The translations under genes and the position numbers were made by a program. Source: Flavobacteria bacterium RIFCSPLOWO2_12_FULL_35_11 (lineage in GTDB: Bacteria; Bacteroidota; Bacteroidia; Flavobacteriales; Flavobacteriaceae). Taken from it: DNA of 64,000 nucleotides. The stretch's first letter is position 1. Each line of letters opens with the position of its first letter. The notes under the pieces were generated by a model. The model worked only from the letters and a program-made list of their open reading frames with translations. It was not told the origin of the DNA and ran no database searches. Below, in pieces: positions 1-64,000 of the stretch. The DNA lies in the NCBI GenBank assembly GCA_001800975.1, contig MGWK01000026.1, positions 1-64,000 of the forward strand, in the 5' to 3' direction.

Positions 1-4
1 GGAA

Positions 5-34
5 ACAGGAAGTTTCGGCTTCCTGTTTTTTTTT
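5..34 (+). terminator. Rho-independent terminator
   Basis: An 8-bp stem (ACAGGAAG / CTTCCTGT) with a 6-nt loop is followed directly by a run of eight or more T. It would end a gene lying before the window. Confidence 0.75.
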
Positions 35-82
35 AAATATAATATTAAACTTTCTTGGATCCCAAAAATTTACCTTGGCTGA

Positions 83-358
83 ATTTGTTCAAACCAAAAA
101 ACAAATAGTTATTTAAAAGAAATTGTTGAGGCTTGTGGAATACACAAACATATAACATTTCATGTAGCCAGACATACTTTTGCAACTACAGTAATGCTTT
201 CCAATGGTGTACCAATAGAAACAGTTTCCAAACTTTTAGGACACACAAAATTATCTACAACTCAAATATATGCAAGAGTTGTTGAATCGAAAATAAGTGA
301 GGATATTGGTAACCTTCTGATGCGGTTTAAGGAAAAAGAAGAAATTAAAACGGCTTAG
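83..358 (+). pseudogene. 3' remnant of a tyrosine recombinase / integrase
   Basis: The frame ending at the TAG at 356-358 encodes the C-terminal part of a phage-type (tyrosine) integrase. It shows the H-x-x-R-H box (HVARHTFAT, from 161), the LLGHT box, and the catalytic tyrosine in QIYARV (Tyr codon 269-271), then a short charged tail as in Bacteroidetes conjugative-element integrases. The frame is closed by a TGA at 80-82 and there is no start or N-terminal domain. A full enzyme has about 400 residues and only about 90 are left, so it is a dead fragment. It implies that a mobile element once carried or flanked the island to its right. Confidence 0.75.
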
Positions 359-689
359 TATAATAAAAAAGAATATCCGATATCTCCCTTGATTAAAACT
401 GAAGTAAGTGAGACTTTGCATTATAGATTGTTTGCAATAAATTAGCTAATCGTTAAAATTTAATGAGTTCAATTAATGTTGCTTTTAAAGCTTTTTGTTT
501 GCAAACAAATTAAAATTTTTCAATAGAAATATTTGCTTTATATATAGTTTTTAATGGAAAATGGATTTTTTTAGTATTTTAAAATCAAATATTATTAAGA
601 CTATAGACTAGAATATTTTTTCTATTTTAACAACTAAGTTTTTTACCTTCATTTACATTCTTTTAAATGTAATTCAAAAGCAGATTTTA
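359..689. other. Intergenic, no gene seen
   Basis: AT-rich spacer between the integrase remnant and the XRE gene. I see no ORF with coding character, no tRNA and no clear repeat. Confidence 0.5.
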
Positions 690-908
690 TCATTCAAAGA
701 ATAAATTCACTTTTACACCAATAGCTTTTGAAATTTTCAACAAAGTAAGAGAAGTTACATTCTGCCTTCCATTTTCTATACTTGATAGATTAGATTTTTC
801 CATTTTAATAATGGAACAAAGATCTAATTGGCTAAAACCTTTATCTTTTCTTTGTTTAGCGATATTAAAGCCAACTCTTTTTAGGAATTTTTTCTCTTCT
901 TCATTCAT
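690..908 (-). CDS. Small XRE-family HTH repressor
   Basis: A 72-residue protein consisting almost entirely of one XRE/Cro-C1 helix-turn-helix domain (about residues 10-66). The HTH core has the pattern SQLDLCSIIKMEKSNLSSIENG and the usual final helix LLKISKAIGV. It is probably a DNA-binding repressor. It is transcribed away from the HEPN genes, and the space between them holds a perfect 32-bp palindrome (938-969), the expected kind of site for a homodimeric XRE protein. I infer auto-repression and repression of the HEPN operon. Similar single-domain XRE proteins serve as antitoxins or immunity regulators on mobile elements. Confidence 0.8.
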   Translation of the reverse strand: MNEEEKKFLKRVGFNIAKQRKDKGFSQLDLCSIIKMEKSNLSSIENGRQNVTSLTLLKISKAIGVKVNLFFE

Positions 909-937
909 ATAAAGTTCAATTTCTATAAAAAAACAAC

Positions 938-969
938 ATCAAAGGTTATGATATATCATAACCTTTGAT
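938..969. promoter_or_regulatory. Perfect 32-bp palindrome, probable XRE operator
   Basis: The half-site ATCAAAGGTTATGATA (938-953) is followed without a spacer by its exact reverse complement (954-969). It lies 30 bp from the XRE start codon and 57 bp from the HEPN start codon, in a divergent promoter region. There is no T-run, so it is not a terminator. A two-fold symmetric repressor operator is the simplest reading. Confidence 0.65.
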
Positions 970-1026
970 TAACTTTGACTAAATCAATGTTTTAAAAATA
1001 AGTTAAATCATCATAATAGTAAAACT

Positions 1027-2280
1027 ATGGAAGCAAAAATCACCCTACCAGACCAAGTAAAAGACCCGGAAATCATTAAAGAGCTCATATCAAAGTTGGT
1101 TACCATGGTAAATGTCAATCAGATTTATATGAGCCCGGGAGAAAAAGAACATGCCTTTACCTATCGATTTACCATAATTATTGAAGACATGGCAAAACGA
1201 TTTAAAGAACGTGTCAGAGAAATTCTGAATGATTTATTCGAAAAACATCCGTCGTTTTATGTCCGTTTCTTTACCCTTCATCAAGTAGTTCACGAAACAA
1301 CTCTTGGCAACACCTTTTTTCTGAATAATTGTTCCGAAGAAACGCTCATTTATTACCATAACACATATAACAAGACCTGGCTTTTTCAAAAGGTCGATTT
1401 ATCGGCAGTTCTTGAGACTGCAAACCATCATTTTTTAATGGAAAAGCAGCGGATTATCTCTTTTAAAAAAGGGGCAGCTCTATTTTTAGAAGAAAAGAAT
1501 TATGCACTGGCAGCTTTTATGCTCCATCAAACCATAGAACTCAGTTTTACCACCCTAGAAAGGTTTTTGGTGGGCGTAAGTTTTACGGAACATACGATAA
1601 GTGGCCATCAAGCATATTTAGGACAGGTCATAAAAGACCTTGGGAAGGTATTTCCAAAGAAAAATGAGAACCAAATACAGCTTTTAAATAAGCTGAATAC
1701 CGCCTATGTAAAAAGTAGGTATGCCCTTAATTACAACATAGGAAATAAGCAAGTACATAAAATAAATGAAAAAGCCGAAGAACTAATTTGTAAGCTAACG
1801 TTTTATTTTGAATCAGAAATACTCAAATGTGAAACATCACTTGAAAAGCTTTCTCACAATGAAACAAAAGAAGACCTGCCCATTAGCACAGAAAAAGAAA
1901 ACAGTATAAACGATATAAAGAATATAGATGATACAGAGCCAACAACTTTGGAGAAGATAAAAGAATTAAGCAAACAGAATTTTAAAACGCTTACCCCAAT
2001 AGGCGGCATCCAAGAAGGTTATTATTTGAATTATGCCCGGGTTTATGATTATATGGAATTGTTCTGCACATTAAGATCGACCCTTAATGTATGTATCCTC
2101 GCCTTAAGCGAACAGTTGGATTGTACCCTAGATATTACACATAAGGAAACAGACGTAAAAAATGTATTGGAGTTCGCCAAAAATCTAATCCCTTTTGAAG
2201 AAAGCAATTATCTGGATGAAATGCGAAAACTCATTTTGTCAACTGAAGAGGCTACATTTTATCCAAAAAAAGAAAAATAA
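1027..2280 (+). CDS. HEPN-domain protein with degenerate nucleotidyltransferase-like N-terminus
   Basis: 417 residues in three parts. Residues 1-135 have the alternating strand/helix look of a minimal nucleotidyltransferase domain, but no GS...DxD metal motif is visible. Residues about 140-265 are a helical HEPN domain (FKKGAALFLEEKNYALAAFMLHQ; later KSRYALNYNI). Residues about 340-412 form a small helical domain that recurs as the whole of the next gene. The HEPN RNase signature R-x4-6-H is not intact: R231 is followed five residues later by Asn237 instead of His. The protein may therefore be a non-catalytic HEPN. It is first in a probable three-gene operon (gaps of 20 and 31 bp) controlled by the palindrome upstream. 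Related proteins are common beside Bacteroidetes mobile elements; their function is unproven. Confidence 0.7.
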   Translation: MEAKITLPDQVKDPEIIKELISKLVTMVNVNQIYMSPGEKEHAFTYRFTIIIEDMAKRFKERVREILNDLFEKHPSFYVRFFTLHQVVHETTLGNTFFLNNCSEETLIYYHNTYNKTWLFQKVDLSAVLETANHHFLMEKQRIISFKKGAALFLEEKNYALAAFMLHQTIELSFTTLERFLVGVSFTEHTISGHQAYLGQVIKDLGKVFPKKNENQIQLLNKLNTAYVKSRYALNYNIGNKQVHKINEKAEELICKLTFYFESEILKCETSLEKLSHNETKEDLPISTEKENSINDIKNIDDTEPTTLEKIKELSKQNFKTLTPIGGIQEGYYLNYARVYDYMELFCTLRSTLNVCILALSEQLDCTLDITHKETDVKNVLEFAKNLIPFEESNYLDEMRKLILSTEEATFYPKKEK

Positions 2281-2300
2281 TAATATCTAATCAGACTACT

Positions 2301-2645
2301 ATGGAAACCAAAGACACTATTAATAAGACAGACAAAGAAAAACTGGAAGCGGTAATTCAACTCTTAAATCCAAGAAAGCGCAGAAACCTTAAACGAGAAA
2401 ATAGTGAGTTGATGCAGGAAGTTACCTTTGAAGTAACAGACAATGGAGAGTTGCGCTATATCATCTCTTGCCTTTTAAGAGTATGTATTTTGGCTTTGGA
2501 AGGGGATAGTGACTTTTCATCCCCAAGACTCGCCAATTGCTCAAAAGATTTGACAATAGCTACGATATTGGATTTAGTGGACAGTATTCAACCCGATGAA
2601 CAATTAGTGAGTTATGATGCCATTGAAAAACTGTTATTGCCCTAG
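2301..2645 (+). CDS. Small protein homologous to the C-terminal domain of the preceding HEPN protein
   Basis: 114 residues. The second half (LRYIISCLLRVCILALEG ... LLLP) lines up with the last 75 residues of the upstream protein (YMELFCTLRSTLNVCILALS ... RKLIL), including a shared VCILAL core and a similar acidic tail. This is a stand-alone copy of that domain, probably arisen by duplication. The N-terminal 45 residues are basic and charged. No catalytic motif is seen. A partner or regulator of the HEPN proteins is a guess from position only. Confidence 0.6.
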   Translation: METKDTINKTDKEKLEAVIQLLNPRKRRNLKRENSELMQEVTFEVTDNGELRYIISCLLRVCILALEGDSDFSSPRLANCSKDLTIATILDLVDSIQPDEQLVSYDAIEKLLLP

Positions 2646-2676
2646 CAAACAATTCAAACTGACCTAATAACTTAAT

Positions 2677-3564
2677 ATGTACTTTATGACACATAAAACC
2701 AAAATTTCGACCCATTTTCCTTATAAGAAGGAACTTTTAGAGCAAATTAAAAAGGTTTTGCCCTTACATTCTGTATATGTCATCAGTGTTTATAAAGAAA
2801 CAAAGAAGCAGGAAATTTTTTTATCACCACCATGCATAAATCCGGAAAAGTTTATAACCTATACGCTACTTATCATTAGCCATAAACCCATTTCAATAAA
2901 TCTAGGGGAATTTATTTATGACTTGTATAACAACATGCAGCAACAATGCAAAGTATATCCTATTGTCTATTCCTTATCTGATGTTTTGGCAAAACTGGAT
3001 TATGGGAATGCTTATTTGAACCGGATTGTCACCCAAACAAAATGTTTGTATCAGGAAAATGATGCGCTAGCTAAGTTCAGTGGTTTTCGCGTATGTTTTC
3101 ATAAAAGTATTTATGAGCAAATTCAAACGGAATGGAACTGCCGAATGGAACGAGCCAATTACCTGCTATCCATAATAGACACAAATGACATTGAAGAAGA
3201 CCCCACTTCCAAACTGGCTGTTATGCACGACGCTTTAGAACAAATCTGTGCGGCGCTGTTGTATATCTTTTGGGAATTTAAACCGCATTACTATTCTTTG
3301 CCTTATTTATTGCATTTATGCAGCCACTTTACCCAATTGCCACAAACGGTTTTTCCCAAAAAGGCATTTAAATCACAGCGTATGTTTTATATACTGTGTA
3401 ATGCGCACCAGCAAATGCGGGAAAGCCAAAATGAATTATCTGTTATGGATGCGGATAAAGCATATAAACTAAGTGAACGGTTTTACCGCAAAGCCAACAA
3501 CCTAGGGATAAAACAACTGGAACATCTTAAAGAACTCCATTATCAGTCCACTAATTTGCAGTAA
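2677..3564 (+). CDS. Second HEPN/nucleotidyltransferase-like protein
   Basis: 295 residues, a divergent paralogue of the protein at 1027. The N-terminal part has the same order of strands (YTLLIISH... resembles YRFTIIIED...), followed by a helix-rich region (about residues 150-280) where a HEPN domain would sit. It lacks the extra C-terminal domain, which here is the separate gene at 2301. I cannot find an intact R-x4-6-H motif. A second ATG nine bases downstream (MTHKTK) could be the true start. It is last in the HEPN operon and is followed by inverted repeats. Confidence 0.6.
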   Translation: MYFMTHKTKISTHFPYKKELLEQIKKVLPLHSVYVISVYKETKKQEIFLSPPCINPEKFITYTLLIISHKPISINLGEFIYDLYNNMQQQCKVYPIVYSLSDVLAKLDYGNAYLNRIVTQTKCLYQENDALAKFSGFRVCFHKSIYEQIQTEWNCRMERANYLLSIIDTNDIEEDPTSKLAVMHDALEQICAALLYIFWEFKPHYYSLPYLLHLCSHFTQLPQTVFPKKAFKSQRMFYILCNAHQQMRESQNELSVMDADKAYKLSERFYRKANNLGIKQLEHLKELHYQSTNLQ

Positions 3565-3599
3565 GTTTTAAAATCGGAATATCATAAAGAAGAAATCCG

Positions 3600-3659
3600 T
3601 TTTTAAACTTTTGGATTTAGAGGCTGGTATTTGCGGCTGAGAATCCGAAAGTTTAAAAA
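3600..3659. repeat. Inverted repeat after the HEPN operon
   Basis: TTTTTAAACTTTTGGATT (3600-3617) faces AATCCGAAAGTTTAAAAA (3642-3659) with one mismatch in 18 bp. It could act as a terminator-like hairpin or mark an element boundary. Confidence 0.5.
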
Positions 3660-3762
3660 TGAACCAAGCTCGCCCTAAGCGAGTGCGGTAGTTTTTACGT
3701 AACTTTTAGGCTAAAATTTAAGCTGACAAATCCCCCCAAATAAAGCCCTATTTTAAGATTTC

Positions 3763-3829
3763 CGTGATTTTTTACGAAAAAAAGCCTTGATTCTATTGGG
3801 CTACGAAGTTTTTTTACGAAAAAATCACG
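3763..3829. repeat. Long A/T-rich inverted repeat
   Basis: Arms 3763-3783 and 3809-3829 (21 nt each, both containing TTTTTTACGAAAAAA with a GTGAT/ATCAC end) are reverse complements except for the central ACG/CGT triplet. The spacer is 25 nt. It lies in a gene-free 730-bp stretch. Confidence 0.5.
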
Positions 3830-4164
3830 AAAATATAAATTTCATGTATTTTATAAGTAATTGATTTGTAATAAATTATGAATAAGTAACATCGCGCAGC
3901 GTGTTACCCTCTTGCTTTTCCCCCTTAGTTTTACAATCACGCTTATATAGAGAATTTTTTATGATAGTAAGTACTTGTAATTAGTAACTTTATATCGGGG
4001 GAAAACTCATAATACTCAATAATTATTAACAATAATTTTGTCAATGAGGTAGGATAATTACATTTTTTTTAACATTTTATCATTAAAAAAGTATTTTCAA
4101 AAGTTATTGTTCATGTAGAATTTAGAATTGTTAACATAGAATTATACATCAAGATATGTAGTCC

Positions 4165-4183
4165 ATTGTTTTGTGAAAACAAT
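4165..4183. promoter_or_regulatory. Candidate operator of the restriction operon
   Basis: A perfect 8-bp inverted repeat, ATTGTTTT-GTG-AAAACAAT, lies 115 bp before the XRE gene that heads the operon. Two related ATTGTTCAT words lie at about 4105 and 4205. Binding by the XRE protein is inferred. Confidence 0.3.
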
Positions 4184-4298
4184 AAATCTTTAAATGAAAA
4201 CATCATTGTTCATAAAAATTTAAGAATTTATTTTGTAATCTTTAATAAAATGACCAATTTAGTCAGGTCAAATTAATTCAGTTTAAATTCTAAAGAAG

Positions 4299-4616
4299 AT
4301 GGAAATTAATAAATCAATAGGTCAGATAATTAGAGATTTTAGAGAGCATAAGGAATTACTTGTGAGACAAGTTGCTGCTTTATTAGAAGTTGATCCATCG
4401 CTACTAAGTAAAATTGAAAGAGGAGACAAAAGACCTACGAGGGAGCAGATAAGATTATTAGCTAAAATTTTAGAAATAGATGAAAAGGAACTAACGATTG
4501 CTTATTTGAGTGATCGACTTGTATATGAAGTGAGGGATGAAAATTTTGCAATGGAAGCTATTAAAGTAGCAGAACAAAAAATCGAATATTTAAAAAGATC
4601 AAATACGGTAGTTTAA
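4299..4616 (+). CDS. XRE-family controller protein of the restriction operon
   Basis: 105 residues: an N-terminal XRE HTH domain (about 8-62; LVRQVAALLEVDPSLLSKIERG) and a charged helical C-terminal extension that may dimerise. Genes of this type placed first in restriction-modification operons act as controller (C) proteins that delay nuclease expression. Only 3 bp separate it from the nuclease/methyltransferase gene, so it is surely co-transcribed. Its target may be the inverted repeat at 4165-4183. Confidence 0.75.
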   Translation: MEINKSIGQIIRDFREHKELLVRQVAALLEVDPSLLSKIERGDKRPTREQIRLLAKILEIDEKELTIAYLSDRLVYEVRDENFAMEAIKVAEQKIEYLKRSNTVV

Positions 4617-4619
4617 GGA

Positions 4620-7600
4620 ATGGCATTTAAAGTAGCAAAAACGAAAGAGGAAGGATTAGCCCAGTTAAAGGAGCTTGTCGGTGCATTTGAAAAAGGCATA
4701 AAAACATTCAGAGATTCAAAGTACAATGAAACTCAACTTAGGAATGACTTTGTGGATTCATTACTTATGTCATTCGGATGGGATGTTGATAATGAAGCTG
4801 GAAAAAATCAATTCCTTCGTGATGTAATCCAGGAAGAATCAATTGAAGTTGAGGATGAAAAATCAAAAAAGAATCCGGATTATACATTAAGAGTACAGGG
4901 ATTGAGAAAACTCTTTGTTGAGGCAAAGAAACCCTATGTTGATATTACCAAATCTGCTAAAGCAGCATTTCAAACAAGGCGTTATGGTTGGAATGCAAAT
5001 CTTGGTATTTCTGTTTTAACGAATTTTGATAAGCTTATAATTTATGATTGTAGGCATAAGCCAAATGCGAATGAGGATGAAAGAATAGCACGAATTTCAG
5101 TGTTTGAGTTTTCCAATTACGTAGAAGCTTTTGATGAAATTTATGATTTAATATCTTTTGAATCAGCTTCTAATGGTACGTTGGATGATTTATTTTCCAT
5201 TTATGAAAGAGTAGGCCAGACTTTTGATGATTATTTTCTTGAACAGATTGAAAGTTGGAGGGAAAGGCTTGCCCTTTCTGCTGTTCAACGTAATGAACGT
5301 CTGGGTAGTGAGGATATTAATTTCTTAATTCAACGATTACTTAACCGAATTATTTTTCTTCGAATTTGTGAAGATAGAACAATTGAAAAGTTTGAAACTC
5401 TGAAAAACATTCAGAATTATGATGAATTAAAAACACTATTTAAACAGTCTGATAAAAAATACAATTCTGGACTATTTGATTTTATTGAGGATAACTTATC
5501 GCTTAATATTCAAATTGATTCGGAAGTGCTTATTGAAATATTTAATGAATTATATTATCCGTTAAGCCCTTATGATTTTATTGTTGTTGACCCAACAATT
5601 TTAAGTCAGATATATGAAAAATTCCTTGGAAGCCATGTTGTGCTTGATGAAGGCAGACAACTTTCAATTGTTTCTGAACCAGAAGTTGTAGCTTCTAATG
5701 GAGTGGTTCCAACACCTAAAATCATTGTTGAACAAATTGTCAAAGAAACTCTAACTCCATTAGTTAGTGGAAAAAACTCTGGTGAACTAGCCCTCTTGAA
5801 GATAGCTGATATTTGCTGTGGATCAGGTACTTTTTTAATTTCAATTTATGACTTTCTACTAAAAGCAACTATTGAACGATCTATTGAAGAAGGAATTACT
5901 GACGTAGAATTAATATACGAAATAGCAGAAAACACCTACGGTCTTACACTAAAGGCTAAAAGAAATGTAATAGAACAAAGTATATATGGCGTAGATATTA
6001 ATCCTTATGCTACTGAAGTAACTGAATTCAGTCTTTTGCTGAAGTTATTAGAAGGAGAGAGTGGAGCTTCGATAGACCATTTCATTGGACAGTATGCTAC
6101 TAAAGTTCTCCCCAGTTTGCATAATAATATCAAATGTGGTAATTCATTGGTTGATGATAAGTTCTTTGAATTTATGCCAGAAGCGATTGAAAATGACTTG
6201 GTACTGTATAGAGTAAAGCCATTTGACTGGAATTTAGAATTTCCTTTTCTTAATGATACAAATGGGTTTGATGCAATCGTAGGAAACCCTCCTTATGTTC
6301 GAATTCAGAATTTGGTTAAGTATTCTCCTGAAGAAGTTAAGTATTATCAAAATGATTTATCAGGATTTGCTGTTGCAAAAAAAGAAACAATAGATAAATA
6401 TTACGTATTTATTCAAAGAGCTATTGGATTATTAAATCCAACCGGATTCTTGGGATACATAGTACCTAACAAATTCTTCATTATTAAAGGAGGAAAAGCG
6501 TTACGAAAGTTCATTTCTGAATCGTGCAGCTTTTCTAAGATTATTCACTTTGGAGTAACTCAAGTTTTTCCAGATAGATCTACTTATACAGCGATATTAA
6601 TTCTTCAAAAAGAGGATCGAGATACGTTTAAGTTTAAAAGAATTAAAAAGATCACTCCAGACATATTGGGAACAGGAGATGGATATTTGGAATATGAAAA
6701 GAACGATTTCACAAATGAACCATGGGTGTTCTTGTCTCCGGGAACCAAGGCTATTTTCGATAAACTCAATTCAGGTCATGTACAACCATTAAAATCGCTT
6801 GCGGATATTTGTGTAGGCTTACAAACAAGTAAAGATCCTGTCTATATATTTACTCCTGAAGGAGAAACAGAGAACACCTTTATTTTGAACTCGAACGGAG
6901 AAATAAAAGAAATCGAAAAAGGAATCTGTTTGCCATGTGTTTATGATTTGTCTTTTGGGTTATTTGATACTATTAATCCGAATGCTCAGATGATATTTCC
7001 TTATGTGATTGAAAATGGAAAAGCCGAAGTCATCAGTGAAGATGATTTCATCCAAAATTATCCACTTTGTTGGGATTATCTGAATGAACACAGAGACGAG
7101 TTGGAAAAGAGAAGCATAAATGGCAAAGATCCAAAATGGTATCAATTTGGAAGATCTCAAAGTTTAACCCGGTTTCATGATTCTTCAAAATTAATCTGGC
7201 ACGTACTTTCTACTAAACCATCTTATGTTTTGGACGAATTGAATATTCAGTTCACTGGAGGAGGAAATGGCCCTTATTATTCTCTAGTGAACAATTCAAA
7301 TTATTCAATTCTATATTTTATGGGGATTTTATCACATCCATTATTTGAAAATATGGTAAAAGCAGGGGCAAGTGAATTTAGAGGAGCTTACTATTCACAT
7401 GGTAAACAATTTATTGAGAACATACCAATAAAAATAATTGATGAACAGAACTTAGAAGAGGTTAATTCTTATAAAAACATCATTAAATCTGTGAAAGGAT
7501 TAATCGCTGCGAAAAACCAATACAATGAAACATATGGGGCAAGAAGAGTAATTCTGCAACGTAAGTTAGATATATTAAATAATACTCTCATTGAATCAGT

Positions 7601-7688
7601 GAATAAACTCTACAGCATAAGTTCTGATGAATTTACTACTGTACTTCACGATGAAATGTTTACAAATGAATTAACTGCTGAAGAATAA
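4620..7688 (+). CDS. Type IIG (Eco57I-like) restriction-modification enzyme
   Basis: 1022 residues combining nuclease, N6-adenine methyltransferase and target recognition. The N-terminal nuclease has a PD-(D/E)xK site: D87 in NPDYTLR and E101-A-K103 in FVEAKKP. The methyltransferase has the AdoMet loop DICCGSGTF (about 397-405) and the catalytic NPPY (556-559). The C-terminal third looks like a TaqI-type specificity domain (GNGPYYS, QFIENIPI near its end). All parts are intact, so one polypeptide could cut and modify. The length fits type IIG/IIL enzymes. The next gene starts 2 bp after its stop. Confidence 0.85.
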   Translation: MAFKVAKTKEEGLAQLKELVGAFEKGIKTFRDSKYNETQLRNDFVDSLLMSFGWDVDNEAGKNQFLRDVIQEESIEVEDEKSKKNPDYTLRVQGLRKLFVEAKKPYVDITKSAKAAFQTRRYGWNANLGISVLTNFDKLIIYDCRHKPNANEDERIARISVFEFSNYVEAFDEIYDLISFESASNGTLDDLFSIYERVGQTFDDYFLEQIESWRERLALSAVQRNERLGSEDINFLIQRLLNRIIFLRICEDRTIEKFETLKNIQNYDELKTLFKQSDKKYNSGLFDFIEDNLSLNIQIDSEVLIEIFNELYYPLSPYDFIVVDPTILSQIYEKFLGSHVVLDEGRQLSIVSEPEVVASNGVVPTPKIIVEQIVKETLTPLVSGKNSGELALLKIADICCGSGTFLISIYDFLLKATIERSIEEGITDVELIYEIAENTYGLTLKAKRNVIEQSIYGVDINPYATEVTEFSLLLKLLEGESGASIDHFIGQYATKVLPSLHNNIKCGNSLVDDKFFEFMPEAIENDLVLYRVKPFDWNLEFPFLNDTNGFDAIVGNPPYVRIQNLVKYSPEEVKYYQNDLSGFAVAKKETIDKYYVFIQRAIGLLNPTGFLGYIVPNKFFIIKGGKALRKFISESCSFSKIIHFGVTQVFPDRSTYTAILILQKEDRDTFKFKRIKKITPDILGTGDGYLEYEKNDFTNEPWVFLSPGTKAIFDKLNSGHVQPLKSLADICVGLQTSKDPVYIFTPEGETENTFILNSNGEIKEIEKGICLPCVYDLSFGLFDTINPNAQMIFPYVIENGKAEVISEDDFIQNYPLCWDYLNEHRDELEKRSINGKDPKWYQFGRSQSLTRFHDSSKLIWHVLSTKPSYVLDELNIQFTGGGNGPYYSLVNNSNYSILYFMGILSHPLFENMVKAGASEFRGAYYSHGKQFIENIPIKIIDEQNLEEVNSYKNIIKSVKGLIAAKNQYNETYGARRVILQRKLDILNNTLIESVNKLYSISSDEFTTVLHDEMFTNELTAEE

Positions 7689-7690
7689 TT

Positions 7691-9334
7691 ATGGGACTTG
7701 TAAAAGAAAAATTAGACGCTCGGAAACTTAGAGGCGGTTACTATACTCCAAAAGAGATTGCTCGATTTTTATGTAAATGGGCTATAACTGAGAATACTCA
7801 AAAAATACTGGAACCAAGTTGTGGAGATGGCAATTTTGTTGAAGAGGCCATCCTTAGATTTAAAGAACTTGGAGTGGGTGAAGAAGGATTAAAAGGACGA
7901 ATTAAAGCGATTGAACTCAATGAGGAAGAGGCACTTAAGGCAAAATTTAGAGCTAAAGAATTGGGCGTGAATTCGACTACGGTAGTAAATTCAGATTTCT
8001 TTCAATATTTGAATTCAAACGGAGTTGATAAATATGATGCTGTTCTGGGTAATCCTCCATTTATACGATATCAAAGCTTTCCAGAAGAACATAGAGATTT
8101 GGCAATTTCTATGATGAGGGATTTAGGATTAAATCCAAATAAATTAACTAACATTTGGGTTCCTTTTTTGGTTATTTCTGCCTCTCTACTTAAGCCCAAT
8201 GGTAGGTTAGCCATGGTTATACCTGCTGAACTTTTTCAGGTAAAATATGCCGCCGAAACTCGTATTTTCCTATCTAATTTCTTTGATCGCATCACGATTG
8301 TAACATTCAAAAAACTTGTCTTTAAAAACATACAGCAAGAAGTTGTATTGATGCTTTGTGAAAAGAAAACAGCAAAGAGCAAAGGTATTCGAGTAATTGA
8401 ATGTGAAAACTTAGACGATTTAAATAAACTGAATTTCAAAGAAATAAACGGATCAAATGTAAAACCGATCGATCATTCATCTGAGAAATGGACAAAATAC
8501 TTTTTATCAGAGGAAGAAATTAATTTATTAAAACGACTAAAGAATGATAAAAGGGTTATTCCGTTTAGTGACATAATGGAAGTTGATGTTGGTTTAGTTA
8601 CAGGACGGAATGAGTTTTTTATGATGAATGAAAGCCAAGTAAAAGAATGGGGACTTGGAAAGCACACAATACCAGTTGTTAGCAAATCAAATCAATTAAA
8701 AGGAATTACTTTTTCCAAAAAAGATTTCAAAGAGAATTCAATAGCTGAACAGTCAATTCATTTATTCATGCCTCCCAATGTGAATTTTGAGGATCTACCA
8801 AAGGAATGCCAGAAGTATATTAAATATGGTGAATCAATGAATTTTCACACAGGTTATAAGTGTAGAATCAGAAAACGTTGGTATATCACACCATCATTGT
8901 GGTCTCCAAATGGTTTTGCTCTAAGACAAGTTGGAGATTATCCCAAATTAGCTATAAATGAAACAGGAGCAGCTTCAACAGATACAGTTCATAGAGTTCG
9001 ATTTAAAGAAAATACAGATAAACAACTAGCAACAATTTCGTTTTTAAACTCATTGAGTTTTGCGTTCTCTGAAATCACTGGCAGAAGTTATGGTGGAGGA
9101 GTTTTAACATTTGAGCCAACTGAAATTGAAGATATTAGAATGCCGATTTTAAAGAATATTTCTGTTGATTTTAAAAAAATAGACCAACTTATTAGGAACC
9201 GAGAAATTGAAAAGGTTTTGGATATTGTTGATGAAGAATTATTAATAAAGCAACATAAGTTTTCAAGAGAAGATGTAAACGCATTAAGAGGTATCTGGAG
9301 AAAAATGGCTAGTAGAAGGAATAATAGAAAATAA
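7691..9334 (+). CDS. Eco57I-like N6-adenine DNA methyltransferase
   Basis: 547 residues. It opens with the family motif RGGYYTPKEIARFL, then AdoMet motif I (EPSCGDGNF, 41-49) and catalytic motif IV NPPF (121-124), followed by a TaqI-like recognition domain (DVGLVTGRNEFF; SYGGGVLTFEP). No PD-(D/E)xK domain is visible, so it is a methylase only. In type IIG systems a second stand-alone methylase modifies the other strand of an asymmetric site. That is the likely role, but a separate specificity cannot be excluded. Confidence 0.85.
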   Translation: MGLVKEKLDARKLRGGYYTPKEIARFLCKWAITENTQKILEPSCGDGNFVEEAILRFKELGVGEEGLKGRIKAIELNEEEALKAKFRAKELGVNSTTVVNSDFFQYLNSNGVDKYDAVLGNPPFIRYQSFPEEHRDLAISMMRDLGLNPNKLTNIWVPFLVISASLLKPNGRLAMVIPAELFQVKYAAETRIFLSNFFDRITIVTFKKLVFKNIQQEVVLMLCEKKTAKSKGIRVIECENLDDLNKLNFKEINGSNVKPIDHSSEKWTKYFLSEEEINLLKRLKNDKRVIPFSDIMEVDVGLVTGRNEFFMMNESQVKEWGLGKHTIPVVSKSNQLKGITFSKKDFKENSIAEQSIHLFMPPNVNFEDLPKECQKYIKYGESMNFHTGYKCRIRKRWYITPSLWSPNGFALRQVGDYPKLAINETGAASTDTVHRVRFKENTDKQLATISFLNSLSFAFSEITGRSYGGGVLTFEPTEIEDIRMPILKNISVDFKKIDQLIRNREIEKVLDIVDEELLIKQHKFSREDVNALRGIWRKMASRRNNRK

Positions 9335-9339
9335 ATATA

Positions 9340-9558
9340 ATGGTAAGGTATAAAAATTTAGGTGGAGATTCAGGAGTTGCAGGTTATGAACTTGGAGCTG
9401 ATAATATCATAGTAGTTTTCAAATGTGGCAAAAGACCCTACAGATGGAGCTATAGAAAAGCAGGTCAACATCATGTAGAAACTATGAAAAAATTAGCGGA
9501 AACAGGACAAGGGTTGAATAGTTACATCATGACACGAGTTAAAAATTTATACGATTAG
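9340..9558 (+). CDS. Small KTSC-like protein
   Basis: 72 residues. The centre (IIVVFKCGKRPYRWSYRKAG ... LNSYIMTRVKNLYD) resembles the KTSC fold, which occurs alone or fused to nucleases and toxins and may bind nucleic acid. The match is by pattern only. Its place between methyltransferase and nuclease genes (gaps of 5 and 3 bp) ties it to the same operon; an accessory or regulatory function is a guess. Confidence 0.5.
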   Translation: MVRYKNLGGDSGVAGYELGADNIIVVFKCGKRPYRWSYRKAGQHHVETMKKLAETGQGLNSYIMTRVKNLYD

Positions 9559-9561
9559 AAA

Positions 9562-11511
9562 ATGAGAGTACTTACCAAATCTCGATTTAAACTTGGTCTT
9601 GAATGTCCGAATAAACTTTATTACACAAAGAAAAAGGAATATGCAGATACAAAGGTCTCTGACACATTTTTAGAAGCATTGGCAGAAGGAGGTTTTCAAG
9701 TAGAAGAATTGGCTAGAATGCATTATCCAAATGGGGTGTTAATAGAAGGAAATGACTGGGATTATCAACTTTTATGGGAACAAACACAAGAACTTTTAAA
9801 GCAAGAGAATGTAATTATTTATGAGGCAGCATTTTTAATCGATGGTTTATTTATAAGAACAGATGTTCTAGTAAAACATGGGGGTAATATAGAATTAATA
9901 GAAGTCAAAGCAAAATCATTTACTCCAGACGATGAATATCTTTTTATAGGAAAAAGGGGAGGAATGGTAAGTAGTTGGAAGCCATACCTGTTTGATATAG
10001 CCTTTCAGAAATATGTTATACAGTTTTGTTTTCCTCAATGGAATATACAATCATATATAATGATGGCTGACAAGTCTAAGAAAGCAAGTATAAATGGATT
10101 AAACCAACTTTTTAGAATTAGTAGCAAAGGAGAAAACAGAACTGGTATTTTGAAAAAAGTAAGTACGATTGAAGAAACAGGCAATCCAGTTCTAGGAAGA
10201 AAAAATGTTACTCAAATTGTTGCAGATATTGAAGCAAACAAATACAAATACCATGATGGTCTAACATTCATAAAATCCATTAATCAATTTAAAACATTTT
10301 ATCAAAAAGATGAGTACGCTAACTGGAAAACTTCTTTTAGTGCTTGTAAATCCTGTGAATTTAAAAGTGAAGATGATGAGTTAAAATCAGGATTTAAAGA
10401 GTGTTTTAACAAACAACATAACTGGACTGAAAATGACTTTACAAAGCCCAATATTTTTGATGTTTATTTTTTTACTAAAGGGAATAAATTATTTGAAGAC
10501 GGAATTTATTTTAAAGACAAACTAACAGAAGATAATGTAGGATTAAAAGTTGAAGCAGAGAAATTAACTACTTCACATAGGCAATGGCTTCAAATAGAAA
10601 AAGAAGTCAATAATGATAGCACTTTATATGTTGATTTAGAAGGGTTAAAAGATGAGATGAATAAATGGGTATTTCCTTTACATTTCATAGATTTTGAAAC
10701 AAGCGCTGTTGCTTTGCCATTTAATAAGGGTTTAAAACCTTATGAACAAATAGCGTTTCAGTTTTCTCATCATATCTATCATGAAAATGGTAAAATTGAA
10801 CACGCTAATGAATATATAAATAATAAAGCCGGAGTATTTCCAAATTTTGAGTTTTTACGAGCTTTAAAAGAAACTTTAGAAAAAGATAATGGAACTATCT
10901 TTAGATATTCAAATCACGAGAACACAATCCTTAATGCAATATATGCTCAATTACCTGATTCCGAAGAAGATGATCGAGAGGAGCTAATAAAATTTATACA
11001 TAGTATTTCTCATTCCAAATCAGATAGTGCGGTTAAATGGAAAGGAAATCGAGATATGGTTGATTTATGGGATGTTGAAAAACGTTTTTATTATAATCCT
11101 TTAACTAAAGGTTCTAATTCCATAAAAGCAATTTTACCAGCCTCATTGAGTTCAAGCAAATTTCTTCAAGAAAAATATTCAAAGCCTCTTAATCAAATAA
11201 ACGTGTCAAGTAAAAATTTTTCCGAAAATCACGTTTGGTTGGAAATTGAAAATGATATTGTAAAAAGTCCATATAAAATGCTACCATCCCTTTTTGATGA
11301 TTGGAGTGAAGAGCAAATAGAAAATACTTTATCTGAAATAGAGGACATCGCTAATGGTGGAGCAGCATTGACCGCCTATGGTAAATTACAATATACAGAT
11401 ATGGAGCAATCCGAAATTGATGAGTTAACGAGTGCATTGTTGAAATACTGTGAGTTAGATACTTTAGCGATGGTTATGATTTATGAGCATTTTAAGGAGA
11501 TAACTGATTAA
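9562..11511 (+). CDS. DUF2779 protein: Cas4/RecB-like nuclease plus DEDD exonuclease-like domain
   Basis: 649 residues. The N-terminal half is a PD-(D/E)xK nuclease with D101 and E114-V-K116, framed by cysteines C15, C262, C265 and C281, the pattern of an iron-sulphur cluster in Cas4/AddB-type nucleases. The C-terminal half begins with HFIDFET (D377, E379), motif I of DEDD-type 3'-5' exonucleases, and ends with a conserved KYCELDTLAM segment. This is the DUF2779 architecture. DNA-end processing during defence or repair is likely. It is embedded in a six-gene restriction operon (3-bp gaps on both sides), so it probably acts with, or supplements, the type IIG enzyme. Confidence 0.75.
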   Translation: MRVLTKSRFKLGLECPNKLYYTKKKEYADTKVSDTFLEALAEGGFQVEELARMHYPNGVLIEGNDWDYQLLWEQTQELLKQENVIIYEAAFLIDGLFIRTDVLVKHGGNIELIEVKAKSFTPDDEYLFIGKRGGMVSSWKPYLFDIAFQKYVIQFCFPQWNIQSYIMMADKSKKASINGLNQLFRISSKGENRTGILKKVSTIEETGNPVLGRKNVTQIVADIEANKYKYHDGLTFIKSINQFKTFYQKDEYANWKTSFSACKSCEFKSEDDELKSGFKECFNKQHNWTENDFTKPNIFDVYFFTKGNKLFEDGIYFKDKLTEDNVGLKVEAEKLTTSHRQWLQIEKEVNNDSTLYVDLEGLKDEMNKWVFPLHFIDFETSAVALPFNKGLKPYEQIAFQFSHHIYHENGKIEHANEYINNKAGVFPNFEFLRALKETLEKDNGTIFRYSNHENTILNAIYAQLPDSEEDDREELIKFIHSISHSKSDSAVKWKGNRDMVDLWDVEKRFYYNPLTKGSNSIKAILPASLSSSKFLQEKYSKPLNQINVSSKNFSENHVWLEIENDIVKSPYKMLPSLFDDWSEEQIENTLSEIEDIANGGAALTAYGKLQYTDMEQSEIDELTSALLKYCELDTLAMVMIYEHFKEITD

Positions 11512-11514
11512 ATT

Positions 11515-12519
11515 ATGCCAAAAAATAAAGAAGCTCTAAAAAGATACAGAATAATACATAATATATTACGTAGAGGAGGAAAGCACAAAACAAGTAGGAT
11601 TGTTAAAATTTGTAATGATGCTGGAATTCCTGTCAAATTGAGAACAATTCAGACTGATCTAAAAGATTTAGCCCAAGACACTGAATTAGGTTTTTTCTTA
11701 CCTATTGAAAAAGACGAAAGTACAAAGACTTATTATTATACAGATATCCCTAAAAATATTTTCCCTTCAGTAGAATTAGACCCAGGTGAAGTAAATGCAT
11801 TGCTTTTTTATGCAAAAACTGTTAACCAATATAAAGATTATCCTGTTTTTAAAGATATTACTAATGCAGTTCAAAAAGTAATAGACAATTCTAATATTAG
11901 TCCTGAAATAAAAAAACTTTTTGAAAAAGAGACTTTATTAGAAACTGAAAGACATCCTGAAGTAGGTGGTAGTGAGTTAATTGCAGAAATTCTTGATGCC
12001 ATTTCAAAGAAAAAAATACTTGAAATAGAATATCAGAAATTTGATGATGAAATTAAAAAGCATAAAATCAAACCAATTCTTTTAAAGGAGGATAAACAAT
12101 TATGGTATATAATAGGATTAAATGTAAAACGTGAAAGTATAATTACCTTAGCTTTAGATAGAATAGTAGATGTAACTATATTGAATGAAGATTTTGATTC
12201 TATTGATTTTGATAGTCTTGAATATTTTAAATATTCTTTTGGAATTACTGTTCCTGATAGTGAAGCAATTGATGTTGTTATAGATTTTGACCCAAAACAA
12301 GGTAATTATCTTAGAACACTTCCAATTCATAATACACAAGAGATTTTAGAAGATAGTGACAAAAAGTTTATTATTAAGATAAAAGTTAAACCATCGTATG
12401 AGTTTTATTCAAAAATTTTCAGCTATGGTGCAGATGCTACAATTATATCTCCAAAACCAGTTATAGAAAGAGTTTTAAAGACTTTCGAAAAAGCTTTAAG
12501 CAAATATTCTCCTAGTTAA
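11515..12519 (+). CDS. WYL-domain transcriptional regulator
   Basis: 334 residues. The N-terminus (1-70) is a winged HTH of the DeoR-like type (RTIQTDLKDL recognition helix). The middle (about 165-240) is a WYL domain (EIEYQKF ... LWYIIG ... ALDRIVDV) and the C-terminus is a WCX-like region. WYL proteins sense nucleic-acid ligands and control many phage-defence loci. It ends the six-gene operon and is followed by a symmetric site (12546-12568) and the ubiquitin-like operon, so it may control either or both. Confidence 0.8.
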   Translation: MPKNKEALKRYRIIHNILRRGGKHKTSRIVKICNDAGIPVKLRTIQTDLKDLAQDTELGFFLPIEKDESTKTYYYTDIPKNIFPSVELDPGEVNALLFYAKTVNQYKDYPVFKDITNAVQKVIDNSNISPEIKKLFEKETLLETERHPEVGGSELIAEILDAISKKKILEIEYQKFDDEIKKHKIKPILLKEDKQLWYIIGLNVKRESIITLALDRIVDVTILNEDFDSIDFDSLEYFKYSFGITVPDSEAIDVVIDFDPKQGNYLRTLPIHNTQEILEDSDKKFIIKIKVKPSYEFYSKIFSYGADATIISPKPVIERVLKTFEKALSKYSPS

Positions 12520-12545
12520 TTATTAAATAAATTAATCTTTTTTTA

Positions 12546-12568
12546 ATGGCGCAAGTAGGTTGCGCCAT
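12546..12568. promoter_or_regulatory. Perfect inverted repeat between WYL gene and Ubl operon (operator or terminator)
   Basis: ATGGCGCAA - GTAGG - TTGCGCCAT, a GC-rich 9-bp stem in AT-rich DNA. The downstream tract (TGTTGTTATTTATTTG) is only weakly T-rich, so it may be a poor terminator of the restriction operon. Equally it may be an operator 52 bp before the Ubl start codon. Confidence 0.5.
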
Positions 12569-12620
12569 GTTGTTATTTATTTGTACCATAAAATTATTGT
12601 TTAATTCTAAAAGATAAAAA

Positions 12621-12875
12621 ATGGATACAAAATCAAACAAAGATGAGAAAAATATAACTTTTTTCATTGGCAAAACAAAACATGAAACTGAAAAATCTAC
12701 TCTAACAGTTAAGCAGATATTAGAAGATTTTGCAAAAGTAAAAACTACAGAAAAATCTCTAGCTCTTAAAGAAGGAAATGGACATCATGAATATGCTGAT
12801 ATTAATGAGTCTATTGATATGAAAAATGGTATGCACTTTGTACTTTTTGACAAAACACCAACCACTGCATCATGA
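12621..12875 (+). CDS. Ubiquitin-like protein of a bacterial conjugation-like operon
   Basis: 84 residues with the strand-helix-strand order of a beta-grasp fold: NITFFIGKTKHETE (hairpin), LTVKQILEDFAKV (helix), then strands ending in HFVLFD. It resembles the small bacterial ubiquitin-like families (DUF2604 / multi-ubiquitin-like). The C-terminus is DKTPTTAS, with no Gly-Gly or even a terminal Gly (the last Gly is G70), so direct adenylation of a glycine end is not possible without an unusual rule or trimming. Its stop overlaps the start of the E2-like gene (ATGA), so expression is coupled. Function is inferred from the operon. Confidence 0.7.
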   Translation: MDTKSNKDEKNITFFIGKTKHETEKSTLTVKQILEDFAKVKTTEKSLALKEGNGHHEYADINESIDMKNGMHFVLFDKTPTTAS

Positions 12876-13249
12876 TATATGGATCTGAACAATTTTTAAA
12901 AGATTTTGAAGAGATAGGTTATACGCCGGAATTAGTAAAGGGAAATGATGGACAAACTTATGCTGTATTTAAAGAGTTCGAAATTGAAATAGGAAAGTTT
13001 TCAGGAAGAGTGATTGATTTAGGTTTATTGATTTTTCCTGATTATCCAAGAATAGTACATAATTCCATACATGTAAAAGCAACACCACAACTTTTTGAAA
13101 AAACCGATAAAATTGATGGAGTTCGTAATATTCTTGACAGCGGACTTGGATCTGAGTGGAGGTATTGGAGCTATCGTTTTAATGCAGTTCCTGAAGATAA
13201 TGCTATGCATTTAATGTCGCAAATTAACGGAGTATTTAAAAGGGCTTAA
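12872..13249 (+). CDS. E2/UBC-fold protein without any cysteine
   Basis: 125 residues. The pattern of an N-terminal helix, strands, the loop LIFPDYPRIVHNSIHV (YP motif at 58-59, like the E2 core YP..P) and a C-terminal helix points to the prokaryotic E2 family E type. The sequence contains no cysteine, so the classical thioester-forming residue is absent. The segment WRYWSYRF (96-103, with S94 and S100 nearby) lies about where the E2 catalytic loop should be. It starts inside the Ubl gene and ends 1 bp before the JAB-E1 gene. Its role could be a scaffold or a non-Cys transfer enzyme. Confidence 0.65.
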   Translation: MIYGSEQFLKDFEEIGYTPELVKGNDGQTYAVFKEFEIEIGKFSGRVIDLGLLIFPDYPRIVHNSIHVKATPQLFEKTDKIDGVRNILDSGLGSEWRYWSYRFNAVPEDNAMHLMSQINGVFKRA

Positions 13250-13250
13250 A

Positions 13251-14645
13251 ATGAAAAGATTAAGTATTGCAATCCCAGAAAATTTAAATGATAAATTATG
13301 TAATCATTTAATAAGGGAAGATAAGGATGAAGATTTAATTTTTGCATTATGGAACGAATCCATTGGTTCTTATCGGGAAACAGCATTAATTAGTGAGCTT
13401 GTTTTTCCTGAAGAAGGAGATCGGCAGAGGCATGGCAATGTTAGTTTTAATCCTCAATACATTAAAAGGGTTTGTAGGATAGCTGCTCAAAAAAATACAG
13501 GTATTGTTTTCATTCATAGTCACCCATTTCCTGGTTGGCAAAATATGAGCAATGATGATGTTATAGCTGAAAAAGAGAGGCTTAGTGAAACTGTAGAGGT
13601 GTTGACAGGTTATCCGTTAGTAGGAATGACTGTTGGCTCCGATAGGACTTGGAGTGGAAGAAGGTGGATGTATAATGAAAATACAAATGAATATGATATT
13701 CAATGGGCTGAAAATGTAAGAAGTGTTGGAAGGAATTTAAAGATAGATTATACGGATTTTTTAGTGCCATCTCCAAAATTCAGTAAGCAATTTAGGAGAA
13801 CACGAGCAGTTTGGGGCAAAATTAATCATGAAAAGTTGGCAAAGATGCTCATAGGAATTGTTGGTCTAGGCAGTGTTGGAAGCATGGTCGCTGAAGGTCT
13901 GGCACGAATGGGAATGGAAAAATTTGTTTTGATTGATTTTGATAAAATCGAGGAACATAATTTAGATCGTCTGGTAGGTTCAACAAAAAAAGATATTGGG
14001 AAATATAAGGTTGATATTGCTGATAGACAAATAAATAGTGTTGGGACATCTGCTAAAGTTGATATTAATAAATCTAATAAAAGTTTATATGAAGAAGAAG
14101 CATATAGACTTGCTATAGATTGTGATATACTTTTTAGTTGTGTTGATCGACCACGCGCAAGATACATTTTAAATCATATTGCTTATTCTCATTTAATACC
14201 AGTAATTGATGGTGGCATTCAAGTAAGATTTGAAGGCGATGAAATTAATGGGTTTAATTTTTCTGGTGCTGATTGGCAGTTGCAAACCATTTCTCCTAAT
14301 AAGCCATGTTTACAATGCTTAGAGGTATATAATACAAGTGATGTTTCTCTAGAAATGGATGGTATGCTGGATGATGCATCATATATTAAAGGACTTCCAA
14401 AAGATGAATATAAAAAGAAAAATAATGAAAATATTTTCCCGTTTAGTTCAAATTTGGCATCATTAGAAATCTTTCAATTAGTAGCTTTTGCTATAGGTGC
14501 TGGTGGGGTTTATGACTTTGGAGTTCAACGATTTAGATACAATCCTGGAATGATAAGCCAATATTATGATAGAGAATGTAAAAAAGGATGTGATTTTGTG
14601 AAATCAATAGCTACTGGGGATAAATATATTAAGGTTTTTAATTAA
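13251..14645 (+). CDS. JAB deubiquitinase - E1 (ThiF) fusion
   Basis: 464 residues. Residues 1-150 form a JAB/MPN metalloprotease with the JAMM site H89-S-H91, S100 and D103 (eight residues between the second His and Ser instead of seven). Residues about 175-464 form an E1/ThiF adenylating domain: GxGxxG at 205-210, D229/D231, N237, R240, then SCVDRPRARY. Zinc pairs are C353-C356 and C443-C447. The other E1-domain cysteines, C291 and C297, sit in the Rossmann core, so no free catalytic cysteine is evident, as in MoeB/ThiF enzymes. One protein therefore offers both Ubl activation and removal or processing. It is the last gene of a coupled three-gene operon. Confidence 0.85.
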   Translation: MKRLSIAIPENLNDKLCNHLIREDKDEDLIFALWNESIGSYRETALISELVFPEEGDRQRHGNVSFNPQYIKRVCRIAAQKNTGIVFIHSHPFPGWQNMSNDDVIAEKERLSETVEVLTGYPLVGMTVGSDRTWSGRRWMYNENTNEYDIQWAENVRSVGRNLKIDYTDFLVPSPKFSKQFRRTRAVWGKINHEKLAKMLIGIVGLGSVGSMVAEGLARMGMEKFVLIDFDKIEEHNLDRLVGSTKKDIGKYKVDIADRQINSVGTSAKVDINKSNKSLYEEEAYRLAIDCDILFSCVDRPRARYILNHIAYSHLIPVIDGGIQVRFEGDEINGFNFSGADWQLQTISPNKPCLQCLEVYNTSDVSLEMDGMLDDASYIKGLPKDEYKKKNNENIFPFSSNLASLEIFQLVAFAIGAGGVYDFGVQRFRYNPGMISQYYDRECKKGCDFVKSIATGDKYIKVFN

Positions 14646-14739
14646 TGTCAGCCTCTTAAAATTATAACTAAAATATTAAGTAAAATGAGTGTTCAAGTTT
14701 TGGTATATTGTTTCATTAAAATTTCATTCATTTGAATCA

Positions 14740-14877
14740 ATGTTACAATTGTTAGAAAGTAAAATTTTAACAGAGATTAATAAGTTGATTTCGGGTAAGG
14801 ATTTTACAATGAATAGCTTAGAAGAATTGAAAAAAATAAATACAATTTTAAAGCAAGATGAAAAACCCAGCATATAA
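14740..14877 (+). CDS. Possible small protein after the Ubl operon
   Basis: A 45-residue ORF (MLQLLESKILTEINKL...) predicted to be mostly helical and charged. The frame extends upstream to a GTG at 14689. Amino-acid composition is credible but no family is recognised and no good ribosome-binding site is seen. It may be a chance ORF. Confidence 0.25.
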   Translation: MLQLLESKILTEINKLISGKDFTMNSLEELKKINTILKQDEKPSI

Positions 14878-15272
14878 CAAAGAACTGAACTAAAAATTTC
14901 ACATATTATTTTCTCAAGTTTAATGTAATATTTCCTTTCTAAAACCCAGTAGATAAAAAGATTATCAAACATTAAAAAAAACATTAGTTTAAATTATATT
15001 TTTCTATCATTAATTGTATATTTGCCACCGCAAAGACAAGTAAATTTTGTTTTTAAATAGTTCTTTTTGACTTTAGTGTACAATTCGGTGAATCATACTA
15101 AATTAAAAGTGTTTAAATACTTGAAATATAGCGGAATACAGAATTAAAATTAGTTCTGCCACCCCGACAAATGGTTTGAAGAAAATTTATTTTCCGAAAA
15201 TTATTTAAGGCTTTGGTGGAAAGCATTGCTTTTCACAACATAAAGTTTCTGGATTATTAAATGAATCCTAAT
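14878..15272. other. Gene-free leader before tRNA-Arg
   Basis: It contains TATATTTG (15017-15024), a match to the Bacteroidetes -7 element TAnnTTTG, followed by a GCCACCGCAAAG start-like segment. It may be the promoter of a long precursor carrying the tRNA. No repeat of the tRNA 3' end is seen here. Confidence 0.35.
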
Positions 15273-15346
<74 letters not shown>

Positions 15347-15352
15347 CAAGTT

Positions 15353-15380
15353 AACCTACTGATATTCAGTAGGTTTTTCT
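15353..15380 (+). terminator. Terminator of the tRNA transcript
   Basis: Stem AACCTACTGA / TCAGTAGGTT (10 bp, loop TAT) followed by TTTT, 7 nt after the tRNA. Confidence 0.8.
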
Positions 15381-15577
15381 GACTTAAAATGGTTTTGTTT
15401 TTCTGCTAGAATCCATTTGCATAATATTTTTTTAATTTTTATAGAAACTTGTATTCTAGTTTTTTATAATATTTATCTTTCTCATATTGACAAAGGTTTT
15501 AGGGTACGTCAAATTCTGTGTAGACTTTATAGTTCGTTTTGAAGATTAGCTGTTTAAAGATTAATTTTTTTAAATTA

Positions 15578-16600
15578 CTAGAAAGCCGTTGATTTTCTTT
15601 CAATAAGTTTGGTTGACAATACAATCGTTTTATACTTAAATTCTTTGCCTTTTTTATGCGCTTTAATTTCTTTTAATAACAATTTTAATGCTTTTTTTCC
15701 CATCTCAAAACCAGGCTGATCTATAGTACTTAAAGAAGGTGTAATAACAGAAGCCATAAACCAATTACTAAAACCAATTATAGCAATTTGATCAGGTATT
15801 TTAACGCCAACTTCATTAAAATAAGCAACAACCCCAATACCAACAAGATCAGTTATTGCGAAAATTCCATCAACATCCTTGTGTTCAGTGTAAATTTTCT
15901 TTGCAAAATTATAACCTTCATCAAAATTTACTTTTTCACATGTAAATACAATTGATCTATCAAATTTCATATTATAATCTTCCAATGCTTTTTTATAACC
16001 TAAAAAGCGATCAATGGAATTTTGTGGATTTAAGGGGCCTCTAAAATGGGCAATTTTCTTACAGCCACATTTAATTAAGTGTTCTGTTGCAGCATATCCT
16101 GCATTTCTATCGTCAATAATTACTTTTGAGCAGTCTATTAATTTCGAAATTTTATCAAATAAAACCAAAGGAGTGTTATTTGCAATAACTTTTTTTAAAT
16201 GATCTAAATTAGTTGTGTTATTAGATAAAGACATCAAAATTCCATCAACCCTTTTACTCAATAATAAATCTATTTGTTTTTTTTCAAGTTCCTCAGATTC
16301 ATTCGACTGTAAAATAATAACCAAATAGCCTTTTTTTTCAGCTTCTTCAATGATGGCATTTACAATATTGGAAAAGAAGTGGTGAACAATCTCAGGGATT
16401 ATTAAGCCAATAGTTTTTGATTCTTTAGTTCGAAGGTTTACAGCAAAAGAATTAGGTCTGTAATTCAGCTTTTCAGCCAGTTTTATAACAGCAGCTTTCG
16501 TTTTTGGACTTACATCTTTATAATTTTTTAAAGCCTTTGAAACCGTTGTAATTGAAATACCTAATTCTAAGGCAATTTGTTTTAGTGTAACTTCTCCCAT
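15578..16600 (-). CDS. LacI-family repressor of the sucrose locus
   Basis: 340 residues. The N-terminal LacI HTH (TLKQIALELGISITTVSKAL, then hinge region YRPNSFAVNLR) is followed by a two-lobed sugar-binding domain (IGLIIPEI..., VDGIFAITD, IGFSNW). It is divergent from the TonB receptor gene, and the 152-bp gap holds two copies of a CGAAAACGTTTTCG palindrome, the classical LacI-type operator. It most likely represses the locus until a sucrose-derived ligand binds. Confidence 0.9.
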   Translation of the reverse strand: MGEVTLKQIALELGISITTVSKALKNYKDVSPKTKAAVIKLAEKLNYRPNSFAVNLRTKESKTIGLIIPEIVHHFFSNIVNAIIEEAEKKGYLVIILQSNESEELEKKQIDLLLSKRVDGILMSLSNNTTNLDHLKKVIANNTPLVLFDKISKLIDCSKVIIDDRNAGYAATEHLIKCGCKKIAHFRGPLNPQNSIDRFLGYKKALEDYNMKFDRSIVFTCEKVNFDEGYNFAKKIYTEHKDVDGIFAITDLVGIGVVAYFNEVGVKIPDQIAIIGFSNWFMASVITPSLSTIDQPGFEMGKKALKLLLKEIKAHKKGKEFKYKTIVLSTKLIERKSTAF

Positions 16601-16641
16601 ATTATAAAATTAGGTAAAATTTATGAATAGTGAAATCAAAA

Positions 16642-16679
16642 TCGAAAACGTTTTCGGCAAAATCGAAAACGTTTTCGAT
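16642..16679. promoter_or_regulatory. Twin LacI-type operators
   Basis: The 14-bp palindrome CGAAAACGTTTTCG occurs at 16643-16656 and 16664-16677. The centres are exactly 21 bp apart, two helical turns, so two LacI dimers would bind the same DNA face. They lie 42 bp from the repressor start and 73 bp from the receptor start and could control both directions. Confidence 0.85.
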
Positions 16680-16752
16680 TTTATTTTAGTAATTAAATAC
16701 ATAGTCAGTTTTTACATTCGATTTATTAATCAAATTTAATAACTTTAATATT

Positions 16753-19410
16753 ATGAAAAAACTATTTTTAATTAAGCGGAATTATATTTTTATATTTTTC
16801 TTAGCTATTTCCAGTGTTGCTTTTTCGCAAACAAAAAGTATTTCAGGAATTATAAATGATGCTTTTGGTCAACCACTGCCAGGAGTAAATATCTCAATAA
16901 AAGGTACTTCGATAGGAACTACGTCAGATATGGACGGGAAGTATATAATAACTAATTTAGAAAGTGGAGATTTCACTGTTGAAGTTTCTTATGTTGGTTT
17001 TAAAACTTTTACAAAAGCAATCACAATTCAGAATGAGAATGTAGTTGTAGATGTTGTTTTAAATGAAGATGTTATGTCTTTAGATGATGTTGTGATAACG
17101 GGTGTAACAAATCCTCGTTCGAAAATTGAGTCAAGTATATCTGTTACAACATTAAAACCAAATTTAATAGCACAATCTTCACCAAGATCAACCGCTGAAA
17201 TATTTAGAACAATTCCAGGAATAAGGACAGAATCTTCAGGTGGAGAAGGAAATACCAATATTTCTGTAAGAGGTGTGCCAATTTCTGCAGGAGGATCAAA
17301 ATATTTACAATTACAAGAAGATGGTTTGCCAGTACTTTTATATGGTGATATTTCTTTTGCTACGGCTGATATTTTTTTAAGAGCCGATCAAAATATTGCT
17401 AGAATTGAAGCGATAAGAGGTGGTTCAGCTTCAACGCTTTCAAGTAATTCTCCAGCTGGTATTATAAATTTTATCAGTAAAACTGGTGAAATAGAAGGTG
17501 GTGGTGCCGCAACTACAGTTGGTTTAGATTACAATAGTTTAAGAACTGATTTTGATTATGGTTCTCCAATTGGTGAAGGAGTTTCTTTTCACGTGGGTGG
17601 TTTTTACAGACAAGGTGAAGGTGTAAGAGATGCTGGATATTTAGCAAATAAAGGTGGTCAAATTAAATTAAATTTAACCAAAAGATTTGAAAACGGATAT
17701 GCTAGAGTATATTATAAATACTTAAATGATAGAGCTGCTGCATATATGCCAATGCCAATAAAAGTTACAGGAACAAATAGCAATCCAACTTGGGGTAACA
17801 TTGAAGGTTTTGATACTACAACTGGCGCACAACACAGTTCATATTTATCACAAAACTTCGGTTTAGATGCTGCTGGAAGTCCAAGAAATGCAAATGTTAG
17901 TGATGGAATGCACCCTGTTTCAAATGCAATAGGTACTGAATTTTCATTCAATTTTAAAGATGATTGGAACGTAAATAATAAAACTAGAATGTCATTTAAT
18001 AATGGACGCTTTATTGCTCCTTTTACTGCTGGTGTAGGTTCTGTTTCAAACATGGTTGCAGTTGTTGGTGCGTTTAATGGAGATGATGTTACAGGAGCAA
18101 CAGTTACAAATGCCATAACAGGAAATGCATTTAGCAATCCAAATGGTTTGGCACAAACAATTATTATGTTTGATACTGAGTTGGAAAATTTCAACAACTT
18201 TGTAAATGATTTTAAAATAACAAAGTCTTTTGATAATGTTGATTTAACAGTAGGTTATTTTAAAGCCAATCAAAATATTGAAATGTCTTGGTTGTGGAAT
18301 ACCTATCTAATGGAAGTTAATGGTGGTGACGCAGCTCCGCTGGATATTACATTGGCAGATGGAACAAAAATCACAGAGAACGGACAAGCTTCTTATGGTG
18401 CAGCTGCTTTTGGTAATTGTTGTCAGGTGAAATATAACGCCAATTATGATATTAGTGCTCCGTATGCTGCAATTACATTAAAAGCCAGTCCAAAATTTAC
18501 AATTGATGCAAGTTTGCGTTATGATAACGTAAAAGTAAACGGTTCAGGGTTAGGAGGCGTTCAATCTACAAATTTAGATGTAAATAATAATGGAACTATA
18601 GAACCTATTGAGCGTAGCGTTTCTGTAATAGACAACGCAAATCCACATCCGGTAAATTATGATTATGATTACGCTTCTTATTCATTGGGTGGTAATTATA
18701 AATTAAACGATGAAACTGCAGTGTTTGGTAGATTTAGCCATGGTGCATCAGGTAAAGCAGATAGAATTATTTGGCCAGGTGATGCTCATACATCTGTTGG
18801 AAATCCAAAAGATTTATTAGATCAAGCAGAATTAGGTTATAAAAGAAAATTTGAAAATGCAGGATTATTCATCACAGGTTTTTATGCTTCTACAACTGAA
18901 GAAGCAGGTTTTGAAGCTACTACTCAAAATGTTCAAAAAAACGATTACAAATCAATGGGTGTTGAGCTGGAAGGTTCTTTAAAAATGAACAAATTTGATG
19001 TAAGAGGCTCATTAACATATACAAATGCAGAAATTACAGGTACAACTGACGGATCTAATGTTGGAAACAAACCTAGAAGACAACCAGACTTTATATTTAG
19101 TGTAATTCCAACCTATAATTTTGGAGGAAATGGTGAACACGTAATTGGAGCAAGCATTATAGGTAATTCAAAATCATACGCACAAGACAATAATGCTTTA
19201 GTGATGCCAGGGTATGCCTATATAAATATGTTTAGTAAAATAGCAATTACAAAAGGTTTCTCAGTTTCATTAAATGTTAATAATTTATTTGACACTATAG
19301 GTATTACTGAATCTGAAGAAGGTTCAATTACCGAAGGTCAAGATAATTATATTAGAGCAAGATCAATTTCAGGAAGGTCTACCTCATTAACATTTGCCTA
19401 TAATTTTTAA
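16753..19410 (+). CDS. TonB-dependent outer-membrane receptor (sucrose locus)
   Basis: 885 residues. Signal peptide 1-26 (FFLAISSVAFSQ), a carboxypeptidase-regulatory-like beta domain (about 28-115, LPGVNISIKGTS), the plug (about 130-245, RTIPGIRTESSGGEGNTNISVRG) and a long beta-barrel ending in the terminal aromatic SLTFAYNF. No SusD partner follows, so this is a stand-alone porin-like receptor rather than a SusCD pair. Linked to sucrose phosphorylase and fructokinase and to the LacI operators just upstream, it most likely imports sucrose or a sucrosyl oligosaccharide. A terminator follows. Confidence 0.85.
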   Translation: MKKLFLIKRNYIFIFFLAISSVAFSQTKSISGIINDAFGQPLPGVNISIKGTSIGTTSDMDGKYIITNLESGDFTVEVSYVGFKTFTKAITIQNENVVVDVVLNEDVMSLDDVVITGVTNPRSKIESSISVTTLKPNLIAQSSPRSTAEIFRTIPGIRTESSGGEGNTNISVRGVPISAGGSKYLQLQEDGLPVLLYGDISFATADIFLRADQNIARIEAIRGGSASTLSSNSPAGIINFISKTGEIEGGGAATTVGLDYNSLRTDFDYGSPIGEGVSFHVGGFYRQGEGVRDAGYLANKGGQIKLNLTKRFENGYARVYYKYLNDRAAAYMPMPIKVTGTNSNPTWGNIEGFDTTTGAQHSSYLSQNFGLDAAGSPRNANVSDGMHPVSNAIGTEFSFNFKDDWNVNNKTRMSFNNGRFIAPFTAGVGSVSNMVAVVGAFNGDDVTGATVTNAITGNAFSNPNGLAQTIIMFDTELENFNNFVNDFKITKSFDNVDLTVGYFKANQNIEMSWLWNTYLMEVNGGDAAPLDITLADGTKITENGQASYGAAAFGNCCQVKYNANYDISAPYAAITLKASPKFTIDASLRYDNVKVNGSGLGGVQSTNLDVNNNGTIEPIERSVSVIDNANPHPVNYDYDYASYSLGGNYKLNDETAVFGRFSHGASGKADRIIWPGDAHTSVGNPKDLLDQAELGYKRKFENAGLFITGFYASTTEEAGFEATTQNVQKNDYKSMGVELEGSLKMNKFDVRGSLTYTNAEITGTTDGSNVGNKPRRQPDFIFSVIPTYNFGGNGEHVIGASIIGNSKSYAQDNNALVMPGYAYINMFSKIAITKGFSVSLNVNNLFDTIGITESEEGSITEGQDNYIRARSISGRSTSLTFAYNF

Positions 19411-19430
19411 GTAGTTGAATTAATGTTAAG

Positions 19431-19463
19431 AAAACAGTCCTTCCTTTTTAGGGCTGTTTTTTA
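19431..19463 (+). terminator. Terminator after the TonB receptor
   Basis: AAAACAGTCC (19431-19440) pairs with GGGCTGTTTT (19451-19460) and runs into T residues. It may lower expression of the downstream sugar genes relative to the receptor. Confidence 0.7.
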
Positions 19464-19570
19464 TAATTAGTAACCCCTCATTTCGAATTATAAAAAAATC
19501 TTAAAGCAATCAATAATTTAGTAAGAGTTCACTTGTTAAAACATTGAATTGTAAATTCTAGCAGAAAAAA

Positions 19571-21001
19571 ATGAAGAACAAAATACAACTCATAACCTAT
19601 ATTGATAGATTAGGGTGTGAAAATATTAAAGACTTAAATTCTCTTTTCAAATACGAATTTAAAGGACTTTTTGGAGGTTTACATATTTTACCTTTCTATT
19701 TTCCCATTGATGGAGAAGATGCAGGTTTCGACCCTATAGATCATCAATTAATTGATCCAAGATTAGGTGATTGGAATGATTTACTTGAATTGAGCAAAGA
19801 GGTTGATATTATGGCCGATTTAATTGTGAATCATGTATCGGCAAAATCAGTTCAATTTCAAGATTATATTGAAAAAGGAAAAAAATCTAAATATGCTTCG
19901 TTGTTTTTAACATACGATACGGTTTTTCCAAACGGTGCAACCGAAGCAGATTTGTTATCAATTTATAGACCTCGTCCAAACTTACCATTTACAATGGTTA
20001 AATTAAAGGACGGATCAACCAAATTAATTTGGACAACCTTTACCAGTAATCAAATTGACATTGATGTAAAAAGTGAAATTGGTATCAATTATTTGGAAGG
20101 AATTTTAGATACTTTTCAAAAAGGAGGTGTAAAAATGATTCGTTTAGATGCCGCAGGCTTTGCCATAAAACAACAAGGAACTTCTTGTTTTATGATTGAT
20201 GAAACTTATGAATTTATTGATAAATTAACCGAAAAAGCAAAAGCAAAAAGTATTGAAGTATTGGTTGAAATTCATTCCTACTACAAAACACAAATTGAAA
20301 TTGCAAAAAGAGTAGATTACGTTTATGATTTTGCATTGCCAGTATTGGTGTTAGATGCATTATTCAATAAAAATGCTTCAAGCTTAAAAAAATGGTTAGA
20401 AATAAGTCCAAGAAATGCAATTACAGTATTGGATACGCACGATGGAATTGGTATTGTTGATGTAGCGGCTGATGCTGACAAACTAGGATTGATTGAAAGT
20501 TCAGTTTTATCAAAAATTGTAGATCAAATGCATAGCAATAGCAAAGGAAATAGTTTAAAAGCAACCGGAGCAGCAGCTTCAAACTTAGATTTATATCAAG
20601 TGAATTGCACCTATTTTGATGCTTTAGGAAGAGATGAAAACGCTTATTTAATAGCAAGAGCCATTCAGTTTTTTGTACCTGGAATTCCTCAAATATATTA
20701 TGTAGGTTTATTTGCTGGTGAAAATGATATGGAATTGTTGGATAAAACAAATGTTGGAAGAGATATCAATCGTCATTATTTCACTAAAAATGAAATTAAT
20801 GAACATTTAAAAAGACCTTTGATTAATGATTTAAAGGAATTGATGCTTTTAAGAAACAATCATCAAGCTTTTAATGGAGATTTTAATTTAATTGAAACTT
20901 CAAATAATGTGTTAAACATAAAATGGACAAATAATAACCATTCGGCTGAACTTTTTATTGATTTAACTACAATGAAAATGCAAACCAATTTTTCATCATA
21001 A
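19571..21001 (+). CDS. Sucrose phosphorylase (GH13_18)
   Basis: 476 residues. The GH13 catalytic triad is present as D193 (IRLDAAGFA), E233 (VEIHSYY) and D291 (LDTHDGIG), each one residue from the numbers known for the Bifidobacterium enzyme (192, 232, 290). The family traits PFYFPIDGEDAGFDP and LPFTMV are also there. No signal peptide, so cytoplasmic. Reaction: sucrose + phosphate to alpha-glucose-1-phosphate + fructose. Followed by a transporter and a fructokinase that would use the fructose. A sucrose-6-phosphate or glucosylglycerate phosphorylase is a less likely alternative. Confidence 0.9.
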   Translation: MKNKIQLITYIDRLGCENIKDLNSLFKYEFKGLFGGLHILPFYFPIDGEDAGFDPIDHQLIDPRLGDWNDLLELSKEVDIMADLIVNHVSAKSVQFQDYIEKGKKSKYASLFLTYDTVFPNGATEADLLSIYRPRPNLPFTMVKLKDGSTKLIWTTFTSNQIDIDVKSEIGINYLEGILDTFQKGGVKMIRLDAAGFAIKQQGTSCFMIDETYEFIDKLTEKAKAKSIEVLVEIHSYYKTQIEIAKRVDYVYDFALPVLVLDALFNKNASSLKKWLEISPRNAITVLDTHDGIGIVDVAADADKLGLIESSVLSKIVDQMHSNSKGNSLKATGAAASNLDLYQVNCTYFDALGRDENAYLIARAIQFFVPGIPQIYYVGLFAGENDMELLDKTNVGRDINRHYFTKNEINEHLKRPLINDLKELMLLRNNHQAFNGDFNLIETSNNVLNIKWTNNNHSAELFIDLTTMKMQTNFSS

Positions 21002-21058
21002 ATTTAAGTTTAGCGTCCTATAACAGTAATATTATTTAATTTTATACAAATTAATACC

Positions 21059-22306
21059 ATGAAAAATCAGCAAGTACAAATAGCCGATTACAATCAAAAA
21101 AACATTAAATGGCTCACCTACCTTATGTTTATGATGTTTGCCATGACAACCGATGCGGTTGGTGTTATTATTCCGGAAGTAATGAAAGAATTTAATTTAT
21201 CAATGACAGCAGCAGGCCTTTTACATTACGGTCCTATGACTGCCATTGCTTTGGCAGGTATTTTTCTTGGTTTTTTAGCTGATAAAATTGGTCGTAAAAA
21301 AACCATTATTGTAGGTTTGGCATTATTTGCAGTAAATTCTTATTTATTTTTGTTGGGAAATACTTTTGGTTTTTTCTTAGTACTATTGATAATTTCAGGT
21401 GCTGCCATTGGTGTGTTTAAAACAGGCGCATTGGCACTTATTGGGGATATGTCAAAATCAATCAATGATCATACATCTACCATGAATGTAGTTGAAGGCT
21501 TTTTTGGAATAGGCGCTATTATTGGCCCATTTTTAGTAAGTTATTTTCTTACAAGAAATGTAGATTGGAAATGGTTATATGTGGTGGCTGCTACTTTATG
21601 CGTTATCTTAATTATTATTGCCTTTTTTGCAAAATATCCTGACACTAAAAAATCTACTGAAGAGCCGATAAATATAAAACGAACTTTGAATATGGTTAAA
21701 GATAAATATGCATTTGGTTTCTCTATGGCGGCTTTTTTATATGTAGCTGTTGAAGCTGCAATTTATGTTTGGATGCCTACTTTAATAGCTGATTACGATG
21801 GTAGTTTTGTTTTTATTGCGCTATATGCTTTGCCAATATTCTTTGTTTTACGTGCAGGTGGACGCTTTTTAGTAGCATGGATGTTAGAACGTTTTGATTG
21901 GACTGTTGTCATGGCAATTTCAAGTTTTACCATATTATTGTGTTATGGATTTAGCTTTTTAAACGAATCAGCAACGGTTGTATTATTGCCGCTTTCAGGT
22001 TTGTTTATGTCTGTTATTTACCCAACAATCAATTCAAAAGGAATTAGCTGTTTTCCAAAAACCAGTCACGGTTCTGTAGCCGGAATCATTTTGTTTTTTA
22101 CAGCTGCAGGAGCCGCAATTGGACCTTTATTAATGGGTGTAGTTAGTGATATGTTTGGATCAAATGCAAAGTATGGTTTTATGTTAGCAACATTATTCGC
22201 AGCAATATTATTTATTGGTTTTTTGTTGAATATGATTTTAAAACCAACACAATTTCGTATTGCTCAATTAAATGAAAGTGAATATAAAAATTTGAGAAAT
22301 TTATAA
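21059..22306 (+). CDS. MFS sugar transporter
   Basis: 415 residues with about 12 membrane helices in two halves and the MFS motif A GFLADKIGRKKT between helices 2 and 3. Position between sucrose phosphorylase and fructokinase indicates inner-membrane uptake of sucrose, probably proton-coupled. The stop codon shares one base with the next start (TAATG), so translation is coupled. Confidence 0.85.
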   Translation: MKNQQVQIADYNQKNIKWLTYLMFMMFAMTTDAVGVIIPEVMKEFNLSMTAAGLLHYGPMTAIALAGIFLGFLADKIGRKKTIIVGLALFAVNSYLFLLGNTFGFFLVLLIISGAAIGVFKTGALALIGDMSKSINDHTSTMNVVEGFFGIGAIIGPFLVSYFLTRNVDWKWLYVVAATLCVILIIIAFFAKYPDTKKSTEEPINIKRTLNMVKDKYAFGFSMAAFLYVAVEAAIYVWMPTLIADYDGSFVFIALYALPIFFVLRAGGRFLVAWMLERFDWTVVMAISSFTILLCYGFSFLNESATVVLLPLSGLFMSVIYPTINSKGISCFPKTSHGSVAGIILFFTAAGAAIGPLLMGVVSDMFGSNAKYGFMLATLFAAILFIGFLLNMILKPTQFRIAQLNESEYKNLRNL

Positions 22307-23214
22307 TGACTGATAGAAAAATTAAAGGAGTTTGTTTTGGAGAAATTCTGTTTGATGTTTTTCTTGAACATAAAAAAATTGGCGGAGCTCCTTTAAATGT
22401 GGCTTCAAGGATTAAATCTTTAGGTGGTTCTATTTCCATTATTAGTGCTGTTGGCAGCAATAGCAACGGGAGAGAATTGATAGAATATATTAAAAATTTA
22501 GGAATCAATATAAAAACCATTCAAGTCAAAAATGATTATCCTACGGGCTTGGTAAATGTGATTTTAAATGAAAAGGGAAATGCATCCTATGATATTCATT
22601 ATCCTTCAGCCTGGGATAAAATTGAGCCATCTGTATCAAATACTTCAATAGTGGAAGAAGCTGATTTTTTGGTTTATGGCAGTTTGGCATCAAGAGATGC
22701 TGTTTCACGAAATACATTAAAACAATTATTGGAGGTTTCTAACTACAAAATTTTTGATGTTAATTTAAGAGTTCCCCACTATACTCAAAAAACTTTAATA
22801 GATTTAATGAATGCCGCTAATTTCATAAAATTTAATGATGATGAGTTATTTGAAATTGCCGGCTATCTTAAGTCAACTCACAAATCGCTGGAGCAAAATA
22901 TAAAATTTATTGCAAAGGAAACAAATACAGATGCTATTTGTGTTACACTAGGATCTCATGGAGCCATATTATATTGGGAAAATAAATTTTATCATAATTG
23001 CGGATTTAAAGTAAAAGTGATTGACACAGTAGGTTCTGGAGATTCATTTTTAGCCACTTTAATTTATAAATTATTTACAGATAAAGATGCTCAAATGGCC
23101 ATTAATTTTGCTTGCGCAGTTGGTGCAATAGTTGCCCAAAGTGAAGGTGCGAACCCAATAATTTCAGAGGAAGAAGTATTAAATTTTATAGGTGGGGATA
23201 CTCTCTCGTCCTAA
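22306..23214 (+). CDS. Fructokinase (PfkB family)
   Basis: 302 residues. N-terminal GEILFDVF and GGAPLNVA (sugar pocket) and the C-terminal PfkB signature DTVGSGDSFLA with catalytic base D246. Phosphorylates fructose released by the sucrose phosphorylase. Last gene of the sucrose operon. Confidence 0.9.
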   Translation: MTDRKIKGVCFGEILFDVFLEHKKIGGAPLNVASRIKSLGGSISIISAVGSNSNGRELIEYIKNLGINIKTIQVKNDYPTGLVNVILNEKGNASYDIHYPSAWDKIEPSVSNTSIVEEADFLVYGSLASRDAVSRNTLKQLLEVSNYKIFDVNLRVPHYTQKTLIDLMNAANFIKFNDDELFEIAGYLKSTHKSLEQNIKFIAKETNTDAICVTLGSHGAILYWENKFYHNCGFKVKVIDTVGSGDSFLATLIYKLFTDKDAQMAINFACAVGAIVAQSEGANPIISEEEVLNFIGGDTLSS

Positions 23215-23470
23215 AATAACGATACAGGTTATTAAATAAATCCTGTTGTAGTTATACAACTAAAATTCTTAACACTAAACTAACCGTAAATTTGTTTTTT
23301 TTAATTCAGAATGGCCTATAATATTTGTAAAAGTATTTATGGGTTATCAGTTTGCTTTTTTTCGTTCTTTTAAGCTGTATTTGAGGCTGTGTTTTTCATC
23401 CAATAAAAAATGGGTGCGTAACTATTTAACCTTATAAGCTTTGATCAAACTTCTGTTGATAAGTGAAAGT

Positions 23471-23507
23471 AAAAAACCCACCTCGAAAATTGCGTAAACG
23501 AGGTGGG
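23471..23507 (-). terminator. Minus-strand terminator
   Basis: CCCACCTCG / CGAGGTGGG (23477-23485 and 23499-23507) followed on the minus strand by six T. A similar CCCACC/GGTGGG hairpin with the same flank (AGCAATTTTTCCCACC) is at 37213-37253. Confidence 0.6.
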
Positions 23508-23770
23508 AAAAAATTGCTATAAATAAGCTTCTGCAAATTATCCTATGAATAATAATTTCTAAAAACTTATTTAAACTGCGCCAATTAAAATAAAATGGCA
23601 GACAGTTTAGAAAGATAAGTTGCCTAGCGACAACACGATAATTCAAATATACCCTATTTCTTTTAAAAAACGCAATTAATATTATTTCTTTGCAACACGT
23701 TAAAAGAAATCCTGTCAATATTTTATTTAACGCGCCAACTTTAAGGATTATCAGGAATTAGTGTAAATAA

Positions 23771-23941
23771 ACTTTTCTTATAAAGAGTTCAAAAACCAAT
23801 GTAGGAATTTGGATTTCACCACAGGAATGGAATTTTTCAAAATCTAAACCCGAAAGTCCTTCTGAGTTCAATTTTAACAATAAATCCCTTGATATTTATG
23901 GAATGTTAAATGTTGAGAAAGCTGAAATACCTGTTGAATAA
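23771..23941 (+). pseudogene. Coding remnant of unknown origin
   Basis: An open frame ending at 23939-23941 reads like real protein (GIWISPQEWNF ... DIYGMLNVEKAEIPVE) but has no start codon and is closed upstream by a stop. No family recognised. Confidence 0.25.
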
Positions 23942-24072
23942 TTGCTGTGCAATATTTTCTGCTTCCATTAATTTTGATTTTACTTCAGCCATTTATTTTT
24001 TTAAGTTAAGCCATTGCTTGTCTAATGTGAGTTTTACGATTTTCGGTTTGGTTATTCTATGCTATTTCTATG

Positions 24073-24708
24073 CTATAAATTTTTCTTTGCTATTAATACT
24101 GTGTGAATGTCTTTTTCGGTTTCTGATTTTTTATAATCAACTCTGAACACTTTAAGTTCGTTAAATTTATTCTCAACTAGTTGTGTTTTCAAGTCATCTA
24201 AATTATGGTAATAGAAATAAATTCTGTCACCACTGCTGCCAATTTGAAACCCAGATTTAATCGGATCACCTTCTACAAAACTTATATATATCAGTCCATT
24301 TTTATTTAGTAATTTGTAACAGTCGGAAATAAGTTTTATGCTGTCCGTATGTGATAGATACGGTAAACAAAAGCCACAAACTATTCCGTCGAATTTTGTT
24401 TTGATGTCGTCAATATTTCTACTGTCCATGATGGCAAAACGAGCCTTCGGATTATTTTTTTTTGCAAGTTCTATCATATTTTGTGCAATGTCAATTCCGA
24501 AAATGTCAAAATCTGGTCCTGCTGATAAAAGAAACTTTGTAATATTACCTGGCCCACAGCCAATTTCTAATAATTTTGCTTTGTCTTTGGTAATTGAATT
24601 ACAAATAAAATCATAGGTATTATTATATAAATCTAAATCCATAAACTTATCCTGATATATTGCTGCAACCTTGTTCCAAGTTTCAAATGTTTCTTTGTAT
24701 CTGTCCAT
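24073..24708 (-). CDS. Class I SAM-dependent methyltransferase
   Basis: 211 residues from the preferred start MDRYKETFETWNKV; the frame continues 15 codons upstream to another ATG at 24753, but those residues lie within spacer-like sequence. The AdoMet site is LLEIGCGPGNIT, with GIDIAQNMIELA following and a third motif FDGIVCGFCLPYLSH. The substrate is unknown; small-molecule methylation is typical for this group. The upstream DNA on its strand (GTTGGCGGTCATTGT) resembles the cassette starts seen at 29649 and 32543. Confidence 0.8.
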   Translation of the reverse strand: MDRYKETFETWNKVAAIYQDKFMDLDLYNNTYDFICNSITKDKAKLLEIGCGPGNITKFLLSAGPDFDIFGIDIAQNMIELAKKNNPKARFAIMDSRNIDDIKTKFDGIVCGFCLPYLSHTDSIKLISDCYKLLNKNGLIYISFVEGDPIKSGFQIGSSGDRIYFYYHNLDDLKTQLVENKFNELKVFRVDYKKSETEKDIHTVLIAKKNL

Positions 24709-25029
24709 TGCTTGTTTTTTTTTAAATGCCGCATTCTGTACAATGACCGCCAACGGCTTGTCTGTCTAAGAACCTAAGTTCATCTGCCAATTTTGGACTA
24801 AAATAAGTATTTTTTTGCGAAGTTTAAGATTGTTGCAAAAAAGCTGTTCCCGGCATTATATGGGTTAAAGGATTTTAAAATGTATTTTTCAGGGCTGAAT
24901 TAAGGCCCTTAACAAAGAAGGAAAAAATTATGGAATTCCCTCAACCTATTTTTACCCATCAAATTGAATATTCGATTGAGATTGCAGGCAATGAAGATAA
25001 ATCCAACATTTGCAAAGTTCAGGACCTTG
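24709..25029. other. Spacer with cassette-like sequence
   Basis: Read on the minus strand, the segment near 24845-24870 (AACCCATATAATGCCGGGAACAGC) resembles the start of the repeat units found at 27602, 30204 and 33415. No gene seen. Confidence 0.3.
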
Positions 25030-25224
25030 TTAGATACGCTGTCCGAAAGTCAGTAGATTGTTATCCGGGTCAAGCTAGGAAAATTCCTTCTGTCCCCAGG
25101 CTTTTGTCTGTAATTCACCATTTGGGTGTATGCTTATTTTATTGTCCAATAATGATTGATACAAACTCTCAATGCTGTCGGTTCGGATGTAAACCCCTGC
25201 ATAGTTTTCCTTTGGTTGTGTTCC
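25030..25224 (-). pseudogene. VOC (glyoxalase/bleomycin-resistance) protein remnant
   Basis: The minus-strand frame reads VYIRTDSIESLYQSLL ... KAWGQKEFS-stop-LDPDNNLLTFGQRI, the unmistakable C-terminal half of a VOC-superfamily protein. A TAG at 25075-25077 interrupts it and the N-terminal half is missing. Confidence 0.7.
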
Positions 25225-25265
25225 CTATTTTGTTTATATTCTTATTGTTGATGAAAAAGTTCTAG

Positions 25266-25643
25266 TCAATTAATCATCGGAAGATATTTATTTCTGTTTT
25301 CATAAATCACCCATAAATATATAGCAAGCAATGGAATGACAATCGTTAGTCCTTCTGGTGCTATGGTAAAATGAGTGAGCATGATGCCTGTCATTATAGG
25401 GGCAAGAATTACGGCTCCCAATGCCCTCACTTTTGTAAAGATAAATAAGATACCGCCTATGATTTCAGCAATAGCAATAAGTGGCATCAGCCATCCAATC
25501 TGCATCATGGCCGTAAACATTTGCATGGAGTCCTCCGGCATGTCTTCTGGAACAGGCATGTAGTTAAAAAATTTGTTCAGCCCTGCGTTAATGAACATCA
25601 ATCCAAAAAGTAGGCATAAGACGAAAAGAATTTTTTGTTTCAT
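25266..25643 (-). CDS. DoxX-family membrane protein
   Basis: 125 residues with four membrane helices, beginning with the DoxX-like pattern LFGLMFINAGLNKFFNYMPVPE and continuing with LMPLIAIAEIIGGILF. DoxX/DoxD-like proteins are small quinone- or redox-linked membrane proteins of unclear role. Isolated in the mosaic region. Confidence 0.75.
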   Translation of the reverse strand: MKQKILFVLCLLFGLMFINAGLNKFFNYMPVPEDMPEDSMQMFTAMMQIGWLMPLIAIAEIIGGILFIFTKVRALGAVILAPIMTGIMLTHFTIAPEGLTIVIPLLAIYLWVIYENRNKYLPMIN

Positions 25644-25759
25644 TATTGTCGTTTTTAAAGTTAGTATTTCATTTTTTAATTACTGCCAGCCGTTTCTATT
25701 ATTCGTAGTCGCGTGGGTTAGCACTTAACTTTGCAATCCTGCCTGACTGTCGGCAGGTA

Positions 25760-25800
25760 CACCTCTTCTGAAAATTTCGAAGGAATTTTCAGAAGAGGTG
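25760..25800. repeat. 17-bp perfect hairpin with adjacent smaller hairpin
   Basis: CACCTCTTCTGAAAATT (25760-25776) pairs perfectly with 25784-25800 over a 7-nt loop. Just before it is CCTGCC-N8-GGCAGG (25738-25757). Two neighbouring hairpins of this kind resemble REP/BIME units, but no second copy is seen in the window. Confidence 0.55.
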
Positions 25801-25928
25801 AGCGCAATTAATATGGTGATTGTTTGTGCCCGGCATGAGCAGTGCTCACACTTAGTGAAGCTAAATGAAAAAATCCAAAAATGCAAATATGAATAGAAAA
25901 AAGTAAAATTAGTGTGATTATTTTTCCA

Positions 25929-26143
25929 GAAGGTGAGAGACCTTTATGTGTGGACTAACGACCCTAGCATTTGTTACGGGTCAACTGCACCAAGAAGTCA
26001 GCAGAAGTCATAGTACTTAGGAAAACGAGTTACGAACAGATAAGGCATAGTGCTTACAAACAAGCAAAGACCGAACGTAAGTCCCCGAGAAATTCGAATA
26101 GGAAAGTAAAAGTCTTAGCCAATTCTCAAAGTAAATAACGAAT
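25929..26143 (+). mobile_element. Probable group II intron fragment (ORF leader region)
   Basis: The stretch with GGTCAACTGCACCAAGAAG, CAGCAGAAGTCATAGTACTT and AAGACCGAACGTAAG matches, from memory, the leader that precedes reverse-transcriptase ORFs of Bacteroidetes group II introns; one frame reads GQLHQEVSRSHST. No reverse transcriptase follows, so it is a broken piece. Confidence 0.4.
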
Positions 26144-26526
26144 AGCAGGATACGTGGCAATCTTGGAAATTATTTGGAAATGGCGGAGTTCATTCAAACC
26201 AATGGCGCCAATATTGAAGGAAATTTACAGCAACTTTGGAAAAGAATTGTTTTCTTTAAACGAAGAGCGATTTAGTTCATTTTAACAAAAATCAATTTTT
26301 CTGTTTATCAACCAATATTTTTTAATTATCAGGAATTACTATAAATAACCGTCAATCAATTTTTAAAGAAAATAATACATTATATTTGACTGTAAACTTG
26401 AGAAAAATTGCTGGAAATTTTCAATTATTAAAAAATTTAAACCGATGAATGGAATTTAACTTCCATTTAGAGGTTATTATATTGGGATATTTTGCTGGTG
26501 GTTTTATTATAAAATGTTATAAAAAA

Positions 26527-27024
26527 ATGAAGAAAAACAAATTATTATTTCTGACAACAATTTTAATTTTAGGAATTTATTCTTGCAGCAATGACAAGGA
26601 AAGTGAAATTATATCAAATGATATGATCGTTGGAATATGGAAACCTAGTGTAGAAATCTATTTTATGCCTGACGGAACACAAATTTCGCAAGATTTCAAT
26701 GATTGTGTTAAAACAAATACGCTTAATTTCAAAGGAAATGGAAATTTTGAATCTACAACCTACGATCAAGACACCAATGGTAACTGCGTTGAAACTTCTG
26801 ACCATTCTCAAATTATTGAAGCGCAATGGGAAAAATTAAGAGACATGAAATATAGAATTACGACGAAGACTAAAATTAACAATCAGATACAAACAACTGT
26901 TCTTGAACCCGATGCAATTATTTTTCAAGACATCAATACAATTCGAATTAGTTATGACGAAACTCAGTATTATCAAGGAGTAAAAATTGAAAGAATTTAT
27001 CTTGAATATATAAGAATTGAATAA
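26527..27024 (+). CDS. Lipocalin-like lipoprotein
   Basis: 165 residues from MKKNKLLF; the frame is open to 26449 but this start gives a proper lipoprotein signal (LILGIYSC-SND). The mature part has the order IVGIWKP, LNFKGNGNFEST, EAQWEKL, typical of small Bacteroidetes lipocalin-like proteins. Probably anchored in the envelope. Ligand unknown. First of the run of single genes. Confidence 0.6.
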   Translation: MKKNKLLFLTTILILGIYSCSNDKESEIISNDMIVGIWKPSVEIYFMPDGTQISQDFNDCVKTNTLNFKGNGNFESTTYDQDTNGNCVETSDHSQIIEAQWEKLRDMKYRITTKTKINNQIQTTVLEPDAIIFQDINTIRISYDETQYYQGVKIERIYLEYIRIE

Positions 27025-27069
27025 ATAACAGTTTGTCATCAGAAATAAAAAATAGCTATGCTAGAGCTT

Positions 27070-27594
27070 ATGAAAAAAATTATATTCACCTTACTCATGC
27101 TAACATTCATAAATTGTCAAAAGGAGAATGAAGTCGATGTTATTTCAAGTACCGATATTGATTTGATAACTGGAATAGAAATGACAAATATTTATGGTGT
27201 GAAAGAATACCGTATCGGCAACCCAAATGTGCTAAGCAATGGTCTGCTAATTTATCCAAACCCCATAAAAGGAATTATTGGCATTATGAGTTTAGAAGGG
27301 GTTAAAATTACTGATTTTTGGATTTTAAAAGGGTACCCTAAAAAATTGTTTCAAGACATAGACTTTGATAAAGTGCTGTCTTCTGATCTATATACTGAAA
27401 ATGAGTTGAATAATAAAGCCTTAAAAAGAAAATCAGATTTAGAAAATTATAATATTTATATAAATCTGGAAGATTTTGAAACGGGACATTACAGAGTGTT
27501 TATCAAAGTAGATGGAAAAATAAAATGGGATAATTTTTATATTTTAAACGAAAAGGAATCTCCTCTTGATTTACTGGATAACTTTTGGAAATAA
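27070..27594 (+). CDS. Hypothetical lipoprotein
   Basis: 174 residues from MKKIIFTLLMLTFINC, a lipoprotein signal; an ATG four codons upstream is possible. The body includes GLLIYPNPIKGIIGI and a C-terminal strand-rich part, recalling T9SS C-terminal sorting-domain-like beta folds (YPNP), but it is too degenerate to claim. Preceded by ATAACAGTTTGTCAT and followed by a repeat unit, like the other genes here. Confidence 0.5.
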   Translation: MKKIIFTLLMLTFINCQKENEVDVISSTDIDLITGIEMTNIYGVKEYRIGNPNVLSNGLLIYPNPIKGIIGIMSLEGVKITDFWILKGYPKKLFQDIDFDKVLSSDLYTENELNNKALKRKSDLENYNIYINLEDFETGHYRVFIKVDGKIKWDNFYILNEKESPLDLLDNFWK

Positions 27595-27601
27595 TGTCAA
27601 T

Positions 27602-27710
27602 AACACGCTATAAAATTTTTGCTCAAATCGGATTTAGTACAAACCGACAAACATTCAATAATAATTTTGCTACGGCGGAAAAATCTCCGATTTTTTAAGA
27701 CGCACAAATC
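27602..27710 (+). repeat. Cassette-type repeat unit 1
   Basis: 109 bp, starting AACACGCTATAAAATTT and ending CGCACAAATC, located 7 bp after a stop codon. Internal hairpins: TCGG-A-TTT / AAACCGA (27628-27647, with one bulged A) and CGGCGG..TCTCCG. Closely matches units at 30204 and 33415. Confidence 0.8.
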
Positions 27711-27886
27711 ATGATACAAAACCAATAATACTCAGAACTATATTTCATAAAAAATGATTTTGAATTTGGAAACATTAAAGATAATAAAAGATATATAAAA
27801 TTAAATTGGAGTCCAGATACCAAATTAAAAACGGGGCGAAACCGAAAAACCAAAGAATTCGGCACTAAATAAAAGCTATTAAAAAG

Positions 27887-28477
27887 ATGAATTCAAATTT
27901 TTTTGACTCAAACAATTACTTTATTGATGAGAAAGTTAATTTTTTTAAATTTGAGAATTGTTACAAAGTATTTAATGATAAAGGAAATGAGATTGGTTCC
28001 ATAAACCAAAAAATCTCCATAGGACAAAAGCTACTCAGATTGCTATTGAACAAAAACATGTTGCCTTTTCAACTTGAGATAAAAGATTCAAAAGGAATTT
28101 TACAAACATCAATATCCAGAGGCTGGACTTTTTTTATGTCAACAATTATAATTGATGATTCCAAAGGCAATAATATTGGTTCCATAAAACAAAAATTTAA
28201 ATTATTTAAGCCAACTTTTAATATTTATAATAAATCCGGGCAACTTGTTGCTGTTATTACTGGAGACTGGAAAGCTTGGGACTTTCAAATAAAGGATTCT
28301 TATGATAGACAAATTGGAACAATAAGTAAAAAATGGAATGGGGCAATGAAAGAAATTTTTACCTCAGCAGACAAATACAATGTGGATTTAAATTCTAATT
28401 ATACAGATGTATCCAATAAAATGACAATTCTATCAAGTGCAATAACAATTGATATGGTTTTAAAAGAAAGTAAATAA
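27887..28477 (+). CDS. LURP-one / scramblase-like protein
   Basis: 196 residues. Three similar strand blocks repeat (GNEIGSINQKI, GNNIGSIKQKF, DRQIGTISKKW), alternating with SRGWTFF and TGDWKAWDFQIKD. This is the tubby/LURP-one-related fold common in bacteria (PF04525 or scramblase type). Membrane association is likely from the family, the function is unknown. Ends 15 bp before a truncated repeat unit. Confidence 0.65.
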   Translation: MNSNFFDSNNYFIDEKVNFFKFENCYKVFNDKGNEIGSINQKISIGQKLLRLLLNKNMLPFQLEIKDSKGILQTSISRGWTFFMSTIIIDDSKGNNIGSIKQKFKLFKPTFNIYNKSGQLVAVITGDWKAWDFQIKDSYDRQIGTISKKWNGAMKEIFTSADKYNVDLNSNYTDVSNKMTILSSAITIDMVLKESK

Positions 28478-28492
28478 TTTAGCAAATAAAAC

Positions 28493-28532
28493 CAGCACCG
28501 CATATCATTTATGCTCAAATCGGATTTAGTTA
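28493..28532 (+). repeat. Cassette-type repeat unit 2 (truncated)
   Basis: About 40 bp matching the first third of the repeat (CATTTATGCTCAAATCGG, then ATTTAGT). The remainder is missing; TTTAACAAACGACTTGCACA follows, similar to other cassette starts. Confidence 0.65.
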
Positions 28533-28630
28533 ATACCTAAAAGCATTTAACAAACGACTTGCACACCCCAAATATCATATGCAAAACCGCAATATACAAC
28601 TTTAAGAATTCAACAATAAAAATTGAGAAA

Positions 28631-29602
28631 ATGAAAAAAATATTATTAATTATAATTACTATCTGTCTATATTACACTGGGATATCTCAAGAAATTGAAA
28701 AACCAAACACAAAAATACTTTTAAAAGAATTGGCTGAAAATGGATGTAAATGTATCGACTCCATACAAGTATATAATAAATCCAAAATACAAGTTTCAAA
28801 AGAAATTAATAAGTGTATAAATGAACAAACTGTTACCTATCAACTGGGTTCTAAATTAATGAAAATTGATTCTGCGAAAGCGTCCGCTGAAATAAAAGAT
28901 GGAAAAAAACAGGTTAATATTTCAATAAATACGAATGAAAAATCAGAGGAATATAAAAAGTATTATTATGAGATGGAGGCATTTTTGATGGAAAACTGTA
29001 TTTTTCTAAATGAAAAAATAAAAAATAACGAAGAGCAAAGCAATAAATCATTTTCTAAAAATCAAAAAGCAATTGACTTATATTCACAAGGAATTGATGA
29101 ATCAAAAAAAGAGAATTTTAAAAAAGCCATTGAATATTTTGAAAAAGCCTTAAAGATAGATCCTGAATTTGCATTTGCCTGGGATAATTTAGGCGTAAGT
29201 TATAGAGAATTAAATAATTATGATAAAGCATTAGAATCATACGAGAAATCTTTAGAAATTGATCCAAAAGGAATTACGCCATTACAAAATATTGCAGTTG
29301 TTTATCAATATAAAAAAGAATATCAGAAAGCTATTGAAACTTATAAGAAATTAGCTGAAATAGATATTAACAACCCCGAAATTTACTATGGAATAGGCCA
29401 GATATATTCTTTATATTTAAATGATTACGAAAAAGGACTTGATAATATGTGTAAAGCATACAATATGTATATCAAACAAAAATCACCCTATAGAACTGAT
29501 GCAGAAAAAGTCATTAACCTAATTTATTCTGAAATGAAAAAACTAGGCAAAGAAGATACTTTTAATGAGATTTTAAAATCAAATAATATAACACAAAGTT
29601 AA
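28631..29602 (+). CDS. Secreted TPR protein
   Basis: 323 residues from MKKILLIIITICLYYTG, a signal peptide; the frame is open to 28559 but that extra stretch lacks a signal. After a Cys-bearing N-terminal region (CKCIDSIQ), residues about 155-290 hold four TPR units (KAIEYFEKALKIDP, KALESYEKSLEIDP, KAIETYKKLAEIDI, KGLDNMCKAYNMY). Periplasmic protein-protein interaction role inferred. Confidence 0.7.
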   Translation: MKKILLIIITICLYYTGISQEIEKPNTKILLKELAENGCKCIDSIQVYNKSKIQVSKEINKCINEQTVTYQLGSKLMKIDSAKASAEIKDGKKQVNISINTNEKSEEYKKYYYEMEAFLMENCIFLNEKIKNNEEQSNKSFSKNQKAIDLYSQGIDESKKENFKKAIEYFEKALKIDPEFAFAWDNLGVSYRELNNYDKALESYEKSLEIDPKGITPLQNIAVVYQYKKEYQKAIETYKKLAEIDINNPEIYYGIGQIYSLYLNDYEKGLDNMCKAYNMYIKQKSPYRTDAEKVINLIYSEMKKLGKEDTFNEILKSNNITQS

Positions 29603-29648
29603 AAATGCTATACCCAAAAAAAGTTAAATTTAATTGGACATAACAAGG

Positions 29649-30204
29649 TGGCAAACATTAGAAAACAAGAACGGAATAACATCATAAATAATGAGATACA
29701 TTAAAGTCATACTTGTTTGGATCGCAATATCAATACCTTTTGGATTTTTTTTTAAAAACATCTTAGAAACAAATCAAAATGGAGTTTTTGCAGTTTTTAT
29801 GAGTATCGGTTTATTAATCGGTTCTGTAAAGGCTTTCCTAATTTATTTTGCATCAATCAGTAAGTCTTCAATTTTTACAGATGCGAAAGAAATATTTAAT
29901 GGAAAAATAAATTTAAACGGAGAAACAGAACTGATTATAAAAGGCAGAAAAATAATTTTAGATTATAAATTAGAAAATAACGGAAGAGGAGTCGCTGAAT
30001 TTATTATTGCTAAAGTTGATTTGACTAATATTGATACTGGAATAAAGACCAAGCTCAAGCAAAAATTTGACATTATCGAATTAAACGGCAGAACATATGC
30101 AGTTGTTTATTGTTCGTGGGGATATAAAGGAGAGAAATTTAAGGAAAGAATTGAAATGAAATTACAGCAGATAGATGATTTTATAAAAGAAAAAATGTTT
30201 GCCA
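29649..30204. repeat. Gene-specific inverted repeat around the 29691 gene
   Basis: TGGCAAACAT (29649-29658), 32 bp before the gene, is the exact reverse complement of ATGTTTGCCA (30195-30204), which is inside the last codons and leads straight into repeat unit 3. The sequence differs from that around the 32597 gene, so it belongs to the cassette rather than to the repeat. Confidence 0.65.
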
Positions 30205-30215
30205 ACACAATATAA
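29691..30215 (+). CDS. Hypothetical membrane protein
   Basis: 174 residues. Two N-terminal membrane helices (VILVWIAISIPFGFFF and FAVFMSIGLLIGSVKAFLIYF) and a soluble C-terminal part with beta strands (TELIIKGRKIILDYKL, VVYCSWGYKGEKF). No family recognised. The last codons and stop are part of the flanking repeat. Confidence 0.55.
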   Translation: MRYIKVILVWIAISIPFGFFFKNILETNQNGVFAVFMSIGLLIGSVKAFLIYFASISKSSIFTDAKEIFNGKINLNGETELIIKGRKIILDYKLENNGRGVAEFIIAKVDLTNIDTGIKTKLKQKFDIIELNGRTYAVVYCSWGYKGEKFKERIEMKLQQIDDFIKEKMFANTI

Positions 30216-30310
30216 AATTTATGCCCAAATCGGATTTAGTGCAAACCGACAATCATTCAATAAAAATATGTCAACGGCGGAAAATCACCGATGTTGATAT
30301 AGCACAATTT
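30204..30310 (+). repeat. Cassette-type repeat unit 3
   Basis: About 107 bp matching unit 1: AACACAATATAAAATTTATG, the bulged hairpin at 30230-30249, CATTCAATAA, CGGCGGAAAATCACCG, AGCACAA. It starts inside the stop region of the preceding gene. Confidence 0.8.
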
Positions 30311-30507
30311 ATAAGATAACACCATTATGGACAAGTAAAAAAAAACCTTGCGACCCCATAAAAAAATCCGGTTAAATGAAACAATAAGCAACATCAATTT
30401 TAACAATTTACAGCAACCTGAAACTAGCACAGGGAACTTAAAATCAGCATCAAAAACAAAGCGGAAACCGAAAAGCTGTACGAGTAGGTATTAATAAAAA
30501 AAAAAAT

Positions 30508-30960
30508 ATGGAGAATTTTGACAACAACGTGCAAGGTGAGCACACATTTATTAACAGCACCGAAATCACCAATTATTTAATGGAAACCTCAAAATGGGGA
30601 AAATTTTTAGCCATTGCCGGCTATGTCAGCATCGGAATACTTTTCCTGATAGCAATTTTTATGATGATTGGATTGTCAGGTATGAGTGAACTTACAGGTA
30701 CAGAATTTCCTATGGGTGCTATTGGATTCATTTATATCCTTATGGCTGCGCTGTATTATTTCCCGGTTACTTATTTGTATATGTATTCCGTGCAGATTAA
30801 AAAAGGGCTGAAATCAAATGATATCACCACCATCACTGCCGGTTTTCAAAATCTTAAATCCCTGTTTAAGTTTATGGCCATAGTGACCATTGTGATCTTA
30901 TCAATTTATGGGCTCATTTTAATTGTGGCAGTGCCAACGATATTATTTTTAAAACCTTAA
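30508..30960 (+). CDS. Hypothetical membrane protein (DUF5362-like)
   Basis: 150 residues with four hydrophobic segments (FLAIAGYVSIGILFLIAIF, GFIYILMAALYYFPVTYLY, LFKFMAIVTIVILSIYG, LIVAVPTILF) and a short N-terminal tail with NYLMETSKWGKF. The pattern of an amphipathic start followed by SKWGKFLAI is seen in DUF5362-type proteins. Function unknown. Confidence 0.6.
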   Translation: MENFDNNVQGEHTFINSTEITNYLMETSKWGKFLAIAGYVSIGILFLIAIFMMIGLSGMSELTGTEFPMGAIGFIYILMAALYYFPVTYLYMYSVQIKKGLKSNDITTITAGFQNLKSLFKFMAIVTIVILSIYGLILIVAVPTILFLKP

Positions 30961-31087
30961 GGATAAGCCGGTGATAAAGAAGCGGAGGCAGTTTATTGCT
31001 GATTCCTGTGTGGCGAAGGTTTTTAAGCTGAGGGCAGGCCAGGAGCTAAGGATTTGGAACCAATAGGGAGATTGTTGTTAAATTTTA

Positions 31088-31190
31088 AAAAAGTTGGGCA
31101 ACTAATTTAAAAAGTTGGGCAACTTATTTCAAAAGTCGGGCAACTTATTTTAAAAGTTGGGCAACTTATTTTTTAAGTTGGGCAATTTTT
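31088..31190. repeat. Five tandem 21-bp repeats
   Basis: The core AAGTTGGGCAACTTATTT (with small changes) starts a unit at 31093, 31114, 31135, 31156 and 31177, exactly every 21 bp. It lies between two convergent genes, just past the HU terminator. Confidence 0.85.
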
Positions 31191-31206
31191 GCCTAAAAAA
31201 CAAGGC

Positions 31207-31243
31207 ACAAAAAAAAAGAAGGTAAGCGAACTTACCTTCTTTT
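31207..31243 (-). terminator. Terminator of the HU-like gene (bidirectional shape)
   Basis: 13-bp stem AAAAGAAGGTAAG / CTTACCTTCTTTT (31214-31226, 31231-31243), 18 bp past the HU stop. On the minus strand a T-run follows. Confidence 0.8.
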
Positions 31244-31260
31244 GCATTTAAAAAAATGAA

Positions 31261-31641
31261 TTACTGCACTTTTTCGAACTTTACAGAGGCCAGTAAATTT
31301 CTAAATTCACGGGCAGGCCTGAACCTTATGTTTAACTTTTTAATTTTTTTTGTATTAAACTCTTCTTCTGTCGCTACGCCATCACCAGACAGGGTAGTTC
31401 TGAAAGTGCCGAAATCGCCCAGTTTAATTATTTTACCATTCACGATTTCGTCGGGAATAATTTGCAGCAATCCTTCAAGCACTGCCATCGTGTCCATCAT
31501 ACTTACGGTACTTTCGCGACTGATGCGTTTTGCAAAATCTCTCAGGTTCAATTCTTCCTGAGACTGTTTAACGGGATATAATTTATTTGGCGCAGTCAAA
31601 TCCGTTGGATTGATACGCTCTTTCAATGAATATTTAATCAT
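31261..31641 (-). CDS. HU-family DNA-binding protein (HU-HIG type)
   Basis: 126 residues, with the HU core: LRDFAKRISRESTVSMMDTMAVLEGL (helices), GKIIKLGDFGTFRTTLSGDG (beta arm) and IRFRPAREFRNLL. It has the N-terminal extension usual in Bacteroidetes HU-like paralogues. Binds DNA without strong sequence preference and bends it; a chromosome-organising role is likely. Confidence 0.85.
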   Translation of the reverse strand: MIKYSLKERINPTDLTAPNKLYPVKQSQEELNLRDFAKRISRESTVSMMDTMAVLEGLLQIIPDEIVNGKIIKLGDFGTFRTTLSGDGVATEEEFNTKKIKKLNIRFRPAREFRNLLASVKFEKVQ

Positions 31642-31825
31642 TTGATGTATTTGTATTAAAATTTAAGAATTTTGAAAGGCATATAGTTGCCTTTTCGTCG
31701 ACTCGCTTTTGAATACACCTTTAACGTATAAACGAAACAACCGCGATTTGATTGATTCGCATACCAATTTATTAAAAAAAAGTATGGGTGTTTGCAGGTT
31801 TTATCAGGTCTTCATAGCTTACCGT

Positions 31826-31857
31826 GCACCTCATTTAGGAGGTGCTAAATTTTTTTG
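31826..31857 (+). terminator. Terminator of an unknown small transcript
   Basis: GCACCTC / GAGGTGC (31826-31832, 31839-31845) followed by TAAATTTTTTTG. No plus-strand gene lies upstream, only the start of the divergent HU gene, so it may end a small RNA. Confidence 0.55.
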
Positions 31858-31868
31858 TTAAAATTTTA

Positions 31869-31978
31869 GGTAGGCTAAAAGAAGTAGTGTAGATTTGCAT
31901 TATGATAAAAATCTGACGCTTCTTTTAGCGTTACCACATTTAAAAGTCTTAAAGTTGTCGCTTTAGGACTTTTTTTTG
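31869..31978 (+). ncRNA. Candidate structured small RNA with its own terminator
   Basis: A long stem (31869-31884 with 31919-31935; GCTAAAAGAAG pairs with CTTCTTTTAGC) encloses a nested hairpin (AGATTT / AAATCT). A second hairpin, AAAAGTCTTAAAG / CTTTAGGACTTTT, then runs into seven T. There is no ORF. TAGATTTG at 31889-31896 matches the TAnnTTTG promoter element, so transcription might instead start inside. Family not recognised. Confidence 0.4.
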
Positions 31979-32542
31979 TCTTACAAAGATAAGTGTTTAA
32001 TAAACTGCTCTATAATTTACTTATTAACACGTTATCAATATAAAATATAAATTGTTAATGCCTTTAACTATTTTAACACTAAAAAAAATGCAATTCTGTT
32101 AAATTTTTGAGACATTAGCAATTCATTCTTCAAAGATAAAAAGAATAATTGGTAAAAAAAACTGTCCAAGAAATCATGCTGAAAATTAATTTATTTAAAA
32201 ATACCTACACCTTTTAAATTCCTTTTGAATTTAACCCTTCAAGGCAGTTTTTAGGATGTTTGTGATTAAAAGTAACTCCACTAAAAGAACACAAAAATAC
32301 CACTACAGACAGCCTGAAATGTTAAAATAGGGATGAAACAGGCTTTTCCTCTTGAAATTAGTATAAATAAACTTTTCTGTGTTTTTTAATCCTAAAAAAA
32401 AACTATATTTGAGCATAATACTTGTGAAAAATTGCTAAATATTCCCAGTACTTAAATTTTATAAAATGGATAAGTTTATTCAATAAACTTTTATGCAAGC
32501 ATATTTTTTTGGGGTAATGGTAAAAAAGTAATGATATAACGA

Positions 32543-33417
32543 GTTGTAAGCAATTTGAGAAACTATGACAGAAAAAATTAAAGAATAAATAATCCTTTGA
32601 CAATAATAGCAATTTTTGCTGCTTTGGCAGAGGTAAATGCTACAATTGCAATTGGTCTTGTAGACCCAAGCTTACATAGTATTTTTATTTGGTTTGTAAT
32701 GGGATTTCCTACTGTGTTAGTAATTCTTTTTTTCCTAACATTAAATTACAACACGAAAGTTATGTATTCCCCAAGTGATTTTAAAGATGATAAAACATTT
32801 GTCCAATCCCTATATGGAAAAATAAATTCTGAAGAAAAAGACATGGATGGAATATTAGAAAAAATAGGAGATTTAGAGAAAAGAATAAACGAAACAATTG
32901 AGAAACAATTAGGAGAACTTAATATAGGTAACCCAAAATTAGAGGAGGAAATTAAGAAAATTAAAGACCAACTTAAAGATTCTACTGACGAAAATATTAG
33001 AGAATTTATATCTGAATTTAAAATAGATATTAATCTAAAAGATAAATTAATTGAGTATAGAAACTTTCCTGCCTATTTTTTAATTATTGATTCAGTTTTA
33101 GCCAGTAATGCAACGAACATTAATGATTTAGAAAAACAATCTAAAAGAAATTATTTAGCTCAAGGATGGGAACAAGCAATGGATAGTTTATTCAGAAATG
33201 ATATTCTTATTGGAGATTCTGAAAATTTTGAAGTAAATCCCGAATTCAAAAAAGACCTAATTAAATGGAGAAAAATGAATATAAAACATTTATTTATAAT
33301 CAGAAAAATGATTAAAGATGAAGAATCTAAAGAGAATTCAGAATTCTCTCCAGAACAATTACTTGGAAGAACTAGAAGAATTGCTCAAAGAATTAAGTTG
33401 TAAAAACTGCTTACAAC
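32543..33417. repeat. Gene-specific inverted repeat around the 32597 gene
   Basis: GTTGTAAGCA (32543-32552) and TGCTTACAAC (33408-33417) are perfect reverse complements that bracket this single gene. With one gap base each side the match extends further (GNGTTGTAAGCANTT). The right arm runs directly into repeat unit 4. Confidence 0.7.
32597..33403 (+). CDS. Membrane-anchored coiled-coil protein, N-terminus probably frameshifted
   Basis: 268 residues from a TTG start. Two membrane segments (IIAIFAALAEVNATIAIGL and IFIWFVMGFPTVLVILFFL), then a coiled coil (about 85-150, DLEKRINETIEKQLGEL...) and a helical C-terminal domain. An ATG at 32565 opens MTEKIKE then meets TAA; after removing 5 nt (32586-32590) it would join in frame to NPLTIIAIF. 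The real start has thus probably been broken by a 5-nt insertion, and the gene may be weakly expressed or dead. Function unknown. Confidence 0.55.
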   Translation: MTIIAIFAALAEVNATIAIGLVDPSLHSIFIWFVMGFPTVLVILFFLTLNYNTKVMYSPSDFKDDKTFVQSLYGKINSEEKDMDGILEKIGDLEKRINETIEKQLGELNIGNPKLEEEIKKIKDQLKDSTDENIREFISEFKIDINLKDKLIEYRNFPAYFLIIDSVLASNATNINDLEKQSKRNYLAQGWEQAMDSLFRNDILIGDSENFEVNPEFKKDLIKWRKMNIKHLFIIRKMIKDEESKENSEFSPEQLLGRTRRIAQRIKL

Positions 33418-33522
33418 ACCGTATATAATTTATGCTCAAATTGTAACTAGTACAAACCGACAAACATTCAATAATAATATTGCTTCGGCGGAAAAATCTC
33501 CGATTTTTAAGTCGCACAAATC
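33415..33522 (+). repeat. Cassette-type repeat unit 4
   Basis: 108 bp nearly identical to unit 1 in its second half (ACAAACCGACAAACATTCAA, CGGCGGAAAAATCTCCG, GTCGCACAAATC). The first hairpin has changed in sequence (TTGTA-ACTAG-TACAA) but can still pair. Confidence 0.8.
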
Positions 33523-33593
33523 TTATAAAAACACGCTCTTAATCAAGCTTTCAAAATAGCTTACAATTTTTTAGAACATTTTTAAAAATAAAG

Positions 33594-33626
33594 GAAATGC
33601 CATTCGCAAGAGTGGCATTTCTTTTA
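33594..33626 (+). terminator. Rho-independent terminator
   Basis: GAAATGCCA / TGGCATTTC (33594-33602, 33613-33621) followed by TTTTA. Confidence 0.7.
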
Positions 33627-33791
33627 TTGAATTAACTTATTAATAATAATGAACAGTGACTCATATGCCGTTGCGTCAAAAGCAACATTCAAATAGATTT
33701 GTATAATCCTTTATATAAATATTTAAATTTGTTAAGAAACGAGAAAATAAATGGTAATTTCATAAAAATTTTTAATTAATATAAAAACAAA

Positions 33792-34556
33792 ATGGCTAGA
33801 GAAAATTGGACAAGAGAACAAACCATAGTAGCATTAAATCTTTATTGCAAAATTCCATTTAATAGAGTTAGTTCAAATCATCCAGATATTATTAGAACTG
33901 CAAAAATTATTGGGAGAAGCCCAAATTCTGTAAAAATGAAAATAGGAAATTTTGGAAGTTTCGACCCAGAATTAAAGAAGAGAGGAATTGTAGGATTGGC
34001 AAATGCAAGTAAATTAGATGAAATTGTATGGAATGAATTCAACAATAATTGGGAAAACCTCGCTTATGAAAGTGAAGTGTTAATTTCTTATTTTGCTAAT
34101 GAACCAATAGAGAAAACATCCAAAATAAATATTGATGATTTGCCATTGGGAAGAGAAAGAGAAACAATAATAAAAGCAAGAGTTAATCAAAGTTTTTTTC
34201 GTTCAACAATATTATCATCTTATAATCTAAAGTGTTGCATAACGGGTTTATCCATTCCTGATTTTTTAGTAGCAAGCCATATTATTCCGTGGGCAAAAGA
34301 TGATAAAATTAGGTTGAATCCTCATAATGGTCTGTGTTTAAATTCAATTCATGACAAGGCATTTGACAAAGGTTTTATAACAATTACCCCTGATTATAAA
34401 ATTAAAGTTTCCAAATATTTAAATGAATATAAAAAAGAAGATGCCGTAACTGATTTCTTTTTGAATTATGAAAACCAACCAATCATTTTACCAGATAAAT
34501 TTCTTCCATCAAAAGAATTTTTAGAATATCATCATCAAAATGTTTTTAAGCTATGA
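33792..34556 (+). CDS. HNH endonuclease, restriction type
   Basis: 254 residues. The N-terminal part (WTREQTIVALNLYCKIPF ... NSVKMKIGNF) is a helical module common in HNH restriction-like proteins. The HNH_2 nuclease (about 145-205) has SHIIPWA (H163), NPHNGLCLNSIHDKAFD and lacks a full CxxC zinc cage. Predicted DNA cleavage. It overlaps the next start by 4 bp (ATGA) and heads a four-gene restriction-like cluster. Confidence 0.8.
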   Translation: MARENWTREQTIVALNLYCKIPFNRVSSNHPDIIRTAKIIGRSPNSVKMKIGNFGSFDPELKKRGIVGLANASKLDEIVWNEFNNNWENLAYESEVLISYFANEPIEKTSKINIDDLPLGRERETIIKARVNQSFFRSTILSSYNLKCCITGLSIPDFLVASHIIPWAKDDKIRLNPHNGLCLNSIHDKAFDKGFITITPDYKIKVSKYLNEYKKEDAVTDFFLNYENQPIILPDKFLPSKEFLEYHHQNVFKL

Positions 34557-34813
34557 ATAAATTTTCTCAAATCGAAGTTTTTTATTTACGGTCTTCAAGA
34601 ACCATTGAAACTATTTTATTGGAAAGTTCAAGTAAAAAAAGAATCGTTTACGTCTATAATTACGAAGGATGGCATTTTCGTGTTTTTAACAATATTATGG
34701 AAGTTATAAATTTTTTTGACGATAAATTTGAACCCGAAATTAGTTTTGAAGATGAGGAAGAACTTGATAAGTATTTGCAAAACTATGATTTGAATAATCA
34801 ACAAATTTGGTAG
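34553..34813 (+). CDS. Small acidic protein in a restriction cluster
   Basis: 86 residues, strand-rich N-terminal half and very acidic C-terminal half (FEPEISFEDEEELDKYLQ). No family recognised. The 4-bp overlap with the HNH gene and a 15-bp gap to the HpaII-like gene make it part of the operon. The acidic tail could mimic DNA, but this is speculation. Confidence 0.55.
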   Translation: MNKFSQIEVFYLRSSRTIETILLESSSKKRIVYVYNYEGWHFRVFNNIMEVINFFDDKFEPEISFEDEEELDKYLQNYDLNNQQIW

Positions 34814-34828
34814 AATAATCATTAACCG

Positions 34829-35626
34829 ATGACTAATGTTTCGAAATCTTCAAATGTTAATTTAATTTTACAATCTTTGCAAGCAAAGAAAGTCGTTTTG
34901 AATTCTAAGACAATAATTTTAAACCTAAAGGTTTTTAGATTCCTTAAAACAGGCTCAGGAAATAATTTTATTTTTGAAATTGAGAATAATTTAAAAATTT
35001 CTATAGATGAATTTAATAAGGAAACTTATAAACCATCGGGTAAAATATCAAAAATCACTGCACGTCTTCAAAAAATTAACAGCGAGCTTGGTTTAAAAAT
35101 TAAATTTAAAGAAGTACAATCAAATCAGCTTTGGAGAAATTTGAAAATGATTGACGGCGATTTACCTGAATTGCTTGCGTATTCTTTATTATATAGATGG
35201 CTAGAAAGAGATACTTCTTTATTAAAAATTTCTAAAATATTAGAGGAAAAAGACCCGCTTAATTTTTATAATGGCGAAAAATCTAGCCAAAAACTTTATG
35301 AGTACAAACTAAAACGATTTTTAGCTGAATGTGCTATGGGAATGACATCAGAAACTCCGTGGCACGGAATTTATGATGCTACTGGCGGCGTGATAATTGC
35401 AAAAGAAGATGGGGATATTGTATGTTTTCATATTTACGACTTTAACCTATTTAGAGAATATTTGATAAATAACACAATGTTTGAGCAACCATCAACTGGT
35501 GAAGATGGAGTTAATCCAGGGCATAAAAGAACAACAAAGGGAACAAAAAAATATTATTACGGATGGTTATATGAAGAAAACGATAAATTATATTTCAAAA
35601 TAAATCTGCAAATTCGATTTAAATAA
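34829..35626 (+). CDS. HpaII-family restriction endonuclease
   Basis: 265 residues. The C-terminal half fits the HpaII family: WRNLKMIDGDLPELLAYSLL, WHGIYDATGGVIIAKEDGDIVCFHIYD, REYLINNT, YFKINLQIRFK. HpaII itself has about 360 residues and recognises CCGG; about 80-90 N-terminal residues are missing or diverged here. No cytosine-5 methyltransferase is nearby to protect the host, so the enzyme may be inactive, act on modified DNA, or rely on a methylase elsewhere. Confidence 0.75.
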   Translation: MTNVSKSSNVNLILQSLQAKKVVLNSKTIILNLKVFRFLKTGSGNNFIFEIENNLKISIDEFNKETYKPSGKISKITARLQKINSELGLKIKFKEVQSNQLWRNLKMIDGDLPELLAYSLLYRWLERDTSLLKISKILEEKDPLNFYNGEKSSQKLYEYKLKRFLAECAMGMTSETPWHGIYDATGGVIIAKEDGDIVCFHIYDFNLFREYLINNTMFEQPSTGEDGVNPGHKRTTKGTKKYYYGWLYEENDKLYFKINLQIRFK

Positions 35627-35635
35627 TGTCTTAAA

Positions 35636-36046
35636 ATGGATCGCATTACGCCTGAGCAACGCTCAAAAAATATGCAGGCTATAAAAAGCACCGGAACCAA
35701 AGACGAAATTCGTCTGGCGAAAGCGTTGTGGCATTTGGGCTATCGTTACAGAAAAAATAACAGAACCGTATACGGAACACCCGACATTACTTTCAAAAAA
35801 CTTAAAATAGCCATTTTTGTGGACAGTGAATTTTTTCACGGCAAAGATTGGGAAACTCAAAAACTTCAAATTAAAAGTAATCAGGAATTTTGGCAAAAGA
35901 AAATAGAGCGAAATAGGCAGCGTGATATTGAAGTTAACAATTACCTAAAATCACAAGGCTGGAAAGTCATTCGCTTTTGGAGTGCCGAAGTTGAAAAGGA
36001 ATTGGGCAAGTGTATTGCTATCATTCAAAAAGCGATTTTATCATAA
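35636..36046 (+). CDS. Vsr-like very short patch repair endonuclease
   Basis: 136 residues. RITPEQRSKNMQAIKSTGTKDE is the family opening; the catalytic Asp is D50 in YGTPDITF and H68 is in FFHGKDW; VIRFWSAEVEKEL closes the fold. The zinc-site cysteines of the E. coli enzyme are absent. Vsr nicks T:G mismatches formed by deamination of 5-methylcytosine, so it normally travels with a cytosine methylase, which is missing here. It follows the HpaII-like gene by 9 bp. Confidence 0.85.
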   Translation: MDRITPEQRSKNMQAIKSTGTKDEIRLAKALWHLGYRYRKNNRTVYGTPDITFKKLKIAIFVDSEFFHGKDWETQKLQIKSNQEFWQKKIERNRQRDIEVNNYLKSQGWKVIRFWSAEVEKELGKCIAIIQKAILS

Positions 36047-36094
36047 AATAATTACTGATAATTTGTTATATTTAATAGCATTAACATTTTCATC

Positions 36095-36781
36095 ATGTGC
36101 TACGATATCAAAACAAATTTGGAAGCGCAATTAAGCCGCGCCAACAGGAAAGGCGATTTGCAGGCAATTGAAGAAATTAAGGAATAATTGGTTCCTTTAA
36201 CCGACTTGCCCATTTACCACACCACGGGTTTCAACCATCCAAAATTGCTGATTTATACCGATCGTTCTCCCTGGATTCCAGAAGTTTCAACCTGGGGTTT
36301 GGTGCCGCATTGGGTAAAGGACAAAGAACAGCTAAAGGAATTATGGAATAAAACTTTGAATGCCAGGGGAGAAACCATTTTTGAAAAACCTTCCTTCCGG
36401 GAATCGGCCAAACACAACCGCTGCATTATTTATGTCAACGGATTTTATGAACACCACCATTTTGAGGATAAAACATTTCCGTTCTACATCCATCAAAAAA
36501 ACGAAAAGCCTTTGCCATTGGCCAGACTTTGGAGCGAATGGACCGATGAAGCAACAGGGGAGACCCTCAATACTTTTTCCATAGTGACCACCAAAGGAAA
36601 TAAAATGCTGGCCAAAATCCATAACAACCCAAAACTGGATGGGCCGCGAATGCCGGTGATCTTGCCGCAGGAACTGGAAGACCAATGGCTCAATCCAATA
36701 GAAGACGAACTGGATGTTAAATCCATTCAGGAATTAATAAGGGAATATCCGGATGAAGAACTTGATGCCTATACGGTCTGA
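36095..36781 (+). pseudogene. SRAP (HMCES/YedK) peptidase gene interrupted by a stop codon
   Basis: The ATG at 36095 gives MCYDIK, with catalytic Cys2, but codon 31 (36185-36187) is TAA. The same frame resumes at TTG 36188 and encodes the remaining 197 residues, with WGLVPHWVK, NARGETIFEKPSFR, GFYEHHHF and GPRMPVIL. SRAP proteins crosslink to abasic sites through Cys2; the stop cuts this residue off. A restart at 36188 would make a protein without the active residue. Either a recent nonsense mutation or a sequencing error. Confidence 0.75.
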
Positions 36782-36882
36782 CGATTAAGGGGAAAAGAAT
36801 ATATCGGGAATGTTGAAGAGGTATCAGAACCTTATAAATACTAAGAACTCAAAATTTAAAATACCCACTTAAATTAAGGTGC

Positions 36883-37149
36883 TCAGTCCGAGCATTGCGC
36901 CATTTCCTTCAGCAACAAATCGGGGGTAAGATCTCCTGTTAATTCAGCAAGTTTTAGTTCCTCTTTAAAAATTAAAATATCATATTTATGATATTCTTGC
37001 TTGTCTTTATTGGCTTCTTTGGCTTTATGCAAACCAAACAGCACACCTTCCAAATGAACAATATTCATCAGCCGTTGAAATTGCATCGTAGACAAATTCA
37101 ACCTGCCCTGCTCTTTGGTCATCAATCCAAAATATTTCGTGTATTTCAT
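36883..37149 (-). CDS. Small hypothetical protein
   Basis: 88 residues, mostly helical (LSTMQFQRLMNIVHLEGVLFGLHKAKE), no motif recognised. It has its own AT-rich upstream region. Convergent with the SRAP gene. Confidence 0.5.
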   Translation of the reverse strand: MKYTKYFGLMTKEQGRLNLSTMQFQRLMNIVHLEGVLFGLHKAKEANKDKQEYHKYDILIFKEELKLAELTGDLTPDLLLKEMAQCSD

Positions 37150-37480
37150 AATACAAAATTAGGAAAATACCCCATTGCTGATTGCTTACGTTTTTAGCAA
37201 AATAAATATAATGAAAAACCCACCCTGCTTGCTATGAAACTTTTAAGGTGGGAAAAATTGCTAGATCTATGAAAACCTTCGTTTTCAAATATAGTAGAAT
37301 ATATTGACCAAATTATATTTAGTAAAAAGAAATCTTTCTTTCTAATAAATGTAAAAACACCCTCATCTCAAGCAGTATTCCATTTATCCTGAACTTGTTT
37401 CAGTACCTTATGAATTAAAATAAATTAACTGCATACAGTTTCCAATTCCGCACAATAAAAGCCTTATCAACAATTTAATA
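37150..37480. other. Spacer between small gene and dextran region
   Basis: Holds the minus-strand terminator at 37213-37253; otherwise nothing seen. Confidence 0.4.
37213..37253 (-). terminator. Terminator downstream of the dextran operon
   Basis: CCCACC / GGTGGG (37220-37225, 37248-37253) with T residues on the minus strand; the same core and flank as the one at 23471-23507. Confidence 0.45.
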
Positions 37481-40180
37481 TTAAATGCCTTCGCTTCGGT
37501 TGGTTATTTTTTGTACTCTTAAAAAATCTAACATCGCGGTGTTTATTTCCACATTCATATTGATATTCCAATTTTCTAAAGTTAATTTCAGTTCATTTTT
37601 TCCCTTGTTCAAATGTACCTTATGCGAATTGGTATAACCCCAATCCGACCATTCATTTAATCCTCTTTGAGGAAGTACAATGGTACCAACATAATCCTTA
37701 TTTAAGTACAATGACCTTAAAGCGCATTTATTATCGGTATTCCAAGGCCCACTTCCATTTGAATATCTAAAATCTAAATAATATTCCCCTGTTTCGGGAA
37801 TATCAATCAAGAATGTTATTTTATTGTCGGTGATATTCGATAATTCCACATATCCTTTACCGCTATAATTTACATAACCCAAATTGGCCTTTGGCATAAA
37901 ATTTTCTAGTTCGAAATTTATCGCAGTTTTTTCTGAAATAAGGATAGGCTCACTAACAAATGATTCAAATTTATCTGAATCAACGGCACTTACCATATAT
38001 TCATTTGACAGATTATTGCCAATTGGATATGATGTTGATTTTATTGTTTTAATGACTTTGCCATTCTCATAAATATTATAAGAAGCCGCTCCTTTGATTG
38101 GATTCCAAGATAAAGTGTTGTCAAGTAATTTTACGATAGGATTACCGAGTGAATACTTGTTTTTAACCAAATTAATTTCGCCTGATGAAAAATCATTGTT
38201 CATCATTTTAATTTTAATTTGATGCTCACCTTCAATCGTGCTTGGTATTTTGGCATTTACCAAATTAGTGCCATCTAAATATATGGAAGCGATTTTATTG
38301 CCAAATCCTTCAACTTCAATGTTTAAAATGGCCTTCCGGTATTTAAAATTTTTCAAACTTTTATTTCCGCCATAGCCTTTAGGTATTGCAGGATTAAATA
38401 GAATTCCATCCTCTTTAAACTCCATACCTAAAAACACCCGATAGACCATGGCCAAATTACCGGCCATACTCCACAACATGCGATGTGAATTTATTTCTGT
38501 TCCTTCAAAATCTCCCGTATTTGCCACCATATTTTCATAATTGCTCAAATATAAACCGGCAGCTCTGTAAATGGAGGCCAACCCGTGATTCAAAACCTTT
38601 TCATTTCCGACTTTTGCGGCGGCAATATTCCAGTAAGATTGTACAAAAGGCCATATTCCATCATTGTGATAAGGCGGAATATTTGGAATTTGAGGATAAA
38701 TACAAGTAGCCCCAAATTCAGTTAATGGCGATTTTTCAATAATTGATTGGCTCTGTGTTTCATTGGCAACATCAAATATAACTGCCAATGCTTCTCCCAG
38801 TGCTTCATATTTTTTTGAAGCAATTAAATGATGTCTTCCATATAAATATTGTGCATAATACCCTTTATCTTCCATCCATAATTGTTCATTTATCCCTTTT
38901 TTAATGATGGCCGCAATTGCTTCATATTTTTCTTCCGGTTCTCCTAGCAACTTCGCCATTTTAGATAAAATAATATGGGTTTGGTAATGAACAACATTGG
39001 TTCCTAAATTTTGGGATACATAAATATCCATATTCGACATCCATTTTGGGTAGGTTTGTTCTCTCCAATCCAGAAAAGAGGACTCACCGGAATACATACC
39101 GGTTTCTTTTGAACGGATTACCTTATAATCATCATCTACGCTATTTTTGATGATTTCATAAGATTTTTTAAGCCAATTTTTATCGCCTGTAGTTTTATAA
39201 ACTTCCCAAGCTGCCAATGCCCAAGTTGTTCTGTCCGATGAAACCGGCCACGCGCCACCCGATCCGGTATCTTGAATAATTCTGTTTCTCTTTACTTTTT
39301 TCATTAAGCTTATTTTGGCAACTTCGGGCTCTAAATAAGCAAAAGCCAACACAATGCTGTAACTGATGTCTCTGGTCCAAACGCCGGCCCATTTAGCGCC
39401 GGTTCTAAAAGTGCTGTCGGGTTCAATTGCCAATAATGCTTCTTCTGAAGAAAGGTTATAAAGTACATCTACAATGGGTTGATCTGATGAATAAGAAGGT
39501 TTTTTGGAAATATCTTGCGACAATTCCCAGGTTTTCGATTCTTTTTTAGTAGAATCATACGGGTTTAATAGCAAGATAATTTCATAAATACCATCGCCAT
39601 CTTTATCAAAAAGTTCCAAATTATTTTCTTCTAAGTTAGAAAAATCCCAAGTAAGCGGTTTGGATCCTCCAGCAATATAAAAGCCTTTAAAATCCTGCTT
39701 TGCAATTCGGCTTTTGTCGTAGGCTTCATAATACCCTTTTTTTTCAAATGCATCCAAAACGGGAGACATATCTACTTTAAAAGTATATTGGTAATTTGGA
39801 TTCAATTTTTCTCCTTTATCAATTGGCAAATTTTTATCAGCTTCACCAAAAACAATAATTGGAGACTCATTTACGCCATTTTCTATTAGAACATGATGAT
39901 CATTCCCAGATGGCAACTCAATGTCCTTTTCGTTAATTGTAAATTTAAAACTAACCAAATTGGAATAATTTTTTGTTGATGTGCTTTTGTAATTGGAGGT
40001 TATTTTTTTATTGGAAATTACAACTGCCTTATTTTCGCCTTGTACCACACTGTCAGTATAAACAGTGAAAGCACCCGATTTGTAAAGTATATTTTTATTA
40101 CTTTTCTCTGACTTAGTAACGCATCCTGTTACTGCGACAAGCAAAACAATGATCCAAAAATTATTTTTAAAGCTTACCAT
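37481..40180 (-). CDS. Six-hairpin glycosidase lipoprotein (GH63/GH37/amylo-glucosidase-like)
   Basis: 899 residues. Lipoprotein signal (LLVAVTGC), an N-terminal beta region with a calcium-like loop (FDKDGDGIYEI), an (alpha/alpha)6 catalytic part (about 255-590: GVWTRDISYSI, SFLDWREQTYP, NDGIWPFVQSYW), then fibronectin-like and galactose-binding-like C-terminal domains (GEYYLDFRYSNGSGPW). Acidic residues in WTRD and DWRE are candidate catalysts. Substrate probably an alpha-glucoside. It is 6 bp from the GH31 gene and last in its operon. Its 3' end is partly duplicated at 53203. Confidence 0.7.
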   Translation of the reverse strand: MVSFKNNFWIIVLLVAVTGCVTKSEKSNKNILYKSGAFTVYTDSVVQGENKAVVISNKKITSNYKSTSTKNYSNLVSFKFTINEKDIELPSGNDHHVLIENGVNESPIIVFGEADKNLPIDKGEKLNPNYQYTFKVDMSPVLDAFEKKGYYEAYDKSRIAKQDFKGFYIAGGSKPLTWDFSNLEENNLELFDKDGDGIYEIILLLNPYDSTKKESKTWELSQDISKKPSYSSDQPIVDVLYNLSSEEALLAIEPDSTFRTGAKWAGVWTRDISYSIVLAFAYLEPEVAKISLMKKVKRNRIIQDTGSGGAWPVSSDRTTWALAAWEVYKTTGDKNWLKKSYEIIKNSVDDDYKVIRSKETGMYSGESSFLDWREQTYPKWMSNMDIYVSQNLGTNVVHYQTHIILSKMAKLLGEPEEKYEAIAAIIKKGINEQLWMEDKGYYAQYLYGRHHLIASKKYEALGEALAVIFDVANETQSQSIIEKSPLTEFGATCIYPQIPNIPPYHNDGIWPFVQSYWNIAAAKVGNEKVLNHGLASIYRAAGLYLSNYENMVANTGDFEGTEINSHRMLWSMAGNLAMVYRVFLGMEFKEDGILFNPAIPKGYGGNKSLKNFKYRKAILNIEVEGFGNKIASIYLDGTNLVNAKIPSTIEGEHQIKIKMMNNDFSSGEINLVKNKYSLGNPIVKLLDNTLSWNPIKGAASYNIYENGKVIKTIKSTSYPIGNNLSNEYMVSAVDSDKFESFVSEPILISEKTAINFELENFMPKANLGYVNYSGKGYVELSNITDNKITFLIDIPETGEYYLDFRYSNGSGPWNTDNKCALRSLYLNKDYVGTIVLPQRGLNEWSDWGYTNSHKVHLNKGKNELKLTLENWNINMNVEINTAMLDFLRVQKITNRSEGI

Positions 40181-40186
40181 ATATTC

Positions 40187-42727
40187 TTATTTATTTATCA
40201 ATATAATTTTCTCCCTTTTATCGTCCTCAAATCTTATATAAAGAAGATTTAAATTCTTGTCGTGGTAATAACCTAACGCATTAAAAGTGGTATTCAAATT
40301 TTCCGCTAACTTTGGTTGACTGTATTTTTTCAGATTTTTATCGTTCAGAAGCACTTTTTTGGGCTTATTGACCAAATGGACCTTTAGCCAATAGTTCCGT
40401 TTTTCCAAATCATCAAAATTGAAATTTTCAGGTTTATGAATTGAAATTCTTATTTCGGATGAAGTTGTTTTACTTTCAATGTTGGTCTTAACGAACTTAC
40501 CTTCCTTATAATTGTTGGTTACCCCGTCATCTTCATACAATTCGAATGAGGAAGGTTTATTCAGAGAAGGGAAAAACTCAAGAATCATTGGCGTATTTTT
40601 CATAGCGCCTATATAAGGCATAACAGGCATCAATGGCAGTATAGCGCCTTCTTTTACGAAAATTGGGGTCACCTCTAAAGGTGCGTTATAATCAATATAT
40701 TGTTTTCCGGTAAACACTTGTTGCGGATGACGATAATCTACCCAATTTCCTTCCGGCAAATAAACTTTTTTGGTGGCATTTCCCTTTTTTACAACAGGAG
40801 CCACCAGCAATTCCGCTCCAAACATAAATTGATGATCTAAAGAATGCGCTTCTTTATCATTGGGATATTCTAATACCATAGCCCTCATAATAGGAATCCC
40901 CGTATCATAGGCCTGTCGTGCATAAGTATAAATATAGGGTTGTAATTGGTATTTAAATTCAATTGATTTTTTAGCTATTTTTTCCGCCTCTTCACCAAAT
41001 AGCCAGGGTTCTACAGCGTTATTTCCCTCATGATGTACACGGCTTAACGGATTGAAAACCCCGAACTGAAGCCATCTCACATAGAGTTCAGAAAATTCCG
41101 CATAATCTGTTATATCCCCGCAATATCCAGAAATATCGGTTGTCCAAAAGGGGATTAGACCCATTCCTGCTGAAAGTCCCAATGGTATTTGATTCGCTAA
41201 ATTATCCCAGCCATCAAGAACATCACGTCCGTTCCCGCTATCTCCAGACCACCCAAAAGTATAACGTTGCATTCCTGCATAAGCAGCACGTGTCATTTGG
41301 AAAACGCGTTGGTTTGGATTGTGTTTTTCAAACTGTTCCGTAACAACTTTATCCCAAGTGAGTCCATAAACATTATGTATTTCATCATGCATTCCCAAGT
41401 GATGTTTCATATGTAAACGGTCAGTGCTTTCTTCGTTGCTCCAGGCAGGTTCCCCCATGTCTGTCCAGAAACCTTTTACGCCGTCATCAATAGATTTTTG
41501 CTGAAGCGCTCCCCACCAATCTGCAACATCCGGATTGGTAAAATCGACCACGCCACAGTTTCCTCCCCATGGCCATGGCATGTCATAGGTTTTCCCTGTA
41601 CGAATATCTTTCGTAAAATATCCCAATGAATCAGCCTCCTTCCACTGGGTAAATTGATTTAGAAGATTTTTGGTATGCCAGTCGACTGAATTGCCTTTCG
41701 ATACAACAGGATCCTGGGAAACAATTATTTTGAAACCCAAAGTCGCCAGATTGGCTAACATTGACTTTGGATTTTCGTATGCCCTTGAATTCCAATTGAA
41801 ATCCTGAAGTTGCTGAGTCCAGCCGATGTCTTGATAAATAATATCAATTGGAATATTTCTCTCGCGATATGCGGTTGCAATTTCCATAGTTAGCTTTTCG
41901 TTTGTCAAAAGACCCCGACTTTGCGACCAACCTAATGCCCATTTCGGCGGCATGATAGGTTTTCCGGTAAGTTTTGTGTAACTGCCTATGATTTCTTTAT
42001 AATCATTGCCAAACATGAAGTAGTATATGAATGGTCCATTTGGTGTTGAAAATGAGATATAATCCTGTGATTTATTGCCAAAATCAAATGTTGTTTTATA
42101 GGTGTTGTCAAAGAAAATTCCATAGTTGTAACTGCTCATAAAAAAGGGAATGCTTTTATAAAGCGGATCCTCAGTTTCAGAATAACATGGCTTGTCACTG
42201 TTCCACATGACATAGGTTTTTCCTCTTCTGTCCAATGTCCCTGTTTTTTCACCCAATCCAAAAAAATGTTCGTCTGGCCTTAATGACTTTTTGGTTATTG
42301 CATTGGAATCCTGATAAGAGTAAGTTTCCTGGTTAAAATCACCCATAATTAACTTTTGATATTTATCAAAAATCGAAATATTAAAGGGCGATTTTGAAAC
42401 ACGAACTCGTAAATCCCCTGTGAATATTTCAAAAGCGGCATTAGAATCCTGAACTGTTATCGCCATTGAATTGTCAAAAATTTCATTAACAACAGCAAAT
42501 GATTCATTGTTTCGTTTAAAATCCCCTTTTGGCGAAAACCAGAATTTTATGTTTTTGGAATCAAGAAATTCAAGGGAGATTTTAGCATTGTCATTACAAT
42601 TGAAAACAACTTTATTCTTAACAATGCTATAAGAATCGCAGACTGAAACCTGATTTACTTGGGAATGGGTTTGCATTCCTATGAACAGTAAAATTAATAA
42701 GACATATGGATTTTTATTTTTATTCAT
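40187..42727 (-). CDS. GH31 alpha-glucosidase
   Basis: 846 residues with a signal peptide (LILLFIGMQTHSQ). GH31 order: N-terminal beta domain with FFGLGEKTG, catalytic barrel with WALGWSQSRG, DIIYQDIGW, nucleophile D423 in GFWTDMGEP, acid/base D496 in GWSGDS, then beta domains including YEDDGVTNNY. Probably cleaves isomaltose-type oligosaccharides in the periplasm. Between GH66 and the six-hairpin enzyme. Confidence 0.9.
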   Translation of the reverse strand: MNKNKNPYVLLILLFIGMQTHSQVNQVSVCDSYSIVKNKVVFNCNDNAKISLEFLDSKNIKFWFSPKGDFKRNNESFAVVNEIFDNSMAITVQDSNAAFEIFTGDLRVRVSKSPFNISIFDKYQKLIMGDFNQETYSYQDSNAITKKSLRPDEHFFGLGEKTGTLDRRGKTYVMWNSDKPCYSETEDPLYKSIPFFMSSYNYGIFFDNTYKTTFDFGNKSQDYISFSTPNGPFIYYFMFGNDYKEIIGSYTKLTGKPIMPPKWALGWSQSRGLLTNEKLTMEIATAYRERNIPIDIIYQDIGWTQQLQDFNWNSRAYENPKSMLANLATLGFKIIVSQDPVVSKGNSVDWHTKNLLNQFTQWKEADSLGYFTKDIRTGKTYDMPWPWGGNCGVVDFTNPDVADWWGALQQKSIDDGVKGFWTDMGEPAWSNEESTDRLHMKHHLGMHDEIHNVYGLTWDKVVTEQFEKHNPNQRVFQMTRAAYAGMQRYTFGWSGDSGNGRDVLDGWDNLANQIPLGLSAGMGLIPFWTTDISGYCGDITDYAEFSELYVRWLQFGVFNPLSRVHHEGNNAVEPWLFGEEAEKIAKKSIEFKYQLQPYIYTYARQAYDTGIPIMRAMVLEYPNDKEAHSLDHQFMFGAELLVAPVVKKGNATKKVYLPEGNWVDYRHPQQVFTGKQYIDYNAPLEVTPIFVKEGAILPLMPVMPYIGAMKNTPMILEFFPSLNKPSSFELYEDDGVTNNYKEGKFVKTNIESKTTSSEIRISIHKPENFNFDDLEKRNYWLKVHLVNKPKKVLLNDKNLKKYSQPKLAENLNTTFNALGYYHDKNLNLLYIRFEDDKREKIILINK

Positions 42728-42781
42728 TTGATTAATTTTTAGAGTTATGCTTTCTTCGCTAATTTCAATCGATTATTATAT

Positions 42782-44551
42782 TTAACTGTACTCAACCACA
42801 ATCATTCCCCAATATTGAAGAGAAGGAATTTTAAAAATAAGATTGTTTCCGTTTTGGGAAAAATCCAATTCCACCGAACTTCCAAGATTCAAATCGGGTG
42901 AGGCGTACCATACCTTGGTTACGTTTTTACTGCTGGACAAATTCAAAATAAAATCTTTTTTGATTTTGGGTGTTTGCTGTTCTCCGTTAAGATCTCTCCA
43001 ATTTAGGTTATTTGCTTCTGAAAAATTTATTAAATGAATAACTTGCTTATCAGAAAATTCTTTGCCTATTACTGATACCTTTGAAGAAATTGGCGGCCAA
43101 TTATTCAAATTTACTTTGCCATCTCCAGAAATCAACATTGGATTGTTAAATGTTCCGCCATCTCTCAATAAGTTTTGGTAAGCCACTAAAAAGTTATAAT
43201 AGGAGCTAAAGCTATTTTTTAATTCATTGTTAATTGCCAAATTATTGTTTGGAAAATATTCTTTGCCTAGCATATGCTCTCCCAATTCTAAATGGGCACC
43301 ACCAAAAGCAAAGATGACTGCGTCTGTCAACAAAACACCCGGCGTATTAAAAACTCCGGTATTGTTCGCCAAGTCATAATTCATATAGGCCGCCAATACA
43401 GTATTCTTGGAATTATTTGAGAGGGTATTATTGCGCTTTATAATGGTGGCAAGATCGTCAAATCCTTCATTGCCCTGCCAAACCTCCGTATAGGCAAAAT
43501 CTACCGCTTCATTTAAAATTTGCGATTGCCCATATTGGTTTACAGCGTTTAGAACCATTTTTTTATTTGGGAATGCCTGCTTTAAATTTCCCAAAAAGGG
43601 ACCAAAAGCATTATCAAGGGCGACAATTTTTCCATCATAATCATAAACAGTTCCTCGATTTCCTAATTGATCCAAATGCCAACCATCAAAATCCAGATGA
43701 TCATAAATAGATTGTGTTTTTTTAAAAATATAATCTTGCCATAAAGTATTGGCCGGATTTAAAACTAAAATATCGCTTAAAGCCCAATTAGCATCCAAAT
43801 CATGTTTATTGATGTTTTGATGATTGGAATCATTAAAAAGCATCCATTCTCTTGAAACCCCGTCGGAAGCAAAATCCTCCCAAGCGCCATACAAAAGGTT
43901 ATAGCTCATAGAAGCAATATTTTTACCTTTTGATGCCGTTATGTATTTTTCAACGGTGCTAAAAGACGTCTCACGTTTTGCAATGTCTAACCAGTTGGAT
44001 GCAGGTGAGTCGCCATTCATTTTCAACGGAAAATGATGTTTATTGTGCCAATCATAATATTGCAGGCCGTTAATATGATAATCTTTTAAATTATCCACGA
44101 CTTGGTTAATTTGACTGTCTGAAATTGCGTCAAATTTTGAGAGAAAACCATATCTTGGAAATTTCGTCCAATCCGATGATACATCCACAGCCACAGAACC
44201 CACAACAACTTCTTTTCCATCAACCATTTGATATAATTCAACCATATATCCTTTAAAATCATCGGAAGGGGAGGACCATTCCCATGAACTTCCAGATAAA
44301 GGCTGTTGTGCAATAACAGTATTGAGGTACTTATATTTTACGCTGACACTGCCTGAAAATTGTGCGGCCGAAAACACCACTTGTTCCCCTGGAACATAGG
44401 CTGCTTTATCTGTTTTTAATTCAATTTGAACAATTTTAACGGGTTCTTCCTCAGGTGTATAATCGAAGTTTTCAGAATCACTTTTATTACAGCCTATCGT
44501 TAGTGTTGCCGCTAAAAGGTAAATTATTATCTTGAAATTAAAATACTTCAT
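42782..44551 (-). CDS. GH66 endo-dextranase
   Basis: 589 residues. Lipoprotein signal (LAATLTIGC-NKSD), an N-terminal Ig-like domain (KAAYVPGEQVVFSA), then the GH66 barrel: PRYGFLSKFD, GLQYYDWHNKHH, candidate nucleophile D294 in GWHLDQLG and acid/base E356 in YTEVWQG, 62 residues apart as expected for GH66. It cuts alpha-1,6 chains of dextran, probably at the cell surface. This gene gives the locus its substrate. Confidence 0.9.
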   Translation of the reverse strand: MKYFNFKIIIYLLAATLTIGCNKSDSENFDYTPEEEPVKIVQIELKTDKAAYVPGEQVVFSAAQFSGSVSVKYKYLNTVIAQQPLSGSSWEWSSPSDDFKGYMVELYQMVDGKEVVVGSVAVDVSSDWTKFPRYGFLSKFDAISDSQINQVVDNLKDYHINGLQYYDWHNKHHFPLKMNGDSPASNWLDIAKRETSFSTVEKYITASKGKNIASMSYNLLYGAWEDFASDGVSREWMLFNDSNHQNINKHDLDANWALSDILVLNPANTLWQDYIFKKTQSIYDHLDFDGWHLDQLGNRGTVYDYDGKIVALDNAFGPFLGNLKQAFPNKKMVLNAVNQYGQSQILNEAVDFAYTEVWQGNEGFDDLATIIKRNNTLSNNSKNTVLAAYMNYDLANNTGVFNTPGVLLTDAVIFAFGGAHLELGEHMLGKEYFPNNNLAINNELKNSFSSYYNFLVAYQNLLRDGGTFNNPMLISGDGKVNLNNWPPISSKVSVIGKEFSDKQVIHLINFSEANNLNWRDLNGEQQTPKIKKDFILNLSSSKNVTKVWYASPDLNLGSSVELDFSQNGNNLIFKIPSLQYWGMIVVEYS

Positions 44552-44646
44552 TTAATTATATTTTTTTAACCTGAAAAAACTTATGGTTTTTCATACTTTA
44601 AATTTGATTAGCCTGTCAGTAATTCTTTTTGGCAATGCAAATAAAG

Positions 44647-44671
44647 GGGGCTATGAATTAAGCATAACCCC
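44647..44671 (-). terminator. Hairpin between SusE/F-like gene and dextranase
   Basis: GGGGCTATG / CATAACCCC (one G-U pair) in the 160-bp gap. On the minus strand the sequence continues as CTTTATTTG, so it is a weak terminator or attenuator that would favour the binding-protein genes over the enzyme genes. Confidence 0.5.
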
Positions 44672-44711
44672 GTTTTATTGCATTCAAAACTTAATTAAAA
44701 TCACTTAAATA

Positions 44712-46184
44712 TTATTGCTTGATGATTTCCATGACATCTTGCTCTAAATTTATTGTTATTTTGTAGTTTCCTGATTCTCCTTCCTTTAACTTCCATTTGT
44801 TATCTGGGCCATCACAACCTTGCGTAAAAATAAAGTTAGTATTGTAAACAGATTGTGAAGCTGTTGCAGAATTTATCCATTCGCCGTCACACCAATCTCC
44901 TTTAAATTTTGCAATTTTAAATTCACCTGTTGCATTGCCTGTCCCTAATTCGCCCGTAAATGTGTATATGCCATTTTCATAGGTAAAAGGAGTAGGTGTA
45001 GCTATATTCCAGCCGTTTGGACCTCCATCGCCTATTAAATAAAGATTTACTTTTTCAATTTTGACTGTGTTATTAAGAATGTCTAAAGTAATTTTATACC
45101 TTCCCTGGTTTGCGGCTGTTATAGTCCATTTATTATCGGTGTCGCAACCTGAGTTTTGTGCCACGTCAGAAGAACTTAGATCCTGCCCGTTTACTAAAGG
45201 CCTGTACCATTGCCCGCACCAATCTCCCAATGGACCTGCAAAAATCTTAAAATCACCGGGCACAAAAACGCCCTCATAAGTAAATATAAATGGATTGCTG
45301 CTCCTAGTAAATTCATCTGGCGTATTTATATCCCATCCGCTCGGGCTCGCATCTCCAACAATCCAAATTTGTGAAAATAAAGGGTCCTCACTTTCTTCAA
45401 TTTTAATGGTTAGTTCCACTAAGTTGACCTCTATTTTATATTTTCCTCCAGTCGTAATTTCCCATTGAATGTCATCGCCGCTGCCTCCAATATTATGAAC
45501 AATAGCCATCGCATTTGCAGGATCTTGTGTGTAAAAATCTTGGCACCAGCATCCTTCATTACTTACTGCGAACTTGAAACTTCCCGGAGACAACAATCCT
45601 TCATAGGTAAATACGCCTGTTTTAGTGGATGAAGGACTTAATTCGATGGCATTTGAAATATTCCACCCTATAGGCGTAGCGCTTCCAACTATAAATAACT
45701 GACTTGAAACTGGCTGATAGGATGTAACCATAAATGTGGTTGTGGCCGTTTGGGGAGAAACCGTGCCGTCTGCAAATGTTGCTGTTACCCGAGCTTCAAG
45801 TTCAATGGGGGTATTGGGTTCTGCATTAAACGTATTTAACAAAATCTGATTCAACGTTTTATAATTAAATGAGAATAAAAACTGATTTTTCCCCATATCA
45901 TAAGTCAAAGGCAATGAAAAATTATTTCCAGCCTTGTCAATTTCAAGCAGGTAGGAAATAGAAGAGCCGGTGTCTTTATTGCTTCCCGTAGTCCAATTAA
46001 TTGTCACTTTATTTTCCGTAAATCGTTCCTCCAGAATCACCTCGGGACTTGATACAGTCACAGTAAGCACATCATCTGTCGCAAACGAATCATCTGTCAG
46101 TTCCTCATCACATGAAAACAGAAACAAGGCAAGCGTGAGAGAAAATAAAATTTTTGCGTAATATTTTATATTTATTTTTTTCAT
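44712..46184 (-). CDS. SusE/SusF-like surface glycan-binding lipoprotein
   Basis: 490 residues. Lipoprotein signal (LFLFSCDEE), an N-terminal SusE-type Ig-like domain (about 35-150) and three tandem carbohydrate-binding repeats, each opening with a phrase such as LFIVGSATPIGWNIS, IWIVGDASPSGWDIN, LYLIGDGGPNGWNIA and ending in YKIEVNL / YKITLDI / YKITINL. Binds the polysaccharide at the surface together with SusD. The pairs of Cys/Trp (WCQDF, WCGQW, WCDGEW) are probable sugar-stacking sites. Confidence 0.85.
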   Translation of the reverse strand: MKKINIKYYAKILFSLTLALFLFSCDEELTDDSFATDDVLTVTVSSPEVILEERFTENKVTINWTTGSNKDTGSSISYLLEIDKAGNNFSLPLTYDMGKNQFLFSFNYKTLNQILLNTFNAEPNTPIELEARVTATFADGTVSPQTATTTFMVTSYQPVSSQLFIVGSATPIGWNISNAIELSPSSTKTGVFTYEGLLSPGSFKFAVSNEGCWCQDFYTQDPANAMAIVHNIGGSGDDIQWEITTGGKYKIEVNLVELTIKIEESEDPLFSQIWIVGDASPSGWDINTPDEFTRSSNPFIFTYEGVFVPGDFKIFAGPLGDWCGQWYRPLVNGQDLSSSDVAQNSGCDTDNKWTITAANQGRYKITLDILNNTVKIEKVNLYLIGDGGPNGWNIATPTPFTYENGIYTFTGELGTGNATGEFKIAKFKGDWCDGEWINSATASQSVYNTNFIFTQGCDGPDNKWKLKEGESGNYKITINLEQDVMEIIKQ

Positions 46185-46198
46185 GATCTTAAGTTTTA

Positions 46199-47677
46199 TT
46201 AATATCCCGGATTTTGGGTTAATTTTGGATTTCTGTCTCTTTCTATTTGAGGTACGGGAAACAACAAATGTTTTTGTGACGCATTTGTCTTTCCGATGGA
46301 ATGGATAAAATCAAGGCCATATTGACCGTTATTGACTCTAATTAGATCAAACCAACGTTGACCTTCAAAAGCAAGTTCAATTCTGCGTTCATGTAATATA
46401 GCGGCTCTTAAAGAGGCTTGATCCTTACCTGATGCAATATTTGGCAAACCTGCCCTGTTTCTTACTTGATTTAGAGGAATTTCAGCTTGTGATCCTTGTC
46501 CTATTTCATTTAAAGCTTCTGCTTTCATCAATAAAACATCTGCAAAGCGCAAAACAGGGAAATTTAATGGGCTGTTATCATAAGAAGAAGACATACTTAA
46601 GGGAATCAAGAATTTTTTTACATTATATCCCGTTAACGAATAAGAAGCTTTATAGGTTTTGCCATCAAAATCGGGGCCGCCTGCATATAAAATGGTTGCA
46701 TCTTTTCTTAAATCATTCGGCTCATAAGAATTTACAAACTCTTGAGTTGGTTGGTTCCATCCATAAGCTCCGCCAACAAATCCGGAACCTCGTGGTCCCA
46801 TAAATGGGCTCAACCAGGATGCTTGATTTTCGTTGCTCCAAAAGCTATAACCGCCATCGCTTGCATATTGTACTTCGAAAAGAGACTCATTTGAATTCTC
46901 TGTCAAAGGATTAAAATTATCTGAATAATTTTGGTTTAAACTATAACCCAATCCCTCAATTTGTGAAGTTAGAAGCACCACTTCATTTAAATTTCCTAAA
47001 GTGAGATGCACTTTTGCCAAAATTCCCATTGCTGCACCTTTACTGGCCCGGCCAATATCAAACCCTGCGTATGCTCCTTTCACCGGCAATAAACCAATTG
47101 CTTTCTCAAGGTCACTTATAATTTGGTCATATACCAAATCCTTAGAGACCCTTTCAGGAAATAAGTTATCATCTGAAGACTGGGGTTTAATGATTAATGG
47201 AACATCTCCAAAATACCTTGTCAAAATAAAATAATAATGTGCTCTTAAAAAATAAGCTTCCCCCATAGATCGATTTTTTATGGATTCCTCAATTTCCAAA
47301 CTTGGAGCCACGTCCAAAATAATATTTGCCATCAATATCCCAGGCCAAGGTCCTCTCCAAAGATCTAAAACTCCTGCATTATCAGTACTTGTGACGAAAT
47401 TAGCCATATCTTGGGTTTCAATGCCATCTGAACCTCCTCCAGCGCCAACAATACTGTTCCCCGCCATAATATCTGAAGTCCACATTCTTAAATTGTAAAG
47501 TTTTGGCCATTGAAGAGGTTGGTAAGCCCCATTCACTAAAGTCACCAACTCTTCCGCGGTAGCTGGGTAATTTTCAGTATTTATAGTGTCTAAAGGCATT
47601 TTTTCCAAAAAATCCTCAGAACAATTAGTCATTGAAATTACAATGAATAATACAAGCATAATTTTAATTTTTTTCAT
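46199..47677 (-). CDS. susD: SusD-like binding protein (dextran module)
   Basis: 492 residues. Lipoprotein signal (VISMTNCSEDF), the RagB/SusD helical body (MGEAYFLRAHYYFILTRYFGDVPL, RVSKDLVYDQI) and the C-terminal SusD signature (LHERRIELAFEGQRWFDLIR, FPVPQIERDRNPKLTQNPGY). It caps the SusC channel and binds oligosaccharide. 11 bp from susC and 14 bp from the binding-protein gene. Confidence 0.93.
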   Translation of the reverse strand: MKKIKIMLVLFIVISMTNCSEDFLEKMPLDTINTENYPATAEELVTLVNGAYQPLQWPKLYNLRMWTSDIMAGNSIVGAGGGSDGIETQDMANFVTSTDNAGVLDLWRGPWPGILMANIILDVAPSLEIEESIKNRSMGEAYFLRAHYYFILTRYFGDVPLIIKPQSSDDNLFPERVSKDLVYDQIISDLEKAIGLLPVKGAYAGFDIGRASKGAAMGILAKVHLTLGNLNEVVLLTSQIEGLGYSLNQNYSDNFNPLTENSNESLFEVQYASDGGYSFWSNENQASWLSPFMGPRGSGFVGGAYGWNQPTQEFVNSYEPNDLRKDATILYAGGPDFDGKTYKASYSLTGYNVKKFLIPLSMSSSYDNSPLNFPVLRFADVLLMKAEALNEIGQGSQAEIPLNQVRNRAGLPNIASGKDQASLRAAILHERRIELAFEGQRWFDLIRVNNGQYGLDFIHSIGKTNASQKHLLFPVPQIERDRNPKLTQNPGY

Positions 47678-47688
47678 TTTCTTATTAT

Positions 47689-50600
47689 TTAAAATCCAAG
47701 GTTTAGTCCAATAGAAATAGTTTTAGTTGAAGGGTAAAGATTGTTGTCTATACCGCCAATGGAAACTTCAGGATCTAAACCTGTGTAGTTTGTAAGGGTC
47801 AATAAATTTTGTCCGGAAACGTATATTCGGGAATAATCAAATAATTTCGCAGCGAAAAATTCTTTTGGAATGTTATAAGTTAATGTTACATTTTTCACTC
47901 TCAAATAAGATCCGTCCTCAATATATCTGCTGGAGGCTCGGCTATTATTATTTGGGTCACCAAATACCGCTCGAGGCACATAGTTACTTGTTCCGGGACC
48001 TGTCCATCTTTCTAAAGCAGCATCTATCTGGTTTGTGGTTATGGACATTCCTTCGGTAAATATTCTGTTGGCATTAAAAATTTCATTGCCATATACTCCT
48101 TGTAAGTAAATATTTAGACTGAAATCACCTAACACTAATGTATTATTTAAGGAAAATGTAAAATCAGGATTTGGGTCTCCAATAAAGGTTCTGTCAGCAT
48201 CTGTAATTAAACCGTCGCTATTTAAGTCCTTATAACGAATGTCGCCGGGCGATGTGCTATTACTAGGTGAAGTGCCTGGAACCTGTACCGCATGATTGTC
48301 TACTTCAGCTTGTGTTTGAAAGATGCCATCTTGTACAAATCCATAAAAAACATCAGTCGGATATCCCTTTTGAATTCTGGCTAAATTATAATTCAACCCT
48401 ATACCGCCTCTAATTAATGGTGTGTCTCCGTTTATGTCAATGACCTCATTTTTATTATATGAAAAAACAAAATCCGTATCCCAAGAAAAATTTTCTTTCA
48501 CAAAGTTTTTAGAACTGACCATAATCTCAATTCCTTTGTTTTGAATCTCGCCTGCATTTATATATGGAACGTAAATATCAGAATATCCCGAAGTTACCGG
48601 TACAGATTGTGGAACAAGCATATCCTTTGTGTTCTTGATATAGGCGTCAACAACTAACTTGATTCTGTCGTTTATCAGGCTGGCATCAAAACCAATATTA
48701 AATTGCTCTTGAGACTCCCATTTAACATTTGAATTTGGCAATACTGTTGGTACTGCGGCACTCACAAAATTTCCATTAAAGTTGTAAGCATTGGTATTGT
48801 AAGATGATGCGAATGAATAATTGCCAATTTCTTGGTTTCCGGTAACACCGAAACCTGCCCTAAGTTTTAGATCATTAATAAATTTTAATTTGAAAAATTC
48901 CTCGTCCGATATTCGCCAAGCTAATGATCCCGAAGGAAAAGTGCCAAACCTGTTGTTTTTACCAAATCTTGATGAACCATCTCGTCTTACAGTGGCAGTT
49001 ATGTAGTATTTGCTTTTATAATCAAAATTTGCCCTTGCAAAATAAGAGAATAAGGCCCATTCTAAGCCACTTCCATCTAAGGTAACTTGATCCAAACCGT
49101 TGTTTAATGTTTGTGTTTGTTCACTTGGGAAATTTTGAATGGATCCTCTGATGTACTCAAAATTATGTTCTTGGGCACTTGTTCCAATAAGTGCGTTAAA
49201 ATTAATTCCATTTTCAAAAGCCTTTTTATAGGTTAATGTATTGTCCCATAGTGTGGTAATACTTTGGTTGGCAGATTCGCTCAAAAACGCATTCTGTTGA
49301 AAATGGGCATCCCATTTATAGGATGGGACCCAAGTTCTATTTTTCCAAAAATTTGCTTCTATACCAAAAACAGTTTTGAATGTAAAGTTTTTTAATAAGG
49401 ACAATTCTCCAAAAACAGTTCCCTGTATATTATATCCTTTAGTCTCGTTGTCAACAATGGTTGCTTTACCTATAGGATTCACAACATCCCCAGAGAAAAT
49501 AGGTTGTCCAATAGGCCCTGAATAATTGCCATTCTCCCTATAAATGGGTTGCGTTGGCAAAGAAAAAATGGCGCTCTGAATATTATAGTCACCTTGGGAT
49601 TTTATATCATGGTTTAATTTTAAATTATTGCCAAACTTTATTTTATCTGAAATTTTTGTATCGCTATTGAATTGAAATATATATCTTTTATAATCAGTGT
49701 TTAAAACAATTCCTTCTTGATCAAAAAGATTTAAGGAAGTATATACCGTAGATTTTTCACTGCCATTAGAATAAGATAGCGTATGGCTATTTGTCATAGC
49801 TGAATTAAAAAAAGGATTTAACCAATCTGTTCCTTTTCCTAAGGTTTCAGGGTTTGAAAAATCCGGATTTGGCGTCATGCCACCATTACTCAACATTTCA
49901 TTGTGTAATTGCGCAAATTCGGAAGCATTTAATACTTTTAACATATTTGTGGCCTCACTAAACCCGGTATAAGTGTCGTATGTTATAGTTGCTTTACCGT
50001 CTTTCCCTTTTTTTGTTGAAATGATAATGACTCCATTGGCGCCTCGAGAACCGTAAATGGCTGTTGATGATGCATCTTTAAGCACTTGTAGTGATGCTAT
50101 ATCGTTCATGTTTACTTGATTTAATGGACCATTTAAAGGCATTCCATCCACAACAATTAAGGGCTCATTATTTCCAATGGTGCCAGTTCCCCTAATTCTA
50201 AAAGACGGATTATCACCGGGCTTGCCCGATGTTACTACCTGTACGCCCGCTGCACGCCCTTGAATGGCATCCCCGACATTTGCTACTGGCTGCCCAGTCA
50301 ATTTTTCCACATTAACAGAAGATATTGAGCCGGTTAAATCCTTGGCTTTTACCTGTCCATACCCAATTACCACAACCTCTTCTAAAGATGTGAGATTGGG
50401 CATTAACTTCACAAAAATAGTTTGAGTCTCTGCAGAAACGCTTTTTGTAAGGTATCCCAGGTAATTAATAACAAGCACCGATTTTGAGTTCTTTACAAAA
50501 ATTTCAAAATTTCCGTTAAAATCTGTTGTTGTCCCATTATTGGTTCCCTGTTCCAAAACAGAAGCTCCCGGCAATGGATTTTCAGTTTCGTCAACTACTT

Positions 50601-50721
50601 TTCCTGTCAATTTTATTTTATTATCCTGTGCCAATAAAAAGAGTGGCGCGATAAGAAAAATTAAGAGCATTAGGGTAAATTTTCCCCTACTAAATGAAAT
50701 GAATTTAAACTTATTGTTCAT
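47689..50721 (-). CDS. susC: SusC-like TonB-dependent transporter (dextran module)
   Basis: 1010 residues. Signal peptide, carboxypeptidase-regulatory-like domain (about 38-110), TonB box EEVVVIGYG, plug with DVLRDAS-like VLKDASSTAIYGSRGANGVIII, barrel to the final GLNLGF. No N-terminal STN signalling domain, which fits control by the SusR-like protein rather than FecR. Confidence 0.93.
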   Translation of the reverse strand: MNNKFKFISFSRGKFTLMLLIFLIAPLFLLAQDNKIKLTGKVVDETENPLPGASVLEQGTNNGTTTDFNGNFEIFVKNSKSVLVINYLGYLTKSVSAETQTIFVKLMPNLTSLEEVVVIGYGQVKAKDLTGSISSVNVEKLTGQPVANVGDAIQGRAAGVQVVTSGKPGDNPSFRIRGTGTIGNNEPLIVVDGMPLNGPLNQVNMNDIASLQVLKDASSTAIYGSRGANGVIIISTKKGKDGKATITYDTYTGFSEATNMLKVLNASEFAQLHNEMLSNGGMTPNPDFSNPETLGKGTDWLNPFFNSAMTNSHTLSYSNGSEKSTVYTSLNLFDQEGIVLNTDYKRYIFQFNSDTKISDKIKFGNNLKLNHDIKSQGDYNIQSAIFSLPTQPIYRENGNYSGPIGQPIFSGDVVNPIGKATIVDNETKGYNIQGTVFGELSLLKNFTFKTVFGIEANFWKNRTWVPSYKWDAHFQQNAFLSESANQSITTLWDNTLTYKKAFENGINFNALIGTSAQEHNFEYIRGSIQNFPSEQTQTLNNGLDQVTLDGSGLEWALFSYFARANFDYKSKYYITATVRRDGSSRFGKNNRFGTFPSGSLAWRISDEEFFKLKFINDLKLRAGFGVTGNQEIGNYSFASSYNTNAYNFNGNFVSAAVPTVLPNSNVKWESQEQFNIGFDASLINDRIKLVVDAYIKNTKDMLVPQSVPVTSGYSDIYVPYINAGEIQNKGIEIMVSSKNFVKENFSWDTDFVFSYNKNEVIDINGDTPLIRGGIGLNYNLARIQKGYPTDVFYGFVQDGIFQTQAEVDNHAVQVPGTSPSNSTSPGDIRYKDLNSDGLITDADRTFIGDPNPDFTFSLNNTLVLGDFSLNIYLQGVYGNEIFNANRIFTEGMSITTNQIDAALERWTGPGTSNYVPRAVFGDPNNNSRASSRYIEDGSYLRVKNVTLTYNIPKEFFAAKLFDYSRIYVSGQNLLTLTNYTGLDPEVSIGGIDNNLYPSTKTISIGLNLGF

Positions 50722-50746
50722 ACAAATTAATTATTGAGTTAAAGTT

Positions 50747-50855
50747 AAATTAGCCTGCATACATCATAAAATGTATACGATCTAAGCAAATTTGCAATAA
50801 ATAATAAATGCTATTACCTGTTAAAAAAACAGTATAGATAAAAGTAGGCTAATTT
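50747..50855. promoter_or_regulatory. Inverted repeat in the susC upstream region
   Basis: AAATTAGCCT (50747-50756) and AGGCTAATTT (50846-50855) are perfect reverse complements 89 bp apart, in the 228-bp gap between susC and the SusR-like gene. Candidate binding site for the regulator, with looping. Confidence 0.35.
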
Positions 50856-50949
50856 AAAAGTAAAAAATATATAAAACACTATAAATCAGTATTTTATATA
50901 TTTTATTAATAAATGATTTATATAGAATAAAATAAATAAAAATATTAAC

Positions 50950-52674
50950 TTAAGGCTTTATTGTAGTGATTTCCAATAGTTTTTGATCAAAATCATCTTT
51001 GCCAATTAACGATTTATTGCGAATTTTGGTTTTATAGGCATAAATAGAGTTTACAGAATAACCCAAAATTTGGGCAATAATTTCACTGTGCTTAATACCC
51101 AATCTAATAAGTGCATAAATTCGCAATTCTTTGGTGAGCAATTGTTCGCTTTCAAGTTCAATTTTATGTTCATCTTTCATTAAAGAATTAAATTCCTTGA
51201 TGAAATTTGGGAAAAGTTTTATAAAAGCCGAATCAAAATTTTGCAATAGTTTTTCCTTTTCCCGTTTTAAATTGTAATTGATGCACTGGTATTTTACTTT
51301 TTCATATTTACCTTCATCAATATTTTTTTCAATGTTAGTTTTGAAAAAATTGAACTTTTCAAAAATATCATCATATTGCGTAAAGAAGAATCCAAGATAT
51401 TCTTCTTTAATTTTATTAGATTCAAAAAGTTGGATATTCACCCGTTCTATTTCTCTGTTACGTGCATTAATTTGATCATTAACATTTATAAGTTGTTTGT
51501 TTGTCTTTTTTAAATTTTTATGCGCCTCTGCTATAATTTTCTTGGCTTTTTTCAATTTTCGAAACTGCAGATAAATAATAAATGTGAAACAAATGACAAA
51601 AATTAGAAAAATACTTACCAAGAGATACTGCCAATAAAGTCTTTTTTTTTCTCTTTCAACAATTTGAACAATCTCTTGTTCAATAAGCGGTAAAATTGCG
51701 CCTACTTGTATTTTTCGCTGTTGGGCACCATAAAAGAGCGCGTCTTCATTTGCTTTGTGAATGAGGATGGATGCATTTTTGATATCGCCCTTTTTAAAAA
51801 GTATTTCGGAAAGTCTTATAATGGCAAGCGATTCTTTGGTTGAGGTTTTAATATCAGCTATAACGGCATCAGTAAAATAAGGGATGGCCTTGTCATCATT
51901 ATTTAATTGCAAGTTAATATCTCCTAGCATATAATTAACCAAGGCTTTCTCACGCATATCAAGATCTCTTTGTAACAGCACTTTAAAATCGGTGAGGGCT
52001 TCATCCAATTGATTGTTTTTTGACTTATTGAACGCTTTTAAAAATGAATTAAAGAAAGTGCCTTCTTCCGTCAAGGACAATGCTTTTTCTCTATAGGTTC
52101 TTGCCAATTTGTTATAGGTTGAATAGAAATACGGTATGTTGCTGTATTCTGCCATATCACTATAACAACGGCCTAACAAACCGTAATATAGTGAACGGCT
52201 GTCTTCAGGTATTTCACTATTTCCTATGAACTCTAAAAAATCCAAAGCTTCTTTGTACATACCAACTGATACACAAATATCAGCCAGCCTAATATTTGCA
52301 TCAACAATAAGCAAGGTATCTTGAATTTTAAATGCAAGCTGTTTGGCAACTAACCCATAATGGAAAGCCGAGTCTCGCTTAAAAACTTTATACTCATTGA
52401 ACAATTGTTGATTTAAATTATATTGAGTTATCAAGTCATTACTTTTCGTATTTTTCAAAATGGTCCTTAAGCTATCAATTTGAACTTCCTTCTTTTGATC
52501 ATAACTTGAATAAGATTCAATAATTGCATTTAGTTTATTAAGATCCTTCTTTTCTTGGCCAATTAGAACAGTAGTCGTCAAGAAATAAAAACATAGCAAT
52601 ATTTTTAAATTCTTTATTAAGTAGGCACCTTCCATTTCTTTATATATTTTCAAACTGGTAAACCTTGTAAACAT
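50950..52674 (-). CDS. SusR-like membrane regulator (DUF6377)
   Basis: 574 residues; the likely start is the ATG 13 codons in (MEGAYLIKNL), which exposes a signal peptide. The periplasmic part holds TPR-like helices (about 40-320), a membrane helix follows (YWQYLLVSIFLIFVICFTFI), then a coiled coil and the conserved domain YLGFFFTQYDDIFEKF ending in an HTH (LGIKHSEIIAQILGYSVNSIYAYKTKIRNK). This is the layout of SusR: a periplasmic sugar sensor with a cytoplasmic DNA-binding end. It should activate the adjacent susCD genes. Confidence 0.85.
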   Translation of the reverse strand: MFTRFTSLKIYKEMEGAYLIKNLKILLCFYFLTTTVLIGQEKKDLNKLNAIIESYSSYDQKKEVQIDSLRTILKNTKSNDLITQYNLNQQLFNEYKVFKRDSAFHYGLVAKQLAFKIQDTLLIVDANIRLADICVSVGMYKEALDFLEFIGNSEIPEDSRSLYYGLLGRCYSDMAEYSNIPYFYSTYNKLARTYREKALSLTEEGTFFNSFLKAFNKSKNNQLDEALTDFKVLLQRDLDMREKALVNYMLGDINLQLNNDDKAIPYFTDAVIADIKTSTKESLAIIRLSEILFKKGDIKNASILIHKANEDALFYGAQQRKIQVGAILPLIEQEIVQIVEREKKRLYWQYLLVSIFLIFVICFTFIIYLQFRKLKKAKKIIAEAHKNLKKTNKQLINVNDQINARNREIERVNIQLFESNKIKEEYLGFFFTQYDDIFEKFNFFKTNIEKNIDEGKYEKVKYQCINYNLKREKEKLLQNFDSAFIKLFPNFIKEFNSLMKDEHKIELESEQLLTKELRIYALIRLGIKHSEIIAQILGYSVNSIYAYKTKIRNKSLIGKDDFDQKLLEITTIKP

Positions 52675-52967
52675 AGTATTTTTGTTCTATTAATACGCTT
52701 AAGTTTAATATTTTTTTTGCTATTAATGTCGTTTTCAAGCGAGGTTTCTTCCAAAAATTGGATAAATCGATACTTCTAAAAAGAATAATAAAACAAATAT
52801 TCCCCATATTTCAAATAGTTTCACATTCCTTCAGAAACTGCTTGGATTGTTTCAGAACCTAATCAATTATAATACAATTTCACCAAATACGGCCTCCGAT
52901 TCTGCAATAAAAGCTTCCTAATGTCATGTCCTGGGCTAGACTACAGAGCACAGTCAAAGGGTCTGGG

Positions 52968-53101
52968 CAATGTCATTAAGTTAAGGATATTTGTCATTCC
53001 GAAAAAGGAGGAATCACAACAAACTAGCTAACCATTATGAGATTCCTCGTACCTCGGAAGGACAAAAAAAAGAGCGTCAAAGTCTTAACTTAATGACATT
53101 G
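52968..53101. repeat. MITE-like element with 18-bp perfect terminal inverted repeats
   Basis: CAATGTCATTAAGTTAAG (52968-52985) and CTTAACTTAATGACATTG (53084-53101) are exact reverse complements. Inside is a second, imperfect pair (CCGAAAAAGGAGGAATC and GATTCCTCGTACCTCGG). 134 bp, no ORF. Structure of a non-autonomous mobile element or REP-like repeat. Confidence 0.7.
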
Positions 53102-53202
53102 GGGTCTAGGGATCAGCCTATATTTTTTGCCCTTGCTCTGAAAAAAGTTAAAGAAATTTAAATAAACTTAACAATAATTCCTGCTTCCTTAACAATTTAA
53201 TA

Positions 53203-53330
53203 TTAAATGCCTTCACTTCGGTTGGTTATTTCATGCACTTTTAGAAAATCTAACATTGCTGTGTTTATTTCCACATTCATATTGATATTCCAGTTTTCTA
53301 AAGTTAATTTTAGTTCATTTTTTCCCTTTG
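53203..53330 (-). pseudogene. Duplicated 3' end of the six-hairpin glycosidase gene
   Basis: About 128 bp matching the last 40 codons and stop of the gene at 37481 (KNELKLTLENWNINMN ... ITNRSEGI) at about 90% by eye. The match begins abruptly at 53330 and extends past the stop into the shared spacer (AACAATTTAATATTAAATGCC). No upstream part is present. Confidence 0.8.
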
Positions 53331-53508
53331 TTTAATTGTGTTTTGTATTCAATGGACATGACAGTTACTTTAAAAATATTTATTTAAAAAAAAGAGTTGA
53401 TTTTCACCAACTCCCTTTCCAATTCAAACAATTAATATTTTTTAAAATCGAAAATACCTCACAACGAAAAAGCATTTAAGAAAATTATACTAATAGTACT
53501 TCTTGCCT

Positions 53509-55638
53509 TTAAATTCCATTAATCTTGAGAATACTGATGGCAAATCCGCCTCCCGGAGCCAATTTTAATTTCAAAATAGATTGATTTGTGATTTCAATTT
53601 TTCTGATGTTGATGGCGGTTGGGTTTTTATTCCAATCTGCATCTTCCGCATCTTCATAAATAGTGGCTTCATAATTTATGTTTGGGCTCAAAAAATCAAA
53701 TTTGATGTCCATTTCTCTTGCATTTTCATCGGTAATTCCGCCAACAAACCAATTGTCGGTATTTCGTTCTTTTCTGGCAATGGACACAAAATCTCCAATT
53801 TCACCATTCAACACTTTTGTTGTTTGCCAATCGACCCCAACATCTTTTATAAACTGAAAGGCTGGATTTCCTTCGTAATTTTCTATTAAATCAGCCGCCA
53901 TTTGAATAGGGCTATAAATCACGACATATAATGCCAATTGTTGCGCAATAGTTGTATTGACCCGATTGTCTTTTTTCCACTTGTCAAATTTAATGTCGAA
54001 AATTCCTGGGGTGAAATCAATTGGTCCGGCCAACATTCTGGTAAAGGCCACAATGGACAAATGTTCCGGCGGATTTCCGCCGTCAGAAGCCCACGCGTTA
54101 AATTCTTGTCCGCGCAATCCTTCACGAGAAATGGTGTTTGGATAGGTTCTGCGCAAACCTGTATCTTTAATGGGTTCATGCGCGTTGATGGCCACTTGAT
54201 ATTTTGCCGCTTTAATCACCGCATTGTTGTATTGGTTCACCATATATTGTCCGTGATGGTATTCTCCTTTTGGTAAAATTTTACCGACATAACCAGTTTT
54301 TACTGCATGAATTCCCAAACTTTGCATCAATGCATAAGCGGTGTCTTGTTGTTTTTCATAGGTTTCTGTAGCTGCAGAAGTTTCGTGGTGCATAATAATT
54401 TCCACCCCTTTTTCTTTTCCGTAGCGCACCACTTCTTTTATATCGTAATCAGGATAGGGCGTCACAAAATCGAATACGCCTTCGCGGTCTTCAAAACCAA
54501 TCCAATGTTCCCAACCGGTATTCCATCCTTCAACCAAAACAGCCCCGATATTGTTTTTTGCTGAAAAATCTATAAATGCTTTTGCGTTTTCTGTAGTGGC
54601 TCCATGTTTGCCATGTGGTTTGGCCATTGTGGTATGTGAACTCATATCTTGTTGCGCACTCATATCCCAAGTGGATTTCCCCAAATGCATTTCCCACCAA
54701 ATTCCAGTATATTTTGTGGGTTTAAACCAGGAAACATCGCCAATTTTATTAGGTTCGTTTAAATTTACAATCAATCGAGATTCAATTAAATCACCCGCTT
54801 TCTCCCCAATTTGAAGGGTTCTCCAAGGGGTATGAAACGGAACGGCTCTTTTTACTTTATAGCCTGTGCGTTCAGAACCCACCAATTCGCTGTTCATCGC
54901 TAAATTTTCCTTGTCGATTTTTAAGGTCATATCCGAATAATCCACCAAACTTGCTTCATGAAAACTCAAATACAAACCCTCATCAGTTTTCATGGTAACG
55001 GGCGTATTTACCGCATTTTCAGGAATGTACGTTTGCGCTAAATTTGGATGGTTTGCCTTTGAAAGCGCATCAATTTCCATGAACTTTGTGGTGTTGTATA
55101 AATGCTCATAAATATCCCAATCGCCAGGAGCCCACCAAACCATATGGTTGCCCGTTAAATTAAACTGCGTATTTTCATCGGTAATGATCACTTTGGAAAG
55201 ATTTTCCTGCTCAGGAAATTCATACCTAAATCCCAATCCGTCATTATAAACCCTGAAAACGATGGTTAGTTTTCTTTTTAAATCCGCTTTTTCCTGAAGC
55301 TCAATTTTTAATTCATTGTAATTATTTTCAACTTTGGTTTGTTCGCCCCAAGGCATTTCCCAAACTTCATTGAAGCCACTTGTTGTTGCATTTACAATTT
55401 CAAAGTTGTCTTTTAAAGATGCCATTTCTTTTAAATCGAAACCCATTGCAGATGTTTTTATGACTTCTTTATTTTTGAAAGTCACCAAATAGGTTGGCTC
55501 TCCTTTATCTGTCAGCTCAAATTCGACTTTAACATTTTCGTCCGGAGAAACAACGACTGTTTGCCATTCACTCTTTTTTGAACAGGAAAACAACAAGATA
55601 CTTATGAGTATTAAACTCAATTTTAAATTATTCTTCAT
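53509..55638 (-). CDS. GH97 glycosidase, lipoprotein
   Basis: 709 residues. Lipoprotein signal (ISILLFSCSKK), N-terminal GH97 beta domain (DNEVKVEFEL type), catalytic barrel with VEGWNTGWEHW, IIMHHETSA and E488 in NAHEPIKDTG, then a C-terminal beta domain. Glu in the HE-P-K position is the mark of inverting, calcium-dependent alpha-glucosidases such as SusB. Membrane-anchored, unlike its neighbour. Confidence 0.88.
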   Translation of the reverse strand: MKNNLKLSLILISILLFSCSKKSEWQTVVVSPDENVKVEFELTDKGEPTYLVTFKNKEVIKTSAMGFDLKEMASLKDNFEIVNATTSGFNEVWEMPWGEQTKVENNYNELKIELQEKADLKRKLTIVFRVYNDGLGFRYEFPEQENLSKVIITDENTQFNLTGNHMVWWAPGDWDIYEHLYNTTKFMEIDALSKANHPNLAQTYIPENAVNTPVTMKTDEGLYLSFHEASLVDYSDMTLKIDKENLAMNSELVGSERTGYKVKRAVPFHTPWRTLQIGEKAGDLIESRLIVNLNEPNKIGDVSWFKPTKYTGIWWEMHLGKSTWDMSAQQDMSSHTTMAKPHGKHGATTENAKAFIDFSAKNNIGAVLVEGWNTGWEHWIGFEDREGVFDFVTPYPDYDIKEVVRYGKEKGVEIIMHHETSAATETYEKQQDTAYALMQSLGIHAVKTGYVGKILPKGEYHHGQYMVNQYNNAVIKAAKYQVAINAHEPIKDTGLRRTYPNTISREGLRGQEFNAWASDGGNPPEHLSIVAFTRMLAGPIDFTPGIFDIKFDKWKKDNRVNTTIAQQLALYVVIYSPIQMAADLIENYEGNPAFQFIKDVGVDWQTTKVLNGEIGDFVSIARKERNTDNWFVGGITDENAREMDIKFDFLSPNINYEATIYEDAEDADWNKNPTAINIRKIEITNQSILKLKLAPGGGFAISILKINGI

Positions 55639-55798
55639 TTATTTTTATTTATGTTTTCTAATAAATAATCACGTTTGCTGTCTAAAAACCTATTGATAGA
55701 TTGATTTATAAACACAAAGCAATTCCCCCCTTAAAACACATTGCCCCCTGTAGAGGAAATTGGTTTTGTATTTTTTTTATACAATTAAACCATTTAAA

Positions 55799-57865
55799 TT
55801 AATCAATGGCCTTAAAATATATTGCTTGTCCGCCGCCTTTAGCAAGTTTAATTTTAAGGATGGTTTTGTTTGAAACCTCTTCATTAGAAATACAATAATC
55901 AAGTGGATTTTCATCCCAATGGGCCTTTTCACCATCCGCATAAATAAATGCACGGTATTTCACTCCCTCATCCAAAAATGCAAGCGGAATATCAAAATCT
56001 CTTGAGTCTTCATTTGTGATGCTGCCCAATGCCCAATTTTTTGCATTTTTTTCCTTTCTTACAACAGTTAAATACTCCCCAATTTCTGCATTAATAATTT
56101 TTGAATCATCCCATTCAACAGGGACGTCTCTTATAAATTGAAAAGCAGGGTTATTTTCGTAATTTTCAGGTAAATCTGCCGCCATCTGAACGGGACTGTA
56201 AAAAACCACAAACAATGCCAATTGCTTTGCTAATGTTGTTGGGATCTGATTGTTTTCACGATATTTTTTAAGTTTAATGTCGAAAATTCCAGGGGTAAAA
56301 TCCATTGCTCCTGCCAACATTCTAGTAAATGGCAATATCAAAGTATGTGAAGGATTATTCCCCGGTTTTCCCCAAGCGTTAAATTCTTGGCCTCTTGCTC
56401 CTTCCTGTGACAATAAATTAGGATATGTTCGACTAATTCCAGTTGGTTTTACAGCTTCATGCACAAATAGCTGGATTTTATGCTCTGCTGCTTTCTCTAC
56501 AGCTAATCTATAATGTTCAACCATATATTGACCCTGTTGATAATTATTGGCAGGAACTTTTGCACCTACATATCCCGATTTTACTGTATTAATACCTAGT
56601 TCATTTAAATAATCATAAGCACCATTCATTTCATTGGTATACTTCCCCGCCAAACCATTTGTTTCGTGCTGCCCAATTATTTTCACTCCTTTTTCTTTTG
56701 CATAACGCATTACTTCAGGAAAATCAAAATCTGAATAAGAAGTTACCCAATCAAATTGACATTTTCTTTCACCTACCATCTGCTTAGGATTACATTCATT
56801 CCATCCTTCAATCAAAACAGACTCAATATGGTGTTTAGCTGCGAAATCAATATAGCTTTTAGATATTTCTGTGGTTGTCCCATGATTGTTCTTATCCATT
56901 TCCCAATCATATTTATTTACGTGCATTGCCCACCAAAGTCCAATATATTTTTGTGGATGAATCCAATCAGTCTCCGCAATTTCACATTTTTCGTTTAAGT
57001 TCTCAATTAAATTCGACTCAATTAAACCTCCTGCAGTTTTTGAAATCTGAATGGTTCTCCAAGGAGTTTCAAAAGGAGTTTGCGTTTTTACTTTAGTGCC
57101 ATCTTCCCATGCAACAAGCGCGCTTGTCATTTTTAAGTTTTTGGTGTCACATTTCAAAGTCATACTTGCGTAATTTGTTAAATTGGCTTCATGAAAACTG
57201 AGGTACATTCCCTCTTTTGTTTTCATAGTTATTGGCGTGTTTACTGCCTTGACGTCTGGAATAAAAGAATGCGTTAATTGATTTTTTAAATATGAAGTCC
57301 CATCAATTTCGCTGAATTTTGTTTTGGAAAAGAGGTGTTCATCACTATCCCAATCACCTGGATTCCACCAACAAGTGTAGTCATCACTCAATTGAAATTC
57401 GGTTTTTTCGTCTGTAATAAGCACTTTTCCCATGTTTTCCTGTTCGGGAAACTCATAACGAAATGCCACTCCATCATCATAAACTTTGAAAATTACATTA
57501 AATGTTCTTTTCAGTTTTGACGTTTCCTTAAGCTGAATTTTAAGCATATTGTAATTGTTCCGGACTTTAGGTGTTGGGCCCCAAATTCTTTCCCAAGTTT
57601 CATTAACGGCATCCGTTTTAAAATCAATAATGGCTAAATTTTTATTTAACTCTTTTGCGTCTTTAAATTTAAATGAAATGAAAGAATTTTCTATTAATTT
57701 CTTATCTCCATAAGAAACATTATAAAATGGCCTGCCTTCATTGTCTACATTAAATTCAACCATAATCTGGCCATCAGGTGATTTAATATATTTGACCTTG
57801 CCACTGGAATATAAATTGCCGGCGGCCAATAGAAAGAATAACGAAAAAAATAAGTGTTTTATCAT
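55799..57865 (-). CDS. GH97 glycosidase, secreted soluble paralogue
   Basis: 688 residues. Ordinary signal peptide (LFFLLAAGNLYSSG) without a lipobox, so free in the periplasm. GH97 motifs: VLIEGWNECNPKQ, IIGQHETNGL and E470 in FVHEAVKPTG. A paralogue of the previous enzyme; the first catalytic segment differs (WNEC versus WNTG). Probably the pair divides substrates by linkage or length. Confidence 0.88.
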   Translation of the reverse strand: MIKHLFFSLFFLLAAGNLYSSGKVKYIKSPDGQIMVEFNVDNEGRPFYNVSYGDKKLIENSFISFKFKDAKELNKNLAIIDFKTDAVNETWERIWGPTPKVRNNYNMLKIQLKETSKLKRTFNVIFKVYDDGVAFRYEFPEQENMGKVLITDEKTEFQLSDDYTCWWNPGDWDSDEHLFSKTKFSEIDGTSYLKNQLTHSFIPDVKAVNTPITMKTKEGMYLSFHEANLTNYASMTLKCDTKNLKMTSALVAWEDGTKVKTQTPFETPWRTIQISKTAGGLIESNLIENLNEKCEIAETDWIHPQKYIGLWWAMHVNKYDWEMDKNNHGTTTEISKSYIDFAAKHHIESVLIEGWNECNPKQMVGERKCQFDWVTSYSDFDFPEVMRYAKEKGVKIIGQHETNGLAGKYTNEMNGAYDYLNELGINTVKSGYVGAKVPANNYQQGQYMVEHYRLAVEKAAEHKIQLFVHEAVKPTGISRTYPNLLSQEGARGQEFNAWGKPGNNPSHTLILPFTRMLAGAMDFTPGIFDIKLKKYRENNQIPTTLAKQLALFVVFYSPVQMAADLPENYENNPAFQFIRDVPVEWDDSKIINAEIGEYLTVVRKEKNAKNWALGSITNEDSRDFDIPLAFLDEGVKYRAFIYADGEKAHWDENPLDYCISNEEVSNKTILKIKLAKGGGQAIYFKAID

Positions 57866-58062
57866 GTGATTTTGTTTTTATTTGGATAAAATAGCGTGGA
57901 GACGTTAATGAATACCGCTATATCTCAATTTATATTGTTTGAAAAACATTTAGGCAATAACAATGCACAACTACTTAAAAAAGTAATTGATTTACTGTTA
58001 GACCTTAGATTATTATTTTGTTTATTTAATCAGAGAAATGGATTTTTTGAAATCCGATAATT

Positions 58063-58092
58063 ATTGGACTCCCCTTTATTGAGGAGTCCAAT
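58063..58092 (-). terminator. Hairpin between susD and the GH97 genes
   Basis: ATTGGACTCC / GGAGTCCAAT, 10 bp, loop of 10 nt, 7 bp past the susD stop. The minus-strand flank (AATTATCGG) has no T-run, so it is more likely an mRNA-stabilising or attenuating hairpin. Confidence 0.5.
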
Positions 58093-58098
58093 AAATTA

Positions 58099-59598
58099 CT
58101 AATAACCGGGGTTTTGAACCAAGTTTTTGTTTTTCTCAAGTTCTGTTTGCGGTATAGGGAAAATACCTCTATAAGCCGGTGTTGCACCTTTGTTCCACCA
58201 AGGTTGAAAGAAATCGCCAAAACGAATATTGTCGGTTCGCCTATGTCCCTCATACACAAATTCAAATTTCAGTTCATTATTGATGAAATTAAGATCAATG
58301 GTTCCAGGTGCAGGCAATCCTGCTCTGGAGCGAATCTGTTGAACCAGTGGAGTAGCCATTCCTATATTCCCCATCCTCACATAAGATTCCGCTTTCATCA
58401 TCAGTATTTCGGAATAACGCATTACTACCCAGTCATGGTCACGTTCCCAGCCTTCACCATCTTTTGTTTCGTATTTATACATACGCACTCCTTCATTTGG
58501 TTTAGCGGCATTCAAATCTGAAATTTCCTCAGTATAATTAAGCGGGCTGCCATCATCAAGTAATATTACATTTCCAGTGCCTATGTTAATTTGAGTCCCT
58601 TCAAGCAATGATTTTTTTCGTAAATCGTTATCGTCAAAAGAAGAATAAAGACCTGGCTGGCTAAGCAAACCATTTGGACTTCCTGGGTAATTGCCAGTTC
58701 GTGAAATGGCAAATTTTTGATAATCATGGACTGTCATTGACTGTAGATAATTACCTCTGGTTCCAGATTTACTGTCATAAGGAATTGCAAAAATAATTTC
58801 CTTGGATACCTCATTTTGAATTAAAAAATTTGTAAAATAGTCCGGCTCAAGAATGTAATCAGTTACTTTATCACAAGCATTGATACAATCTTGCCATCTA
58901 GGAGTTCCCGTAAAAACTTCTGCGTTTAAATACAATCTGCCTAAAAGTGCATTTGCAACATTTTGGGTGAATTTTCCATAAATTGGCGCACTTGGAAGTT
59001 CTGTCACGATGTCTTTTAATTCCGATTCAATAAATTCAAAAACTTGTTTTCTGCTTGAATTTGCAGGCAATTCAGCAACTTCATAATTGGTTACAATAGG
59101 TACATTTCCGAACATATCTAACAATATATAGTAATAATAGGCTCTTATCCCACGTAATTCTATATTAACTGCATTTTTTTGTTCATCTGTAAGATTGGAT
59201 TCATTTACCTGAAAAATAACTGAATTTACTTTTGAAATACCCTGAAAGCAGTATCTCCAAGAAGCTAAAATCATTCTATTTGCAGGTGTCCATGTGTGTT
59301 TTTGAGCTTCCAAATAAACACCGCCATCATACCAGCCACCGCCAATTTTAGTCGCAATGCATGCTTCTTCCGAAGCAATTTCATTTAAAAAGAAAACATA
59401 CTCGCAGGTTGGATACGAAATTGTAATCCCATCATTAAAACCACGTAATGAAGCATAGGCATTACCAACGATTGTTTTGATTTCATCTTCGGTTTTCCCA
59501 TATTCAGCTGACGCTACTTTATCATACAGCTTTTCGTCAAGATCCGTACAGCTTAAGGTTAGCAGTAGAACCATGGATATATAAATTATTTTTTTCAT
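58099..59598 (-). CDS. susD: SusD-like binding protein (second module)
   Basis: 499 residues. Lipoprotein signal (LLLTLSCTDLDEKLYD), the RagB/SusD body (NIELRGIRAYYYYILLDMFGNVPIV) and the C-terminal signature (LKFEFVYEGHRRTDNIRFGDF, FPIPQTELEKNKNLVQNPGY). Follows its SusC by 20 bp. Confidence 0.93.
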   Translation of the reverse strand: MKKIIYISMVLLLTLSCTDLDEKLYDKVASAEYGKTEDEIKTIVGNAYASLRGFNDGITISYPTCEYVFFLNEIASEEACIATKIGGGWYDGGVYLEAQKHTWTPANRMILASWRYCFQGISKVNSVIFQVNESNLTDEQKNAVNIELRGIRAYYYYILLDMFGNVPIVTNYEVAELPANSSRKQVFEFIESELKDIVTELPSAPIYGKFTQNVANALLGRLYLNAEVFTGTPRWQDCINACDKVTDYILEPDYFTNFLIQNEVSKEIIFAIPYDSKSGTRGNYLQSMTVHDYQKFAISRTGNYPGSPNGLLSQPGLYSSFDDNDLRKKSLLEGTQINIGTGNVILLDDGSPLNYTEEISDLNAAKPNEGVRMYKYETKDGEGWERDHDWVVMRYSEILMMKAESYVRMGNIGMATPLVQQIRSRAGLPAPGTIDLNFINNELKFEFVYEGHRRTDNIRFGDFFQPWWNKGATPAYRGIFPIPQTELEKNKNLVQNPGY

Positions 59599-59618
59599 CT
59601 TGATATTTTTAAAACTGG

Positions 59619-62600
59619 TTAAAAAGAAAAATTAAGGCCTAAAGAAACTGAACGAGTTTTAGGATAGTAATTATACACATCCATTCCCGGATGATCTAGG
59701 CCATCAATGTTGACTTCGGGGTCAATCCCATTATACCCTGTCAATACAAATAAGTTTTCACCTGTAAGAGAAAGTCTGCATTTTTCAACACCAATGTTTT
59801 TGGTATCAAAATTATACCCAATTGTAACATTTTGAAGTCGCAAAAATGATGCGTCTTCAATCCAATGACTTGAGTAGGCCGCATTTGAAGTAATGCCGTT
59901 TGTTAATGAACTATTTGTGGCATTGTTAATAGGCAAACGATTAGGATCACTTAACACCATGTTTGTGGCATTAAGCACTTTTTGTCCAAACATACCATAG
60001 GTTGCCACCTGAAAATCAAATTTCTTATAGGTCAAATCCGTACTTAATCCAAAATTATACTTTGGCTGTGCATTTCCTAAATATTGCGTTTCTCCATCGT
60101 TTTCATAAGTTATTTGTCCATTTGCATCTATTCCTGTGCTTTTTGGCCCCCAAAATGTTCCAACAGCATATCCTTCTTTGATAACTTGGGCATACTGGCC
60201 CGACATTCCTGGAAGGCCATGTAATGAGCCAGTTACAATAGCGTCTGTTTGATATGTTTCATTAGATAATTTTTCAATCTTTTGAGTATTATGAGAAAGA
60301 GTCAGCGTTGTATTCCAATTCAAATCTGTTTTTTTAGCCAAATTGGCATTAAGGGTCAGCTCAACCCCTTTATTGCTCAAATCCCCAACGTTAGCAAGAA
60401 TAGTTCCAAAAAGATAAGGTGGTTGCGGAACTTCATAGGTATAAAGAAGGTCACTTGTTTTTTTATCATAAATCTCTAATGATCCATTTATAAATTTGAA
60501 TAGTGAAAAATCCACCCCAATGTTAAATTGTGCTGTTGATTCCCATTTCAAATTAGGATTAACGTTCTGTATGATACCATACGATTGTTTCCAAGTACCC
60601 GTTTCCGAATCATAATATGGAGCACCTCCCGCGCTAATAAGTGACAGAGATTTGTATTCGCCTATACCGTCTTGGTTTCCGGTAATTCCATACCCAATTC
60701 GTAATTTTAGATTTTCCAACCACCCCGCAGAACTTTTCATAAATGATTCTTCCGAAACTCGCCATGCAAAAGAAGCCGATGGAAAAAGCCCCCATTTATT
60801 GTTTGCTCCGAAACGTGAAGAACCATCTTTACGCACACTGGCAGTAAATAAATATTTATTTAGGAAGTTATAATTTGCACGGCCATAAAATGAAATGAGT
60901 TTAGATTCTCCTTTGTAAGAACTTACATCAGTGGCCCTAACATCTTGTCCAGCGCCAAGGTTATTGTACAAAAACGAGTCTGTGTCAAAACCTCTTCTTT
61001 GCGCTCCAAAACCTTCATATCCATGTTCAAGATAAGAATAACCAGCTAATAAGTTCAATTTATGATCATTGTTAAATTCTAAATCATAGGTAAGATATGA
61101 TTCTAATTGTTTATTTGAAAAATCAGCCAAAGATCGTTCTGCCCTGCCATTTTCCGACTGACCATCCAATAATGCATAAGTTGGAATATAGAGACTGTTT
61201 TTTACCGAATTATATTCATAGGAAACAGTTGTAACTCCCCTTAATCCTTTAATAATTTCCAATTCAACTTTCCCATACCCAAAAATTCGTTGTTGTGCAT
61301 TGTCAGATGTTCTATTGTTACTGATTTCTACCGGATTCTCATAAAATACCCCCGCATAATTAGTGTAATTTCCATCTGCATCCCTTATTGGAATAGTTGG
61401 ATTAATATTGTAAGAACGCTGAAATACCCTATAATCTATTTGGCTTGATTTATCGAAAGTGCTGTGAATTCCAGCTTCTAACCTTAATTTTTTATCAAAG
61501 GCATATTGATGTCCGGCCAAACTGGCGCCAAACCTTTCTAAATCACTTTTTATAATTACACCCTTATTGCTCAGGTAGTTCAAAGAAACGCGATTTCCCC
61601 CATCTTCGCTATTATTAACAAATGATATGGTATGTGAACTAACAATTGATGTTTGTTGTATTGCTTTTTGCCAATCGGTATCTCCGCCATAGTCAATAGC
61701 CCCTACAGGATTTTTTTCACTAACATATTTTCTCCATTGGCTGGCAGATAACAAATCAATATTTTTTGCAACCTTACCTGTGGCGTAGTATCCATCATAT
61801 TTCATTGTTTTTCCTTTTCGGGTGCTATTTGTTGTTACTATAATTACCCCATTGGCACCTCTTGATCCATATATGGCGGTGGCTGAGGCGTCTTTTAAAA
61901 CATCGATTGATACTATTTCGGAAGGCTGAATTGTATTAAAATCAACTCCAGAAATTCCATCAACCACAACCAATGGTCCATTGCCGGCAGAAAGTGAGGT
62001 ACCTCCTCTTAAACGCAATGATGCTGTACTTGTAGGATCACCTGATGACTGAATAACCGATAGTCCAGCTACTTTACCTTGCAATAATTGCTCTGTGGAA
62101 AAAACAACCCCTTTTTTGAGTTCTTTTGCAGAAACTGACGAAATGGAGCCGGTTAAATCACTTCTTTTCATCTTACCATATCCAACAACAACAATTTCAT
62201 CAAGTGAAGCCAAATCCTCATCAAGCTGAACATTTATAATTGTTTCCAATCCAACTATTATTCTTTCTGTTTTCATTCCAATGAAAGAAAATTCAATAAT
62301 ATCTCCTTCCTTAGATTCAATACTATAGTTTCCATTAAAATCGGTCTCTGTTCCTTTAACAGTTCCAACAATTAGTATGCTTACTCCCGGAAGCGGCGTT
62401 CCATTACTGTCGGTCACTGTTCCTTTAATTTCTAATTGTTGATCAATTAATAAATTAATAGGATTTTCTTCTTTATCTTTTGGAGTATTTTTAATGATAA
62501 TTTGTTTATTCAATAACTCAAATGAAACAGACATGTCTAAAAATATTTTATTCAAAATATTTTTAACTTTTTCATTTTTCGCCTTAACTGAAACAAGTTT

Positions 62601-62840
62601 ATTTACATTGATATCATCTCTACTAAAAAGAAATTTAAACTCTGTTTTCATTTCAATTTCCTTTAGCACCTTTTCAATGGTGACATTGTTAAGATCCAAT
62701 GTTATTTTTGTGTTTTGGGCATAATTGCTTGCTTCGATTTTGAATATGGAAACAATAAGTAAAAATGTGGTTAATTTCATTTTTAAATTAAAATTTAAGC
62801 AGAATAAGGACATAATCCTATTCTTAATAAGATTTTTCAT
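59619..62840 (-). CDS. susC: SusC-like TonB-dependent transducer with STN domain (second module)
   Basis: 1073 residues. Signal peptide, an STN/secretin-like N-terminal signalling domain (about 45-115; ITLDLNNVTIEKVLKEIE, FLFSRDDINVNK), carboxypeptidase-regulatory-like domain (about 138-205), TonB box DEIVVVGYG, plug, barrel ending LGLNFSF. The STN domain passes an occupancy signal to FecR, whose gene is directly upstream. This differs from the first module. Confidence 0.93.
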   Translation of the reverse strand: MKNLIKNRIMSLFCLNFNLKMKLTTFLLIVSIFKIEASNYAQNTKITLDLNNVTIEKVLKEIEMKTEFKFLFSRDDINVNKLVSVKAKNEKVKNILNKIFLDMSVSFELLNKQIIIKNTPKDKEENPINLLIDQQLEIKGTVTDSNGTPLPGVSILIVGTVKGTETDFNGNYSIESKEGDIIEFSFIGMKTERIIVGLETIINVQLDEDLASLDEIVVVGYGKMKRSDLTGSISSVSAKELKKGVVFSTEQLLQGKVAGLSVIQSSGDPTSTASLRLRGGTSLSAGNGPLVVVDGISGVDFNTIQPSEIVSIDVLKDASATAIYGSRGANGVIIVTTNSTRKGKTMKYDGYYATGKVAKNIDLLSASQWRKYVSEKNPVGAIDYGGDTDWQKAIQQTSIVSSHTISFVNNSEDGGNRVSLNYLSNKGVIIKSDLERFGASLAGHQYAFDKKLRLEAGIHSTFDKSSQIDYRVFQRSYNINPTIPIRDADGNYTNYAGVFYENPVEISNNRTSDNAQQRIFGYGKVELEIIKGLRGVTTVSYEYNSVKNSLYIPTYALLDGQSENGRAERSLADFSNKQLESYLTYDLEFNNDHKLNLLAGYSYLEHGYEGFGAQRRGFDTDSFLYNNLGAGQDVRATDVSSYKGESKLISFYGRANYNFLNKYLFTASVRKDGSSRFGANNKWGLFPSASFAWRVSEESFMKSSAGWLENLKLRIGYGITGNQDGIGEYKSLSLISAGGAPYYDSETGTWKQSYGIIQNVNPNLKWESTAQFNIGVDFSLFKFINGSLEIYDKKTSDLLYTYEVPQPPYLFGTILANVGDLSNKGVELTLNANLAKKTDLNWNTTLTLSHNTQKIEKLSNETYQTDAIVTGSLHGLPGMSGQYAQVIKEGYAVGTFWGPKSTGIDANGQITYENDGETQYLGNAQPKYNFGLSTDLTYKKFDFQVATYGMFGQKVLNATNMVLSDPNRLPINNATNSSLTNGITSNAAYSSHWIEDASFLRLQNVTIGYNFDTKNIGVEKCRLSLTGENLFVLTGYNGIDPEVNIDGLDHPGMDVYNYYPKTRSVSLGLNFSF

Positions 62841-62877
62841 ACTTTTGTGTTTGATTAGTGATTAATTAATAATGGTT

Positions 62878-62943
62878 AATTCACTTTATTATAATCGGAA
62901 GTTGTTCTAGCATCTTCCGGTTTTTTATTTTATAAAGTGAATT
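62878..62943. repeat. Nested inverted repeats between FecR and susC
   Basis: Outer arms AATTCACTTTAT (62878-62889) and ATAAAGTGAATT (62932-62943) and inner CGGAAG / CTTCCG form one long imperfect hairpin in the 147-bp gap. May end or attenuate the fecR transcript, or be an operator. Confidence 0.5.
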
Positions 62944-62987
62944 GAGTTATTGGTTAAGTTTCAATTCATATATTTTTATAATTTAGG

Positions 62988-64000
62988 TTAGTTAATAATT
63001 ATTTTATTGTTCTCTATTGTGTACTCAATTTCATAATTTTTGTTAAAAGAGTTTAATACTTCTTCTATTGTTTCTACATCAAATGTTGCATCATAATTTT
63101 TTTCATCTAATTTGGAGTTGTTATTTATGATGGTAACATTATAATGTCTTTCAAGTTTTTTAATGATGTTTTTAAACTGTATATTTTTAAAAATAAGTTT
63201 CCCGTTTTTCCACCCAGTGTAAATATTTGTATCGACCTCATCTATAGTAGCATTGTTTTTAGTCTTATCCCAAGATGCCATATATCCCGGTTTCAGTTCT
63301 AGTGAAGTTGCCTTATCATATGTTTTATCTTTTCCAAAGATACTTACTGCTCCCTCTACGAGTACCGTATTTATTGATGAATCTTCAGGGTAAGTGGATA
63401 CGTTAAATTCTGTGCCTAACACTCTTATATTAATGTCATCGGCGTTTACAATAAAGGGATGTTTCGGGTCTTTAGCAACGTCGAAATATGCTTCGCCTTC
63501 TAATAAATAAACTTGCCTATTTATTCCCGTAATAAATTTTACGGGGTATTTTAAAACACTACCGGAATTCAAATGAACCTCTGTTCCATCTGATAAAACA
63601 ACTTGAAATTTTTTCCCATTGGGAATAGTTAATATATTGTAGGCCAATTCTTCTGCGCTATTTTCTTTTTCATAATTCAATATATTTCCTATTTGTTCAG
63701 CGACTACCTTTCCTGATATGTTTATGCGCTGTTGCTTTCCACCGGTTTGTATAACTTTCACATTTCCATTTTCTAATTCAAGCGTAATTTTATCATCAGC
63801 AATTTGTAATTGATTTCCAGACACCGCTGTTGTCTTGTGCTGATTCATAAAATAATAGCCAATGCCAATAACTCCAATAAAAACTGCAGCATATTTTATA
63901 AACCTTATGCCTTGTCTTAAAAATCTTAATTTAGAAATTGGCTTTTCAAGGATTGGAACTATATTCGGCTCCTGATGAAGTTTTGTATTAATGTTATTCC
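62988..64000 (-). CDS. FecR-type anti-sigma factor (5' end outside window)
   Basis: At least 337 residues; the frame continues past an internal Met (63848) to the window edge. It has a cytoplasmic part, one membrane helix (IKYAAVFIGVIGIGYYF), the periplasmic FecR domain (LTIPNGKKFQVVLSDGTEVHLNSGSVLKYP, VYLLEGEAYFDVAKDPKHPFIV, NIRVLGTEFNVS) and the C-terminal domain FKNIIKKLERHYNVTI. It receives the signal from the STN domain of SusC and controls an ECF sigma factor expected just outside the window. Confidence 0.9.
   Translation of the reverse strand, partial: NNINTKLHQEPNIVPILEKPISKLRFLRQGIRFIKYAAVFIGVIGIGYYFMNQHKTTAVSGNQLQIADDKITLELENGNVKVIQTGGKQQRINISGKVVAEQIGNILNYEKENSAEELAYNILTIPNGKKFQVVLSDGTEVHLNSGSVLKYPVKFITGINRQVYLLEGEAYFDVAKDPKHPFIVNADDINIRVLGTEFNVSTYPEDSSINTVLVEGAVSIFGKDKTYDKATSLELKPGYMASWDKTKNNATIDEVDTNIYTGWKNGKLIFKNIQFKNIIKKLERHYNVTIINNNSKLDEKNYDATFDVETIEEVLNSFNKNYEIEYTIENNKIIIN

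Follow-up and report, generated by a model that had tools for sequence, protein, structure and literature searches.

A Bub operon from a branch with Ala/Ser-ended ubiquitin-like proteins and no BubE found, with proposed hydroxyl handling of the acyl group and probable WYL control

In the usual teaching, ubiquitin passes along a relay of cysteines, and two bacterial systems with E1/E2/JAB logic and an anti-phage context, type II CBASS Cap2 and Bil, use E1 and E2 cysteines. The Bub (bacterial ubiquitination-like) family seems to break this rule. The 'type 6e' systems of Iyer 2006 are characterized there by an E2 without a conserved Cys that is RWD-like and probably inactive, and in one species by a solo ubiquitin-like protein (Ubl) (PMC1779556). 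PDB entries for the Citrobacter Bub system comprise 9ea4, 9ea5, 9ea8, 9eae and 9eav, and the title of Ye et al. 2026 refers to protein conjugation in the Bub pathway (10.1038/s41594-025-01696-1).

The window, the whole stretch of 64,000 nucleotides analysed here, contains at positions 12621–14645 what is almost certainly a real and intact member of the Bub family, encoded by three genes:

12621–12875, + strand, BubA-like single Ubl of 84 amino acids ending TPTTAS (open reading frame; homologue profile)
12872–13249, + strand, BubB-like E2-fold protein of 125 amino acids with no Cys (Prok-E2_E; family profile; AF2/Foldseek)
13251–14645, + strand, BubCD-like fusion of JAMM peptidase and E1 adenylation domains, 464 amino acids (Citrobacter BubCD match)

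An ATGA overlap (12872–12875) joins the Ubl and E2 genes and the single base 13250 separates the E2 and E1 genes, so that the open reading frame coordinates confirm the three coupled genes described in an earlier, sequence-only reading of this DNA. Its placement of the operon in the Iyer–Aravind families, later Bub, also holds: the best solved relative of the E1 is BubCD and that of the E2 is BubB. Family membership rests on these two matches, on the Ubl homologue profile and on the description of type 6e; the operon is of that known kind, and the system class is not new. By sequence or fold it consists of a Bub-family Ubl, a Cys-free E2-fold partner and a JAMM–E1 fusion carrying the adenylation and JAMM residues tested. 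The preferred reading, with a probability of roughly 0.6, is a Bub operon from a branch with Ala/Ser-ended Ubl and no BubE found, with hydroxyl handling of the acyl group and WYL control.

The comparison set consists of 32 operons with all three parts readable: that of the window, 16 genomic operons, 14 from plasmid records and one from a viral contig. The operons G270_L016 (partial E1) and Brady_L028 (short E1) are outside the trees and inside the residue counts. The plasmid operons come from 13 examined records among 325 with an E1 match, plus one of 81 records from a query with the viral locus L033.

The E1 product contains a ThiF domain (Pfam, 2e-33). The Pfam Prok-JAB model reaches only 11.5 bits, below its cut-off, and the JAMM fusion is therefore assigned from the JAMM residues and the BubCD match. 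Against solved structures, the first matches are Citrobacter BubCD chains (3.9e-26, residues 8–360), with MoeB at 6.7e-10; the scores against equivalogs are 64.6 bits for moeB (cut-off 376.55) and 79.1 bits for adenyl_thiF (cut-off 275.25). In the 32-operon alignment the JAMM residue E27 is kept in 31/31 rows and H89, H91, S100 and D103 in 32/32 (28/29 for S100 and D103 in an earlier alignment), and the adenylation-type residues G205, G210, D229, R240, K253 and D299 are each present in 32/32. AF2 modelled the E1 poorly (pLDDT 53.9; TM to BubCD 0.31, rmsd 21), and the structure search made with this model was used for PDB entry titles only.

Eight cysteines occur in the E1, at positions 16, 75, 291, 297, 353, 356, 443 and 447. 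The sequence-only reading had listed the last six, all of which are present, but omitted Cys16 and Cys75, neither of which falls in a column where 5 or more of 24 rows have Cys. C297 is kept in 27 and C291 in 18 of the 32 operons. The zinc-type residues 353, 356, 443 and 447 are Cys in 24, 23, 10 and 23 of 31 rows, the count for C443 being alignment-dependent (16/23 in an earlier alignment versus 10/31 in the later one). Since the solved Citrobacter BubCD has no Cys at the aligned CxxC place, the zinc-type pairs are not essential to the family. A catalytic Cys is not obvious anywhere in the protein, as the sequence-only reading had correctly stated.

Tyr378, which follows the first zinc-type Cys pair and precedes the domain end, is conserved in 29 of 31 rows (Ala in Halorarius, Arg in G033). 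The matching Tyr of the Leclercia BubCD homologue is residue 370 and its JAMM Asp is residue 104, numbers that fit the title of PDB entry 9eav, 'BubCD(D104A/Y370F)-BubB-BubA(155-229)'. The authors of 9eav presumably took Tyr370 to be important to catalysis; its change to Phe does not prove that it is a nucleophile. A hydroxyl step through Tyr378 is given about an even chance. This counterpart of Tyr370 had no place in the sequence-only reading.

The absence of Cys from the E2-like protein is confirmed by the 125-residue open reading frame. The protein barely passes the Pfam Prok-E2_E model (25.2 bits against a cut-off of 25) but, against a family profile of 23 rows from which it had been left out, reaches 43.0 bits. 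As a single sequence it had no match among solved structures; the 24-row family profile that includes it reaches Citrobacter BubB at 1.6e-25. An AF2 model built from a four-row alignment (pLDDT 76.1, pTM 0.72) had as its first Foldseek match the BubB chain 9eae_C (prob 1.00, TM 0.64, E 7.3e-3), with nothing at or below 0.001. TSG101 UEV domains, which are E2 variants without a catalytic Cys, come next (E 0.14 and up), followed by UFC1 and other UBC folds with unrelated chains interspersed. The predicted fold is thus UBC-like and nearest to BubB, and not the fold unrelated to UBC that the sequence-only reading had named as a possible weakness of its case.

In the 32-operon alignment, Cys appears in at most 5 rows of any E2 column, while 12 rows are entirely without Cys. 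A pseudogene that had lost a conserved Cys was considered and rejected, there being no conserved Cys column among these operons; nor does the alignment show the lost-Cys pattern, with Cys conserved in clade-mates, that the sequence-only reading had put forward as a second weakness. Judged from the alignment, the Cys-free E2 is the state of the family and not a local loss. The view that the absence of Cys is special to this variant fails, and what had been the central surprise of that reading was already known, because the 2006 paper describes a Cys-less E2 in type 6e.

Of the two serines proposed earlier as acyl carriers in the E2, Ser94 is not conserved (Pro is commonest, in 9/32 rows), whereas Ser100 is present in 31/32 rows (Asn in Haloplanus); in an earlier 29-row alignment the count was 26/29, with two rhizobial rows shifted by two residues. 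HMMER aligns the Trp at position 96 of the window protein with the Trp that follows Cys in a eukaryotic E2, and the distance from Ser100 to the last helix of the model would suit the classical place of the E2 Cys, a correspondence that is unsure. Ser100 may be structural, and its role as an acyl carrier is doubtful.

These observations bear on a tentative alternative, given clearly less than an even chance, in which the E2-like protein has no catalytic part and serves as a UEV/RWD-like adaptor, presenting Ubl or target, while the target attacks the E1 adenylate or a Tyr378 ester directly. The rank of the TSG101 UEV domains directly after BubB in the fold search, the solved BubCD–BubB–BubA complex and the grading of type 6e E2s by Iyer 2006 as probably inactive and RWD-like (PMC1779556) all favour such an adaptor. 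Conservation of Ser100 at 31/32 in a protein as divergent as this one, with a mean column identity of 24%, fits an active role instead, though it fits a structural role equally. The adaptor overlaps with the preferred reading of hydroxyl handling, which leaves the E2 step open, and the confidences in the two do not sum to one.

The Ubl was recognized by a profile of 27 homologues from which it and its closest relative had been excluded, scoring 41.0 bits (best of 1000 shuffles, 7.8). No Pfam model matched it, the Multi_ubiq threshold was not reached, and a search of its own genome with PF14452 (Multi_ubiq) gave 0 matches, as did the 14 controls of that search. Its C-terminus reads DKTPTTAS, the last residue being Ser84; the missing terminal Gly pointed out in the sequence-only reading is real and common to the whole branch described below, in which 9 Ubls end in Ala and the other 4 in Ser. 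Inferred Ubl–E2 fusion junctions, placed after VA, account for two of these 13 ends. The Ubl of the closest operon, G725, is 48% identical to that of the window and ends NPVS. Of 12 unfused Ubls not belonging to the branch, 7 have Gly as their last residue; the remaining five finish in S, S, I, H and D, and in the H and D cases a Gly is followed by a four-residue tail. A Ser end, with two cases outside the branch, is not exclusive to it. Junctions between Ubl and E2 were placed manually in 9 fused proteins, 7 outside the branch at Gly and the 2 inside it after VA, and the 7 outside were excluded as evidence for Gly. BubA of the Leclercia homologue has several domains and is fused to BubB; residues 155–229 of this protein end NNG at Gly229, which fits the solved BubA(155–229). 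Since several new Ubl families without terminal Gly are already found in Iyer 2006 (PMC1779556), terminal Gly is not treated here as strictly Bub-defining.

The lack of a canonical Gly and the likeness of the E1 domain to MoeB and ThiF are what could speak for a system without protein conjugation, either a regulated switch based on Ubl adenylation or binding, or a MoeB/ThiF-like carrier pathway. This is improbable in view of the E2-fold partner and fused JAMM residues in 32/32 operons (a set selected for readable parts), of BubCD and not MoeB as best structural relative of the E1, and of the conjugation named in the title of Ye et al. 2026.

A tree built from 30 E1 proteins pairs the window with G725 (support 100/99), within a 12-row clade (100/100) that also contains G186, G1141, G1343, G392 and six actinobacterial plasmid operons. 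Two haloarchaeal operons are sister to this clade (14 rows, 100/99); an earlier 27-row tree had recovered the branch as a clade of 10 rows (100/99). With 44% identity to the window and a TPVA junction, G270_L016 was also assigned to the branch, which brings the total to 13 operons. A decaying or inactive operon, suggested by the sporadic distribution and by the absence of E1 matches at 1e-40 from two same-genus genomes, is very improbable: the three coupled open reading frames are intact, the tested JAMM and adenylation residues are kept, and G725 shares the architecture at 53, 46 and 48% identity to the window for E1, E2 and Ubl.

A BubE/DUF6527 profile, run over 77 loci within the stretches at hand, found none in the 13 branch operons (21 clade loci) as against 12 of 19 others, the contig of G270_L016 ending inside its E1. 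Searched genome-wide, PF20137 was absent from four branch genomes (G000, G186, G392 and G270) and present in 4 of 11 genomes searched. BubE is accessory and is missing from some other Bub operons as well, so that its absence is not unique to the branch. The Ala/Ser end and the absence of BubE represent one event on the tree and not a repeated association. Provisionally, what is distinctive here is the branch itself, 13 operons with an Ala/Ser-ended Ubl and no BubE found, and this may be new relative to the known family; no title or abstract describing a Gly-less, BubE-less Bub branch was found, in a search that left aside the text of Ye 2026 and Gong 2025.

Matches to the E1 are scattered. At E 1e-15 or better they occur in 11 of 395 genomes of a phylum sample and 4 of 395 of an order sample, one of the latter (G672) being MoeB-like; at 1e-40 they occur in 2 of 385 genomes of a class sample and 5 of 393 of a family sample. 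The samples overlap and include the genome of the window. The match in G672 (L064) was left out as a Bub relative, its protein being MoeB-like, as was a second, weaker E1 match in the window's own genome (27% identity). A scan of genome contigs with the E1 gave 5 loci with best segments 25–56% identical, four from Pelagibacteraceae and one from Pseudomonas. In viral contigs the E1 alone and a close-clade alignment found nothing, and a wider alignment found 28 loci, of which the three inspected (L032–L034) were all Bub-like; L033 alone was counted, L032 being partial and L034 having JAMM and E1 on separate open reading frames. Twelve phage records had an E1 match, none covering 80% of the E1. 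With the E2 alone, tblastn found no match in plasmids or phages and only the protein itself in 395 genomes. Insertion at a tRNA was considered and rejected, since no direct repeat of at least 18 bases within window positions 1–15700 reaches a tRNA.

The operon is preceded by a candidate control region:

9562–11511, + strand, DUF2779 protein (PF11074), with a 64% identical match upstream of the WYL gene of G1246
11515–12519, + strand, WYL and WCX transcription-factor-like protein (Pfam WYL/WCX), candidate CapW-type controller
12546–12568, no strand, perfect 9-bp inverted repeat lying downstream of the WYL gene and ahead of the Bub operon, may be an operator or a terminator

The WYL gene starts 3 bases after the DUF2779 gene and ends 101 bases before the Ubl gene, and the pair is preceded by genes for a type IIG restriction-methyltransferase and a second methyltransferase. 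The palindrome reads ATGGCGCA-N-TGCGCCAT. CapW (WYL) or CapH and CapP accompany 219 of 544 Bub operons, and restriction–modification systems lie upstream of 88 of 443 capKS pairs, by the counts given in PMC13373217. Against solved structures the WYL protein has only weak matches (best 7e-4).

A comparable arrangement is found in G1246, where a Bub operon of another branch, with BubE present and a Ubl ending TTEG, is immediately preceded by a DUF2779 match (64%) and a WYL protein (53%). The methyltransferase proteins of the window have no match in the 14-kb G1246 stretch. The intergenic DNA of the two matches in 69 of 102 columns (60 shuffles: mean 41, maximum 51), compared with 66/100 for the flank at the end of the WYL gene and only 32/146 at the start of the Ubl gene. 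The whole genome has a single copy of the palindrome pattern, which is kept in G1246 at the same place. This suggests a control cassette that moved between Bub operons. A plain terminator ending the DUF2779–WYL pair would also explain the palindrome: a scan lists it among terminator-like sites, which are not in excess (3 versus 2.1 in shuffles), and its region folds modestly better than shuffles (z −1.83, with 8 of 200 shuffles as good). At 1e-4, neither WYL nor DUF2779 matched in the stretches searched from the other relatives, G725, G186, G1141 and G1343 included; in several of these the upstream position is taken by a gene of HTH or ImmA/IrrE type. On balance, control of the Bub operon by the WYL protein is likely.

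The G725 operon has a Shedu SduA gene as its neighbour, the G392 E1 is directly followed by an AAA ATPase gene, and the neighbours of other relatives include AbiE genes, an Abi gene and, in several, restriction–modification-type genes. Such gene association, for which the background frequency of these genes was not controlled, supports a conflict role. The defence role that the sequence-only reading had drawn from the adjacent restriction operon is plausible by neighbourhood only; according to a 2026 paper, protection from phage by Bub has not been demonstrated (PMC13373217), whereas a 2025 review presents Bil/Bub-type systems as appearing to act mainly in phage defence (PMC12687455). Phage defence is on the whole a probable role.

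For the operon with hydroxyl handling and WYL control, the following scheme is proposed. The E1 would adenylate the C-terminal Ser84 of the Ubl. The acyl group would then be carried by hydroxyls, first that of E1 Tyr378 and subsequently, or jointly, by the E2 with its Ser100, a step that would either pass the tag to the target or position the target. The JAMM domain would remove the tag. The WYL protein, near the palindrome at 12546–12568, probably represses the operon, and DNA damage would release it by analogy with what is described for CapW at other Bub operons. Hydroxyls are invoked for lack of a conserved catalytic-type Cys in E1 and E2 alike; non-thioester chemistry, already put forward in the sequence-only reading, is the natural suggestion from sequences with no such residue in the E2 and none obvious in the E1. 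A fuller version, combining an Ala/Ser-ended tag, a Tyr-to-Ser oxyester relay without thioester, removal by JAMM only without BubE, and a WYL cassette swapped as a unit between branches, is unlikely to be correct in all its parts.

The branch would offer a simple natural version of the Bub machinery, with one Ubl domain, one E2 fold, one E1–JAMM fusion, no BubE and no terminal Gly. With it one could test whether a hydroxyl carries the tag and which one, whether the system can do without BubE, and how flexible the Gly rule for Ubl tails is. The DUF2779–WYL–palindrome stretch common to two genomes provides a testable control site.

Among the known systems, Cap2 and Bil have a catalytic E2 Cys, in contrast to the 125-residue E2 of the window, which has no Cys at all; the PADLOC E1–E2 and BilD models match part of the E1 only. 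Sulfur-carrier activation by MoeB and ThiF differs in that the window Ubl ends in Ser without Gly and the E1 scores below the moeB and adenyl_thiF cut-offs. The Leclercia homologue has a multi-domain BubA fused to BubB and ending at Gly229, whereas the Ubl of the window is solo and ends in Ser. With type 6e as set out in Iyer 2006 (PMC1779556) the operon shares a polyUbl or solo Ubl, a probably inactive E2/RWD-like protein and a JAB domain fused to E1, and it differs in that the metal-binding protein Y (BubE/DUF6527) of that type was not found in it. Compared with the Citrobacter Bub system, it has one stand-alone, Ser-ended Ubl and no BubE/DUF6527 found, and its E1 carries zinc-type CxxC and CxxxC pairs where Citrobacter BubCD has none at the CxxC place. 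With Citrobacter BubA–BubB–BubCD it has in common the Ubl, the E2 fold without a conserved Cys and the JAMM–E1 fusion with its Tyr, residue 370 there and 378 here.

Four further features of the window stand out besides the Bub operon and the restriction genes upstream of it:

1027-2280, gene for a HEPN-domain protein, 5' of the restriction genes
15273-15347, tRNA-Arg (tct), 627 bases past the end of the Bub operon
16638-16682, pair of nearly identical palindromes around AAAACGTTTT, with a LacI-type regulator gene (-) on one side and a gene for a TonB-receptor-like protein (+) on the other
33792-36046, genes for HNH, HpaII-like restriction endonuclease and Vsr proteins

The HNH/HpaII-like/Vsr group is a second restriction-type locus in the window. 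The palindrome pair, flanked by genes whose names are our own reading of the ORFs, resembles a double operator. A scan of window positions 1-15700 found no direct repeats of at least 18 bases extending to the tRNA gene.

Among the relatives, the DUF2779 gene of G1246, the genome in which a DUF2779-WYL-palindrome arrangement precedes a Bub operon of another branch, appears as two ORFs in a single frame (L076, reverse strand, reverse-complement positions 2604-4571), whereas the window carries one ORF; the G1246 gene is perhaps interrupted. A Bub-like operon on a viral contig (L034, 4484-5891) encodes JAMM and E1 as separate ORFs.

Within the window's own branch, an AAA ATPase gene (L061, 6477-9193) starts 2 bases downstream of the E1 gene of G392 and is a possible additional operon member. 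Two branch loci encode Ubl-Ubl-E2 fusions (L015, 635-1477; L016, 623-1483), in both of which TPVA is joined directly to E2, providing a natural test case for BubE-independent cleavage after Ala.
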